Shown here: piece after piece, positions 1 to 40,172 of the stretch | Numbering within the stretch: the first letter of the stretch is position 1 | Layout: the number at the start of each line of letters is the position of its first letter | Origin: a virus | Virus record (IMG/VR): IMGVR_UViG_3300033291_000004 | Span: 1-40,172 of that record | DNA length: 40,172 bases | Direction: 5' to 3' (one strand) | The notes under the pieces: model-generated | Database searches by the model: none | What the model was told of the DNA's origin: nothing | What the model saw: the letters and a program-made list of their open reading frames with translations, nothing else | Position numbers and translations under genes: made by a program

Positions 1-98
1 TCGTTTAAATAGTAATATTTTGCATTTATTCCTTTTCTTTGGGACATTTCAAATTCCCCAACTTTTCCCATTTCTTCAAAATCTTTTCTATATTGTTT
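1..98. repeat. 98-bp terminal direct repeat, left copy
   Basis: These 98 bases recur exactly at the right end (40075-40172). The same reading frame continues through both copies, so this is the overlap of a circular assembly. The true circle is 40,074 bp and the ends of the window fall inside a gene. The length is compatible with an assembler k-mer overlap; a genuine short terminal redundancy is less likely. Confidence 0.95.
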
Positions 99-200
99 AA
101 TTAAATTAACTATACTTTTATGAGTTCTTTTTAATTCTCTGGCAACAATTAAACTTGTTGTTAATGGTTGATTATTTTTCAATAATACTAAATTTGACAT
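1..200 (-). CDS. Rha-family phage regulatory protein, N-terminal part (gene crosses the circle join)
   Basis: The reading frame starts at ATG 200 with a good ribosome site (AAAGGAG, about 8 nt upstream) and leaves the window at base 1; it resumes at 40074 and ends at 39876. The joined protein is 132 residues. It begins MSNLVLLKNNQPLTTSLIVA and matches the pRha family: a short N-terminal strand, a winged-helix-like RELKRTHKSIVNLIKQ segment, then FLIMMLRVKQNE and MRKWILEQK. Rha proteins are DNA-associated regulators of temperate phages that can interfere with infection. The promoter just upstream carries two palindromic operators, so the gene is probably repressed or autoregulated. The protein lacks the C-terminal domain of its paralogue at 39096-39833. 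Confidence 0.85.
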   Translation of the reverse strand, partial: MSNLVLLKNNQPLTTSLIVARELKRTHKSIVNLIKQYRKDFEEMGKVGEFEMSQRKGINAKYYYLN

Positions 201-219
201 GAATATTTTCTCCTTTATT

Positions 220-262
220 AGAATATTTATTCTATTATATATTAAAGGAATATTTATTCCAA
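220..262 (-). promoter_or_regulatory. rha promoter with two palindromic operators
   Basis: Read on the minus strand there is a -35 TTGGAA (257-262), a 17-base spacer and a perfect -10 TATAAT (234-239). Two 14-bp perfect palindromes of the same design lie on it: GGAATATTTATTCC (247-260), covering the -35 edge and spacer, and AGAATATTTATTCT (220-233), just beyond the -10. Their centres are 27 bp apart. This is the geometry of a repressor-controlled promoter. Which protein binds is unknown; the Cro-like HTH protein (4917-5093) and Rha itself are candidates. Confidence 0.75.
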
Positions 263-300
263 TACGTTTTTTAAAATTTGTAACATTATTTTTATATAAT

Positions 301-344
301 ATCAACAAAAAAGTGTAGACATCAACAAAAAAGTGTAGTATAAT
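301..344 (+). promoter_or_regulatory. early rightward promoter overlapping a 20-bp tandem repeat
   Basis: TAGACA (316-321), 17 bases, then TATAAT (339-344) make a near-consensus promoter, with transcription expected from about 351. Two tandem 20-bp units (301-320 and 321-338, the second incomplete) containing ATCAACAAAAAAGTGTAG cover the -35 and spacer. The repeat core AAAAAGTGTA recurs near 11057-11066, upstream of the second rightward operon, so it may be a site for a shared regulator. Confidence 0.7.
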
Positions 345-375
345 ATAATTATAGTAAACAAACGGAGGGGTTCAA

Positions 376-738
376 ATGAAAAGATCAGTTATAACAAGTA
401 GCGTAATGTATAAGGCCCATAAAATGACTAGAATAATGGTTAAGAAAGATTCAGGAATCCATTATAGGACACAATTAGGACTTAATATTAGATATATTAT
501 GGCACAAGATAAAGAAGCCTATCAAAAGAGAATAGACACTATAAAAGCCCTAAAATGGATAAAACAATATATTAACCATGATAACTCAATTCATAGTGAA
601 GAAATGACAAATATAATAAATAAAATGAATTATGATTTAATGATAAGACATTTTTATTGGGGCAAAAGTTATAATGCTTGGAGTTTAGCCGGTTCTTTAG
701 TTAAAAATCACAGAAAAAATATTCAAAAGTGGGCATAG
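376..738 (+). CDS. early phage protein of unknown function, 120 aa
   Basis: First gene of the early operon, 25 bases downstream of the predicted transcription start, with the ribosome site CGGAGGGG before ATG 376. The product is basic and rich in Lys, Arg, Tyr and Trp (a WIKQYI segment in the middle and HFYWGKSYNAWSLAG near the end). It has no signal peptide and no obvious membrane segment, which would suit a small cytosolic protein binding nucleic acid or a host target. No family is recognised. Its stop codon lies in the loop of a short hairpin (AGTGGG / CCCACT, 728-745). Confidence 0.7.
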   Translation: MKRSVITSSVMYKAHKMTRIMVKKDSGIHYRTQLGLNIRYIMAQDKEAYQKRIDTIKALKWIKQYINHDNSIHSEEMTNIINKMNYDLMIRHFYWGKSYNAWSLAGSLVKNHRKNIQKWA

Positions 739-766
739 TCCCACTAAAAAGGAGGCTTGAAGCTAT

Positions 767-1021
767 ATGAATTATTATGTTTCTTATTTAATAAATGGTA
801 ATTTTAAAGTCTATGTTAGTAAAAATTTTGCTAACATAGAAGGCTTCATAAAAGATGTTAAAATAAACGAAGCTAAAATAAATATCCAACTAGTAGATTA
901 TGAGCCTAAACTATATAATCCTCTATTTATAAAAATGGAGGCTGAAAAATTAGAAAATCAGGCAAAAAATTATCAAAGATTTTTGAAACATGTACAACTA
1001 GTACAAAAAAATATAATTTAA
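767..1021 (+). CDS. early phage protein of unknown function, 84 aa
   Basis: ATG 767 follows GGAGGCTTGAAGCTAT. Bases 750-772, covering this ribosome site and start, are identical to those at 1773-1795 before another early gene. The product starts with a beta-rich stretch (YYVSYLINGNFKVYVS) and ends in a charged helix (MEAEKLENQAKNYQRFLKH). No family is recognised. It lies directly upstream of the ERF recombinase gene, so a helper role in recombination is possible, but only position suggests this. Confidence 0.65.
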   Translation: MNYYVSYLINGNFKVYVSKNFANIEGFIKDVKINEAKINIQLVDYEPKLYNPLFIKMEAEKLENQAKNYQRFLKHVQLVQKNII

Positions 1022-1040
1022 ATTAGGAGGTCATGAGATC

Positions 1041-1730
1041 ATGGCAGAAAAAAATACATTACTTCAAAAAATATTTGAAATATCTGAATTATTAGAAATT
1101 ACTAAGGATAAATCTAAGGCAGGACATTACAAATTTTATAATATTGAGGACGTTTTAACCGTCCTTAAACCACTATTAAATGAAAGAAGATTATTATTAA
1201 GATTTAAACATGGTAGCATAAGAGACAATATATATACTTTATGTCTAGAGATTTACGACTTAGAAACCGGGGAAATACTAGAGGATGAAGATAACCAATT
1301 GGTTGATACTCACCCAAAAGTTATGAGTTTGGCCCAGTCTGTAAACGTAAGCAAAACATTTTTAAAGAAAAATATGTTAAATAATTTATTTAACATTAAA
1401 GAGCCAGACCCTGATTATGACCCAACACAACCACCAAAACCAAAAAAACCACCACAACCGCCAAGACAACCGCAAAAACCACCAGCACCAAATAACAAAA
1501 TTGATAATAACGATATTAAATATTTTTATGCTGTGTTTAACAAGAAGTTTGAAAAGGCTCGATTAGATACTGAAATAGACGACTTAATTAAAAAAGCCTT
1601 TAAGGTTGAAAGCAAGAAAGATATTCTAAAGAATGATCTAAGAAAAATGATTGAATATGCAGACAAAGCCACTCCAGAGGAAATTATCAAAACTTTAAAC
1701 GATAAGATCGCAAAAAATAATAAAAAATAA
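1041..1730 (+). CDS. erf: ERF-family single-strand annealing protein (recombinase)
   Basis: The N-terminal 120 residues match the ERF superfamily: a leading helix, the signature YKFYNIEDVLTVLKPLLNE (about 30-48), a beta region (LCLEIYDLETGEIL) and a closing helix with MSLAQSVNVSKTFLKKNML (95-112) at the place of the usual conserved segment before LFNI. A proline-rich linker (about 130-150, PPKPKKPPQPP) leads to a charged helical C-terminal domain (160-229). ERF proteins bind single-stranded DNA and anneal complementary strands, supporting phage recombination, repair and circularisation. The partner nuclease may be the VRR-NUC protein at 5303-5611. A 10-bp perfect hairpin follows the stop codon. 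Confidence 0.82.
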   Translation: MAEKNTLLQKIFEISELLEITKDKSKAGHYKFYNIEDVLTVLKPLLNERRLLLRFKHGSIRDNIYTLCLEIYDLETGEILEDEDNQLVDTHPKVMSLAQSVNVSKTFLKKNMLNNLFNIKEPDPDYDPTQPPKPKKPPQPPRQPQKPPAPNNKIDNNDIKYFYAVFNKKFEKARLDTEIDDLIKKAFKVESKKDILKNDLRKMIEYADKATPEEIIKTLNDKIAKNNKK

Positions 1731-1735
1731 AAATG

Positions 1736-1760
1736 AGTTGGTCGGGATTTCCGACCAACT
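1736..1760 (+). other. intercistronic hairpin after erf
   Basis: AGTTGGTCGG and CCGACCAACT form a perfect 10-bp stem around the loop GATTT. No T-tract follows, so it is more likely an mRNA stability or processing element, or a weak attenuator, than a classical terminator. Confidence 0.6.
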
Positions 1761-1789
1761 GAAATAAATCTTAGGAGGCTTGAAGCTAT

Positions 1790-2164
1790 ATGAATAAAAA
1801 TTTTGTCAATGATCTGAGTCTTGAAGAACTCAGATCATTAAAAAAAGATGTTGACGAAAGGATTCAAAGAGAAGACCCAGCAATTGAAAGATTTTTTTAT
1901 TTTATTATTGATACTGGAACTGAAAATCAAAAAAGTTATGAAATATGGTTAGGTCATGGAAAAATTGATAGAACAATAAGTTATTATTATAAAACAAAAA
2001 ATAATCGTATTTATACTAAAAATAATTCTCTACAGGACTATTGGGAAATTAGCCTAAAAGAATTTATTAATCAAATAACTAAAGTTCACGAAAGAATAGA
2101 TAAGGAAGATTTAAGCAAAATAAAAACTGAAATATTAAGGTTAAGGAGGGAATTAAGAAAATGA
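1790..2164 (+). CDS. early phage protein of unknown function, 124 aa
   Basis: ATG 1790 follows the same GGAGGCTTGAAGCTAT leader that precedes the gene at 767. The product is charged, with an N-terminal helix (LSLEELRSLKKDVDERIQRE), a middle part resembling a small beta fold (SYEIWLGHGKIDRTISYYYK) and a C-terminal coiled-coil-like helix (KIKTEILRLRRELRK). The start of the coding region carries a perfect 12-bp inverted repeat (1808-1819 with 1828-1839, 8-base loop), which could fold in the mRNA and affect translation. No family is recognised. Its stop overlaps the start of the next gene. Confidence 0.7.
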   Translation: MNKNFVNDLSLEELRSLKKDVDERIQREDPAIERFFYFIIDTGTENQKSYEIWLGHGKIDRTISYYYKTKNNRIYTKNNSLQDYWEISLKEFINQITKVHERIDKEDLSKIKTEILRLRRELRK

Positions 2165-2544
2165 TAAAAAAATGTAGGTATTGCGGCAGTCAGGTAATTT
2201 TTACACAAAATAAATTTAGCTTTATTTATAAATGTACTAAGTGCGATGCCTATGTAGGAGTTCACAAAAAAACTCAGGTTCCATTGGGTACGTTAGCCAA
2301 TAAAGAATTAAGGCACTGGCGAGGAATGGCCCATATACATTTTGATTTACTATGGAGATATAAAAAGTTTGAAATGAAAGATAAAAACGGTAGGCATAAG
2401 GCTTATGCTTGGCTTGCTAAAGAAATGGGAATCAAAAAAAATGATTGCCATATAGCAAGATTTGACATAGACGAATGTAAAAAAGTTATAGAAATATGTC
2501 TACCACACTATAAAAAAATTTTAAAAAAAATAAAGGAGAGTTAA
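2161..2544 (+). CDS. zinc-finger protein of the DUF3268 type
   Basis: The protein opens with a four-cysteine zinc ribbon (CRYCG near residue 5, CTKCDAYVG near 29), then KTQVPLGTLANKELRHWR, HIHFDLLWR, HKAYAWLAKEMGI and a closing FDIDECKKVIEIC. This order of motifs is that of the DUF3268 zinc-finger phage proteins; the family's function is not established to my knowledge. It overlaps the upstream gene by 4 bases (ATGA) with GGAGG in the end of that gene, so the two are translationally coupled. A role in DNA recombination or replication is inferred only from its early-operon neighbours. Confidence 0.8.
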   Translation: MIKKCRYCGSQVIFTQNKFSFIYKCTKCDAYVGVHKKTQVPLGTLANKELRHWRGMAHIHFDLLWRYKKFEMKDKNGRHKAYAWLAKEMGIKKNDCHIARFDIDECKKVIEICLPHYKKILKKIKES

Positions 2545-2549
2545 AAATT

Positions 2550-2981
2550 ATGAATGATAAAGCAATAGCAATTACTTATGAAAATCAAGATCAAATAATT
2601 ATAAAAAAATTATTACGTCTTGATGTAGTAGAGAATGACTGTAGTATTGAAAGGAGATTTTACGATCAGGATAAAAAAATATGGTACAAAATTACAATAA
2701 AAAGGGAAGGAAAAAATAAATTTAGTGCAAATGATAAAGTATTTATTAAACCCAATGATGATAGCGACATCATTGGGGGGATTCATAATTTTGATACTGA
2801 CGAGGCATTAATACATAATTTTGGATACAAAATCAATTATTCTAAATGTTGGAATAATAAAATAAAAGGGATTATCAGAAGAATTGGAATAAATAATTTT
2901 TTCCTAATAGAAGATATTGAAAATATAGGAAAAATGTATATATTTAATAATACATATGATGAAATGAATAAGATGGAATAA
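2550..2981 (+). CDS. early phage protein of unknown function, 143 aa
   Basis: Starts 5 bases after the DUF3268 gene stop, with an AAAGGAGAG ribosome site. The product looks beta-rich, with repeated short strands (YKITIKREGKNKFSANDKVF, KGIIRRIGINNFFLIEDIEN) and acidic turns, perhaps an OB- or barrel-like fold. No cysteine motif, signal peptide or membrane segment is visible. Its position among recombination genes would allow a single-strand DNA binding role, but no conserved SSB motif was identified. Confidence 0.65.
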   Translation: MNDKAIAITYENQDQIIIKKLLRLDVVENDCSIERRFYDQDKKIWYKITIKREGKNKFSANDKVFIKPNDDSDIIGGIHNFDTDEALIHNFGYKINYSKCWNNKIKGIIRRIGINNFFLIEDIENIGKMYIFNNTYDEMNKME

Positions 2982-3012
2982 TATGTAAACAACCTGAGGA
3001 AGGAGCAAAATA

Positions 3013-3177
3013 ATGGAAATTACACAAGTTATTGAACAATTAGAAACAGAAATTAAAAATTTGAGAGAAGAAAATAAAAAATTAAAGAAAAAATATTATG
3101 ATGTATTAGACGAAAGAAACGAATATATGTATATAACAGAACAATTAAGAGAAGAAATAAAATATAAAGAAGTTTAA
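3013..3177 (+). CDS. small coiled-coil protein, 54 aa
   Basis: ATG 3013 follows GAGGAAGGAGC. The product MEITQVIEQLETEIKNLREE continues as an almost unbroken charged helix with a leucine/isoleucine heptad pattern to residue 35, then a Tyr-rich tail. It is likely a small dimeric coiled coil. Function unknown. It resembles the 55-aa coiled-coil protein at 3870-4037 in design. Confidence 0.6.
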   Translation: MEITQVIEQLETEIKNLREENKKLKKKYYDVLDERNEYMYITEQLREEIKYKEV

Positions 3178-3206
3178 AGATAGAATAATATGAAAGGGGT
3201 GAAATA

Positions 3207-3329
3207 ATGGATAATTCAGGGGCATCCAAGACATTTATTTGTAAAGGTTGCGGAGCAACAGTTATTACAACTATAAAAGAATTAATTGATAGCGAACTTT
3301 GTTCTGACTGTCATAAAAAGAAAAAATAA
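3207..3329 (+). CDS. zinc-ribbon micro-protein, 40 aa
   Basis: ATG 3207 follows GAAAGGGGTGA. The product carries two CxxC pairs (CKGC at 12-15 and CSDC at 32-35) and a lysine tail, the minimal pattern of a zinc ribbon. Proteins of this kind often modulate transcription or bind nucleic acid; nothing more specific can be seen. It is followed at once by an 18-bp inverted repeat. Confidence 0.55.
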   Translation: MDNSGASKTFICKGCGATVITTIKELIDSELCSDCHKKKK

Positions 3330-3333
3330 TAAA

Positions 3334-3351
3334 TGGGGGAATAATCCCCCA
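3334..3351. repeat. 18-bp hairpin element TGGGGGAATAATCCCCCA, copy 1
   Basis: A 7-bp perfect stem with a 4-base loop between two early cistrons. The exact reverse complement occurs at 27347-27364 after the major capsid gene. No T-tract follows here, so an mRNA processing or stability role is more likely than termination. Confidence 0.65.
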
Positions 3352-3365
3352 GAAAGGATCCAAAA

Positions 3366-3716
3366 ATGAAAAATAAAATAAAAGAATTAATTTATAATTT
3401 ACTGAAAGATAGGAATGATTTAATAACTGATTTTATAAATATAGAAGAAATGTTAGATAAAAACAATATTGATTTTGAGGGCGACTCTATTATTCGTACT
3501 AGCAATTATGGAGATATATATTTTTGGGTGGGTATGTCTCAAGATTTTGCGGATGCAATTATAGAGCTTAAAGAGGAAGAAAAAATAGATTTTGAGGCGT
3601 GCGGTTTAGGAATATATTTATTAGGTGGTAAAGTCTTAAAATTCCCTATAGTTGAAAAAAAACAAATATATGATAAGCCGCATTGGTTACCAGTAATAAT
3701 AAAATTAATGAGGTGA
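3366..3716 (+). CDS. early phage protein of unknown function, 116 aa
   Basis: ATG 3366 follows AGAAAGGATCC. The product starts with an amphipathic helix (IKELIYNLLKDRNDLITDFINIEEML) and then alternates strands and acidic helices (YGDIYFWVGMSQDFADAIIELKEEEKI). It has the look of a small soluble alpha/beta protein. No family is recognised. A GAGGTGAT ribosome site for the next gene overlaps its stop. Confidence 0.65.
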   Translation: MKNKIKELIYNLLKDRNDLITDFINIEEMLDKNNIDFEGDSIIRTSNYGDIYFWVGMSQDFADAIIELKEEEKIDFEACGLGIYLLGGKVLKFPIVEKKQIYDKPHWLPVIIKLMR

Positions 3717-3721
3717 TATTT

Positions 3722-3880
3722 ATGTGTGATATTTTAGATTTTTTAGACAAGGATATATTAAAAAAAGAAATTGCTGAACAAAAGAAAAGAAAGATCATTA
3801 TTGAAAAAATTAATAGTCAAGATAAAGAAAACTATGTCAAAAAATTAAAAGAGGAGCTGAATAAATATAATGAAAAATAA
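3722..3880 (+). CDS. small charged helical protein, 52 aa
   Basis: ATG 3722 is chosen over an upstream in-frame codon because GAGGTGAT lies at the right distance. The product (MCDILDFLDKDILKKEIAEQ, then lysine-rich helix) is almost all predicted helix. Function unknown. Its end overlaps the next gene by 11 bases. Confidence 0.55.
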   Translation: MCDILDFLDKDILKKEIAEQKKRKIIIEKINSQDKENYVKKLKEELNKYNEK

Positions 3881-4037
3881 TCAAGAAGTTAGTTTATTAA
3901 AAAAATTAATTGAAAGCTTAGAAAGACGAAACGTTATATTAGATGACATAATACAGGAATTAGAAGTTATAAATAAAATTCAAGAAGAACATATAAAAGA
4001 ATTAGAGACAAAATTAAAGGAGGCCGAAAAACGATGA
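3870..4037 (+). CDS. small coiled-coil protein, 55 aa
   Basis: ATG 3870 lies inside the end of the previous gene, with GAGGAGC just upstream. The product is a continuous leucine/isoleucine heptad helix (LLKKLIESLERRNVILDDII and onwards), so a dimeric coiled coil is likely. The stop overlaps the start of the Nudix gene (ATGA), implying coupled translation. Confidence 0.6.
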   Translation: MKNNQEVSLLKKLIESLERRNVILDDIIQELEVINKIQEEHIKELETKLKEAEKR

Positions 4038-4504
4038 AAAATTTTAGAATTATATCAGATGGTAAGGTATATTGGATAAGTAGACATTTAGCCGTTGCAG
4101 TGTTTATTTATACCAGAAAAAACGGAAAAACTTATATTTTAGCTAATCAAAGAGGGCCGGGGACTCCTGATTTTCAGGGATTTTGGAACTGTCCCTGCGG
4201 CTACTTAGATTTTGATGAAACCCTTAACGAGGCCGCCGCAAGGGAATTAAAGGAAGAAACAGGATATAATATAAAACCTGAGAGATTAGAAATGTTCTAT
4301 ATAAATAGTGACCCGGATTCAAATAAACAAAATGTTACTGTACGTTTTAAGGCCCTTGTTGCAAGCCTTCAAACAGAAAATTTAACGATGAAGTATTCAG
4401 AAAAAAACGAAGTACAATGTGTTAAATGGATAGATATAAATGAATTAAATAAATATAAATGGGCCTTTAATCATGACAAAATTATTAAGGAGTGGATTAA
4501 ATGA
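4034..4504 (+). CDS. Nudix hydrolase
   Basis: A full-length single-domain Nudix protein of 156 residues. The Nudix box G(x5)E(x7)REL(x)EE(x)G is complete at residues 56-77 (GYLDFDETLNEAAARELKEE continues with TG), with the catalytic glutamates of the REL-KEE core. A W-N-C-P-C segment stands just before the box. Nudix enzymes hydrolyse nucleoside diphosphates linked to another group. In phages they can clear damaged nucleotides, act on NAD-type or capped molecules, or adjust nucleotide pools. The substrate cannot be told from sequence. It is coupled to its neighbours by short overlaps on both sides. Confidence 0.9.
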   Translation: MKNFRIISDGKVYWISRHLAVAVFIYTRKNGKTYILANQRGPGTPDFQGFWNCPCGYLDFDETLNEAAARELKEETGYNIKPERLEMFYINSDPDSNKQNVTVRFKALVASLQTENLTMKYSEKNEVQCVKWIDINELNKYKWAFNHDKIIKEWIK

Positions 4505-4734
4505 TTACCGGATTAATTAATTATATAGATGAAGTTTATGGAGCATATTTAAGATTAAAAGCATTGACTAATTGTGAAGATGGATATTTAAATAAATTAG
4601 CAGAAGAGGCAAGCGAAAGAAATATAACTCTTTTAGAGCTTATAAACGAAAAAATAACAGAAGTTTATTATCCTAAAAAGAAAAAAATTAGTATTTTTAA
4701 AAAATTATTTAGAAGGAAAAACACAAAGAAATAA
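4501..4734 (+). CDS. early phage protein of unknown function, 77 aa
   Basis: Overlaps the Nudix stop by 4 bases, with AAGGAG upstream inside that gene. The first 60 residues are predicted helix (INYIDEVYGAYLRLKALTN) and the C-terminus is a strongly basic tail (KKKKISIFKKLFRRKNTKK) that could bind nucleic acid or membrane. No family is recognised. Confidence 0.6.
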   Translation: MITGLINYIDEVYGAYLRLKALTNCEDGYLNKLAEEASERNITLLELINEKITEVYYPKKKKISIFKKLFRRKNTKK

Positions 4735-4750
4735 TTGGGGGTGTATTTAA

Positions 4751-4924
4751 ATGAATAAAAAAGTGGTTAAGGTACAATACCACCCACCATATAGCCGCAG
4801 AATTATATTACCTAAAGATTTTTGTAATTATCTTGAGATAGGCCCGGATGATTATGTTTCAATAGAAATAGATCAGGTTAATAAGTCTATGATCTTGAAG
4901 AAACGAGGTAACAAAAATGAATGA
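4751..4924 (+). CDS. AbrB/SpoVT-type swapped-hairpin DNA-binding protein, 57 aa
   Basis: ATG 4751 follows TTGGGGGTG. The product (KVVKVQYHPPYSRRIILPKD, then YLEIGPDDYVSIEIDQ and MILKKRG) has the AbrB pattern: a strand, a basic turn ending in a LPKD corner, a short helix, G-[DE]-x-V and a last strand. AbrB proteins dimerise through swapped hairpins and bind AT-rich DNA, as transition-state regulators or antitoxins. No toxin partner is evident. The next gene overlaps it by 8 bases, making a two-regulator unit at the end of the early operon. A second AbrB-like gene lies at 7778. Confidence 0.7.
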   Translation: MNKKVVKVQYHPPYSRRIILPKDFCNYLEIGPDDYVSIEIDQVNKSMILKKRGNKNE

Positions 4925-5093
4925 TTTAAAATTATTATTAGCCAAAAATAAAATAACTATTAGAAAATTAGCAAAAGAATGTAATGTTACCGACTATAGA
5001 ATGGGCCAAAAAATCAGGGATAAAAGGCTTAATTTAAAAGAAATAAAGATCATATTAGAAATGTTAGATATGAAGTTTGAAGATGTATTTTAA
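4917..5093 (+). CDS. Cro/XRE-like helix-turn-helix regulator, 58 aa
   Basis: The product starts MNDLKLLLAKNKITIRKLAK and continues to ECNVTDYRMGQKIRDKRLNL and ILEMLDMKFEDVF. This is a minimal XRE fold: an entry helix, the helix-turn-helix ITIRKLAKECNVTDYRMGQKI, and the closing helix with the usual IEDVF-like ending. It is long enough for a Cro-like dimer only. It is the most plausible ligand for the palindromic operators at 220-260, although that link is inferred. A promoter for a short transcript lies within its last codons. Confidence 0.7.
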   Translation: MNDLKLLLAKNKITIRKLAKECNVTDYRMGQKIRDKRLNLKEIKIILEMLDMKFEDVF

Positions 5094-5104
5094 TATGATA
5101 TAAT
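5077..5104 (+). promoter_or_regulatory. promoter for a short RNA at the end of the early operon
   Basis: TTGAAG (5077-5082), 16 bases, then an extended -10 TGATATAAT (5096-5104). Transcription from about 5111 would meet the 17-bp hairpin at 5143-5179 with no reading frame in between, so it would make a short non-coding RNA. The 12-mer TGATATAATGGA is repeated exactly at 27615-27626, in front of another structured non-coding region. Confidence 0.5.
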
Positions 5105-5142
5105 GGATTTGTGAATTCCATTGTAAGTTAATTTATTTGTGA

Positions 5143-5179
5143 TAAGGGCCGGAAATGTATTTTACATTTCCGGCCCTTA
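5143..5179. terminator. 17-bp perfect hairpin between convergent operons
   Basis: The arms 5143-5159 and 5163-5179 (TAAGGGCCGGAAATGTA and its complement) pair perfectly around a 3-base loop. It is by far the most GC-rich and longest stem nearby. There is no T-run, so it may be a strong roadblock, an RNA stabiliser or the body of a short RNA as much as a terminator. Confidence 0.6.
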
Positions 5180-5230
5180 GAATATATAATTTAAAATTTT
5201 CGGTATATTTTGGACTATTTTTATTATATC

Positions 5231-5260
5231 ATAAAGCCCGATAAATTTATCGGGCTTTAT
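5231..5260. terminator. 30-bp perfect palindrome, bidirectional terminator
   Basis: ATAAAGCCCGATAAA is followed directly by its reverse complement. The GC core is flanked by A and T runs on both sides, as in a bidirectional terminator. It stands exactly where the rightward early operon meets the leftward nuclease-helicase operon. Nothing else is seen in the 5180-5302 spacer. Confidence 0.75.
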
Positions 5261-5302
5261 AGAGTGACAATAACAATTTTTTTTATGTATATGCTGTGTT
5301 GA

Positions 5303-5611
5303 TTATATCACTTTTTTTACATCTGTAAAATCATAGGCTATTATTGCCTTAAAACCGTTATTTTCCATTTGTTTTTTAAAATTTAATTGATTTTTTGATG
5401 GCCGACCTCCGGGTTTTTTTACTTCAATAAAAATTGTTTGTCCATCTTTGAAAGCTATCAGATCAGAAAATCCAACCGGAAGGCCAGTGTCAAAATACCG
5501 GCCATCCTCCATTTTTACTTTTCCGACATTTACCCGGAAGGTAATCCATCCTAGCTTTGATAATTCTAGCCTGATTATGTTTTGTATATCATGTTCAGTC
5601 AAAATTTTCAC
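5303..5611 (-). CDS. VRR-NUC domain nuclease
   Basis: A single VRR-NUC domain of 102 residues: an N-terminal helix with glutamate (TEHDIQNIIRLELSKLGW), VGFSDLIAF with the metal-binding aspartate, FIEVKKPGGRPSKNQLNFKK with the E-x-K core and a conserved glutamine, and a final strand (AIIAYDFTDVKKVI). VRR-NUC enzymes are PD-(D/E)xK-type nucleases that act on branched or flapped DNA; in phages they accompany helicases in replication and recombination. It is the last gene of the leftward operon, overlapping its upstream neighbour by 4 bases. Confidence 0.88.
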   Translation of the reverse strand: MKILTEHDIQNIIRLELSKLGWITFRVNVGKVKMEDGRYFDTGLPVGFSDLIAFKDGQTIFIEVKKPGGRPSKNQLNFKKQMENNGFKAIIAYDFTDVKKVI

Positions 5612-5907
5612 CTTCTTAATTTTTTTAATTTTATTTTTTCTCTACATTTTGAACAAATTTTATATTTGCTATCTCTTGGATTTAAGCAACGTATACATAA
5701 ATTATTTTCTTCAGAATATTTTTTATTAGTTTTATATCTATTTTTATAATATTCTTTATCATGTTTTTTCTTTCGATACTCTGAGTTTAAATAATTATGT
5801 TGATCTCTACAATCCAAACATAATATAAAAGATTTAAATTTGGGTTTTCCGCATCTTACGCATAAACCCAAATTTTTACGAAAATAATATAATTTTTTAT
5901 TTGCCAT
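5608..5907 (-). CDS. double zinc-ribbon protein
   Basis: Two similar four-cysteine units are visible, CVRCGKPKFKSFILCLDC and CIRCLNPRDSKYKICSKC, separated by a highly basic Lys/Tyr-rich spacer (YRKKKHDKEYYKNRYKTNKK). This indicates two zinc ribbons joined by a nucleic-acid-binding linker. Proteins of this pattern are common in Firmicutes phages, but their role is not known to me. Start 5907 (MANKKLYYF) is preferred; an alternative ATG at 5934 has its ribosome site too close. It is embedded in an operon with a helicase and a nuclease. Confidence 0.7.
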   Translation of the reverse strand: MANKKLYYFRKNLGLCVRCGKPKFKSFILCLDCRDQHNYLNSEYRKKKHDKEYYKNRYKTNKKYSEENNLCIRCLNPRDSKYKICSKCREKIKLKKLRR

Positions 5908-6271
5908 GACATGGTAACTCTGATATATGAGCATTCCACCTTTTAATAAAAGTAACGTTTTCTTTAGAACATGTTACAATATACTCTAATATTTCGGGTA
6001 ATCTTAATGTATCTTTTGAAATATGCTTACAATGATTGCAAGTCATACATTTAAACATTTCGTCATTTTCTGAATTATGATGAGACATTTTCATATGTTT
6101 ATGATGCTCTTTGTTTAATCTTTCTGAATAATTTAAAATTTCTTCTTTTGTGCAGGATTCCGATGATTTAATATTAACAATTTTAGTTACATTATAAAGC
6201 TTGCACCAGTCAATATATTCTAATAAAGTTAATCCTCTTTTAATATCGTTTTCCTTTAATAAATTAATCAT
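5897..6271 (-). CDS. Cys/His-rich phage protein of unknown function, 124 aa
   Basis: Overlaps the end of the helicase gene by 4 bases and the next gene by about 11, so it is translationally coupled. The product has helices at both ends and a dense metal-ligand cluster in the middle (HHKHMKMSHH and CMTCNHCKH), suggesting a bound zinc. No family is recognised. Context argues for a role in DNA processing with the helicase and VRR-NUC protein. Confidence 0.65.
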   Translation of the reverse strand: MINLLKENDIKRGLTLLEYIDWCKLYNVTKIVNIKSSESCTKEEILNYSERLNKEHHKHMKMSHHNSENDEMFKCMTCNHCKHISKDTLRLPEILEYIVTCSKENVTFIKRWNAHISELPCHGK

Positions 6272-7695
6272 AATAAAATATCCTTTCTATCATTAATAAA
6301 ATGTTTTTGGTGTGTCCACCATCCCCGCTTATACCCTGCTAGTTTTTGAAATCTTTTTAAATCATCTTCAGTAATTTTTATATCATTTCTTTCTTTTATT
6401 TGATGGTAGATCAAACCGGGTTTATAATTTTTGATTTCAACAAAATCAATTATTTCTCTTAAAGTTTTTAATTCATGGATATAGGAAAATCTTTTTCCCT
6501 TTAAAATATCTTTTTTATTTATTTCTTCAAGTTCTATATCTATAGTTACGGCCTTAGTTTTTTCTTTATTCTGATTAAATACATGGCCGCAATATGGACA
6601 AATTTTTATTCCTGAGTCTACCACTCTAAAACATGCCGGACATTCTCTAATACCAACTTGATTTTTTTCTTTTTTAAGTTTGCCTTTTAATGTCCATTCC
6701 CTGTCATCATCTGGTAAGCCATGTTTAAAGCAATTACCTACATGATCTATAATTATAGCGGTCTTAGCTTCCTTGTAACGCATAGACCTCATTGATTGTT
6801 GTATATATAAACTTAATGACATTGTAGGCCTTAATAAAATTACACACTCACAATCTGGAACGTCGAACCCCTCACCAAACAGATCAACATTTGTTAGGAC
6901 TGTAATATTTCCAGCCCTGAAATCCTGTATTGCTTCCGCTCTTTCATTTTTTGGGGTATTTCCGGCTAAATGTTTAGCCGGAATATTTTGTTCATTAAAT
7001 TGATTTGCTGTGTTTATCGATGATTTAACCGATGCACAATAAACAATCGTTTTTTTACCTGCAGCTAATTTTAAATAATTTGTTATTGTCTCACCATATA
7101 TTTTTTTTTGTTCCATTAAATTTGTCATTTCATCCTTTTTATATTCCCCGGCCCTTATATGCAGATCGGAGGTATTGGCTAATTTAACTGAATACATTTT
7201 ATAAGGGGCCAGATAATTATTTTCAATTAACCAGCTTATTTTTGGCCCTAATACCATATAATTATAAATTTCTTCTAATCCTTCACCGTTTAATCTTATC
7301 GGTGTTGCTGTAAACCCCAATAAAAAAGCATCATCAAAGTATTTATATACTTTAATATAGCTTTCTGCCAAGCAGTGATGATTTTCATCTGTAATAATAA
7401 CTTCCGGGCGTTTCATTTTTTCCAGTCTCCGGCATGCGGTTTGTACCATGTACAAATCAACAAGATCAAAATTTACATTAAACTGATTTAATGTATTTTT
7501 AATTTGTTCTATTAGTTCCTTACGATGTACAAGAAATAAAACTCTGTTGTTTTTAACTGTTGTATCATTTATAATTTTAGCTAATATAACAGATTTTCCA
7601 GAACCGCAAGGGGCCTGTATACAAATCTTTTTATATTTTAATAAATTTCTTTTTATTTCATTTATTATCGATATTTGATAATTTCTGAGTTCCAT
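6268..7695 (-). CDS. DEXH-box superfamily 2 helicase with zinc ribbon
   Basis: A complete SF2 helicase of 475 residues. The first RecA-like domain has the Q-like start LRNYQ, Walker A APCGSGKS (28-35), the DENH box (103-106) and TATP (129-132). The second has motif V (VLTNVDLFGEGFDVP, about 266-280) and motif VI (QQSMRSMR, 299-306). A four-cysteine zinc ribbon (CPACFRVVDSGIKICPYC, 352-369) follows, then an all-helical tail. It resembles the phage UvsW/RecG-like and ComFA-like ATPases that remodel branched DNA. GGAGG lies 6 bases before ATG 7695. It is the first gene of the leftward operon and shares a promoter region with the primase operon. Confidence 0.9.
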   Translation of the reverse strand: MELRNYQISIINEIKRNLLKYKKICIQAPCGSGKSVILAKIINDTTVKNNRVLFLVHRKELIEQIKNTLNQFNVNFDLVDLYMVQTACRRLEKMKRPEVIITDENHHCLAESYIKVYKYFDDAFLLGFTATPIRLNGEGLEEIYNYMVLGPKISWLIENNYLAPYKMYSVKLANTSDLHIRAGEYKKDEMTNLMEQKKIYGETITNYLKLAAGKKTIVYCASVKSSINTANQFNEQNIPAKHLAGNTPKNERAEAIQDFRAGNITVLTNVDLFGEGFDVPDCECVILLRPTMSLSLYIQQSMRSMRYKEAKTAIIIDHVGNCFKHGLPDDDREWTLKGKLKKEKNQVGIRECPACFRVVDSGIKICPYCGHVFNQNKEKTKAVTIDIELEEINKKDILKGKRFSYIHELKTLREIIDFVEIKNYKPGLIYHQIKERNDIKITEDDLKRFQKLAGYKRGWWTHQKHFINDRKDILL

Positions 7696-7716
7696 AATAT
7701 ACCTCCAAACTTTTTA

Positions 7717-7759
7717 TTGACTATGTATATATTATAGTCTATAATATAGTTATCGTCAA
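7717..7759. promoter_or_regulatory. overlapping face-to-face promoters with palindrome
   Basis: On the plus strand, TTGACT (7717-7722), 17 bases, TATAAT (7740-7745). On the minus strand, TTGACG (7754-7759 complement), 17 bases, TATAAT (7731-7736 complement). The two core promoters occupy the same 43 bp, so polymerase can bind only one at a time. An inverted repeat GACTAT / ATAGTC (7719-7724, 7734-7739) lies inside and could be an operator. The AbrB-like gene starting at 7778 is an obvious candidate autoregulator. Confidence 0.78.
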
Positions 7760-7777
7760 GTCGAAGGAGGGAATTAA

Positions 7778-7945
7778 ATGTTAATTAAAAAAGTAGTTAA
7801 AAAAGGAAGTTCAAAATATATTTTAATGCCAAATGATATTTTGGAAATGTTAAATTTATGTTTAGGTGATGAAGTAGCAATAAATGTTGAGAATGGTAAA
7901 ATAGTAATTACACCAATAACTAAGGAAATAAATAAAATGGGGTGA
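7778..7945 (+). CDS. AbrB-like DNA-binding protein, 55 aa
   Basis: ATG 7778 follows GAAGGAGGG. The product (MLIKKVVKKGSSKYILMPND, LNLCLGDEVAINVENGKIVI) shows the AbrB/MazE swapped-hairpin pattern: basic first strand, a MPND corner, a short helix, GDEV and a last strand. It is the first gene after the divergent promoter pair and only 7 bases before the primase-helicase gene. Autoregulation of the promoter is the simplest reading; an antitoxin role is less likely since no toxin gene follows. Confidence 0.72.
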   Translation: MLIKKVVKKGSSKYILMPNDILEMLNLCLGDEVAINVENGKIVITPITKEINKMG

Positions 7946-7952
7946 TATATAT

Positions 7953-10307
7953 ATGTTAAAACTAACATATAATATAAATATTAATTACAATAACTTAAGA
8001 AAAATAGATGTACTAAAAAATATGCCTGATAATTGGGTATTGTGGGGGCTTCAAGAAAAAAAGGATAAATTAACAAAGCCTCCAATAAACCCAAAAACAT
8101 TGGGCTTAGCAATGAGTAATAATTCTAATACCTGGGCCGATTTTGAAACAACAAAATCGCAACAGATAAAAAATATTGGCCGAGAAATAGAAAACAATGG
8201 GAAAAAAATTATAATAGCCGGAATAGGTTTAATGTTACCGGGTACAAATTTAATATTTGGAGATATTGATAATTGTCTTGAAGATGGCAAATTAACAGAC
8301 ACAGCAGAGGAAATTGTTAATACTCTTAATACATATGTTGAAATATCACCATCCGGAAAGGGTTTAAGATTTATGTTAATAGATGATGGGACATTTGATA
8401 AATTTAGAGAATCTCTAAATTCTACCCATTATAAAAATAAAAACCCTCTGGAGCATATTGAGATTTATTCTCAAAATGACAATAGATATTGCACTTTGAC
8501 AGGTAATTCATATAATAATATCCATATTATTAATAATAATATGGATATAAAAGAATTATATGAAAAGTTTTGGAAGAGGCCAGAACCGAAATCATATTTT
8601 AATGTTAATTATAACACTGGCATTACTAACCTATCAGATCAAGAAATTTTTGATCTAATAATGAAGTCTAAAAATGCCAATAAATTTCAAGACTTATATT
8701 ACCAGCCCGGTCAAGATGGTAATAGCGAGGGCGACATGGCACTGGCGGCCATGTTATCGTTTTATACTAAAGATCATAGTCAAATAAAAAGAATGATAAT
8801 TAACAGTTCAAGGAATCGGGATAAATTTAGAAAACATCCTACATACTTGGATAAAACAATAGAGACGGCCATAAATACCTGTAGAGGTAGTTATGACCCG
8901 AATTATAACAAAAATAGCAATACTTACGATAATAATATAGTAAATGGAGATAATTGTCAACAATCAAAATCAAATAAGGCTGTGGATAATGTGGATAACT
9001 TGGATTTAAAAAAAATCAAATGGCATCCTGATTTTTGTTTTGCTAAGATTGAAGTAAAAACAGACGGAAAGCCAAAAAAAGTTTTAATTAGATTATCCGA
9101 ATTTTGGAAACAATATCCCGATAAAGAAAGCCGGCCCAAAATGGTTGGCCTTGATATAATGCACGTTACGGAAAATGTGTTATGTTTATTAAAACATTAT
9201 AATATTGTATTAAAATATAATGTTATAAGAAATACTTTTGATGTTTTCAAGGATGGTATTATTTCTAAATATAATTTAGAAACATTTTTTGTAGAAATCC
9301 GGGATAAATGCGAAAAACACGAGTTTAATATAACTAAAGAGAAATTAACAGATATTTTAATTAAAATTTCACTAGACAATGAGTATAACCCCATAGAAGA
9401 TTATTTAAAAAAATCTTATCAATATTATTTAGGAAATCCCGATAAAGATATTTTCTATAGGTTAATGGATACTATAGAAAGTAATTCAGAGTGGAAAGAA
9501 AAATTTATCGGAAAATTTCTATTACAAATGATATATTTAGTCTGTTCGGATGATGACAGCCAAGCGGCCGCCGACTATATGTTAGTATTACAAGGGCCGC
9601 AGTTTATCGGGAAAACTACTTGGCTCAGAAATTTATTGCCAGATAAGTTTCGATCTAAATATTTTCTTGGGGGGCGAACTTTGGATCCCACAAACAAAGA
9701 TGATAGAATCGAAACCCTAGCTAATTGGCTTGTTGAAATGGGGGAAATATCAAGCACTTTCAGAAAAGCAGATCAGGAAGCATTAAAAAACTTCATAACT
9801 GATTATAAAGATAAATTTAGGCTTCCATATGCTAAAGAGGCAATAGAGCGTAAGCGTAGAACTTCTTTGTGTGGTACAACTAACGATAATGAGTATTTAA
9901 AAGACTTAACCGGGACTAGAAGATTCTTAACCCTCCATTGTAAGTCTTTTGACAAGGAGGCTAATATTGATATTGATATGCTTTGGGGCTATATGTATTC
10001 ACTTTATTTAAAAGGTAAAACTTATAAATTTACTAATGAGGAAGTTATTAAAATTATGGATGATAATGAGGAATATATAAATAAACCTGAAAAATTATTA
10101 ATGATTGAAGATACTTGGGATTTAAACCCGGCAGAAAATGAGGGCGAATGGCTGACAGGTGCAGAAATTTATTCTAGTCTATCAGATGAAAGAGGGTTAT
10201 TAAATAAGTTCACAATAGGCCGGGAGCTGAAAAAAACTAAAATTAAGTGGCTAAGGGATAAGCATTTAAGCAAAGATTTATTTTATGTAAAATTAAAGAG
10301 CTATTAG
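7953..10307 (+). CDS. primase-polymerase / VirE-D5-type helicase fusion (replication protein)
   Basis: A 784-residue two-part replication protein. The N-terminal part carries an archaeo-eukaryotic primase-polymerase pattern: the metal-binding DID pair (104-106), SPSGKG (132-137), a second acidic strand HIEIY (168-172) and RYCTLTG (178-184). A linker rich in Asn (about 310-340) leads to a C-terminal ATPase of the VirE/D5 type with Walker A GPQFIGKTTW (about 546-555), the acidic motif ANWLVEMGEIS, and CGTTNDNEYLKDLTGTRRF (about 640-658) with the arginine finger region. Such fusions prime and unwind at the phage origin, here probably the iteron-like region just downstream. The usual histidine of the SxH motif seems replaced by Arg (KGLRF). 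A terminator overlaps the stop codon. Confidence 0.85.
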   Translation: MLKLTYNININYNNLRKIDVLKNMPDNWVLWGLQEKKDKLTKPPINPKTLGLAMSNNSNTWADFETTKSQQIKNIGREIENNGKKIIIAGIGLMLPGTNLIFGDIDNCLEDGKLTDTAEEIVNTLNTYVEISPSGKGLRFMLIDDGTFDKFRESLNSTHYKNKNPLEHIEIYSQNDNRYCTLTGNSYNNIHIINNNMDIKELYEKFWKRPEPKSYFNVNYNTGITNLSDQEIFDLIMKSKNANKFQDLYYQPGQDGNSEGDMALAAMLSFYTKDHSQIKRMIINSSRNRDKFRKHPTYLDKTIETAINTCRGSYDPNYNKNSNTYDNNIVNGDNCQQSKSNKAVDNVDNLDLKKIKWHPDFCFAKIEVKTDGKPKKVLIRLSEFWKQYPDKESRPKMVGLDIMHVTENVLCLLKHYNIVLKYNVIRNTFDVFKDGIISKYNLETFFVEIRDKCEKHEFNITKEKLTDILIKISLDNEYNPIEDYLKKSYQYYLGNPDKDIFYRLMDTIESNSEWKEKFIGKFLLQMIYLVCSDDDSQAAADYMLVLQGPQFIGKTTWLRNLLPDKFRSKYFLGGRTLDPTNKDDRIETLANWLVEMGEISSTFRKADQEALKNFITDYKDKFRLPYAKEAIERKRRTSLCGTTNDNEYLKDLTGTRRFLTLHCKSFDKEANIDIDMLWGYMYSLYLKGKTYKFTNEEVIKIMDDNEEYINKPEKLLMIEDTWDLNPAENEGEWLTGAEIYSSLSDERGLLNKFTIGRELKKTKIKWLRDKHLSKDLFYVKLKSY

Positions 10308-10318
10308 CTCTTTTTTTT
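10295..10318 (+). terminator. terminator of the primase operon
   Basis: AAAGAGCTA and TAGCTCTTT form a 9-bp stem that includes the stop codon, followed by a run of T. The right half (TTAGCTCTTTT) recurs at 10360-10370 and near 10931-10941, the last as part of another weak hairpin. Confidence 0.75.
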
Positions 10319-10832
10319 ATTTAAATACGTCCGGTAAAGCACTACCTTTTTACCTAAAATTAGCTCTTTTTTTTTCCATTTTTTATGCTGAGTTGCTTAG
10401 GTTGTGCGTAGGTTAATTTTTTGAACTCAGCATTTTTATATACATTGGTATGACTGGCTTGTAGGTTTTTTTTGCTGAGTGCTGAGTATATTCTCTTAAA
10501 AAAAAGGGTAAATAGTTTTAGATGGTAAATTGTGTTATTTTTATGTTGCTTGGGTAATTATATAGAAAAATTGCTTCAACCTAAGCATAAATTTTGTATC
10601 TTAGATCAATACTGGGCTTGAATAGGCTGAGTATACTCCGCAAATACTCAGCAAAATTTTTTACACTCAGCATGAATATTTAACATCTTTTATAATATTT
10701 TACAGTAATTTATATTTATTTATAGATATGTTTAATTATTACATTATTGTAGTATTTTTTACATAATTGGTAATTTGACAGTATAATTTTTTATTGATAA
10801 ACTAATATTATTATTTTGAACATAATTTATAT
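10319..10832. other. candidate replication origin with GCTGAGT iterons
   Basis: No reading frame of note. The heptamer GCTGAGT occurs seven times between 10387 and 10671: plus strand at 10387, 10474, 10481 (tandem) and 10626; minus strand at 10426, 10646 and 10665. Copies pair as inverted repeats: ATGCTGAGTT / AACTCAGCAT (10385-10394, 10424-10433) and GCTGAGTAT / ATACTCAGC (10626-10634, 10644-10652). A further pair GCTTAGGTTG / CAACCTAAGC (10395-10404, 10577-10586) spans the region. An AT-rich stretch follows (10680-10830). Position directly after the replication gene, clustering and the AT-rich flank fit an iteron-type origin. Confidence 0.65.
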
Positions 10833-10865
10833 AAAAAAACCGGATATTTTTTATTCGGTTTTTTT
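10833..10865. terminator. A/T-flanked hairpin, bidirectional terminator
   Basis: AAAAAAACCG (10833-10842) pairs with CGGTTTTTTT (10856-10865). Inner bases extend the stem with one G-U pair (ACCGGATA with TATTCGGT). A-tract and T-tract on the two sides allow termination in both directions, insulating the origin region from the next operon. Confidence 0.75.
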
Positions 10866-11021
10866 ATGTTATAATATTTATAGGATGATTTTAAAATTCT
10901 TGTTTATTAATTATTAAAAGGGCTATTTATATTAGCTCTTTTATTATGTTATAATAAAGATACAGATATTTGATTAAGTTTTTTCAGGACTTCTTATTGA
11001 CTATAGGGTAGGGATATTTTT

Positions 11022-11050
11022 AAAAGATATGTTTGGGCATATCTTTTTTT
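11022..11050 (+). terminator. terminator after the origin region
   Basis: AAAAGATATG (11022-11031), loop TTTGGG, CATATCTTTT (11038-11047), continuing into T residues: a textbook rho-independent terminator. A TTGACT box lies upstream at 10997 but no convincing -10, so the RNA it would terminate is not defined. Confidence 0.75.
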
Positions 11051-11060
11051 ATATTGCAAA

Positions 11061-11090
11061 AAGTGTAAAAATGTGTAATAACGTGTAATA
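11061..11090. repeat. three 10-bp phased repeats with GTGTAA core
   Basis: GTGTAA occurs at 11063, 11073 and 11083, exactly 10 bp apart, in units resembling ATGTGTAATA. Ten-base phasing puts all three on one face of the helix, as expected for cooperative protein binding. The flanking AAAAAGTGTA word is the core of the repeats in the early promoter at 301-338. Confidence 0.6.
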
Positions 11091-11239
11091 AATCATATTT
11101 TTTTTTTATATTTTATTTATATTTTTATTGTGTTATACTATAATTGAATTCAATATTTAGATAACAGATTGTCAGAGGGCTAGAGAATTTTTATTCTCCG
11201 GCCCAATTTCATTTGTAATATAAAATTGGAAAAAATAAC

Positions 11240-11268
11240 TTGAATATGATGTCCCTTTTTGATATAAT
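11240..11268 (+). promoter_or_regulatory. promoter for the small-gene operon (11.3-18.3 kb)
   Basis: TTGAAT (11240-11245), 17 bases, TATAAT (11263-11268) preceded by TG in the extended -10 position. The first gene's ribosome site follows about 22 bases later. An imperfect hairpin (GGGC-GAGAAT / ATTCTC-GCCC, 11177-11204) and another -10-like TATAAT (11139-11144) lie upstream. Confidence 0.7.
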
Positions 11269-11306
11269 ATAATTGTTATCAAATATTGAAGGGAGGAAAA
11301 AACATT

Positions 11307-11477
11307 ATGAAAATTTTCTCAGATTTATTTTCTGGTGGTGATGATAAAAATAATGATAAGCCAAAAGAAAATAAATGTCCAAAATGCGGGGAATCTCCTG
11401 TAAGTTTTAGACCAAATTATGCAAAAAAATTAACAAATTATAAGTGTAAGAATGGACATGATTGGAATGCAAAATAA
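11307..11477 (+). CDS. zinc-ribbon protein, 56 aa
   Basis: ATG 11307 follows GAAGGGAGG at the normal distance; an upstream in-frame TTG (11286) is less likely. After a short hydrophobic start (MKIFSDLFSG) and an Asp/Asn/Lys linker come CPKCGESPVSF and a CKNGHDWN ending: a Cys/His zinc ribbon in which the last ligands are C and H. Function unknown. It is the first gene of the operon. Confidence 0.6.
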   Translation: MKIFSDLFSGGDDKNNDKPKENKCPKCGESPVSFRPNYAKKLTNYKCKNGHDWNAK

Positions 11478-11496
11478 GCAAGTAATAATAAAATTG

Positions 11497-11517
11497 GGAA
11501 GCTCTCTTAGCTTCCCT
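11497..11517. other. intercistronic hairpin GGGAAGCT / AGCTTCCC
   Basis: An 8-bp perfect stem with a 5-base loop, in a stretch where the following gene has no clear ribosome site. Its right arm contains, on the minus strand, the recurrent 11-mer GGAAGCTAAGA. Confidence 0.6.
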
Positions 11518-11526
11518 ATTAATAAC

Positions 11527-11820
11527 ATGATAGTTAAAAAAATAGAAAGAGAGACACAAAACTATTATGTTATTGATGGACTTAAATATAGAAAAAGAAA
11601 ACGTATTGTAAATGGAGTTATAGCCTCCAAGAAAAATGAATCAAGATATTTTTCAGATCATTTGGTATTGGATGCTAATAATTCAGAAGTAATCGAAATA
11701 CATAAAAATTCTTGTTATGATTACTTCTACCAAGAAATGTTAAAAGAGGTTAGAAATATGAATAACCCTACATTCACAGAACTTTATCAAATATGGAGGA
11801 AGCTAAGAAATGGAAAATAA
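11527..11820 (+). CDS. phage protein of unknown function, about 97 aa
   Basis: The frame is open from 11452. ATG 11527 is a tentative start since neither it nor upstream codons has a good ribosome site. The visible protein (MIVKKIERETQNYYVIDGLK, IVNGVIASKKNESRYFSDHL) has a beta-rich core and an alpha-helical C-terminus. No family is recognised. The end overlaps the next gene. Confidence 0.5.
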   Translation: MIVKKIERETQNYYVIDGLKYRKRKRIVNGVIASKKNESRYFSDHLVLDANNSEVIEIHKNSCYDYFYQEMLKEVRNMNNPTFTELYQIWRKLRNGK

Positions 11821-12115
11821 AAAAATGCCAGACCCTAAAAAAGTTGTAATCAAAATTGATGATTATGAATTTGAAGCCGGGCAATACATAATTATTGCCA
11901 AAGGTAAAAATAATGATGATTATATTCATTCATTAAGCATTATTTCAAGTCATACCACAGGGGCCAATATGCTTGAAGAATTAGAAAGACATAGAGGTAA
12001 TATAAAAAATGAGCTTAAAAGATATAAATTTGAAAATCTATTAAAAAATTTTGTTGATTGTTCCGATTGCCCGGAACGATTCGATTGTGATACTTATAGA
12101 AAAGGAGGAAATTAA
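11810..12115 (+). CDS. phage protein of unknown function, 101 aa, Cys-rich C-terminus
   Basis: ATG 11810 follows GGAGGAAGCTAAGAA, one of three near-identical initiation regions in this operon. The N-terminal half is beta-rich (VVIKIDDYEFEAGQYIIIAK) and resembles the start of the next gene's product, hinting at a duplication. The C-terminus holds CSDCPERFDCDTY, three clustered cysteines plus acidic residues that could bind a metal. No family is recognised. Confidence 0.6.
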   Translation: MENKKMPDPKKVVIKIDDYEFEAGQYIIIAKGKNNDDYIHSLSIISSHTTGANMLEELERHRGNIKNELKRYKFENLLKNFVDCSDCPERFDCDTYRKGGN

Positions 12116-12120
12116 AAAAA

Positions 12121-12516
12121 ATGCTTAGTAAGAATGATGATATTAAAAAAGTAGAAATAACCTTACATACTGATAATGGAGTCTATACATATACACCAGA
12201 AGATTATGTAATTTTATTTGAGGGTGAATTTGACGGCGATCTTGGATTAATTGGTTCTGCCGATATAAAAAAGATAAAATCTGCTAAATTATTTGTATGT
12301 AAACTAATGGAGATTGTTCATGGTATTAATGATTCAATCGAAAAAGAAGAATCAAAAAAACCATATATTGTAAAAAGTGCAATATGGGCATTTCCATATT
12401 TCGCAAATAATGATCTTGAAGGTTTAAGAAAAAATGAAAATTATAATAAAACTGATAAAGATATAATATCAGTGATTGAAGAACTTATAATTGAAAATCA
12501 AAAAGGAGATAAATAA
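12121..12516 (+). CDS. phage protein of unknown function, 131 aa
   Basis: Ribosome site AAAGGAGG lies before the stop of the upstream gene. The N-terminal segment (VEITLHTDNGVYTYTPEDYV, ILFEGEFDGDLGLIGS) parallels the upstream protein's VVIKIDDYEFEAGQYIIIAK, so the two may be diverged copies of one beta domain. The C-terminal half is helical and charged. No family is recognised. Confidence 0.6.
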   Translation: MLSKNDDIKKVEITLHTDNGVYTYTPEDYVILFEGEFDGDLGLIGSADIKKIKSAKLFVCKLMEIVHGINDSIEKEESKKPYIVKSAIWAFPYFANNDLEGLRKNENYNKTDKDIISVIEELIIENQKGDK

Positions 12517-12518
12517 AA

Positions 12519-13454
12519 ATGGAAAAAAAAGTAAATATGAAGTCAACAAAGGACGAAATTTTTACAAAACTAAAAGAAGTAACCGCAAATTTAAATTTAC
12601 TGCAGAAAGAAAATTTAGAGTTAACTAAGAAAAAAATGGAATTTAGCAAAGTTGATGATTCAGCAGAAAGCAGAAGATACGAGTTAGACAATGCTATTGG
12701 TACAATTAATTACATAAAGTCTGTGTATGATGATCTATCTAAAGTCAATGATGCCATAGAATTTAAAAAAGAACAATTGCAAGAATTGACTGATATAGAG
12801 TATAGCGTAAATACTCTAGAGGCATTAATACAGGCAAACAAGGAAGCTAAGATAAAACATGAAAAAGAAATCAAAGATTTAAATTCAGATTATCAAGAAA
12901 AAGAAGAAGAACTAGAAAAATCAAATACTATAAAAATGGAAGAAATTACATATAATACAATGATAGCAAGAAAGAAATTAAATGATAAGCTTGATGAAGA
13001 GGAAGAGTCCAGAAGAAAAGTTATAGCAGAGGAAGAAAAGGAACTAACAAGAAAAGTCGAAGAGTTCAGAGAAAAGGAAAATAAATTTAATGAGCTTGAA
13101 GAAAGAATAAAAGAGCTTGAAGAAGGAAGAGAACAGGCAATAAATGAAGCTGTAAAGACTGAACTTGGAAAGCAAAGGGCTATTATGACAAAAGACTTTA
13201 ATCATGAAATGGCTTTAAAAGATGTAAAAAATGATGCTGAAATAAGAGCATTAGAAGAAAAATTATTAATTTTAGATAAATCATTTAATAATGAAGTTGA
13301 AAAGAATGAGAATTTATCCGAAAAATTGGCGGCCGCTTATGACAAGATTGAAGCAATAGCCAGTAAGACCGTTGAATCAAGCAGTGATAAAGCATTAAGC
13401 TTAAATTTACAAGAAATTTTAAAGAATCTAAAAAAGGAGAATAATTCCAAATGA
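12519..13454 (+). CDS. long coiled-coil protein, 311 aa
   Basis: ATG 12519 follows AAAGGAG. Almost the whole sequence is predicted helix with Glu/Lys/Leu heptads (for example LEKSNTIKMEEITYNTMIAR and KVEEFREKENKFNELEERIK). No globular motif, signal peptide or membrane segment is evident. Such rods may serve in cytosolic organisation or bind a host factor. It overlaps the start of the lipoprotein gene by 4 bases. Confidence 0.65.
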   Translation: MEKKVNMKSTKDEIFTKLKEVTANLNLLQKENLELTKKKMEFSKVDDSAESRRYELDNAIGTINYIKSVYDDLSKVNDAIEFKKEQLQELTDIEYSVNTLEALIQANKEAKIKHEKEIKDLNSDYQEKEEELEKSNTIKMEEITYNTMIARKKLNDKLDEEEESRRKVIAEEEKELTRKVEEFREKENKFNELEERIKELEEGREQAINEAVKTELGKQRAIMTKDFNHEMALKDVKNDAEIRALEEKLLILDKSFNNEVEKNENLSEKLAAAYDKIEAIASKTVESSSDKALSLNLQEILKNLKKENNSK

Positions 13455-13840
13455 AGAAGGTAGTTATATTTTTTATAGTTTTATTTATTTTATCCATTAT
13501 AGCATGTTCCGGGGCTTCTACCCCGGCAGAACATGCCCCGGAACCAACGATTAACAAGGAAGCTAAGACAACGCCAAATACAAATAATTATGAATTTGGG
13601 CCGGGTAATTATAAAGTTGAAAAGAATGGAGATATTTTCCCCGGTACTTATCATATTAAATGTATAAGCGGAACCGGAAATGTCATATCTAATGATAATG
13701 GGTGGGATGATATGATAAATTTAATTATGGCCCCAAAAACAGATGATTTTTATATTCATGAATATAAAAATGCAACATTGCATGAAGGGGCTACCTTACA
13801 AATAGAAAATGTTAAAATAAAATTGATTGGAGCTAAATAA
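13451..13840 (+). CDS. phage-encoded lipoprotein, possible superinfection exclusion factor
   Basis: The N-terminus is a lipoprotein signal peptide: MKK, a hydrophobic core and lipobox I-I-A-C with the lipidated cysteine at residue 19. A Ser/Thr/Pro linker follows, then a small beta domain (FGPGNYKVEKNGDIFPGTYH, GTGNVIS, TLHEGATLQIENVKIKLIG) of a type common in Firmicutes surface proteins, with the PGTYxI motif. The mature protein would sit on the outer face of the membrane. Lipoproteins made by Gram-positive phages, such as Ltp of phage TP-J34, block DNA injection by other phages. That role is inferred here from location and gene context, not from sequence similarity to Ltp. Confidence 0.75.
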   Translation: MKKVVIFFIVLFILSIIACSGASTPAEHAPEPTINKEAKTTPNTNNYEFGPGNYKVEKNGDIFPGTYHIKCISGTGNVISNDNGWDDMINLIMAPKTDDFYIHEYKNATLHEGATLQIENVKIKLIGAK

Positions 13841-13841
13841 A

Positions 13842-14222
13842 ATGGAAAAATTTGAAAAGCAACAAAGAAAATTAGCATTTGAAATAATTGCCAAGCTAAT
13901 AAATCAATCATTAGACTATGAAAAAGGGCAAAATGGTTTAAACTTCATGTCTACAAATGAATTTTTTGGTAGTTTAACCTTAGAATTCTTAAATTTGAAG
14001 AATGAGGTTAAAAGAATTGATAAAACATTTAAATCTTTGTCTGAAAAAACAGCAGACGAAAAAGATTTAAAAATTATGACTCAGATATTAATGAGTGATA
14101 TTTTCCAGCTTGTAGAAACAGCCGGAAAAATGGGGGCAATTCTAAAGAAATGTAATTCAGAGTTAGACGATGCGATTATATCAAGTATTTCTAAATTGGA
14201 TGCAGAAGACGAAGAAAATTAA
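13842..14222 (+). CDS. phage protein of unknown function, helical, 126 aa
   Basis: ATG 13842 starts 1 base after the lipoprotein stop; TTGGAGC in the end of that gene may act as the ribosome site. The product is all helix with hydrophobic heptads (KLAFEIIAKLINQSLDYEKG, FGSLTLEFLNLKNEVKRIDK) and an acidic C-terminus. No family is recognised. Confidence 0.6.
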   Translation: MEKFEKQQRKLAFEIIAKLINQSLDYEKGQNGLNFMSTNEFFGSLTLEFLNLKNEVKRIDKTFKSLSEKTADEKDLKIMTQILMSDIFQLVETAGKMGAILKKCNSELDDAIISSISKLDAEDEEN

Positions 14223-14233
14223 TTTTTACCCCT

Positions 14234-14293
14234 CCCCTACCCTCTTTATTATGTCTATTTTGTTAAAATAAGACCTATTTGATAGGGTAGGGG
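14234..14293. other. nested hairpin in a 100-bp intergenic gap
   Basis: CCCCTACCCT (14234-14243) pairs with AGGGTAGGGG (14284-14293), a perfect 10-bp outer stem. Inside, GTCTATTTT and AAAATAAGAC form a second stem with one bulge. The structure ends about 17 bases before the GGAGG of the next gene and could control its translation, or act as an RNase or protein site. Confidence 0.6.
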
Positions 14294-14323
14294 AGAGGAT
14301 TAAATTTAGGAGGAAACTAAGAA

Positions 14324-14587
14324 GTGAACGACTTAATAACACATATAGTTTTGGTAGGTATAATGTTGATTTCGCTAATAATAACATTATTAATTATAAA
14401 TTCTTATAGAAAAAATAGCATAAAAATCTATAATAAAATAACCAAATCAGATCAAATCAGTAAAGATCAATTATCAACAGTGGAGGAAATGGGAAAAAAA
14501 CTTCAAGAAAAATTTTACTCACTTGATAAGCAAGTCGATGAATTATTAGAAAAAATAGAAAAATTTAAGGAGAATATTAAAAAATGA
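14324..14587 (+). CDS. small membrane protein with coiled-coil tail, 87 aa
   Basis: GTG 14324 is placed by AGGAGGAAACTAAGAA just upstream. Residues 6-26 (THIVLVGIMLISLIITLLII) are one membrane-spanning helix; the rest is a charged coiled coil (MGKKLQEKFYSLDKQVDELL). The topology resembles accessory lysis or membrane-anchored adaptor proteins, but no family is recognised and it is 2.4 kb from the holin. Confidence 0.6.
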   Translation: MNDLITHIVLVGIMLISLIITLLIINSYRKNSIKIYNKITKSDQISKDQLSTVEEMGKKLQEKFYSLDKQVDELLEKIEKFKENIKK

Positions 14588-14784
14588 AATGTGCAAAATG
14601 CGGAACCGATGTCAAGGAAGCTAAGATTATAAAGAAAGAAGATATTTGTTTTAGATGTGCTTGTGATGTTCTTGAAACTGAGAATGTCAAAATAAAAAAA
14701 GCATTTAATGATATTTACACAGGCCTTAGTAAATTACAGCTTAGAGGATTTAAAATAATGCTTGGGGATGAAGAAAATGACTAA
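14584..14784 (+). CDS. zinc-ribbon protein, 66 aa
   Basis: Overlaps the upstream stop by 4 bases (ATGA) with AAGGAG before it. MKCAKCGTDVKEA and CFRCACDVLE give two cysteine pairs, the pattern of a small zinc finger, followed by one helix (KIKKAFNDIYTGLSKLQLRG). Function unknown. Confidence 0.6.
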   Translation: MKCAKCGTDVKEAKIIKKEDICFRCACDVLETENVKIKKAFNDIYTGLSKLQLRGFKIMLGDEEND

Positions 14785-15025
14785 TTTATATGACTATACA
14801 GTTGAAAGTCAGGACATGATTAGAAATCATGATATTAAGCATATTGAGCAAAAAATTAAAAATATGCAAAATGAATATGACATAATTTTAGAAGAACTTT
14901 ACGAACAAAATAATATAGTTCAACGGCAAGAACAATTAATTATGTTAACTAGTATAAACTTTCAAATAGTAAGATATACAAGAATTTTAGAAATAACTAA
15001 AAGGATGATGAGAAATAATGGCTAA
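14777..15025 (+). CDS. phage protein of unknown function, helical, 82 aa
   Basis: ATG 14777 lies inside the end of the zinc-ribbon gene, with GGGGATG upstream. The product is mainly two long helices (DIKHIEQKIKNMQNEYDIIL and NFQIVRYTRILEITKRMMRN), likely a small helical hairpin or coiled coil. No family is recognised. Confidence 0.55.
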   Translation: MTNLYDYTVESQDMIRNHDIKHIEQKIKNMQNEYDIILEELYEQNNIVQRQEQLIMLTSINFQIVRYTRILEITKRMMRNNG

Positions 15026-15191
15026 TTTTGAAGTTATTTTATCAATGGATAGGATAGGATATAATAATTATCAAAAATTATCTGAAGATAAAAAGAAAAA
15101 ATTTGAAGCGGAATATAAAAAAACGTTCCGCTTTAAGTTTAATGAATTGAACTATTACATGAGGAAATATATAAATAAATGGGGTGACTAA
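15018..15191 (+). CDS. small phage protein of unknown function, 57 aa
   Basis: ATG 15018 overlaps the upstream gene by 8 bases; AAAGGATGATGAG may be its ribosome site. The product MANFEVILSMDRIGYNNYQK continues with charged and aromatic residues and ends YYMRKYINKWGD. It is a basic soluble protein. No family is recognised. Confidence 0.5.
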   Translation: MANFEVILSMDRIGYNNYQKLSEDKKKKFEAEYKKTFRFKFNELNYYMRKYINKWGD

Positions 15192-15401
15192 ATGAAATTA
15201 ATATCAGTAAGAAAAAATATCTTACATACACAATGTGAAAATTGTTTATTATGTTTGCATATAAGATATACAGTATTTTATATAATAACCCCTTGGAAGT
15301 ATAAAAATTTTAAAATCTGTTTATTTACAGATGATATTAGATATGGATTTTACAGCAATAAGCATGTTGATTTTGAAATTAGGAAGGAAGCTAAGAAATG
15401 A
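15192..15401 (+). CDS. small Cys-rich protein of unknown function, 69 aa
   Basis: Begins directly after the previous stop, with TGGGGTGA as ribosome site. CENCLLCLHIRYTVFYIITP combines a CxxCxxC cluster with a hydrophobic stretch, so it could bind metal or insert weakly into the membrane. No family is recognised. Its end overlaps the next gene by 4 bases. Confidence 0.5.
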   Translation: MKLISVRKNILHTQCENCLLCLHIRYTVFYIITPWKYKNFKICLFTDDIRYGFYSNKHVDFEIRKEAKK

Positions 15402-15670
15402 TAAATAATCCATTTAATTATTTTTTTGAAGCAGATCAAGAAAAGAAAATTTTAAGTTTTTCAGATTTGATTAAAAATTTTGAAGAATCTGGAGAGCTTG
15501 ATATTACACCATTATATAAAGATTATAAAGATTTAACTTTGGCAATGTTAACTATCATAACTAAATATAAAGATGATCTAAAAATTGAAATTGATAATAA
15601 TATAAAAGAAGAAATTGAAGGGTTTAGGCAATTATTCTTAAATAAAGTTATAATTAAACGAAAGAGTTAA
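15398..15670 (+). CDS. phage protein of unknown function, 90 aa
   Basis: ATG 15398 follows GGAAGGAAGCTAAGAA, another copy of the recurrent initiation element. The product begins MINNPFNYFFEADQEKKILS and is mainly helical (LTLAMLTIITKYKDDLKIEI) with an acidic face. The phrase SFSDLIKNFEESGELDITPL may form a short hairpin. No family is recognised. Confidence 0.55.
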   Translation: MINNPFNYFFEADQEKKILSFSDLIKNFEESGELDITPLYKDYKDLTLAMLTIITKYKDDLKIEIDNNIKEEIEGFRQLFLNKVIIKRKS

Positions 15671-15744
15671 AATAATGAATGAAAGCAAAATTAATTTATG
15701 ATTTGGGGTATTATGCCCCATATGTTGAGAGGAGATATAATTTA

Positions 15745-16008
15745 ATGAATAAAGAATTATATAAAATGGTTTTTCTTGTAAATAATTCAAAAATAGAAGT
15801 GAGCCAGTTAAGTCATAGTGAAGTAAAATTTGCAGTTAATTTTATAAAAAAAAGTATTAATAATATGAGTAAAGATGCTATGTTATATTTTGCTAATGTT
15901 TTTATAAGAATTAATGATATAAAAGTATATTATATTAATACTTATACAAATCAAAAAGTTAACATAACCGATTTTGTAGAAGTAAAGGGGGAATTTAAGG
16001 GTGAATGA
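15745..16008 (+). CDS. phage protein of unknown function, 87 aa
   Basis: ATG 15745 is preferred to the in-frame ATG at 15679 because GAGAGGAG stands at the right distance; a GGGG/CCCC hairpin (about 15704-15720) lies between. The product has an alpha/beta look (ELYKMVFLVNNSKIEVSQLS, DIKVYYINTYTNQKVNITDF). No family is recognised. It overlaps the next start by 8 bases. Confidence 0.55.
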   Translation: MNKELYKMVFLVNNSKIEVSQLSHSEVKFAVNFIKKSINNMSKDAMLYFANVFIRINDIKVYYINTYTNQKVNITDFVEVKGEFKGE

Positions 16009-16258
16009 ATGGAAAGTTAAACTATTAACTGACACAATGCAGAGCATGACAAATATTAGCCCGGATGAAGATAAAATATTAAAGATTGAAGATTTGAGGA
16101 TGGATTTTAAAAATCTATCTTCAAAAATAATAAATTTGGGAAATCATCCCGAAAATACAACCTTAGCTATAAGACATTTAGAGGATGCATTATACAGATC
16201 ATTAAAATCAATCTTAATGGAGGTTCCAACTGTTGAACAGTCAAAGAAAGAAATTTAA
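16001..16258 (+). CDS. Acb2-like protein, candidate cyclic-nucleotide sponge (anti-CBASS)
   Basis: GTG 16001 follows GGGGGAATTTAAGG. The 85-residue product fits the pattern I know for the Acb2/Vs.4-like family of small helical phage proteins: a proline-containing start, an ILKIEDLRMDFKNLSSKII helix (26-44) in place of the family's YExIRxxAxxLAxxI, a short turn with an asparagine/proline, and LAIRHLEDALYRSLKSIL (55-72) in place of the family's LAxTKLEEAVMWANAAIAR. Acb2 proteins form hexamers that soak up cyclic di- and trinucleotides made by CBASS immunity. The match is by pattern only, the family's tyrosine and lysine ligand residues cannot be placed with certainty here, and the spelling of the helices has drifted, so this is a candidate. 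Confidence 0.5.
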   Translation: MNEWKVKLLTDTMQSMTNISPDEDKILKIEDLRMDFKNLSSKIINLGNHPENTTLAIRHLEDALYRSLKSILMEVPTVEQSKKEI

Positions 16259-16496
16259 AATAATTCTGGGGATGAAACCCCGGAAATTAGATTTATCTTG
16301 CTTAGATAAAAAAGTTAATACCTTTGAAATTATGGATAAAAATAATAATATTATCATGGAATACGAATTTATTATAGGGAGTGAAAAAAAATGCCAGAGA
16401 ACAAGGAAATTGATGTTTTTGAAGGTGGTACAATGTATTTATATTATGGGACAGATCATCAAATTGAAATTGGCAAAACTAAAGAATTCAAAATGA
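16233..16496 (+). CDS. phage protein of unknown function, possibly frameshifted into the next frame
   Basis: TTG 16233 is chosen because GGAGG lies 9 bases upstream inside the previous gene; ATG 16272 is an alternative. The first 52 residues (to MEYEFIIGSEKK) look like a normal small protein; the remainder in this frame (CQRTRKLMFLKVVQCIYIMG) reads like off-frame sequence and overlaps 106 bases of a better-looking frame starting at 16391. An A AAA AAA slippery heptamer (16385-16391) sits precisely at the switch and would join the two by a -1 shift. Confidence 0.45.
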   Translation: MNSQRKKFKIILGMKPRKLDLSCLDKKVNTFEIMDKNNNIIMEYEFIIGSEKKCQRTRKLMFLKVVQCIYIMGQIIKLKLAKLKNSK

Positions 16497-16558
16497 AAAG
16501 GAGCTTCAAACAATGGATAAGGCAAAAATTTTATTATATCAAATCATTTTTACACTAG
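16391..16558 (+). CDS. small protein or -1 frameshift extension, 55 aa
   Basis: ATG 16391 follows AGGGAGTG at a workable distance, so separate initiation is possible. The sequence (MPENKEIDVFEGGTMYLYYG, HQIEIGKTKEFKMKRSFKQW) has normal composition for this phage. It may also be the C-terminal part of a frameshifted fusion with the gene at 16233. It overlaps the following gene by 46 bases. Confidence 0.45.
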   Translation: MPENKEIDVFEGGTMYLYYGTDHQIEIGKTKEFKMKRSFKQWIRQKFYYIKSFLH

Positions 16559-16773
16559 ACTTCGGGATTCAGCAGCAAATATTTGTTAATATGGAAGAAG
16601 CGGCAGAATTATTGGATTTGGCTAAAAAAAATCAAATTATAACATTTAAACACATTCAATTTCATTCTAGGAGAATTTTATCAACACAGTTATTTAAAAA
16701 ATCTTTAGTAAATAACAAATATGAGCCATTTACATTTTATGATTTTGCACAAGAAAGGGGGAAAATAAATTGA
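16513..16773 (+). CDS. phage protein of unknown function, 86 aa
   Basis: ATG 16513 follows AAAAGGAGC. The product (ILLYQIIFTLDFGIQQQIFV, MEEAAELLDLAKKNQIITFK) starts with a moderately hydrophobic helix and continues as a soluble alpha/beta fold. It stands directly upstream of the holin gene and overlaps it, so it could be part of the lysis cassette, but no holin-inhibitor signature is visible. Confidence 0.55.
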   Translation: MDKAKILLYQIIFTLDFGIQQQIFVNMEEAAELLDLAKKNQIITFKHIQFHSRRILSTQLFKKSLVNNKYEPFTFYDFAQERGKIN

Positions 16774-16958
16774 TGAATAGATTAAAAAGTAAAGTTGTTT
16801 GGGCCAGTATAGCAAGTATTATATTGCTATTCATTAATCAAACAGGTTTAGTCAATGATTTACAATTAGATAGTCTAAAAAATTTAATTGATGTAATATT
16901 AAGCTGTTTAGTAGTATTTGGAATTTTAAATAATCCTACCACAAAAGATAAATTTTAG
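16773..16958 (+). CDS. phiLC3-type holin
   Basis: A 61-residue protein, a typical length for this class. It begins MNRLKSKVVWASIASIILLF, has a first membrane helix (about 9-24), a short polar turn, a second membrane helix (IDVILSCLVVFGIL, about 39-53) and the signature ending NNPTTKDKF. Holins of this family open the membrane at a programmed time so that the endolysin reaches the wall. ATG 16773 overlaps the preceding stop (TGATG), giving translational coupling; the ribosome site is GAAAGGGGG. The amidase gene follows 0.6 kb later. Confidence 0.88.
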   Translation: MNRLKSKVVWASIASIILLFINQTGLVNDLQLDSLKNLIDVILSCLVVFGILNNPTTKDKF

Positions 16959-16979
16959 AATTTAGGAGGAAGCTAAGAA

Positions 16980-17333
16980 ATGAATTTTATAAAAATTGGT
17001 GGTATTCTATATAATATTAATATGGTAAAAGACTTAGCAAGAGATCATAACGCATTGGGCCGTTGCTGTGGAAATAGCGGTAATATAGACATTGATTCTG
17101 ATCTGGAAGATAAAATAAAAGATAAGGTATTCATACATGAAGTTATAGAGGCTTTAAATTTTGAGTATGAATTAAACCTTGAACATAATAAAATTAGCAT
17201 TTTAGCCATGTCATTACACCAAGTATTAGTTGATAATATGACAATTTTTCATAATATAGTAGAAAGGGGCAAAATTAATGAAAAATTACATAGGATGCAA
17301 GATAATCAAAGCAAAACCGATGACATACGGTGA
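16980..17333 (+). CDS. small metalloprotease-like protein with HExxE motif
   Basis: ATG 16980 follows GGAGGAAGCTAAGAA. The 117-residue product has FIHEVIEALNFEYELNLEHN (51-70): H53-E54-x-x-E57 followed by H69. The pattern is of a short zinc-metallopeptidase-like helix as in SprT/ImmA-like phage proteins, but the second histidine of HExxH is replaced by glutamate. The family is widespread in Clostridia phages, with no role known to me. It may be a metal-binding remnant or an unusual enzyme. It lies between holin and amidase genes, so access to the envelope at lysis is conceivable. Confidence 0.6.
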   Translation: MNFIKIGGILYNINMVKDLARDHNALGRCCGNSGNIDIDSDLEDKIKDKVFIHEVIEALNFEYELNLEHNKISILAMSLHQVLVDNMTIFHNIVERGKINEKLHRMQDNQSKTDDIR

Positions 17334-17532
17334 ATACAAAAAACTTAAATATGGAGATAAGGCAAATTTTGAAAGTAGCCTTAAGGATGAATCGGAAGGA
17401 TATATGGTAATATATCCTAATCCGGGAAAACCAAATCATATGAGTTGGAGCCCTAAAAATGTCTTTGAAATGGCATATAGGGAAATTGTAGATTATGAAA
17501 TTGATTTAATCAATGATGATATTAGATTATAG
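17278..17532 (+). CDS. homologue of the N-terminal domain found next to Tad2-like domains
   Basis: ATG 17278 lies inside the end of the upstream gene, with GAAAGGGGC as ribosome site. The product shows the conserved frame MKNYIGCKIIKAKPMTYGEY, EGYMVIYPNPGKPNHMSWSP and KNVFEMAYR. I recall this frame from many Firmicutes phage proteins, often fused to a Tad2-like (DUF2829) domain. Here the protein stops shortly after, without that second domain. Function unknown; an anti-defence link would be by association only. Confidence 0.6.
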   Translation: MKNYIGCKIIKAKPMTYGEYKKLKYGDKANFESSLKDESEGYMVIYPNPGKPNHMSWSPKNVFEMAYREIVDYEIDLINDDIRL

Positions 17533-17544
17533 GAGGTTTTTAAA

Positions 17545-18264
17545 ATGGGTTATAAAATAGGTATTGATGACGGACATGGTTACGAAACCGCAGGAAAAAG
17601 GACTCCCGACGGATACCATGAAAATTATTTTAATGAAAAAGTAAAAAAATATTTAATTCCTGAACTAAAAAGAAATGGTTTTAGTGTTGTTGACTGTTCT
17701 CCAATGACATCAGATAACAGCTTACAAGATAGGTGTAATAGGGCTAATAATGCAAATGTTAATATATTTGTATCAATACATGCTAATGCTTATGGTACTG
17801 GCTGGAATAATGCCGACGGAGTAGAAACATATTATTATCCGGGTAGCTCTAGTGGAAAAAAATTGGCTACTTTAGTCCAAAATGAGTTATTAAAAGGAAC
17901 AAAGCAAGACAATAGAGGTGTAAAATCAGCTGATTTTTATGTATTAAGAAAAACAGCAATGACAGCAATTTTAATTGAGGCGGCGTTTATGACAAATAAA
18001 AAAGAAGCCGCATTATTAAAAAAAGAAAGTTTTCAAAAAGAGACTGCTCAAGATATTTGCAGAGGTATTTGCAAATATTTTAATAAGTCTTATAAAAAAG
18101 AAGCAACAACAACAAAACCAAAGACAGGTTATACAGGCATATTAAAAGAAGCATTCGATAAAGGATGGTTTATAGGTGAAAAATACAAAGAAACAGATAA
18201 TATTAATTTTGAAAACTTATGTTACATCTTAAGAAACTTTGAGAATTACATGAAAAAGAAATAA
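17545..18264 (+). CDS. N-acetylmuramoyl-L-alanine amidase endolysin (Amidase_3)
   Basis: An Amidase_3 domain fills residues 3-175. Zinc ligands are visible: H11 in IDDGHGYE, E26 in GYHENYFN, H79 in FVSIHANA; the catalytic glutamate is E145 in ILIEAAFMTN. A Thr/Lys linker (about 182-190) leads to a short C-terminal helical domain (GILKEAFDKGWFIGEKYKET) that probably anchors the enzyme to the wall. It cleaves between muramic acid and the stem peptide. No signal peptide, so export depends on the holin at 16773. GGAGG lies 8 bases before ATG 17545. Confidence 0.92.
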   Translation: MGYKIGIDDGHGYETAGKRTPDGYHENYFNEKVKKYLIPELKRNGFSVVDCSPMTSDNSLQDRCNRANNANVNIFVSIHANAYGTGWNNADGVETYYYPGSSSGKKLATLVQNELLKGTKQDNRGVKSADFYVLRKTAMTAILIEAAFMTNKKEAALLKKESFQKETAQDICRGICKYFNKSYKKEATTTKPKTGYTGILKEAFDKGWFIGEKYKETDNINFENLCYILRNFENYMKKK

Positions 18265-18357
18265 AAAAGTAGTATAATATATATACCTTAATAAAATAAA
18301 TAAATACTTTTAAATCTCAAATTTTTAATTTTTTGGTTTAGATAAGGGCCTCTAAGT
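18265..18357. other. intergenic region between lysis and virion operons
   Basis: Contains AAAAAAGTAGTATAATATA (18264-18282), which resembles the early promoter's -10 region but has no matching -35. Near the end, TAAGGGCCTCTAAG and CTTAGGGGCTTA (18343-18377) form an imperfect hairpin that overlaps the virion promoter's -35, so it is a possible operator or weak terminator. Confidence 0.5.
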
Positions 18358-18386
18358 TTGTACAGCTTAGGGGCTTATGTTATAAT
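18358..18386 (+). promoter_or_regulatory. virion-operon (late) promoter
   Basis: TTGTAC (18358-18363), 17 bases, TATAAT (18381-18386) with TG in the extended -10 position. It stands 25 bases before the first gene of the structural operon. An imperfect inverted repeat covers the -35 and spacer. Confidence 0.75.
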
Positions 18387-18410
18387 CAGGTTAAAAGGAG
18401 GGGCGATAAT

Positions 18411-18833
18411 ATGCAATATAAAGATATTTACACTTTTATAAAAATTATGAACAGTCTATATGTTGATAATACACTAACTGCGGCCTTAAAGTTTGCAGTG
18501 ATAAAAAACATGGAAACCTTAAGAAAAGAAGAAAAAAGTCTGGTAGAATTACAAAATAGTTTATTAGACAAACATGTAGAAAGAGACGAAAATAATAATT
18601 ATAAAAAAGTTGAAACAAATGTTAAGGGTAAAAAATCTATTATCTTTGTGTATAAAGATAAAGAAGCATATCAGACAGAAATGGAACAAATATCAAATGA
18701 AAAATTTGATATGCCAAAGAAATTTTTAATGTCTGATATACTTAATTCTAAATTAAGTCCGGCAGAAATAGACACTTTGATAAGATTTAAAATGATTGAG
18801 GAGGATGTCAAAAATGGCAGAAGTAAAATCTAA
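18411..18833 (+). CDS. phage protein of unknown function at the head of the virion operon, 140 aa
   Basis: ATG 18411 follows AAAAGGAGGGG. A helical protein with a central hairpin (KSLVELQNSLLDKHVERDEN, then KGKKSIIFVYKDKEAYQTEM) and a closing helix (LSPAEIDTLIRFKMIEE). The layout resembles small DUF1617-like phage proteins, but the match is not strong. Position before the terminase genes might suggest a packaging or regulatory role. Confidence 0.55.
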   Translation: MQYKDIYTFIKIMNSLYVDNTLTAALKFAVIKNMETLRKEEKSLVELQNSLLDKHVERDENNNYKKVETNVKGKKSIIFVYKDKEAYQTEMEQISNEKFDMPKKFLMSDILNSKLSPAEIDTLIRFKMIEEDVKNGRSKI

Positions 18834-19122
18834 AACAACTCTGACTGAACATTACAGAGGATTAGAGTTTAAAATAAAATATCTTAAAGAAGAATATGAA
18901 CACAAGGAATTTATTATAAACTCATGCGGAAAAGAATTTAATTGTGAAATTAAATTTAATGAAGATCGGCAACAGTTTCAAGCAATTGTTAGGCACGATG
19001 GAAGGACAAATAGCCTGTCATTTTTTCCGGTTCCTAAAAATGCAAAAGATAATATATATATGTATATATCTTTTGTTGTTGGTTCTCCAGATAATCAAAG
19101 TCAAAAAAAATTAGGTGATTAA
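18814..19122 (+). CDS. phage protein of unknown function, 102 aa
   Basis: ATG 18814 is supported by GAGGAGG 11 bases upstream inside the previous gene. The product is beta-rich (LEFKIKYLKEEYEHKEFIIN, FNCEIKFNEDRQQFQAIVRH, IYMYISFVVGSPD). No family is recognised. Its stop is 1 base before a TTG that probably begins the small terminase gene. Confidence 0.55.
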   Translation: MAEVKSKTTLTEHYRGLEFKIKYLKEEYEHKEFIINSCGKEFNCEIKFNEDRQQFQAIVRHDGRTNSLSFFPVPKNAKDNIYMYISFVVGSPDNQSQKKLGD

Positions 19123-19146
19123 ATTGTCTGAAAAAAAAAATTAAAC

Positions 19147-19572
19147 ATGCAAGAGGAGGAATTTGCCGCTTTTTATTGTACTTATCATAATCAAACAAAA
19201 GCGGCCTATTATTCCGGCCTATGCAAAAATATAAAATTAAAAAAAGATTACGATAAATTAACACCAAAAGAAATTAGAAGTTTAAGCAATGCCGGAAATA
19301 GAATGTTAAATAAAGATCATATCTTAGAGCATATTGAAGAATTAAAAAATATAGCAAAAGAAAAATTAAAAAATGAATTTATGGAATCTCAGGAAGCTAT
19401 ATATAAATACTATGAGGAAGTTATGAAAAGAGCAATAAAAGAAACAAAAAGAATCCATATAAAATACGGCATTGAAGCCGCCAAAGAGTTAATGAAAAAG
19501 CATGAGGATAAATCAAACAATGTTACAATAAATATAGTCGACCCAATGAAGGGAAGGCAAAAAAAATGCTAG
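19147..19572 (+). CDS. terS: terminase small subunit (start disrupted by an A10 tract)
   Basis: The frame (FAAFYCTYHNQTKAAYYSGL, then helices and LSNAGNRMLNKDHILEHIEE) matches the Terminase_2 pattern: an N-terminal helix-turn-helix with the conserved xxTKAAxxSG, followed by an oligomerisation helix. Small terminases recognise pac or cos sites and load the large subunit. ATG 19147 has no ribosome site. A TTG at 19124 does (AGGTGATT) and encodes SEKK, the usual TerS opening, but is one base out of frame across ten As (19131-19140). One extra A would restore a continuous 150-residue protein. Sequencing error, slippage or a real mutation are all possible. Confidence 0.75.
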   Translation: MQEEEFAAFYCTYHNQTKAAYYSGLCKNIKLKKDYDKLTPKEIRSLSNAGNRMLNKDHILEHIEELKNIAKEKLKNEFMESQEAIYKYYEEVMKRAIKETKRIHIKYGIEAAKELMKKHEDKSNNVTINIVDPMKGRQKKC

Positions 19573-20837
19573 AAATTTATGATTATATAATCCCAAAATT
19601 TGATGATTTCGTTCCGGCAATATTAAATATGGAAGTATCGGAAATAGCATTGAGAGGCGGCAGAGGTTCGACAAAATCGTCATTTGCTGGCTTAATGCTT
19701 CCATTTTTATTAGTTATGGATTGTAAGCGTGGCATACAATCTCATGCAATAGCAATAAGAAAAGTTGGAAATACTCTCAAAAAGAGTGTATACAATCAAG
19801 TCAAAAAAGGTATTTCTATGCTTGGGTGGGATAATCTTTTTAAATGTACAGTGTCACCAATGGAAATTATTTATAAACCATCGGGCCAAACAATATTTTT
19901 CTCCGGTTGTGATGACCCGACGAAAATTAAATCTATAACCGTTCCAAATGGTTATATAAAATATAGATGGTTAGAGGAATTTGACCAATTTGACGGAGAG
20001 CCAGAAATTAGAAATTTAAATCAATCTTTAGCAAGGGGCGGCAGAACTCTAGCCATTTATACATTTAATACACCACCATCAATAAATCACTGGGTAAATA
20101 AATGGTGGCTTGATTCATATGATAAAAGAGGATTAGTCCAAAATACCAGCACTTGGGAAATGGTTCCGCCAGAGTGGTTGGGTGATGACTTCATCTATGA
20201 AGCCAATTATTTAAAAAGAAAAAATCTTCAAGCTTATAAAAATGAATACCTTGGAGAAATAACCGGTATAGGCGGCGAAATATTTACTAATGTTAAAAAT
20301 ATTACTTTGACCGATGATGATATTTTAACATTTGATAAAATAAGACAAGGCCTTGATTTTGGGTTAAGGCGTGACCCTTCGGCATTTGAAAAGTTGTGTT
20401 ATTCAAGAAAACATTCTGCAGTTTGGTTTTTTGATGAAATATTTGGTTATGGATATGCTAATCGTGAATTAGCAGATTTAGTAAGAGCGAAAGCCATTTA
20501 CAACCAAATTATAAAAGGCGATTCAGCAGAACTAAGGTCAATAAACACAATGTCAACAGAATATAATATAAATATGATACCATGCCAAAAAGGCCCTGAC
20601 AGTGTAAGACATGGAATTAAGTGGTTCCAAGACTTAGAATCGATCAATATTGATCGAAAAAGATGCCCTAATGCTTATCGAGAATTTTCGACTTATTCTT
20701 ATGAGAAGAATAAACAGGGCGAATGGATAAATGAATATCCCGACAAAGATAATCATACAATTGATGCCGCAAGGTATGCACTTGATGATATTATTTTACA
20801 GTCAGGTTGGAGGGTTCCGAAACATGATAAACATTGA
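19566..20837 (+). CDS. terL: terminase large subunit
   Basis: A 423-residue protein with the full two-domain layout. The ATPase half has Walker A GGRGSTKS (31-38), a Walker B region IKYRWLEEFDQF (about 130-141) with the catalytic glutamate, and a coupling motif FNTPP. The nuclease half shows the RNase H-like acidic residues in GLDFGLRRDP (about 262-271), IIKGDSAELRSI and NHTIDAARYAL (about 395-406). It is of the PBSX/SPP1 type, which usually packages by headful from a pac site. It overlaps terS by 7 bases and the methyltransferase gene by 14. Confidence 0.93.
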   Translation: MLEIYDYIIPKFDDFVPAILNMEVSEIALRGGRGSTKSSFAGLMLPFLLVMDCKRGIQSHAIAIRKVGNTLKKSVYNQVKKGISMLGWDNLFKCTVSPMEIIYKPSGQTIFFSGCDDPTKIKSITVPNGYIKYRWLEEFDQFDGEPEIRNLNQSLARGGRTLAIYTFNTPPSINHWVNKWWLDSYDKRGLVQNTSTWEMVPPEWLGDDFIYEANYLKRKNLQAYKNEYLGEITGIGGEIFTNVKNITLTDDDILTFDKIRQGLDFGLRRDPSAFEKLCYSRKHSAVWFFDEIFGYGYANRELADLVRAKAIYNQIIKGDSAELRSINTMSTEYNINMIPCQKGPDSVRHGIKWFQDLESINIDRKRCPNAYREFSTYSYEKNKQGEWINEYPDKDNHTIDAARYALDDIILQSGWRVPKHDKH

Positions 20838-21567
20838 AAATATTGATTGTTTCAAAGCAATGAAAAACATTAAAAATAATTCTATAGATATGATCTTGAC
20901 TGACCCGCCATATGCAAAAACAGCGGCAAAATGGGACAAGATATTTAATATAGATTTGTTATGGAAAGAATATAAACGGATAATTAAAAATAATGGGTGT
21001 ATTGCAATATTTGGTATAGAACCATTTTCAACATTAATCAGATATCCAAATTTAAAAAATTATAAATATGATTGGATTTGGATAAAAGATAAAGCAACAA
21101 ATTTTTTAAATTGCAAAAAACAGCCACTAAGAAAAAGTGAAAATATATCTATTTTTTATAAAGAACAAGCTCTATATAAACCACAACTTTTTAAAAATGA
21201 CCCAAAAAATATCCGGCCACCTAAGAAAAGAATGTATAAAAGTGATCTATACGGCGATCATTACAAAGTAGTTAAAAAAACGATACCCGAAGATATGTGT
21301 TACCCAAATAATTTATTGTTCTTTATTAAAGAACAAAGACCATACCATCCGACCCAAAAACCTATTAAGTTACTAGAATATTTAATAAAAACTTATACTG
21401 CAGAAAATAATTTAATTTTAGATACCTTTATGGGTTGCGGCAGTACTGGCGTGGCCGCTAATAATTTAAATAGATGTTTTATAGGCTTTGAAATAGATAG
21501 ACATTTCTTTCAAATAGCTAAAAATCGTATATTTGGATATAATAATAAGAAAGGGGTGATTTTATGA
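20824..21567 (+). CDS. orphan DNA methyltransferase (N6-adenine or N4-cytosine, beta type)
   Basis: ATG 20824 follows GGAGGG inside the end of terL. The catalytic DPPY motif lies at 27-30 (IDMILTDPPYAKTAAKWDKI) and the S-adenosylmethionine-binding FxGxG-like motif near the C-terminus (LDTFMGCGSTGVAANNL, about 198-213), preceded by HPTQKPIKLLEYLIK. This order (catalytic first) is typical of the beta class. No restriction gene adjoins, so it is an orphan enzyme that would methylate phage DNA just before packaging and protect it from host restriction. Its site cannot be read from the sequence. Placement between terL and portal is unusual. Confidence 0.88.
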   Translation: MINIENIDCFKAMKNIKNNSIDMILTDPPYAKTAAKWDKIFNIDLLWKEYKRIIKNNGCIAIFGIEPFSTLIRYPNLKNYKYDWIWIKDKATNFLNCKKQPLRKSENISIFYKEQALYKPQLFKNDPKNIRPPKKRMYKSDLYGDHYKVVKKTIPEDMCYPNNLLFFIKEQRPYHPTQKPIKLLEYLIKTYTAENNLILDTFMGCGSTGVAANNLNRCFIGFEIDRHFFQIAKNRIFGYNNKKGVIL

Positions 21568-22865
21568 ACGGTGAACAATTAACCCTAATTATAAATAAAT
21601 GGGTTGAATCAAAAGAATATAAAAATATGATAGATGGCCTAAATTATTATTGTTCAGAAAATGACATAAAAAAAAGGGAATTTAAATATATTGATGGGCT
21701 TGGAGAATCGAAAAAGGATAGGTATAGAGCAAATAAAAAAATACCTACAAATTTTCTAAGTACATTAATAGATCAAAAAGTAAGTTATTGTTTAAGTAAA
21801 GATGTTATTGTGGATAATTTTAATTTATCATTTGATCTTAATGAGGAAATAGATGTCGTTGCGGAAGAGGCAAGTATAAAAGCTCAAGGCTGGACTTTTT
21901 TTTATCCATCTTCCGAAGGAGAACTAAAGACAAAAGTTGTTGAGTCAGAAAATATAATTCCACTATATGACAATACTATAGAAAAAAAATTGATAGGAAT
22001 AATTAGGTTATATTCAAATGATGATAATAAATTCGCCGAATATTGGGAACCGGAAGGAAAATTTATTTTTATCCTAGAACAGGAAGGATATAAATTTATA
22101 GAAGAAACTTCCCATTTTGATAATGGAAATTGGGGATTGATTCCTTTTGCTCCATTATATAATAATAGACATAAAATGAATGATTTACAAAGAATTAAAA
22201 CTTTGATTGATTGTTATGATCTTACAATATCGGATTTTGCTAATAACTTTATTGATTTTCAAGAATTAATTCTTTTTATCCGAAATTATTCGGAAAATGT
22301 AGCGACAGAGACTGCCGCAATAGAATTAATGGATTGGCTAAAAAAATATAAAATGATATCAGTTAGACAAGATGGGGGAATTGATATTATTAGTAGAGAA
22401 GTGCCATATCAAGCAAGAAGTGAATTTTTAATTATACTAAAGAAACTTATTTACACTTTTGGAAAGGGTGTTGATATTGATGATCTGAAAGGTGCATCAT
22501 TAACAAATGTTGTAATTAAAGCTCATTTCTCTTTACTTGATATGAAAGCCAATAAGTTTATTAAAGAAATAAAAAGATATATTAAAGAATGTTTGAAGAT
22601 CAATAATAAATGGCATGAATTACACAATAAAACACGATCTGATATCAATAAAGTTGATATCACAATAAATAAGACTATCTTAATAAATGAACTAGAGAAT
22701 GCCGAAATAATGTTAAAATTAGATGGTATTGTCTCAAGAAGAACATTATTAAAAAATTGTTTTATGGTCGACGATGTAGAAGCCGAATTAAAAGAACTAG
22801 AGAATGACCAGATGGAATATAATAATAATGATGGTAGTGAGGATTTGATTCCAAATGAAACTTAA
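21564..22865 (+). CDS. portal protein, SPP1 gp6-like
   Basis: A 433-residue portal of the SPP1 gp6 family: an N-terminal helical region with INKWVESKEYKNMIDGLNYY, the wing with YIDGLGESKKDRYRANKKIP and TNFLSTLIDQKVSYCLSKDV, a beta core (EYWEPEGKFIFILEQEG), the stem helices (ESLL-like FANNFIDFQELILF) and an acidic C-terminal tail. It forms the dodecameric gate through which TerL pumps DNA. GAAAGGGGTG precedes ATG 21564, overlapping the methyltransferase gene by 4 bases. Confidence 0.88.
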   Translation: MNGEQLTLIINKWVESKEYKNMIDGLNYYCSENDIKKREFKYIDGLGESKKDRYRANKKIPTNFLSTLIDQKVSYCLSKDVIVDNFNLSFDLNEEIDVVAEEASIKAQGWTFFYPSSEGELKTKVVESENIIPLYDNTIEKKLIGIIRLYSNDDNKFAEYWEPEGKFIFILEQEGYKFIEETSHFDNGNWGLIPFAPLYNNRHKMNDLQRIKTLIDCYDLTISDFANNFIDFQELILFIRNYSENVATETAAIELMDWLKKYKMISVRQDGGIDIISREVPYQARSEFLIILKKLIYTFGKGVDIDDLKGASLTNVVIKAHFSLLDMKANKFIKEIKRYIKECLKINNKWHELHNKTRSDINKVDITINKTILINELENAEIMLKLDGIVSRRTLLKNCFMVDDVEAELKELENDQMEYNNNDGSEDLIPNET

Positions 22866-23490
22866 AGAATTAAGGCAAGTTTTAAATGATCTAATGGGTG
22901 TATTAGATGATAAAAATGTAAAAAAAGAAGTCGGAAAAACTTATAAATACATTAATCAAGAGCTTGCTAAAGATTTGAATAGTTCTGTTAATGCAACGTT
23001 CTCCGGCACTGCAAAACAAATTCAAGTTGATATAATTTTAAATAAAAAGGATAAAAATAAAATTATAAATTCCAAAGTAAAAAGAAAAACTATATTTGAT
23101 AGAATTACAAGAAATGGCAAAAAATTGACTAAAGATGTAAAAAAAATCGGTCTTGAAAATAAACTTAACATAAAAAAAAGATTTAACAGGGAATATAATA
23201 ATACTAAGAGAATTATCCGAACAGATTCGCATCGGATTTTGGAACGGACTAAAAATTTTTGTAATAGTCTAGCAAATAAGGCCGGATTTAAAACAAAGGG
23301 CCGTTGGATATGTTCATTTAGAAATTCAAGAGATGCCCATATTAGGATGCACAATCAAATAAATGACAATGATGGATATTTTTCTATAGATGGATTTAAA
23401 ACAAAATATCCCGGAGGATTTGGAGTTGCCAAGCTCGATATAAATTGTCATTGTAAAGTAAAATATGAAAGGATGAAAAATAATGAGTAA
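22855..23490 (+). CDS. MuF-like minor head protein
   Basis: The C-terminal 60 residues carry the phage head morphogenesis (MuF, SPP1 gp7) signature: GRWICSFRNSRDAHIRMHNQ, a GYFSIDGF turn and YPGGFGVAKLDINCHCKVKY with the paired cysteines near the end. The N-terminal 120 residues are basic and helical. Such proteins sit at the portal vertex and may be packaged with or guide DNA. It overlaps the portal gene by 11 bases. No toxin or effector domain is attached, unlike some MuF polymorphic proteins. Confidence 0.82.
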   Translation: MKLKELRQVLNDLMGVLDDKNVKKEVGKTYKYINQELAKDLNSSVNATFSGTAKQIQVDIILNKKDKNKIINSKVKRKTIFDRITRNGKKLTKDVKKIGLENKLNIKKRFNREYNNTKRIIRTDSHRILERTKNFCNSLANKAGFKTKGRWICSFRNSRDAHIRMHNQINDNDGYFSIDGFKTKYPGGFGVAKLDINCHCKVKYERMKNNE

Positions 23491-23836
23491 ATTCCAAAAT
23501 AGCTTTGAAATCCCAGATAGTATTTTAAAAGATACAAAAAAATTAAATGAATTTTTAGAACAAGCTTATAATTCTTTTTGTGTAAATTATTTTAATCAAA
23601 TTAAAGATTTAATCGGATTTACGCAGGTTATCGGAGAAAAAGAAAAGCCGGCCGAAAATAGAAAAGCCCAGATCGTTATATTTACTGCCGATGATGTAAA
23701 AATTAAAGTAAAAGACGAATTAAAAAAACATGGGGGTAGTTTATCTAAAAGCGAAGATTTACCCAAGTATGTTAAAAATAATATTCCTACTACCATAACA
23801 CAGCTAGAAGACAGTAAAAATAAAGAGGTGAAATAA
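23483..23836 (+). CDS. phage protein of unknown function, 117 aa
   Basis: Overlaps the MuF gene by 8 bases, with AAAGGATG upstream. A small alpha/beta protein (LKDTKKLNEFLEQAYNSFCV, KAQIVIFTADDVKIKVKDEL), acidic and soluble, ending in a Lys/Asp-rich tail. Position between MuF and a large fibre-like protein suggests a minor head component. No family is recognised. Confidence 0.6.
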   Translation: MSKFQNSFEIPDSILKDTKKLNEFLEQAYNSFCVNYFNQIKDLIGFTQVIGEKEKPAENRKAQIVIFTADDVKIKVKDELKKHGGSLSKSEDLPKYVKNNIPTTITQLEDSKNKEVK

Positions 23837-23837
23837 T

Positions 23838-25562
23838 ATGTCATCTTTTGGGAGATATGTTCAAAAAGATTTTACAGATGGAAGCACAGCGGTGCCGTTG
23901 TCGGCCGCAAATATGGACGAGATTTCAAGAGTTTGCGAAATTGCAGACGAAGAACTTGGAAGATCGCAATATTTTAGATTTCGAGATTATAAGCAATATT
24001 ATTATGATCGAAATGTTAAAACAATAGAATATTTCCAAGATCATACTGATTGGACAGGGCTAAGCGGCGGCGAGACTTTGTCTACAGATACAACAAATAA
24101 ATTTATTGGGGAATCCGGCGTTAGATGTACAGAGGACGACGACACAGCCAGTTTTATTGGTATGACTAGAAATATATCATCTATAGATTTAACAGAGTTT
24201 AACGATGGTGGGGCCAGTGGAGACGATGACATTATCGCTTATAGTGTTTATGTGAGTGATGATACAAAATTACAAAGTATCACAGTTAAGCTTGGGGATG
24301 ATAACAGTAATAATTATAGTTATAGTGTTTTTGCTTCAAGTCTTGGAAATGGCTATAATACATTATATGTTAGAAAAAGCGAATTTGCGGTTAATGGAAC
24401 CCCCAGCGGATGGGACGACATAACATGGATAAATTGTCAAAGTTATACAGAAACTAACGGTTCCGGCGGTTATTTTACAGCTTTATTTTTACAGTTAATA
24501 AGAGAAGACCCGGAGCATCCATATTATTCTAACCCATTTCAAATTTACCGGGGATCTATTACAGGTTGGGAAAATATTTTTTCTCAACTATCAGACTTAT
24601 ATCAAATATACAAAGACCCCACAATAAACAGATTAGGCATGGGAAAAGTAAATGAAAAAAATGAATCTGGAAATGAATATGATTTGCATGTTTTTTGTTC
24701 TGTTGTTGAATTTATTGGGAAATTTGAAATGTATTGCAAGGATGCCGGGGAATTAACAAGTATAACCTGGCATGTGGATACTGATAATTATATAGAGGTC
24801 TATTGTCAATTAGATGTTTTCTATCTAAGTATATGGGAAGCCGGGGTTAATACGACTTATTCGGTTGCATTAACTAATTCTCTACTCTATAATGAAAGAG
24901 TAAATTTATATGTTGAAAAGCAAGGCGACTATATAAAAGCTATGTTGAAAAAAGATGGCGAATTAATAAGAGTCTTAGAACATGAGACAACTATTAGCAG
25001 TGATTCAATAGGTTGTGTTTATTTTGGCCACTATTCAACAACCGGCCATAGTTTTATAACTGATTTTAGTTTTTCCAATACTCAAAATGCACAACTAGAA
25101 TCATGGGATAGTGAAAAAGTTATTATTAAAAAAGAAGCTGAAATAAGAAGTTCAACAACTACTTTATCTAACGATAATGAATTATTTGTTTATTTACCGC
25201 CAAATAATATTTTTTCGATTGAGGTCGAATTATTGACAACAGCTTCAAGTACTACGCCAGATATAAAATTAAATTATGACTCCGATGGTGATGTTGAATG
25301 TTTAAATAGAATCTTAATGGGGGCCGAAACTAGCATGACAACGTCTTCAAATACAGGGCTTAGAGGTGGATATACAAGTTCATTAACAACGGCGGTTAAT
25401 TATGGAACATATGCTTCCGGTTCTTGGATTAAAGAAAAATTATTAATTAAAACGTCAAATATTGGCGGTAAAGTCCATTTACAATGGGCCCAAAATGCAT
25501 CAAGCGGAACAACTACAATTAATAAAAACTCAAATATGAAAGTAAAAATGTTAAAAAGCTAA
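23838..25562 (+). CDS. large multi-domain fibre-like virion protein with two beta-sandwich domains
   Basis: A 574-residue protein with no enzyme motif. The N-terminal part resembles the attachment region of head or tail fibres: FTDGSTAVPLSAANMDEI (12-29) is a version of the motif usually written DGTPLNAANLNxIE. Residues 65-222 form a beta-sandwich unit (DWTGLSGG, LTEFNDGGASGDDDIIAYSV, NYSYSVFASSL) closely like the insert of the tail tube protein at 29377. A second concanavalin-like unit spans about 275-425 (IGKFEMYCKD, YIKAMLKKDGELIRVLEHET, SIGCVYFGHY). The rest is beta-rich. It lies between MuF and scaffold, so a head fibre or host-attachment appendage is likely. Confidence 0.75.
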   Translation: MSSFGRYVQKDFTDGSTAVPLSAANMDEISRVCEIADEELGRSQYFRFRDYKQYYYDRNVKTIEYFQDHTDWTGLSGGETLSTDTTNKFIGESGVRCTEDDDTASFIGMTRNISSIDLTEFNDGGASGDDDIIAYSVYVSDDTKLQSITVKLGDDNSNNYSYSVFASSLGNGYNTLYVRKSEFAVNGTPSGWDDITWINCQSYTETNGSGGYFTALFLQLIREDPEHPYYSNPFQIYRGSITGWENIFSQLSDLYQIYKDPTINRLGMGKVNEKNESGNEYDLHVFCSVVEFIGKFEMYCKDAGELTSITWHVDTDNYIEVYCQLDVFYLSIWEAGVNTTYSVALTNSLLYNERVNLYVEKQGDYIKAMLKKDGELIRVLEHETTISSDSIGCVYFGHYSTTGHSFITDFSFSNTQNAQLESWDSEKVIIKKEAEIRSSTTTLSNDNELFVYLPPNNIFSIEVELLTTASSTTPDIKLNYDSDGDVECLNRILMGAETSMTTSSNTGLRGGYTSSLTTAVNYGTYASGSWIKEKLLIKTSNIGGKVHLQWAQNASSGTTTINKNSNMKVKMLKS

Positions 25563-25646
25563 AAAATGATGTATAATATATTTAAATAGTCACTCCTTTA
25601 CTCTTAGCTAGAGTATAAAAAAGCTATAATTAGGAGGTAGAAAAAA
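25563..25646. other. intergenic leader before the scaffold gene
   Basis: An AT-rich gap with ACTCT / AGAGT (about 25600-25615) able to form a short hairpin and a -10-like TATAAT (near 25572) without a recognisable -35. No reading frame of note. Confidence 0.4.
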
Positions 25647-26312
25647 ATGGAATGGTTAAAAAGATTATTAGGAGATAATTATAGTAAGTTGAGTTCTGAA
25701 GTTTTAAGTATTCTTAAGGATTCTTTAGGAGAGTCGGAATATGTACCAAATGACCCAACAAAAATTATTCCTAAAAATGTATTTAATGAAAAACTAGAGA
25801 AGATTAAATTATTAGAAACTCAAATAACACAATATCAAGAACAATTAAAACATACTGGTGACATGGTTACTGGTTCAGAAATGAAAACTAAACTAGAGAC
25901 GCAAAAAGTTGAATTTGAGAATTTAATAAAACAACAAAAGCAAGAATACGAACAACGAATCGAAAATGACAATAAAAAACATCTGATTGAAAGTACTTTA
26001 TCAAGTCAAGGTTGTTTACATCCTGATTTGGTTATGGGAAAAATAAATTTAGATGATGTTATTGTTAAGGACGATAACATCTTAAATGGTGATAAAATAA
26101 TTTTACCATTAAAGGATAATTACAAGGCTTTATTTACTAATAAAGTTACCGGGAATACTCCACCAAGTGGAGGAGGCACAAACCCACCACCACAGCCAAG
26201 CAGTAAAGAAGACTTGATAAAAAAATATAATGAAGCCGAAAAAAATCAAGACTTTTTGACTATGCAAAAAGTACAAAGAGAAATAAAACAAGTTAGTGGT
26301 GATGGCGAATAA
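25647..26312 (+). CDS. scaffolding protein, GP20-like
   Basis: AGGAGG lies 8 bases before ATG 25647. The 221-residue protein has the GP20 minor structural/scaffold layout: a helical start, a long Glu/Lys/Gln coiled coil (LLETQITQYQEQLKHTGDMV and VEFENLIKQQKQEYEQRIEN), a beta segment with VMGKINLDDVIVKDD, a Gly/Pro-rich linker (GNTPPSGGGTNPPPQPSSKE) and a short C-terminal helix that would bind the capsid protein. Scaffolds shape the procapsid and are released before packaging. It is immediately upstream of the capsid gene. Confidence 0.85.
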   Translation: MEWLKRLLGDNYSKLSSEVLSILKDSLGESEYVPNDPTKIIPKNVFNEKLEKIKLLETQITQYQEQLKHTGDMVTGSEMKTKLETQKVEFENLIKQQKQEYEQRIENDNKKHLIESTLSSQGCLHPDLVMGKINLDDVIVKDDNILNGDKIILPLKDNYKALFTNKVTGNTPPSGGGTNPPPQPSSKEDLIKKYNEAEKNQDFLTMQKVQREIKQVSGDGE

Positions 26313-26338
26313 TAAATCTTTAAAGGAGTGATATTATT

Positions 26339-27328
26339 ATGGCTTACACAGACAGTGAAGACCTCAATTATTTAGGTCAAATTTTTATGCTTGGAGCTAG
26401 GCAGACACCATTTATTAATGCTTTAGGAAATCCTATTTCAAATGGTGAATTAAATCCTGCCGTTGCTTCAAGAACAAATTCATTTGAATTTGCTGTCGCT
26501 CAGCCGGTTGACACCGGTGCAGGTTCACAGCCTGCAATTACAGAGGCATCCTCTGTCACTGGCGTTACTGCAAACACAATTACAAGAGGGCAAGATGTTA
26601 ATACTTGTCAAATCTTTCAAAGAAAAGCGGAAGTGTCCTATAAAAAACTTTCTACAACAGGAACTGTTAATAATGCTTTGAGTGGGGTTCACAATATTGA
26701 TGGAGCCCAAGCCGGTATGACTTTTGGTGTTGATGGAAACCCTGTACAATCTGAGTTAGATTTCCAACTTATGACTAATATGCGAGGTATGGCTTCCGAT
26801 CTTAACTATTCATGTATTAATGGAAGTTATCAAGGTGCGGCCAGTGCGGCAACAGCGGCAAAAATGAGAGGCTTAGCAAATGCAATTACAACAAATGCAG
26901 TTGCGGCCGGAACAGTGGCTTTAAAACAGTCTCATGTTAATTCTGTAATTAAAGCAATGGTTGATTCCGGTGCTATTATGCAAAGAATTGTTGCTTTGTG
27001 TAATAGCTTTCAAAGACAGGCTTTAGGGGCATTGTATGAGTTTGTTCCAATGGACAGATTTATTGGAGGTTCTCAAGTCTCTGCATTTTATACCGACTTT
27101 GGCATGATAGACATTATGTATGACCCTAATATGCCAACAGGTAGCATTTTCTTTGTTGAAATGACTGTATGCAGAATTAAAGCATGTCCAATTCAAGGAA
27201 GACTTGTATTAGTAGAAGATAAACCGACAGATGGTGCGTCTTATGCAAAACAAGTATATACCCAGTTGGGACTTGATTATGGCCCAGAAGAATATCATGG
27301 AAAAATTACTGGTCTAACTACTTCTTAA
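26339..27328 (+). CDS. major capsid protein, SU10/DUF5309-like
   Basis: A 329-residue HK97-fold capsid. It fits the SU10-type family: an N-terminal LGQIFMLGARQTPFINAL, an NTCQIFQRKAEVSYKKL strand (E-loop region), long helix ELDFQLMTNMRGMASDLNYS with CINGSY and KMRGLANAIT, and a C-terminal beta part (GMIDIMYDPNMPTGSIFFVE, CRIKACPIQG). About 415 copies would form a T=7 shell for a 40-kb genome. The ribosome site is AAAGGAGTG. It is the most GC-balanced gene of the window, as expected for an abundant protein. Confidence 0.86.
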   Translation: MAYTDSEDLNYLGQIFMLGARQTPFINALGNPISNGELNPAVASRTNSFEFAVAQPVDTGAGSQPAITEASSVTGVTANTITRGQDVNTCQIFQRKAEVSYKKLSTTGTVNNALSGVHNIDGAQAGMTFGVDGNPVQSELDFQLMTNMRGMASDLNYSCINGSYQGAASAATAAKMRGLANAITTNAVAAGTVALKQSHVNSVIKAMVDSGAIMQRIVALCNSFQRQALGALYEFVPMDRFIGGSQVSAFYTDFGMIDIMYDPNMPTGSIFFVEMTVCRIKACPIQGRLVLVEDKPTDGASYAKQVYTQLGLDYGPEEYHGKITGLTTS

Positions 27329-27346
27329 AGTTAACATAAATAAACA

Positions 27347-27364
27347 TGGGGGATTATTCCCCCA
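27347..27364. repeat. 18-bp hairpin element TGGGGGATTATTCCCCCA, copy 2
   Basis: A 7-bp perfect stem with 4-base loop, the reverse complement of the element at 3334-3351. It follows the capsid stop by 19 bases and is followed by ATTTTAATAT, so weak attenuation after the capsid gene is possible. This would reduce expression of downstream genes relative to the capsid. Confidence 0.65.
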
Positions 27365-27389
27365 ATTTTAATATAAAAAAGGTGATAAT

Positions 27390-27617
27390 ATGGATAAAGA
27401 TACTAAAATGTATTTAGACTTAAAATTAGACCCAATGTCTAAAAAAATCGACGAAATTTCTCAAAAATTAGATAATTTCGTAACAAAAGAAAATTGTCAA
27501 TTGATTCAAAAGGCAAACTCAAAAAAAAACTTTATGAATCTGAGTGATAGGCAATTTAATATATTAGTTGGTGCTATATGTTCAATAATTGGGGCAATAT
27601 TCGGCGTAAATATATGA
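27390..27617 (+). CDS. small membrane protein with coiled-coil start, 75 aa
   Basis: ATG 27390 follows AAAAAGGTG. The first 50 residues are a polar coiled coil (PMSKKIDEISQKLDNFVTKE), followed by RQFNILVGAICSIIGAIFGV, a single C-terminal membrane helix. This layout is like XhlA-type membrane-associated lysis proteins, but its place directly after the capsid gene is unusual. No confident family match. Confidence 0.6.
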   Translation: MDKDTKMYLDLKLDPMSKKIDEISQKLDNFVTKENCQLIQKANSKKNFMNLSDRQFNILVGAICSIIGAIFGVNI

Positions 27618-27730
27618 TATAATGGAATTAACACTACGGAACAAATGACGTTTTAATCGTCTTCTAGTGTTGAAAATAAGAGATTGGAAAGAGTTCAATT
27701 CTATTTTCCTTAGATATTATTTGTTCAAAT
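27615..27730 (+). ncRNA. candidate structured RNA with its own extended -10 promoter
   Basis: The extended -10 TGATATAAT (27615-27623) predicts a start near 27630. Paired segments then follow: AACACTA / TAGTGTT (27630-27636, 27665-27671), GACG / CGTC inside it (27647-27650, 27658-27661), and GAAAATA / TATTTTC (27672-27678, 27702-27708) with ATTG / CAAT inside. GAACAAAT (27639-27646), in the first loop, is complementary to ATTTGTTC (27719-27726) beyond both hairpins, which would make a pseudoknot or an alternative fold. GGAGG of the next gene follows at once. It could be a leader that controls the head-fibre gene or a free virion-related RNA. Confidence 0.45.
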
Positions 27731-27757
27731 AAAACAATATTTAAGGAGGTCTAAAAA

Positions 27758-28333
27758 ATGGCTGATAGCTATTTAGAAATTTTGCAACAAAAAGTAAAAA
27801 ATCCTAACTTAAGTAAATATTTCGAGTACATGTTTTCATCAGGTACTCCGGTTAATGCCGTTGCAAGTAAAGGAACTTTGACATTAGATACTCAACCAAC
27901 TGCCGGGGATACTATGACAATTGGTACTAAAGTATATACATTTACAGCAGATGGAACAGCTGCCGCCGATGGAGAAATTGATGTCGGTGCTGATCTTGCG
28001 GATTGTAAAACATTGATTCCGGCCGCAATAAACGGAACCGACGGAATTAATACGGCCCATACCCAAGTAACTGCTGCCGCTTTTGTTGGTGATGATATGG
28101 CAATTACAGCAAGTACAAAAGGAACTGCCGGAGACGATATCGCAACGACTGAGACATTCACAGCCGTAACAAATGTTTTTGATGCCGCTACATTAGGCAC
28201 AACAACTGCCGGAGTAGATGGAACAGTTGGCACTGCTGGACAGATGAAATATGATACAAGTTATTTATATCTTTGTGGTGCTGATAATGCAATTTCAGGG
28301 GCCAATTGGATAAGGATGGGGGCATCGTATTAA
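27758..28333 (+). CDS. head decoration / fibre protein with Ig-like repeat domain
   Basis: AAGGAGG precedes ATG 27758 by 10 bases. After a helical start (LEILQQKVKNPNLSKYFEYM), residues 35-155 are a Thr/Ala/Gly-rich beta domain (LTLDTQPTAGDTMTIGTKVY, VGDDMAITASTKGTAGDDIA) known from many phage virion proteins. The ending (GQMKYDTSYLYLCGADNAIS, NWIRMGASY) matches the C-terminal tip of fibres and decorations. Codon use is markedly more GC-rich and repetitive than in the early genes. Likely an outer capsid ornament or head fibre. Confidence 0.7.
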   Translation: MADSYLEILQQKVKNPNLSKYFEYMFSSGTPVNAVASKGTLTLDTQPTAGDTMTIGTKVYTFTADGTAAADGEIDVGADLADCKTLIPAAINGTDGINTAHTQVTAAAFVGDDMAITASTKGTAGDDIATTETFTAVTNVFDAATLGTTTAGVDGTVGTAGQMKYDTSYLYLCGADNAISGANWIRMGASY

Positions 28334-28686
28334 TGAGTAATTTTCAAACTCAACATATAACTCCTATTACCGTAAACCCAGCAGATCAAGAAACAACTAA
28401 TGCTTATGCAGATGTCGACGGCTCACTGATCGACACTTATGGAAAAAGTATAATTAGTTATACTTGTAAAAATACAGATGGAGCAAATAGCATTGATTGG
28501 AAGGTCTTAGCTTCCAATGATGGCACAACATATATTGAGGCTCAGGCCGAAGCAAGCTTAGCGGCCGCCGCTGTCGGAACATTTACAAGCATTGCATATT
28601 ATAGATATTATAAAGTGCAAGTCAAGGCCACAGTTGCCGACAGTCAAGGAGATGCACAAATTGAAGGGATAAGTAAAGCGGGGTGA
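28333..28686 (+). CDS. small beta-rich virion protein, 117 aa
   Basis: ATG 28333 overlaps the stop of the previous gene (TAATG), with AAGGATGGGG as the ribosome site. The product (TPITVNPADQETTNAYADVD, SIDWKVLASNDGTTYIEAQA, YYRYYKVQVKATVADSQGDA) is a single beta-sandwich, probably a capsid decoration that partners the preceding protein. It contains AASLAAAAV, an alanine patch. No specific family is claimed. Confidence 0.65.
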   Translation: MSNFQTQHITPITVNPADQETTNAYADVDGSLIDTYGKSIISYTCKNTDGANSIDWKVLASNDGTTYIEAQAEASLAAAAVGTFTSIAYYRYYKVQVKATVADSQGDAQIEGISKAG

Positions 28687-28690
28687 TTTT

Positions 28691-29014
28691 ATGGCCGGTT
28701 TTAACAGAATTTTAAATTTTATTGGTGTGTTAGATAATAAAGAGTTTGAATGTATGAATGAAATAGGCCAATTTTGTAAATCCAAAATGGATGAATATGT
28801 ACCAGTCGATACCGGTTATTTAAAATCAAGAAATGACTTTAAAGTTACGAAATTTTTTCATAGAAAATTAACATTAATAAATGATGCACCATATGCCGGT
28901 TATGTAGAAATGGGAACTTATAAAATGCAAGCTCAACCATTTATAAGACCGGCAATGGAAAATCATATATCAGAAATAAATGCAATTGCTAGGAGGGTCT
29001 ACGGTGACATTTGA
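28691..29014 (+). CDS. HK97 gp10-like head-tail completion protein
   Basis: A 107-residue protein with the family's key layout: an N-terminal helix (CMNEIGQFCKSKMDEYVPVD), the VPVDTGYLKSRNDF motif (about 36-49), a strand region (LTLINDAPYAGYVEMGTYKM) and AQPFIRPAMENH (75-86), the conserved P-F-[IL]-x-P-A signature. It completes the neck together with connectors. AGCGGGGTG is the ribosome site before ATG 28691. Confidence 0.85.
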   Translation: MAGFNRILNFIGVLDNKEFECMNEIGQFCKSKMDEYVPVDTGYLKSRNDFKVTKFFHRKLTLINDAPYAGYVEMGTYKMQAQPFIRPAMENHISEINAIARRVYGDI

Positions 29015-29369
29015 TAAGTTAAAACAATATGCGAATGCAAGAATAGACGAATTAATATCTATTGATCTATATTCCAAATTAGCCCCAGAAGATGCAACAT
29101 TCCCATATGTTGTAACAAACTTGTCATCTTCCAGTAATGAGATAAGAAATAGAACTGATTGGATTATAGATATTGATTTTTGGGATAACACAAATAATAG
29201 CTCTATAATAATAGCCCAAGCCGATCTTGTAAAAGCCGGCTTCAATTATTATTGGCAATCTGAGACAGAGGGATTTTATCAAAGTCATATTATATTTGAA
29301 GGAGAAATCCCGACCAGTATTCCCAATATGTCAAGAATCCAACAAAGATATTTATTAAAAGTGAGGTGA
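29004..29369 (+). CDS. tail terminator / tail completion protein
   Basis: GTG 29004 is chosen because AGGAGGG lies 7 bases upstream in the previous gene, with an 11-base overlap. The 121-residue product (KLKQYANARIDELISIDLYS, FPYVVTNLSSSSNEIRNRTD, IIDIDFWDN, SIIIAQADLVKAGF) fits the tail terminator fold of lambda gpU and DUF3168-like proteins: helix, strand-turn-strand, helix. It would cap the tail tube and join it to the head. Family assignment is by layout and gene order. Confidence 0.7.
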   Translation: MTFDKLKQYANARIDELISIDLYSKLAPEDATFPYVVTNLSSSSNEIRNRTDWIIDIDFWDNTNNSSIIIAQADLVKAGFNYYWQSETEGFYQSHIIFEGEIPTSIPNMSRIQQRYLLKVR

Positions 29370-29376
29370 TTTTTTT

Positions 29377-30465
29377 ATGGCTAAAGGTCTAGTAACTCCA
29401 ACGGTTCCGATTGATGATGATATTGCGTTAGGTGAGGCTAAAATATATGGTAATTATGGCCTACCAACAGAAATTGAGCTGGGAAGTACAAGAGGCGGTT
29501 TAAAAGTTGATATTGAAAGAGCCATAAAGGAAATTAAATCCGATGGGCAATATGGCCCCCATAAAGGATTAAGAAGATATGAAAAATTTATGGCCAAACT
29601 AACAATTCAAGCTTTGTGTTTAAAGTATTTTAATAGAAAAATTTTAAGCGATGCCGAAAGCGATACTTTGTTTGAGTCTAAAGGGTGGACAGTTGCAAGT
29701 GGTGGAGTTTACGCCGCCGAAACTTCTATAGTTTTAGAAGGCTCTCAATCAGCAAAAGGAACATTAACAAGTTCCGGGGATGGAATACATGAAGTTTATG
29801 CAAGTGCTAAAGATTTAACGGCCTTTGATAACGGTGAAGCTTCGACAACTGCCGACTATATTGGATTTGCAATTTATGTTACTACTCAAGATTTGGCCGA
29901 TCTTGGAAGTGCTGATCTAAGAATTTCCTTCCATATGGATGCTGAGGACACCGAAACAAATTATTATTATTACGATGTTGCCGCAAGTGCTTTAACGGCA
30001 GACGAATGGACAAGTTTTAAAGTTCTTAAGTCTGCATTTACAGAAGCCGGAACCGGTAATTGGTCAGCGGTAACAGGTGTTAGTATTTCATTAGATGCCG
30101 CACCAGATGCAGAGGTAATTTTTTATATTGATTCTATAGAATTAATACAGGCACAAACACAATCAACTATTGTTCCGGTCAATGGTGGTGGCATGACTTA
30201 CACAGATGAGGGGGACTATAGAAAATTTGTTCCTAATCTTACATTGAATGATAATGAATATTATTCAAATATAACAGTGGTAGGAATGAAACATAGTGGA
30301 AAACCTTTCAAAATAGAGTTGCAAGAATGTTTAAATGATGGAAATATAAGCTTAGCATTTCAAGAGAAAGACGAAGTTGTAAATAGTACACAATTTACGG
30401 CTCACTTTGACTCTAATGCAACAGTTATTCCATTGATAATCAGAGATTGGGACATTGTAGCATAA
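29377..30465 (+). CDS. tail tube protein paralogue 1, with inserted carbohydrate-binding-like domain
   Basis: A 362-residue protein. Residues 1-88 and 268-362 are a tail tube protein closely similar to the shorter paralogue that follows (LGSTRGGLKVDIERAI, YGPHKGLRRYEKF, LNDGNISLAFQEKDEVV). Between them, residues about 89-266 are inserted: a jelly-roll-like domain (GWTVASGGVYAAET, LTAFDNGEASTTADYIGFAI, EVIFYIDSIELI) like one in the fibre-like protein at 23838. The tube would then display this domain on the tail surface, possibly for binding to carbohydrates. A GTGAGGTGAT site precedes ATG 29377. Confidence 0.8.
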   Translation: MAKGLVTPTVPIDDDIALGEAKIYGNYGLPTEIELGSTRGGLKVDIERAIKEIKSDGQYGPHKGLRRYEKFMAKLTIQALCLKYFNRKILSDAESDTLFESKGWTVASGGVYAAETSIVLEGSQSAKGTLTSSGDGIHEVYASAKDLTAFDNGEASTTADYIGFAIYVTTQDLADLGSADLRISFHMDAEDTETNYYYYDVAASALTADEWTSFKVLKSAFTEAGTGNWSAVTGVSISLDAAPDAEVIFYIDSIELIQAQTQSTIVPVNGGGMTYTDEGDYRKFVPNLTLNDNEYYSNITVVGMKHSGKPFKIELQECLNDGNISLAFQEKDEVVNSTQFTAHFDSNATVIPLIIRDWDIVA

Positions 30466-30483
30466 TAAAGGAGGTGTAAAAAA

Positions 30484-31035
30484 ATGGCAAAGGGAGTTTT
30501 TACCCCAGAAATACCAACAGATAATGATATACTTCTTGGCGAGGGCGTATTTTATGCCGATTATGGAGAAGTCGGCGAAGCCGTAATCGGAGCTACAAGA
30601 GGCGGCTCCAAATTAGAAGTTGAGAGAGTTATAAGGGAAATGCCATTTGATGGAGCTTATGGCCCTCATAAGGGATTAAGAAGATATGAAAGATATGCCC
30701 CTAAATTCACTGTTAATTTATTAAAAATGACATATCTTTCATTAAGTTATGGAATGCCATGTGATACCTCCGACGAAGGTAATTACCATGAGTTAGTATT
30801 TAGATTAAATATAGAGGATGCAGATTATTTAACTAATATTGCTTTTGTTGGTAAAAAACATGATGGCAAGCCATGTATTATAATTATTTATAATGCCTTA
30901 AACGATGGAAATATAAGCATGGATTTTAAGGAGAAAGACGAAGTTGTTGGAGAAATGCAGTATACTGGTCATTATGACAATAGTACCCCAACAACTCCAC
31001 CACTAGAAATTAGAGATTATGATGTTGCGGCATAG
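30484..31035 (+). CDS. tail tube protein paralogue 2, 183 aa
   Basis: AAAGGAGGTG precedes ATG 30484. The product contains LGATRGG-like IGATRGGSKLEVERVIREMP, GAYGPHKGLRRYERYAPKFT, MPCDTSDEGNYHELV and LNDGNISMDFKEKDEVVGEM: a major tail tube subunit without insert. The high similarity to the first paralogue at both ends shows a duplication in which one copy gained, or the other lost, the 180-residue domain. The shorter copy is probably the main tube subunit and the longer one a minor decorated ring. Confidence 0.8.
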   Translation: MAKGVFTPEIPTDNDILLGEGVFYADYGEVGEAVIGATRGGSKLEVERVIREMPFDGAYGPHKGLRRYERYAPKFTVNLLKMTYLSLSYGMPCDTSDEGNYHELVFRLNIEDADYLTNIAFVGKKHDGKPCIIIIYNALNDGNISMDFKEKDEVVGEMQYTGHYDNSTPTTPPLEIRDYDVAA

Positions 31036-31051
31036 AAAAGGAGCGTTTTAA

Positions 31052-31474
31052 ATGAGTGAAATTAAAGAATTTGCTTATGATGATATTTATATCGTTTCTG
31101 AAATGTTAGATAAGATGGAAATTAAATCTTATATGGAATATTTGGAGCGAAAATTGTTACAAATAAGTAAAAGTAATTTACCGGAAGAACAAATGAAAAA
31201 AGCAAAAAAAGATGCTTTAAGTCTTGATGTAATGGGTTTTGTTGTTACAAAAATACATAAGGCAAAGCCACAAGTTGATAGATTAATTATGTCTTATCAT
31301 AATTTATCGAATGAGGAATTAAAGGCTTTAGGGCTTAAAAAAAGTATAGTATTTTTTAAAGAAATGCTGAAGAATGGTCTTATAGACATGATTAAAGATG
31401 TTGTAAGTGAATTTAAAGAAGATGGCACAATGGACGATATTTTTAAATTAGGTTTAAAAAAAACATTGAGCTAG
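31052..31474 (+). CDS. tail assembly chaperone, short (gpG-like) form
   Basis: A 140-residue helical protein (FAYDDIYIVSEMLDKMEIKS, ALSLDVMGFVVTKIHKAKPQ, LSNEELKALGLKKSIVFFKE) immediately after the tail tube genes and before the tape measure, the site of gpG/gpGT pairs. At its end, GGT TTA AAA AAA ACA contains the slippery sequences T TTA AAA (31453-31459) and A AAA AAA (31456-31462). A -1 shift leads into an open frame up to 31806. The ribosome site is AAAAGGAG. The short form coats the tape measure protein during tail assembly. Confidence 0.82.
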   Translation: MSEIKEFAYDDIYIVSEMLDKMEIKSYMEYLERKLLQISKSNLPEEQMKKAKKDALSLDVMGFVVTKIHKAKPQVDRLIMSYHNLSNEELKALGLKKSIVFFKEMLKNGLIDMIKDVVSEFKEDGTMDDIFKLGLKKTLS

Positions 31475-31806
31475 AAACTTTAATGTTTGTGTACAAAGAT
31501 TTTAATTATGTAAATCATATATTTAGCCTACCCTACAAACAAGGACGAAATTTATATTTAAAATGTTTGGGTAGGCTAAAAAAGCAACAAGAAGAAAAAT
31601 TAGAAGCAAAACAATGGGATTTATATTTATTTGATATTGAACAAAGAAATTTTGAAGGTTCTTTTAATGATTATAGAGAAAAATTAAATAGTAAAAATGA
31701 AGATCTGAAAATGTCAGATGAAAAAAAAGAACAGGAAGAAAACAGAATAAAAAACGATGTCCAAAAAATCATCGATCTTGATAGAAGGAGGAATAAAAAT
31801 GTTTAA
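31447..31806 (+). CDS. tail assembly chaperone, -1 frameshift extension (gpT-like)
   Basis: This frame is open from 31447 and reads K-N-I-E-L-E-T-L before the internal ATG at 31483, then MFVYKDFNYVNHIFSLPYKQ and a Glu/Lys-rich helix. A -1 shift at 31453-31459 gives a fusion of about 251 residues (31052-31806). There is no ribosome site before the internal ATG, which favours frameshift over independent initiation. The extended form links the chaperone to the tail tube subunits. A few percent to a fraction of ribosomes shifting is normal in this family. Confidence 0.8.
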   Translation: MRFKKNIELETLMFVYKDFNYVNHIFSLPYKQGRNLYLKCLGRLKKQQEEKLEAKQWDLYLFDIEQRNFEGSFNDYREKLNSKNEDLKMSDEKKEQEENRIKNDVQKIIDLDRRRNKNV

Positions 31807-32134
31807 AAATTTTGAGGAAGCTAAGAAGGCCGGATATAAAGGAACGGCTAAAGACTTTGAAAAAGATTTAAATGATACACTTAGAATCTTAAAAGATCAA
31901 GAAAAAATTAGAAAAAGTGATACCTTTGATAATAGGCTAGAGGGAACATTAAATAAAATGCTAAATATGTTTTATTTAAACCTAACATGCCAAGATCATA
32001 AAGGTTACCATCAAATATTTGAGTATTTATTTGATTTTATGATTTTAGAAAATATAAATATAAATAATAAAAAAACATATCAAGAATATATTCTTGATAC
32101 TAGGTGTAAGGAGGTCGAAAAAAAATGCCAATAG
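31799..32134 (+). CDS. phage protein of unknown function after the tail chaperone, 111 aa
   Basis: ATG 31799 is placed by GAAGGAGG, 7-8 bases upstream inside the extension gene; an in-frame ATG at 31757 lacks a site. The product begins MFKNFEEAKKAGYKGTAKDF and continues mainly helical (LEGTLNKMLNMFYLNLTCQD). The nucleotides of EAKKAG contain the recurrent 11-mer GGAAGCTAAGA. No family is recognised. Confidence 0.6.
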   Translation: MFKNFEEAKKAGYKGTAKDFEKDLNDTLRILKDQEKIRKSDTFDNRLEGTLNKMLNMFYLNLTCQDHKGYHQIFEYLFDFMILENININNKKTYQEYILDTRCKEVEKKCQ

Positions 32135-32748
32135 TAACATTAACAGAAGTGCAAACTTTGGCCCAGATTTCCGGGAATGATGCTCTTATTACCGCACTAA
32201 TACCAATGGTAGAAGATAAAATAGTATCTCATTGCAATAATGAATTTATAGGAGTTTACGAGTCATTAAATGGTATTAGTCCAATTGTGTATGATTATTC
32301 AAATACCATTTACTTTCAAAACTCAGACAATTCTTTGAATGATGATACAAACGATTTTACAACTATGAATTTTAAAGCAAATGATAATATTAGAGTTTAT
32401 AATTCTTTACACAATGACCGAACATTTACGATTGATAGTATTGCCGCTCATAAGATTGTATTAAATGCTATCAATGAAGTAAAAGACGAAGCCGCCGGAA
32501 ATACAATAGTATTTGCAAGGGTAGATTATCCGGCAGAATTAAAGTTAACTGCGGCTATGATGGTAAAATTTAGGCTTCAAAAACAAGGAGTTATTTTTAA
32601 ATCGGAAAAAATCGACGATTATTCATATACTAGGGAAGATCAGTTAGTAAATGGCTATCCATCAAGTATTATGAGTGATTTGACCGATTATTGCAGTCTG
32701 ATAAAAAAATCAATACCAGCAAATATTTTATATTTTAGACAGGAGTGA
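32125..32748 (+). CDS. head-tail connector, gp6/gp15-like adaptor
   Basis: The 207-residue product has the adaptor fold signature: LTEVQTLAQISGNDALITAL, PMVEDKIVSHCNNEF at the N-terminus, and YPAELKLTAAMMVKFRLQKQ with IDDYSYTREDQLVNGYPSSI and IMSDLTDYC at the end. A beta insert (residues about 55-135) follows the first helices. Such proteins dock under the portal ring. The ribosome site is AAGGAGGTC. The location after tail tube and chaperone genes, rather than next to the capsid gene, is unusual. Confidence 0.78.
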   Translation: MPIVTLTEVQTLAQISGNDALITALIPMVEDKIVSHCNNEFIGVYESLNGISPIVYDYSNTIYFQNSDNSLNDDTNDFTTMNFKANDNIRVYNSLHNDRTFTIDSIAAHKIVLNAINEVKDEAAGNTIVFARVDYPAELKLTAAMMVKFRLQKQGVIFKSEKIDDYSYTREDQLVNGYPSSIMSDLTDYCSLIKKSIPANILYFRQE

Positions 32749-32752
32749 TTTG

Positions 32753-33070
32753 ATGATTGAGGATTATTATGTTTCAATGACTAGAAAAGTTCCTACAAAT
32801 CCTAAAAACTCCAAGTTTGAATATGTGCCAAGTTATACACAATCTACTATTAACGGTTATATCGGGAGCCGCACCGATATACAACAGCCGGACGGTGGAA
32901 AATGGACGATCAAAACACAATATAGATTTTATTCAAATACAAATTGTAATCATGGAGATATTATTGTTTTTAACTCAGAAAATTACAGATTAATTTCTGA
33001 CATGCAAAATACAATTAATATGGGCCATCACTACAAGGGTTATGTCGAAAAGGTCGAGGGGGTGGATTAA
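32753..33070 (+). CDS. head closure / stopper protein, SPP1 gp16-like
   Basis: ATG 32753 follows CAGGAGTGATTTG. The 105-residue product (EDYYVSMTRKVPTNPKNSKF, YTQSTINGYIGSRTD, WTIKTQYRFYSNTNCNHGDI, YRLISDMQNTINMGHHYKGY) has the barrel pattern of head closure and Ftail-like proteins, which plug the portal after packaging. Assignment rests on layout and its place beside the connector, so it is moderate. Confidence 0.65.
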   Translation: MIEDYYVSMTRKVPTNPKNSKFEYVPSYTQSTINGYIGSRTDIQQPDGGKWTIKTQYRFYSNTNCNHGDIIVFNSENYRLISDMQNTINMGHHYKGYVEKVEGVD

Positions 33071-33073
33071 TAA

Positions 33074-35170
33074 ATGCAAATATTTGAAGTTTTTGGAGAT
33101 TTGATCTTTAGAGATCATAATACCAGAGAACAACTAAATAATTTATCGGGGACGGTTGATAGAGTGCAGGCAGGATTCCAACAGTTCGGGGCTAATATAA
33201 TGAATATCGGTTCAAAAATTAGCGGTTTTGGGAATATGATGTACAATAATGTTACCGTACCGATTGTTAATGTTGTAAAAGATAGTATTATGATGCGATC
33301 AGACCTAACAGAGTCTTTCAATGTTATAGATACTGTTTTCGGAAAATCTTCCGATGAAGTCAAAGACTGGTCTGATAATCTTATGCAAGATTTTGGGATG
33401 ACAAAACTAAGAGCCCTTGACTATGTCGGAAGTATGGGGGCTATGTTAGAAGCTTCGGGCTTAAATGCAAAGCAGACTAAAACTTTTAGTAAATCGCTGG
33501 TGGAATTAACTGGTGATATGTCCTCATTCTATAATTTATCCCATGAAGAAGTTTGGGAAAAAATTAGGGCCGGTATATCTGGCGAGACTGAGCCACTTAA
33601 ATCTTTAGGAATTAATATGAGTGTGGCAAACCTTGAGGCCTATGCCTTGTCAAAGGGAATTAATAAGGCATGGAAGGAAATGTCGCAAGCTGAACAAGTA
33701 AATCTTAGATATAACTATCTAATGGAAAAAACTAAAAAAGTACAGGGTGATTTTTCCAAGACCAGTGATTCATTCGCTAATAGATTGAGATTATTATCTG
33801 GTGAATGGGATAATTTAAAAATGGCTATTGGTGAAAAATTATTACCAGTGGCCGAAAAAGCATTAGACTTTTTCGTAAAATTTAAAGAAAGAATCCAAGA
33901 TATACCGGGGATTGGTAAAATGGCCGCCGGATTGGCAGTTGTGGCGGCAGTGATTGGGCCACTGGCTATATTATTCGGAACCCTTGTGACTGTTATAGGT
34001 GGTTTTATTGCTGTAGTCTCAGCAATAGGGGCCCCAATATTGGCGGCCGTTGCGGCAGTTGGTTTAATATTGCCAGTTTTGGCGGCACTAGAGGCGGCTA
34101 TATTATATGTTTATTATAAAACTGGAATTTTAAGATCGGCATTTGAATTTATAAAGGGAGTAATTGAAGCCGTTGCGGCGGCAATACAAGGAAATGGAGC
34201 ATTAGCCTTTAATATTTTAACTGAAAAATTAGGGGTTAGTGAATCAAAAGCCCTTGCATTTGTAGCCCAAATACGAAGGGCTACAATGGCAGTTCAAAGA
34301 GTAGGTGAAGTTGTAAAGGATGTTGCGAAATTAATTAGTTTAATGTTTGCTGGAAAACAACAGGCTATCATTGATTTACTTGTTAAAAAGTTTGGTATGA
34401 GTAAAAAAGAGGCTGTCGGATTTGCGGCAAAATTAATAAATCTAAAAAATAAGGCTATAGAATTTGCTAATAAGGTAAAATCAGTAGCTATTACAGCAAT
34501 GACAGCCTTTGGCAAGAAAATAACCCAAGTTAGTAAATTTATTTACGAACATAGGGCAGAAATAGCGAAGGCAATAGGAAAAATGGTTGATTTTGCCGGA
34601 AAGGTTATTTCTGCAATGTCCAAAATTTTAAGTGCGGCAAGTAAAGCAAAAACTTTTGCAAGTCGTGTAAAAAGCTATATTGCTTCTGGTATTTCTGGGG
34701 CAATTTCAGTATTAAATAAATTAAATAGGTCTGCATCTTCAGTATTTAGTGCGGTTGCAAGTGCCGCTTATAAGGTAAAAAGTGCGATACAAAGCATTGT
34801 TGGAGCCGTTTCATCGGTAATAAATAAAATAGCTAGTATACATTTTCCAAAGCCTCCAAGCTGGTTCCCGGGATTTGCTAAAGGTGTTACTAATTTTGCC
34901 GGTGGGGTTGCATTAGTTGGAGAAAATGGCCCGGAAATAGTAGAATTACCCGGCGGGAGTAATGTAATCCCAAATCATAAAGTAAAAGACTATGTAAGAG
35001 ATTTACAGCCGTTAAGAATTGACGAGTCGCAAACAGTAACAAAAGGGCCACAATCTATCTATATAGATTTTAAAAATATGATAGTACACCAAAGATCAGA
35101 TGTAGATTATTTATTAAATCAGCTTATGTCAAAGTTAAAATTAAAGGGGGTTAGAATCAAAAATGCTTAG
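33074..35170 (+). CDS. tail tape measure protein
   Basis: A 698-residue protein, the longest after the replication protein. The N-terminal 250 residues match the phage tape measure core (MRSDLTESFNVIDTVFGKSS, MTKLRALDYVGSMGAMLEAS, NLSHEEVWEKIRAGISGETE, SLGINMSVANLEAYALSKG). Hydrophobic membrane-like helices follow (MAAGLAVVAAVIGPLAILFG and GAPILAAVAAVGLILPVLAA), then repeats of small helices, and the ending GVTNFAGGVALVGENGPEIV, ELPGGSNVIPNHKV. Length sets the tail at roughly 100 nm, a siphovirus. GGTCGAGGGGG precedes ATG 33074. Confidence 0.92.
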   Translation: MQIFEVFGDLIFRDHNTREQLNNLSGTVDRVQAGFQQFGANIMNIGSKISGFGNMMYNNVTVPIVNVVKDSIMMRSDLTESFNVIDTVFGKSSDEVKDWSDNLMQDFGMTKLRALDYVGSMGAMLEASGLNAKQTKTFSKSLVELTGDMSSFYNLSHEEVWEKIRAGISGETEPLKSLGINMSVANLEAYALSKGINKAWKEMSQAEQVNLRYNYLMEKTKKVQGDFSKTSDSFANRLRLLSGEWDNLKMAIGEKLLPVAEKALDFFVKFKERIQDIPGIGKMAAGLAVVAAVIGPLAILFGTLVTVIGGFIAVVSAIGAPILAAVAAVGLILPVLAALEAAILYVYYKTGILRSAFEFIKGVIEAVAAAIQGNGALAFNILTEKLGVSESKALAFVAQIRRATMAVQRVGEVVKDVAKLISLMFAGKQQAIIDLLVKKFGMSKKEAVGFAAKLINLKNKAIEFANKVKSVAITAMTAFGKKITQVSKFIYEHRAEIAKAIGKMVDFAGKVISAMSKILSAASKAKTFASRVKSYIASGISGAISVLNKLNRSASSVFSAVASAAYKVKSAIQSIVGAVSSVINKIASIHFPKPPSWFPGFAKGVTNFAGGVALVGENGPEIVELPGGSNVIPNHKVKDYVRDLQPLRIDESQTVTKGPQSIYIDFKNMIVHQRSDVDYLLNQLMSKLKLKGVRIKNA

Positions 35171-36662
35171 AAAATTACTCATTAATAATGGTATTGCATA
35201 TGGTGAGGGCGTTTATGGTTCAGGCCTCTATGGTGGATTTTCAGAAGTTAAAATCGCCGATAATTGGAAATTTCAAAAGTCAATTAATTCCCAAGTTCCA
35301 TTTACATTTACTGTTATAGATAATCCCGATTCAATAGAGATCAAAAAAGGACTTGAGTCAAGATTTTTAGTTGATAATGTTACGAAGTTTGCCGGAATTA
35401 TTTTAAAAATAGTTCCATATGAACCGATGCCCAATTATTTATATTATGACATAACATGTGCCACTTTTGTAAAATTAATAGCTAAAAGGCGATTTGGTGC
35501 AGTTTTTGAAAATAAAACTGCCGGATATATTGTAAATTGGCTGATTGATAATTATTTTTATCAAGAAGGAATAACGGCCGGGACTATTCAAACCGGCCCA
35601 CTTTTTGATAAAGTTGTGTTTAATTATCTGACTGGTGAGGAAGCATTAAATAAATTACAGACGGCCGCACCGGGATATAATTGGCATATTGACGATAATA
35701 AAAGACTACATTTTTATGCTAAGGCAACAAATAAATCAATCTACACAATTGATTCATCATTCCAGCACTCAGGATTTTATTATCATGATACGTTGGAGGA
35801 ATATAGAAATGTCCAAATTATAGAGGGTGGACTTAGAGAAATCGACCTGATCGAAGATTACGAGCCATCACCAAAACCCGACGGAATAGCAAGGGATTTT
35901 GTTGTTAAACATCCCATCGGTCGTGAGCCGACTATTTATATAAACAGTGTAGCAGTTCCGGCCGCTGATGTTGGTGTTAATGGATACAATACAGGTAAAA
36001 AATGGTACTGGTCTTATAACTCAGATAAATTAACACATGATAGTAGCGAAGCCGTATTGACTGATAGTGATAATATCCTTGTAGATTTCTACGGAGTCCT
36101 TCCGGTTAGATTAAAATATGAGGATAATGTTAAGATAAACGAAAGAGCCGGAATAGATGGGAACTCTGGAAAATATGAAGAAATTTATAAAAATGTTGAT
36201 ATAAAATCTAATTCTGCCGCAGTAAAATATGCAAAAGGTTTAGTTGCTAAATATGAAGATCAGGGATATATCGATCTATTTATAGATCATGATCTTGGCG
36301 ATCTGGACGTAAACATGTTAGTAAAAGTTGAAAAGCCTTTATTTGGAATCGACGACTGGTTTTTAGTTGAGTCTATAAGTGCCCAGTGGCAGACTGCCGA
36401 ATTTGTAACTTATAAATTAAAACTTTTATCTGGTGAATTTGTCGGCAATTGGGAAGATTATTTAAAGTCATTATTAACGGTTGAGAATGAAATAAATGCC
36501 GATGATATAGTAGTTCAATATAAGTCATTTTCCGAAATTTGGTTATGGGCTGGAACTTATCAGGCCTCAATTTTTACTCTATTAGCCCCGGATATTGATT
36601 TGGCCCCAAATATTGATTTGGCCCCGGGAACTACTAAATTAAATTATACTTTATATGACTAG
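35163..36662 (+). CDS. tail hub protein (gp27/gp44-like), distal tail
   Basis: A 499-residue protein overlapping the tape measure gene by 8 bases. It combines an N-terminal Gly/Tyr-rich hook (NNGIAYGEGVYGSGLYGGFS), FTVIDNPDSIEIKKGLESRF and FAGIILKIVPYEPM, the typical first domain of baseplate hub proteins, VNWLIDNYFYQEG, and WHIDDNKRLHFYAKA. The C-terminal region has WFLVESISAQWQTAEFVTYK and a duplicated APDIDLAPNIDLAPGT at the end. The hub forms the tail tip ring. No Dit protein is evident upstream. Confidence 0.78.
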   Translation: MLRKLLINNGIAYGEGVYGSGLYGGFSEVKIADNWKFQKSINSQVPFTFTVIDNPDSIEIKKGLESRFLVDNVTKFAGIILKIVPYEPMPNYLYYDITCATFVKLIAKRRFGAVFENKTAGYIVNWLIDNYFYQEGITAGTIQTGPLFDKVVFNYLTGEEALNKLQTAAPGYNWHIDDNKRLHFYAKATNKSIYTIDSSFQHSGFYYHDTLEEYRNVQIIEGGLREIDLIEDYEPSPKPDGIARDFVVKHPIGREPTIYINSVAVPAADVGVNGYNTGKKWYWSYNSDKLTHDSSEAVLTDSDNILVDFYGVLPVRLKYEDNVKINERAGIDGNSGKYEEIYKNVDIKSNSAAVKYAKGLVAKYEDQGYIDLFIDHDLGDLDVNMLVKVEKPLFGIDDWFLVESISAQWQTAEFVTYKLKLLSGEFVGNWEDYLKSLLTVENEINADDIVVQYKSFSEIWLWAGTYQASIFTLLAPDIDLAPNIDLAPGTTKLNYTLYD

Positions 36663-36672
36663 AGGTGATTTT

Positions 36673-37173
36673 ATGAGAATTGAAGAAAAATTAAAATGGC
36701 ATGGTCATATATTAGCGGTAATACGTGACCATGAAACAAAAGAAATTAAAAAAAGAAAAATTATACAAAATCAAATTACAGACTCAGCCCTTGACGAAAT
36801 TATCAAGGGGCTTTATGCTTCTAGCCCAGACATAGAGATAAAAGAAATGGCCTTCGGTGATGGAACGACAGCTCCAAGTGCCAGCGATTCAACATTAGTA
36901 AATGAAACTTATAGAGTTTCAAATACTGAGCTTGGAAGAACTGACACCGGGCAAGTAACAAGTGAGTTTGTGTTAAATTATGTTGAGTATTTGGCCGTTC
37001 AACCTTCCGGGGTAATAAATGAAATTGGCATTTTTGCCGGTACTAGTGCCGAAGTTTGGGGCAGTGGAGCCGGAAAAGATACCGGATTATTAATAGCAAG
37101 AGTGTTATTTCCTTATACATTGCAATCAGGTGAGGAAATATTTTTTCAAAGAATTGATAATATGACAGCTTAA
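36673..37173 (+). CDS. distal tail / baseplate structural protein, 166 aa
   Basis: ATG 36673 is placed by AGAGGTGAT; an upstream in-frame codon lacks a site. The product has the region IEIKEMAFGDGTTAPSASDS, TLVNETYRVS and VINEIGIFAG, a motif set seen in many phage tail-tip proteins (the FGDGTTAPxxSDTxLxNE pattern), then GKDTGLLIARVLFPYTLQSG and an ending in FFQRIDNMTA. It probably sits between the hub and the tail fibre. Confidence 0.75.
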   Translation: MRIEEKLKWHGHILAVIRDHETKEIKKRKIIQNQITDSALDEIIKGLYASSPDIEIKEMAFGDGTTAPSASDSTLVNETYRVSNTELGRTDTGQVTSEFVLNYVEYLAVQPSGVINEIGIFAGTSAEVWGSGAGKDTGLLIARVLFPYTLQSGEEIFFQRIDNMTA

Positions 37174-37187
37174 TAGGAGGTGAGACA

Positions 37188-38171
37188 ATGAGTGTAACAT
37201 ATACAACTAATATGGCATTAGGTAAGCCAACAGTTTTGGATTCTGTTAATGTATGGGGGACAGAATTAAACACAATATTTGATAAATTGGATAAAGCGAT
37301 TATGTCAAATAATTTTGCGGAAAATTCAGCAAGTCATTCAGGCCTTAACTTCTATTATTTGAATGGCCGCTTAATGGATGGAATAACTCTTCGGGAAATT
37401 TCCGGCAATTTTGTAACCCTAACAGATGATACAACAAATTATGTTGAAGTTTCAACCGCTGGAACAGTCTCAGCAAATACAACAAGTTTTACCGCTGGAA
37501 GTATTCCATTATTTACTGTAATTACATCATCTGGCAGTATATCAACTGTAAATGATAAACGATCTTATATGACAGCTTCATATAATTCTTTATTTACATT
37601 AAATAGTAGTGTTGTTGAGACTGATTATAATTTTTTGGTTGGAACCGGAACAAAAAAAGATTGGGCCACTACTTTTGAATATATACAATTATCAGGAAAT
37701 AGCTCTTTAGCATTTACTAAAACCGCCGGGGCCAATAGTGAGTTATATATAACTAATAATGGTTATTACGATACTACAGATTCACGATGGGAATATATTT
37801 CAGAAGATGAAGCAAGCAGAATAATTTTAGAAGATGGAAAAATAAAACTGCAAACTGCTGTTAGTGGCGTCGCAGACGACCCAATTACTTTTATTGATGT
37901 TATGATGATGGATAGTACCAATAATGTTTTTATTAATGGAGCCAGCAAGCCGACGGACTCTGTCGGAGCATTGCATATTAAACAGGGAACCGACCCGACA
38001 AGTTCTTCGGCCGATCAAATATCATTTTTTGCAACGGCCGGAGCTAATAGTACATTAGGGATAAGAACGGAAGAAACTGTTGCCGTTGATGTTGACGAGA
38101 CCCAATTTTCACATAAACACAGAATAAATATAAATGGTACCGAATATTATTTAATGTTAATTTCTGTGTAA
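37188..38171 (+). CDS. tail fibre / receptor-binding protein
   Basis: A 327-residue beta-rich protein. The start (NMALGKPTVLDSVNVWGTEL, NTIFDKLDKAI) is the common tail-fibre attachment motif; the middle is Ser/Thr/Asn-rich with repeated strands (FVTLTDDTTNYVEVSTAGTV, IPLFTVITSSGSIST); the ending FSHKHRININGTEYYLMLIS is the typical trimeric tip of receptor-binding fibres. It is the last virion gene and would determine host range. The ribosome site is AGGAGGTG. Confidence 0.8.
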   Translation: MSVTYTTNMALGKPTVLDSVNVWGTELNTIFDKLDKAIMSNNFAENSASHSGLNFYYLNGRLMDGITLREISGNFVTLTDDTTNYVEVSTAGTVSANTTSFTAGSIPLFTVITSSGSISTVNDKRSYMTASYNSLFTLNSSVVETDYNFLVGTGTKKDWATTFEYIQLSGNSSLAFTKTAGANSELYITNNGYYDTTDSRWEYISEDEASRIILEDGKIKLQTAVSGVADDPITFIDVMMMDSTNNVFINGASKPTDSVGALHIKQGTDPTSSSADQISFFATAGANSTLGIRTEETVAVDVDETQFSHKHRININGTEYYLMLISV

Positions 38172-38175
38172 ATTG

Positions 38176-38184
38176 TGGTATAAT
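38176..38184 (+). promoter_or_regulatory. extended -10 element before the hairpin-rich region
   Basis: TGGTATAAT immediately follows the tail fibre stop. No -35 match, but extended -10 promoters can work without one. It would transcribe the 38190-38560 region with its hairpins and the 55-aa reading frame. AGTAAA / TTTACT (38216-38233) forms a short hairpin just downstream. Confidence 0.4.
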
Positions 38185-38258
38185 TTATTTAAATCAGTGG
38201 GTAAAAAAAATAGGTGAGTAAATAAATTTTACTTGCTTATTTTATTTCCGGGTAATAT

Positions 38259-38287
38259 TATACCTAGCAAAAAATTTGCTAGGTATA
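38259..38287. other. 13-bp perfect hairpin with CCTAGCAA core
   Basis: TATACCTAGCAAA (38259-38271) and its complement (38275-38287) enclose a 3-base loop. CCTAGCAA is found five times between 38263 and 38549 in both directions. Not followed by a T-run, so an operator, RNA element or half of a larger structure is more likely than a terminator. Confidence 0.6.
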
Positions 38288-38306
38288 AAAAAGTTGGTGA
38301 TAATAA

Positions 38307-38474
38307 TTGCTTAAATTACTATTAATATTAAAATCAATTATCGGAATTATTAGAAGTAATTCCGATAATGGAATTAACATTTTTATTCTATCAGATAAAG
38401 AAGTAGATGAAAATTTAAATTTTGCTAACAACAAAAAACAATTCCCAATATATATGGGAGACGAGGAAATTTAG
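38307..38474 (+). CDS. possible small protein with TTG start, 55 aa
   Basis: TTG 38307 has GGTGAT in front. The product would begin MLKLLLILKSIIGIIRSNSD, a short hydrophobic helix, followed by an acidic soluble part. Within it lies a perfect 13-bp inverted repeat (38337-38349, 38357-38369, 7-base loop) in the coding part. That and the short length make it uncertain whether this is a gene or a structured RNA. Confidence 0.35.
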   Translation: MLKLLLILKSIIGIIRSNSDNGINIFILSDKEVDENLNFANNKKQFPIYMGDEEI

Positions 38475-38518
38475 TGGTTAGCAAGGTTGCTAATTAAAAA
38501 AAATATACCTAGCAAAAA

Positions 38519-38557
38519 AAATATTGCTAGGTACATTTATACCTAGCAATATTTTTA
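38519..38557. terminator. bidirectional terminator at the virion / rha operon junction
   Basis: AAATATTGCTAGGTA (38519-38533) pairs perfectly with TACCTAGCAATATTT (38540-38554) around a 6-base loop, followed by T residues on the plus strand and preceded by eight As (a T-run for the minus strand). It separates the rightward virion operon from the leftward rha operon. Confidence 0.8.
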
Positions 38558-38559
38558 TG

Positions 38560-38772
38560 TTATACTATTTTATGATTTAATATTTTATCCTTAGCAAGCA
38601 AAATCGTTTTTAATTTTTCTTCATCTGTTTTTGATAGATGAAGATTAATTATTTCCGTCGGAAGTGGACAATACATTTTATAAATTTTTATTCCTTCTCT
38701 ATTCAGATCATTTTTTAAATCTGATAAATTTTTTAAAGTAATGTCTTCAGCTACATGAATTTTTACCAACAT
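38560..38772 (-). CDS. small protein of unknown function, 70 aa
   Basis: Last gene of the leftward rha operon. Its start overlaps the previous stop by one base (TAATG), with GGAGG inside the preceding gene. The product (MLVKIHVAEDITLKNLSDLK, YKMYCPLPTEIINLHLSKTD) is a small alpha/beta fold. No family is recognised. It ends against the bidirectional terminator. Confidence 0.6.
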   Translation of the reverse strand: MLVKIHVAEDITLKNLSDLKNDLNREGIKIYKMYCPLPTEIINLHLSKTDEEKLKTILLAKDKILNHKIV

Positions 38773-38924
38773 TATTTAATTTCCTCCATTTCTTTTAACA
38801 GATCGTCAAACTTATTATTAGTATTTGTTGTTTCATAACTATTAATAAAATTGTGTATAATTTCTCTTAGTTCTTTTAAATCTTGCCTCATTTCTTTAAT
38901 AATCTTAATATATTCCTTATCCAT
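38772..38924 (-). CDS. small coiled-coil protein, 50 aa
   Basis: ATG 38924 follows GAGGAGTGATTAA. The product (MDKEYIKIIKEMRQDLKELR) is a charged helix with heptads and an Asn/Thr turn before a second short helix. Function unknown. It is coupled on both sides by adjacent or overlapping stop/start codons. Confidence 0.55.
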   Translation of the reverse strand: MDKEYIKIIKEMRQDLKELREIIHNFINSYETTNTNNKFDDLLKEMEEIK

Positions 38925-39095
38925 TTAATCACTCCTCATATTATAAAACATATTATAAATAAATAAATTTGATAGATAAATTGTATCAAAGATTATAACT
39001 CTGGCTATAAAACTATCTATATAGAAGTTAATCACTATAACGAGATAGATTAAAAAACTAAACATTATTTCTAATCCTCTTATTTTTATTGTCAT
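38925..39095 (-). CDS. small membrane protein, 56 aa
   Basis: Starts directly after the rha paralogue stop (TAAATG), with ATAGGAGATAA as ribosome site. Most of the sequence is hydrophobic (MFSFLIYLVIVINFYIDSFI and ARVIIFDTIYLSNLFIYNMF), likely two membrane helices. A membrane protein in a Rha operon suggests host interference or superinfection exclusion, but that is only context. Confidence 0.55.
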   Translation of the reverse strand: MTIKIRGLEIMFSFLIYLVIVINFYIDSFIARVIIFDTIYLSNLFIYNMFYNMRSD

Positions 39096-39833
39096 TTATT
39101 TATCTCCTATATTTTTTAATTCTATTGATGGTAAAACTTCTTTTATACCTATACTATTACTCATTTCTATAACTCTTTTTTTGGCTAACTGGAAAATATC
39201 CTTATAAAACATTTCTTTTTCCATACCTTCAATAATAGCCTGTTTTACAATCATATCAGCTATTATAATTTTACTTAATTGCTGAATATTTAATATTTCT
39301 CTTACATTCTTAAATTTTTCTTTTATCAAGAAAAATGCCTGATTTTCCATTTTGCTAATTGCCATATAATATTTATTTGCTGACTTGGAACCCTGATTTT
39401 TTGCATATTCAATAAATATTTTTATAATATCAGTCTCTTGCTTACGTCCTAGTTTAGATTGATTTCTAGTTTCGATATATTGTTGATTTTGTTTAATAGT
39501 TTTTTGCTCTAGTATCCATTTACGTTGTGCAACAAATTGTTTTGATATTTTCATTTTTAAATTTAAAACTAAATCTTTTTCATTTGCTTTTGTTCGCATA
39601 TTCATTATTAAAAATAAATATTGTTCTTCATTAAGATAATAAATATTTTTAGGCTGACCGCTTTTTCCAGTTTTTAGGCTTTTTTCAAAAGTGAGTATTC
39701 CAAGTTTTTTTAATTCATTTTCATATACATTTATCAAATTAATTATTCTTTGATGAGGTCTTTTTAATTCCTTTGCTAAAATATCAGTAGCAACATAAAT
39801 CTCATCTTTTTTAATTGTTAATAAATTATTCAA
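39096..39833 (-). CDS. Rha-family regulatory protein, long paralogue
   Basis: The start is placed at TTG 39833 (MNNLLTIKKDEIYVATDILA) because GGAG lies 8 bases upstream and this is the usual Rha opening; an in-frame GTG at 39842 is too close to that site. Residues 1-115 form the pRha domain with a DNA-binding-like RPHQRIINLINVYENEL segment and YYLNEEQYLFLIMNMRTKAN. Residues about 130-245 are a helical domain (KQETDIIKIFIEYAKNQGSK, REILNIQQLSKIIIADMIVK) found in other Rha and antirepressor proteins. The short paralogue lacks this part. Rha proteins act in phage regulation; the direct target is unknown. Confidence 0.85.
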   Translation of the reverse strand: MNNLLTIKKDEIYVATDILAKELKRPHQRIINLINVYENELKKLGILTFEKSLKTGKSGQPKNIYYLNEEQYLFLIMNMRTKANEKDLVLNLKMKISKQFVAQRKWILEQKTIKQNQQYIETRNQSKLGRKQETDIIKIFIEYAKNQGSKSANKYYMAISKMENQAFFLIKEKFKNVREILNIQQLSKIIIADMIVKQAIIEGMEKEMFYKDIFQLAKKRVIEMSNSIGIKEVLPSIELKNIGDK

Positions 39834-39875
39834 TGTTAACACTCCTTAAAATTTAATAAATATATTATACAATAA

Positions 39876-40172
39876 TTATTTTATAGTATCAATATTAAAT
39901 AATTTAAAAACGTTAGTTTCAATATATTGCTGATTTTGCTTTTGTGTTTTCTGCTCAAGTATCCATTTACGCATTTTAAAAAATTCTTGAGTTATTCTTT
40001 TTTTAAATTCTAAAACTTTATCGTTTTCATTTTGCTTAACTCTTAACATCATTATTAAAAATGTTAAATGTTGCTCGTTTAAATAGTAATATTTTGCATT
40101 TATTCCTTTTCTTTGGGACATTTCAAATTCCCCAACTTTTCCCATTTCTTCAAAATCTTTTCTATATTGTTT
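39876..40172 (-). CDS. Rha-family regulatory protein, C-terminal part (continues at base 200 in the circle)
   Basis: Residues 35-132 of the protein that begins at base 200 of the window. They show GINAKYYYLNEQHLTFLIMM, LRVKQNENDKVLEFKKRI and FFKMRKWILEQKTQKQNQQY, nearly the same as the long paralogue up to QQYIET. After that the sequence differs (NVFKLFNIDTIK) and stops, so one paralogue was truncated or the other extended right at this conserved segment. The stop is 43 bases upstream of the long paralogue's start, and both are likely transcribed together. Confidence 0.85.
   Translation of the reverse strand, partial: KQYRKDFEEMGKVGEFEMSQRKGINAKYYYLNEQHLTFLIMMLRVKQNENDKVLEFKKRITQEFFKMRKWILEQKTQKQNQQYIETNVFKLFNIDTIK
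40075..40172. repeat. 98-bp terminal direct repeat, right copy
   Basis: Identical to bases 1-98. See the left copy: the sequence closes into a circle and the repeat should be counted once. Confidence 0.95.

Follow-up and report, generated by a model that had tools for sequence, protein, structure and literature searches.

A carbohydrate-binding-module-like domain common to a tail tube protein and a putative adhesin encoded among the head genes of an uncultivated siphovirus-type phage

Two virion proteins of an uncultivated virus carry copies of the same domain. The DNA that we analyzed (the window, the whole 40,172-base record IMGVR_UViG_3300033291_000004) encodes p574, a putative adhesin or receptor-binding appendage of 574 residues, and a long tail tube protein of 362 residues; by sequence and profile comparison, residues 70-222 (approximately) of the former are homologous to residues 100-260 (approximately) of the latter. 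The gene for p574 lies within the head module of the window, and eight other records encode its homologues at the tail-module end. We conclude, with moderate confidence, that p574 and its small partner p117 represent a tail-adhesin cassette that has been shifted to a place among the head genes, and that the domain inserted in the tube protein would serve as an ancillary glycan-binding decoration.

Gene order in the window is of the siphovirus type (TerL, methyltransferase, portal, minor head protein, p117, p574, scaffold and SU10-type capsid protein, followed by connector-type genes, two tandem tail tube genes, tape measure, p499, p172 and p327). The cassette (p117 at 23483..23836 and p574 at 23838..25562, plus strand) is bounded on the same strand by a minor head protein of the SPP1 gp7/Mu F-like kind to its left (22855..23490; phrog_2468 at E 7e-11, and Pfam Phage_Mu_F at E 2.5e-4, under the curated cut-off) and by the head scaffolding protein to its right (25647..26312; Pfam Phage_scaffold, E 8.6e-22), beyond which lies the major capsid protein (26339..27328; Pfam SU10_MCP, E 4.3e-48). 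The tail genes, also on the plus strand, include the long tube protein (29377..30465; phrog_885 major tail protein, E 2.1e-20), the tape measure protein (33074..35170; phrog_1535, E 8.6e-51), the tail protein p499 with the weakly tail-fibre-like p172 (35163..37173) and p327 (37188..38171). The open reading frames of p574 and of the long tube protein are present where the first-pass annotation had placed both. In tblastn searches the two window proteins had no match among isolated phages, and the tube protein had none among plasmids; no relative turned up in bacterial or archaeal genomes, which were scanned twice. The window also carries a DNA methyltransferase gene between the terminase and portal genes (20731-21567) and, 3' of the capsid gene, a gene for a 126-residue protein (28306-28686) that matches Pfam DUF6385 (E 2e-8).

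Homology and history of the two domain copies

Copy A of the domain occupies p574 residues 61-222 (24018..24503, plus strand; placed by hhalign against the tube insert and by the AF2 model), and copy B occupies tube residues 85-272 (29629..30192, plus strand; placed by its absence from the shorter tube paralogue, by AF2 and by Foldseek). BLASTP of p574 against the tube protein gives E 2e-6 over 96 residues at 32% identity. Smith-Waterman alignment of p574 residues 65-222 with tube residues 89-266 scores 105, as compared with a mean of 37 and a maximum of 75 over 5000 shuffles of the tube segment, and the best score of any other open reading frame in the window is 42 with the p574 domain and 48 with the tube domain. 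The two families were gathered independently from IMG/VR before their profiles were compared; hhalign returned a probability of 93.9 (E 1.6e-7) for small family sets and of 98.8% (E 1.1e-16, score 106) for sets of 15 and 16 members, and the best of 100 column-shuffled controls scored 22.9. Run on the whole record, the tube profile finds, besides its own copy, the copy in p574 (24042-24464, E 4e-10), the p574 profile finds, besides its own, the copy in the tube protein (29677-30123, E 2.4e-9), and neither detects a third copy in the window. The shared domain that the first-pass annotation had read from paired motifs is thus borne out by direct and profile-profile comparison alike, and the motif pairs themselves are present and align as it had claimed.

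Conservation in both families is limited to 19 of 140 aligned positions (a position being counted if it is at least 80% conserved and carries the identical residue in both), and several of the 19 lie in the hydrophobic core. Among these p574/tube pairs are W72/W104, a DLT-x-F motif, Y138-I139/Y167-I168, K180-S181/K218-S219 and W192/W229. Loop residues that are strongly conserved within each family differ between the two, with GDDNSNNY in one and H-x-DAE-x-TETN in the other. The families thus have the predicted fold and the 19 residues in common, but with such different loops the suggestion that the domain gives head and tail the same binding ability is not supported.

The direct identity of the window copies is low (about 24-32%), as might be expected if two acidic, Thr/Ser-rich beta proteins had come to resemble each other by convergence or by composition. 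This explanation is extremely improbable: it is contradicted by both the shuffling and the column-shuffling controls, and chance similarity is ruled out by them. Members of both families also match PHROG 9983 ('tail protein'; matches listed at a threshold of E 0.1), with best values of 3.5e-6 among p574 homologues and 4.5e-8 among tube proteins, although p574 of the window is itself unmatched and the match of the window tube protein is no better than E 0.002. In addition, an intermediate copy in the record L076 fits both family profiles (E 2e-31 and 3e-15).

Copy B is an internal, in-frame insertion in one of the two tandem tube genes. Residues 85-275 (approximately) of the long protein are missing from the adjoining 183-residue paralogue (30484..31035, plus strand; phrog_885, E 1e-35), to which both flanks align at 51% identity. 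All long tube homologues found, on more than 20 contigs, contain the insert, and the short tube gene comes after the long one wherever the contig extends far enough; two records (L073 and L074) have the short gene only, within the stretch examined. The phrog_885 match was obtained for 26 of the 26 tube-family members scanned (best 9.5e-36).

The domain is genuine and mobile among virion proteins, occurring in five contexts: p574 in the head slot, p574 in the tail-end slot, the tube insert, an FN3-type tail protein of about 1100 residues, and a PHP-domain virion protein. The FN3-type carrier (1113-1126 residues) is encoded immediately 3' of the tape measure gene in L012, L025, L027, L028 and L040. 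The last context is an 891-residue virion-type protein (L076:8522-11197), in which the shared domain is flanked by a weakly matched PHP-type, enzyme-like domain and by the ConA-like region known from p574. In the domain tree, tube copies form one side and p574 and FN3 copies the other (support 100/99), and each window copy resembles its counterparts in other phages far more than it does the other window copy, to which it is about 24% identical. From the tree, the two copies are members of old clades; the domain moved between virion proteins in evolution and not recently within the window phage. The first-pass annotation had it moving between proteins of a single phage, a step that this history does not support, and recent duplication within the window phage is ruled out by the tree.

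Predicted fold and the case for glycan binding

AF2 predicts the tube insert as a jelly roll, with pLDDT of about 81-95 over residues 101-260, and models the tube core at low confidence; the p574 copy has pLDDT of 71-95 by 10-residue block, and the order of strands and helices predicted for the two domains corresponds closely. In a Foldseek search of the PDB, the best match to the tube model is the HFTV1 turret protein (E 1.1e-7). Next comes a match of the insert to CBM11 (1v0a; E 2.4e-7, TM 0.68 by target), followed by matches to CBM22, CBM30 and CBM16, with carbohydrate-binding modules (CBMs) predominating among the matches listed, and the core matches phage tail tubes. An independent, weak sequence match links the tube-insert profile to the HFTV1 turret chain 8qpg_TC (E 0.007). 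For p574, multi-domain alignments with low TM scores dominated the fold search against the PDB, which is left out of account for the shared domain; the p574 copy may be termed CBM11-like indirectly, through its homology to the tube insert and its matching predicted secondary structure. Pfam has no match for p574 or the tube insert and no credible match anywhere in either family; because no curated CBM sequence family is matched, we call the domain CBM-like and do not file it as a member of CBM11. A PDB sequence search with a mixed alignment yielded only weak matches to flagellin (E 0.007-0.04); three rows of this alignment match the p574 C-terminal domain and not the shared domain, and it was discarded.

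On these predictions, the shared segment is probably the phage form of a jelly-roll module of the CBM11/galactose-binding type, decorating virion surfaces; the tube insert would probably stand out from the tail shaft along its length and bind glycans in an ancillary role, with low affinity. The lactococcal siphophages of the 936 group offer a precedent, in that they carry CBMs on the tube (MTP-TpeX), the neck (NPS) and the evolved Dit, and two of these domains have been shown to bind host cells (PMC6669499). The window phage resembles them in having related CBM-type modules on several virion proteins, including the tail tube, and in having the module on only part of the tube subunits. It differs in that the tube CBM of the 936 phages is a BppA-like C-terminal extension produced by frameshifting, whereas that of the window is an internal insertion with a fold match of the CBM11/turret type (BppA is absent among the 50 fold matches listed for the tube model); and host-cell binding is established for two 936 domains, whereas the domains of the window are known from sequence and predicted fold. 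Roseophage R4C likewise has a CtCBM11-like domain in a tail protein, its megatron protein (PMC10276861), which is a baseplate protein and not a tube protein.

The domain could instead be a beta-sandwich spacer or stabilizer without a ligand in both proteins, a structural role of the kind argued for some Ig-like phage domains. Such a role would fit the small number of positions conserved in both families, several of which belong to the hydrophobic core, and the tube inserts of close relatives, which are 95-99% identical with no diversification towards new ligands seen. We nonetheless regard it as quite unlikely, given that the tube insert is matched in fold mostly by carbohydrate-binding modules, that the L076 copy stands between an enzyme-like and a ConA-like region, and that CBMs on the tube and neck of 936 phages bind host cells (PMC6669499).

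Gene position and exchangeable tip of p574

The order minor head protein, p117, p574, scaffold is found in five records (the window, L014, L052, L053 and G016, the last with an extra gene of 84 residues), and misassembly is unlikely because the five are separate assemblies. In eight other records (L017, L018/L057, L021/L054, L022/L056, L024/L055, L073, L074 and L075) the p574 homologue is encoded at the tail end, after the tape measure, p499 and p172 genes, in some with a small gene in between; two pairs of these records are near-copies, and one copy (L022/L056) is cut by the contig end. The small gene ahead of the tail-end p574 in L017 is a p117 homologue (L017:4521-4823, 38% identity, E 1.5e-6), as is that of the head slot in G016 (E 1.8e-11). 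The tail-end slot of the head-slot phages is filled by p327. In L042 and L043 the minor head protein directly adjoins the scaffold, and the cassette is absent; a scan with the minor head protein, aimed at close relatives in which the site is empty, found members of the same lineage and no others. A tree of the first 420 residues of p574 does not clearly unite the head-slot proteins in one clade (p-AU 0.04, with long branches), and the count and direction of relocations are therefore not fixed by the tree. Two further observations concern the records themselves. G016 (L031, L079) is broken inside p574, with parts at 10-1683 and 39995-40165, at opposite ends of the record, the arrangement that a circular or circularly permuted genome would give; and in L006 (5437-8658) a 302-residue open reading frame splits the tape measure gene into two matching frames, possibly as an intron or homing endonuclease insertion.

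In the p574 model a helical N-terminus leads into the shared domain, which is followed by two more beta domains, the first of them ConA/LamG-like as read from fold matches and the other C-terminal. Its BFVD matches include many minor tail proteins and one putative receptor-binding protein. Among close relatives it is mainly the C-terminal tip (25083..25562, plus strand) that is exchanged: against L052 and L053, otherwise near-identical phages, DNA identity in 100-nucleotide bins drops from roughly 80-97% to 32-63% at about position 25,083 and recovers at about 25,583 (both flanks being about 80-100% identical), a sharp mosaic replacement, and amino acid identity is 22-37% in the tip and 87-98% before it. 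Of the structural genes in these comparisons p574 diverges most (72-78%), most others being 89-99% and p327 96-99% identical. A conserved N-terminal part with an exchangeable tip resembles receptor-binding proteins, and p574 is on this ground a putative adhesin, its modules being an anchor, the CBM-like domain, the ConA-like domain and the tip. Two tail-end homologues (L073:9830-11563 and L075:6758-8488) show mosaicism of another kind, with near-identical ConA-like regions and a differing N-terminal part and shared domain.

The first-pass annotation's term 'head-module protein' accordingly describes the position of the gene in the window only. That p574 is a head protein is not supported, given its tail-end gene in eight other records, an N-terminal part that is kept between the slots, and a tip in which close relatives mainly differ. 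Across the two slots, residues 1-60 are 20-39% identical and the next two domains 27-48%. Because the N-terminal part is conserved, we infer that p574 most likely uses the same virion attachment site from both gene positions, and that site would probably be the tail tip. In most relatives p574, often accompanied by p117, belongs to the tail-module end, and in the window lineage the pair is found with the minor head protein gene on one side and the scaffold gene on the other.

What counts against a displaced tail cassette is the head-module position itself, which recurs in the five records and is compatible with a head appendage like the HFTV1 turret. The turret protein gp31 (PDB 8QPG) has a galactose-binding-like domain at residues 57-198, for which binding of host glycans from the head has been proposed (PMC12494034), and 50-70% of HFTV1 particles are seen attached by the head (PMC9973310). 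On this model p574 would be a true capsid fibre or turret, head and tail shaft would carry related glycan-binding domains, and the phage could adsorb head-first, as proposed for HFTV1. The match of the tube insert to this turret, both in fold and weakly in sequence, and the presence of p327 in the tail-end slot of the same phages are in its favour. The HFTV1 domain sits on capsid turrets and is fused to a deacetylase-like domain, whereas those of the window are in a tail tube protein and a putative adhesin, and no deacetylase family match was found in p574 or the tube protein, so that the CBM-like fold is all that is shared. Considering the eight tail-end homologues with a conserved N-terminal part, and that no capsid-anchoring feature was found in p574, we take a capsid appendage to be unlikely, if with some real chance of being correct.

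A parallel exists in Gordonia phages. The gene of Sitar gp26 (L083:7669-9558) stands between those of the capsid and the head-to-tail adaptor, and that of Frokostdame gp30 (L084:5159-7558) at the tail end, and the two are 97.9% identical in DNA over 1789 bases, the N-terminal part alone differing; from this comparison, the spike has recently been exchanged between the two gene positions. Ailee is similar to Sitar in sequence and position, and Faith5x5 is similar to Frokostdame. The C-terminal domain of the Gordonia spikes is homologous to the p574 tip (E 1.3e-12), and one Gordonia protein ending in a p574-type tip domain is annotated as a minor tail protein. The spikes share with p574 this tip and the same duality of head-region and tail-end genes; they differ from it in having no match outside the tip and in that the N-terminal anchor is replaced between positions.

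Implications for head and tail assignments

A further possibility is that the window lineage took a tail-adhesin cassette into its head gene block and that its capsid now bears the adhesin, with related glycan-binding domains on head and shaft allowing adsorption in any orientation; we consider this unlikely. Relocation of a tail-adhesin cassette is more likely than head and tail being armed alike. CBM-type domains are already known on the tail tube, neck and Dit (PMC6669499) and on head turrets (PMC12494034), and it is the relocation that is unusual. The shared domain extends the known pattern of CBMs to a module inserted within one member of a tandem pair of tube genes. Less expected is that the most variable structural gene of the lineage, and the one most like a receptor-binding protein, stands inside the head module and at the tail end in relatives. 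Phage genes are routinely labeled as head or tail from gene order. The p574 family, together with the Gordonia parallel, offers a direct test of such labeling, and it also tests whether a tail adhesin can turn into a head appendage.
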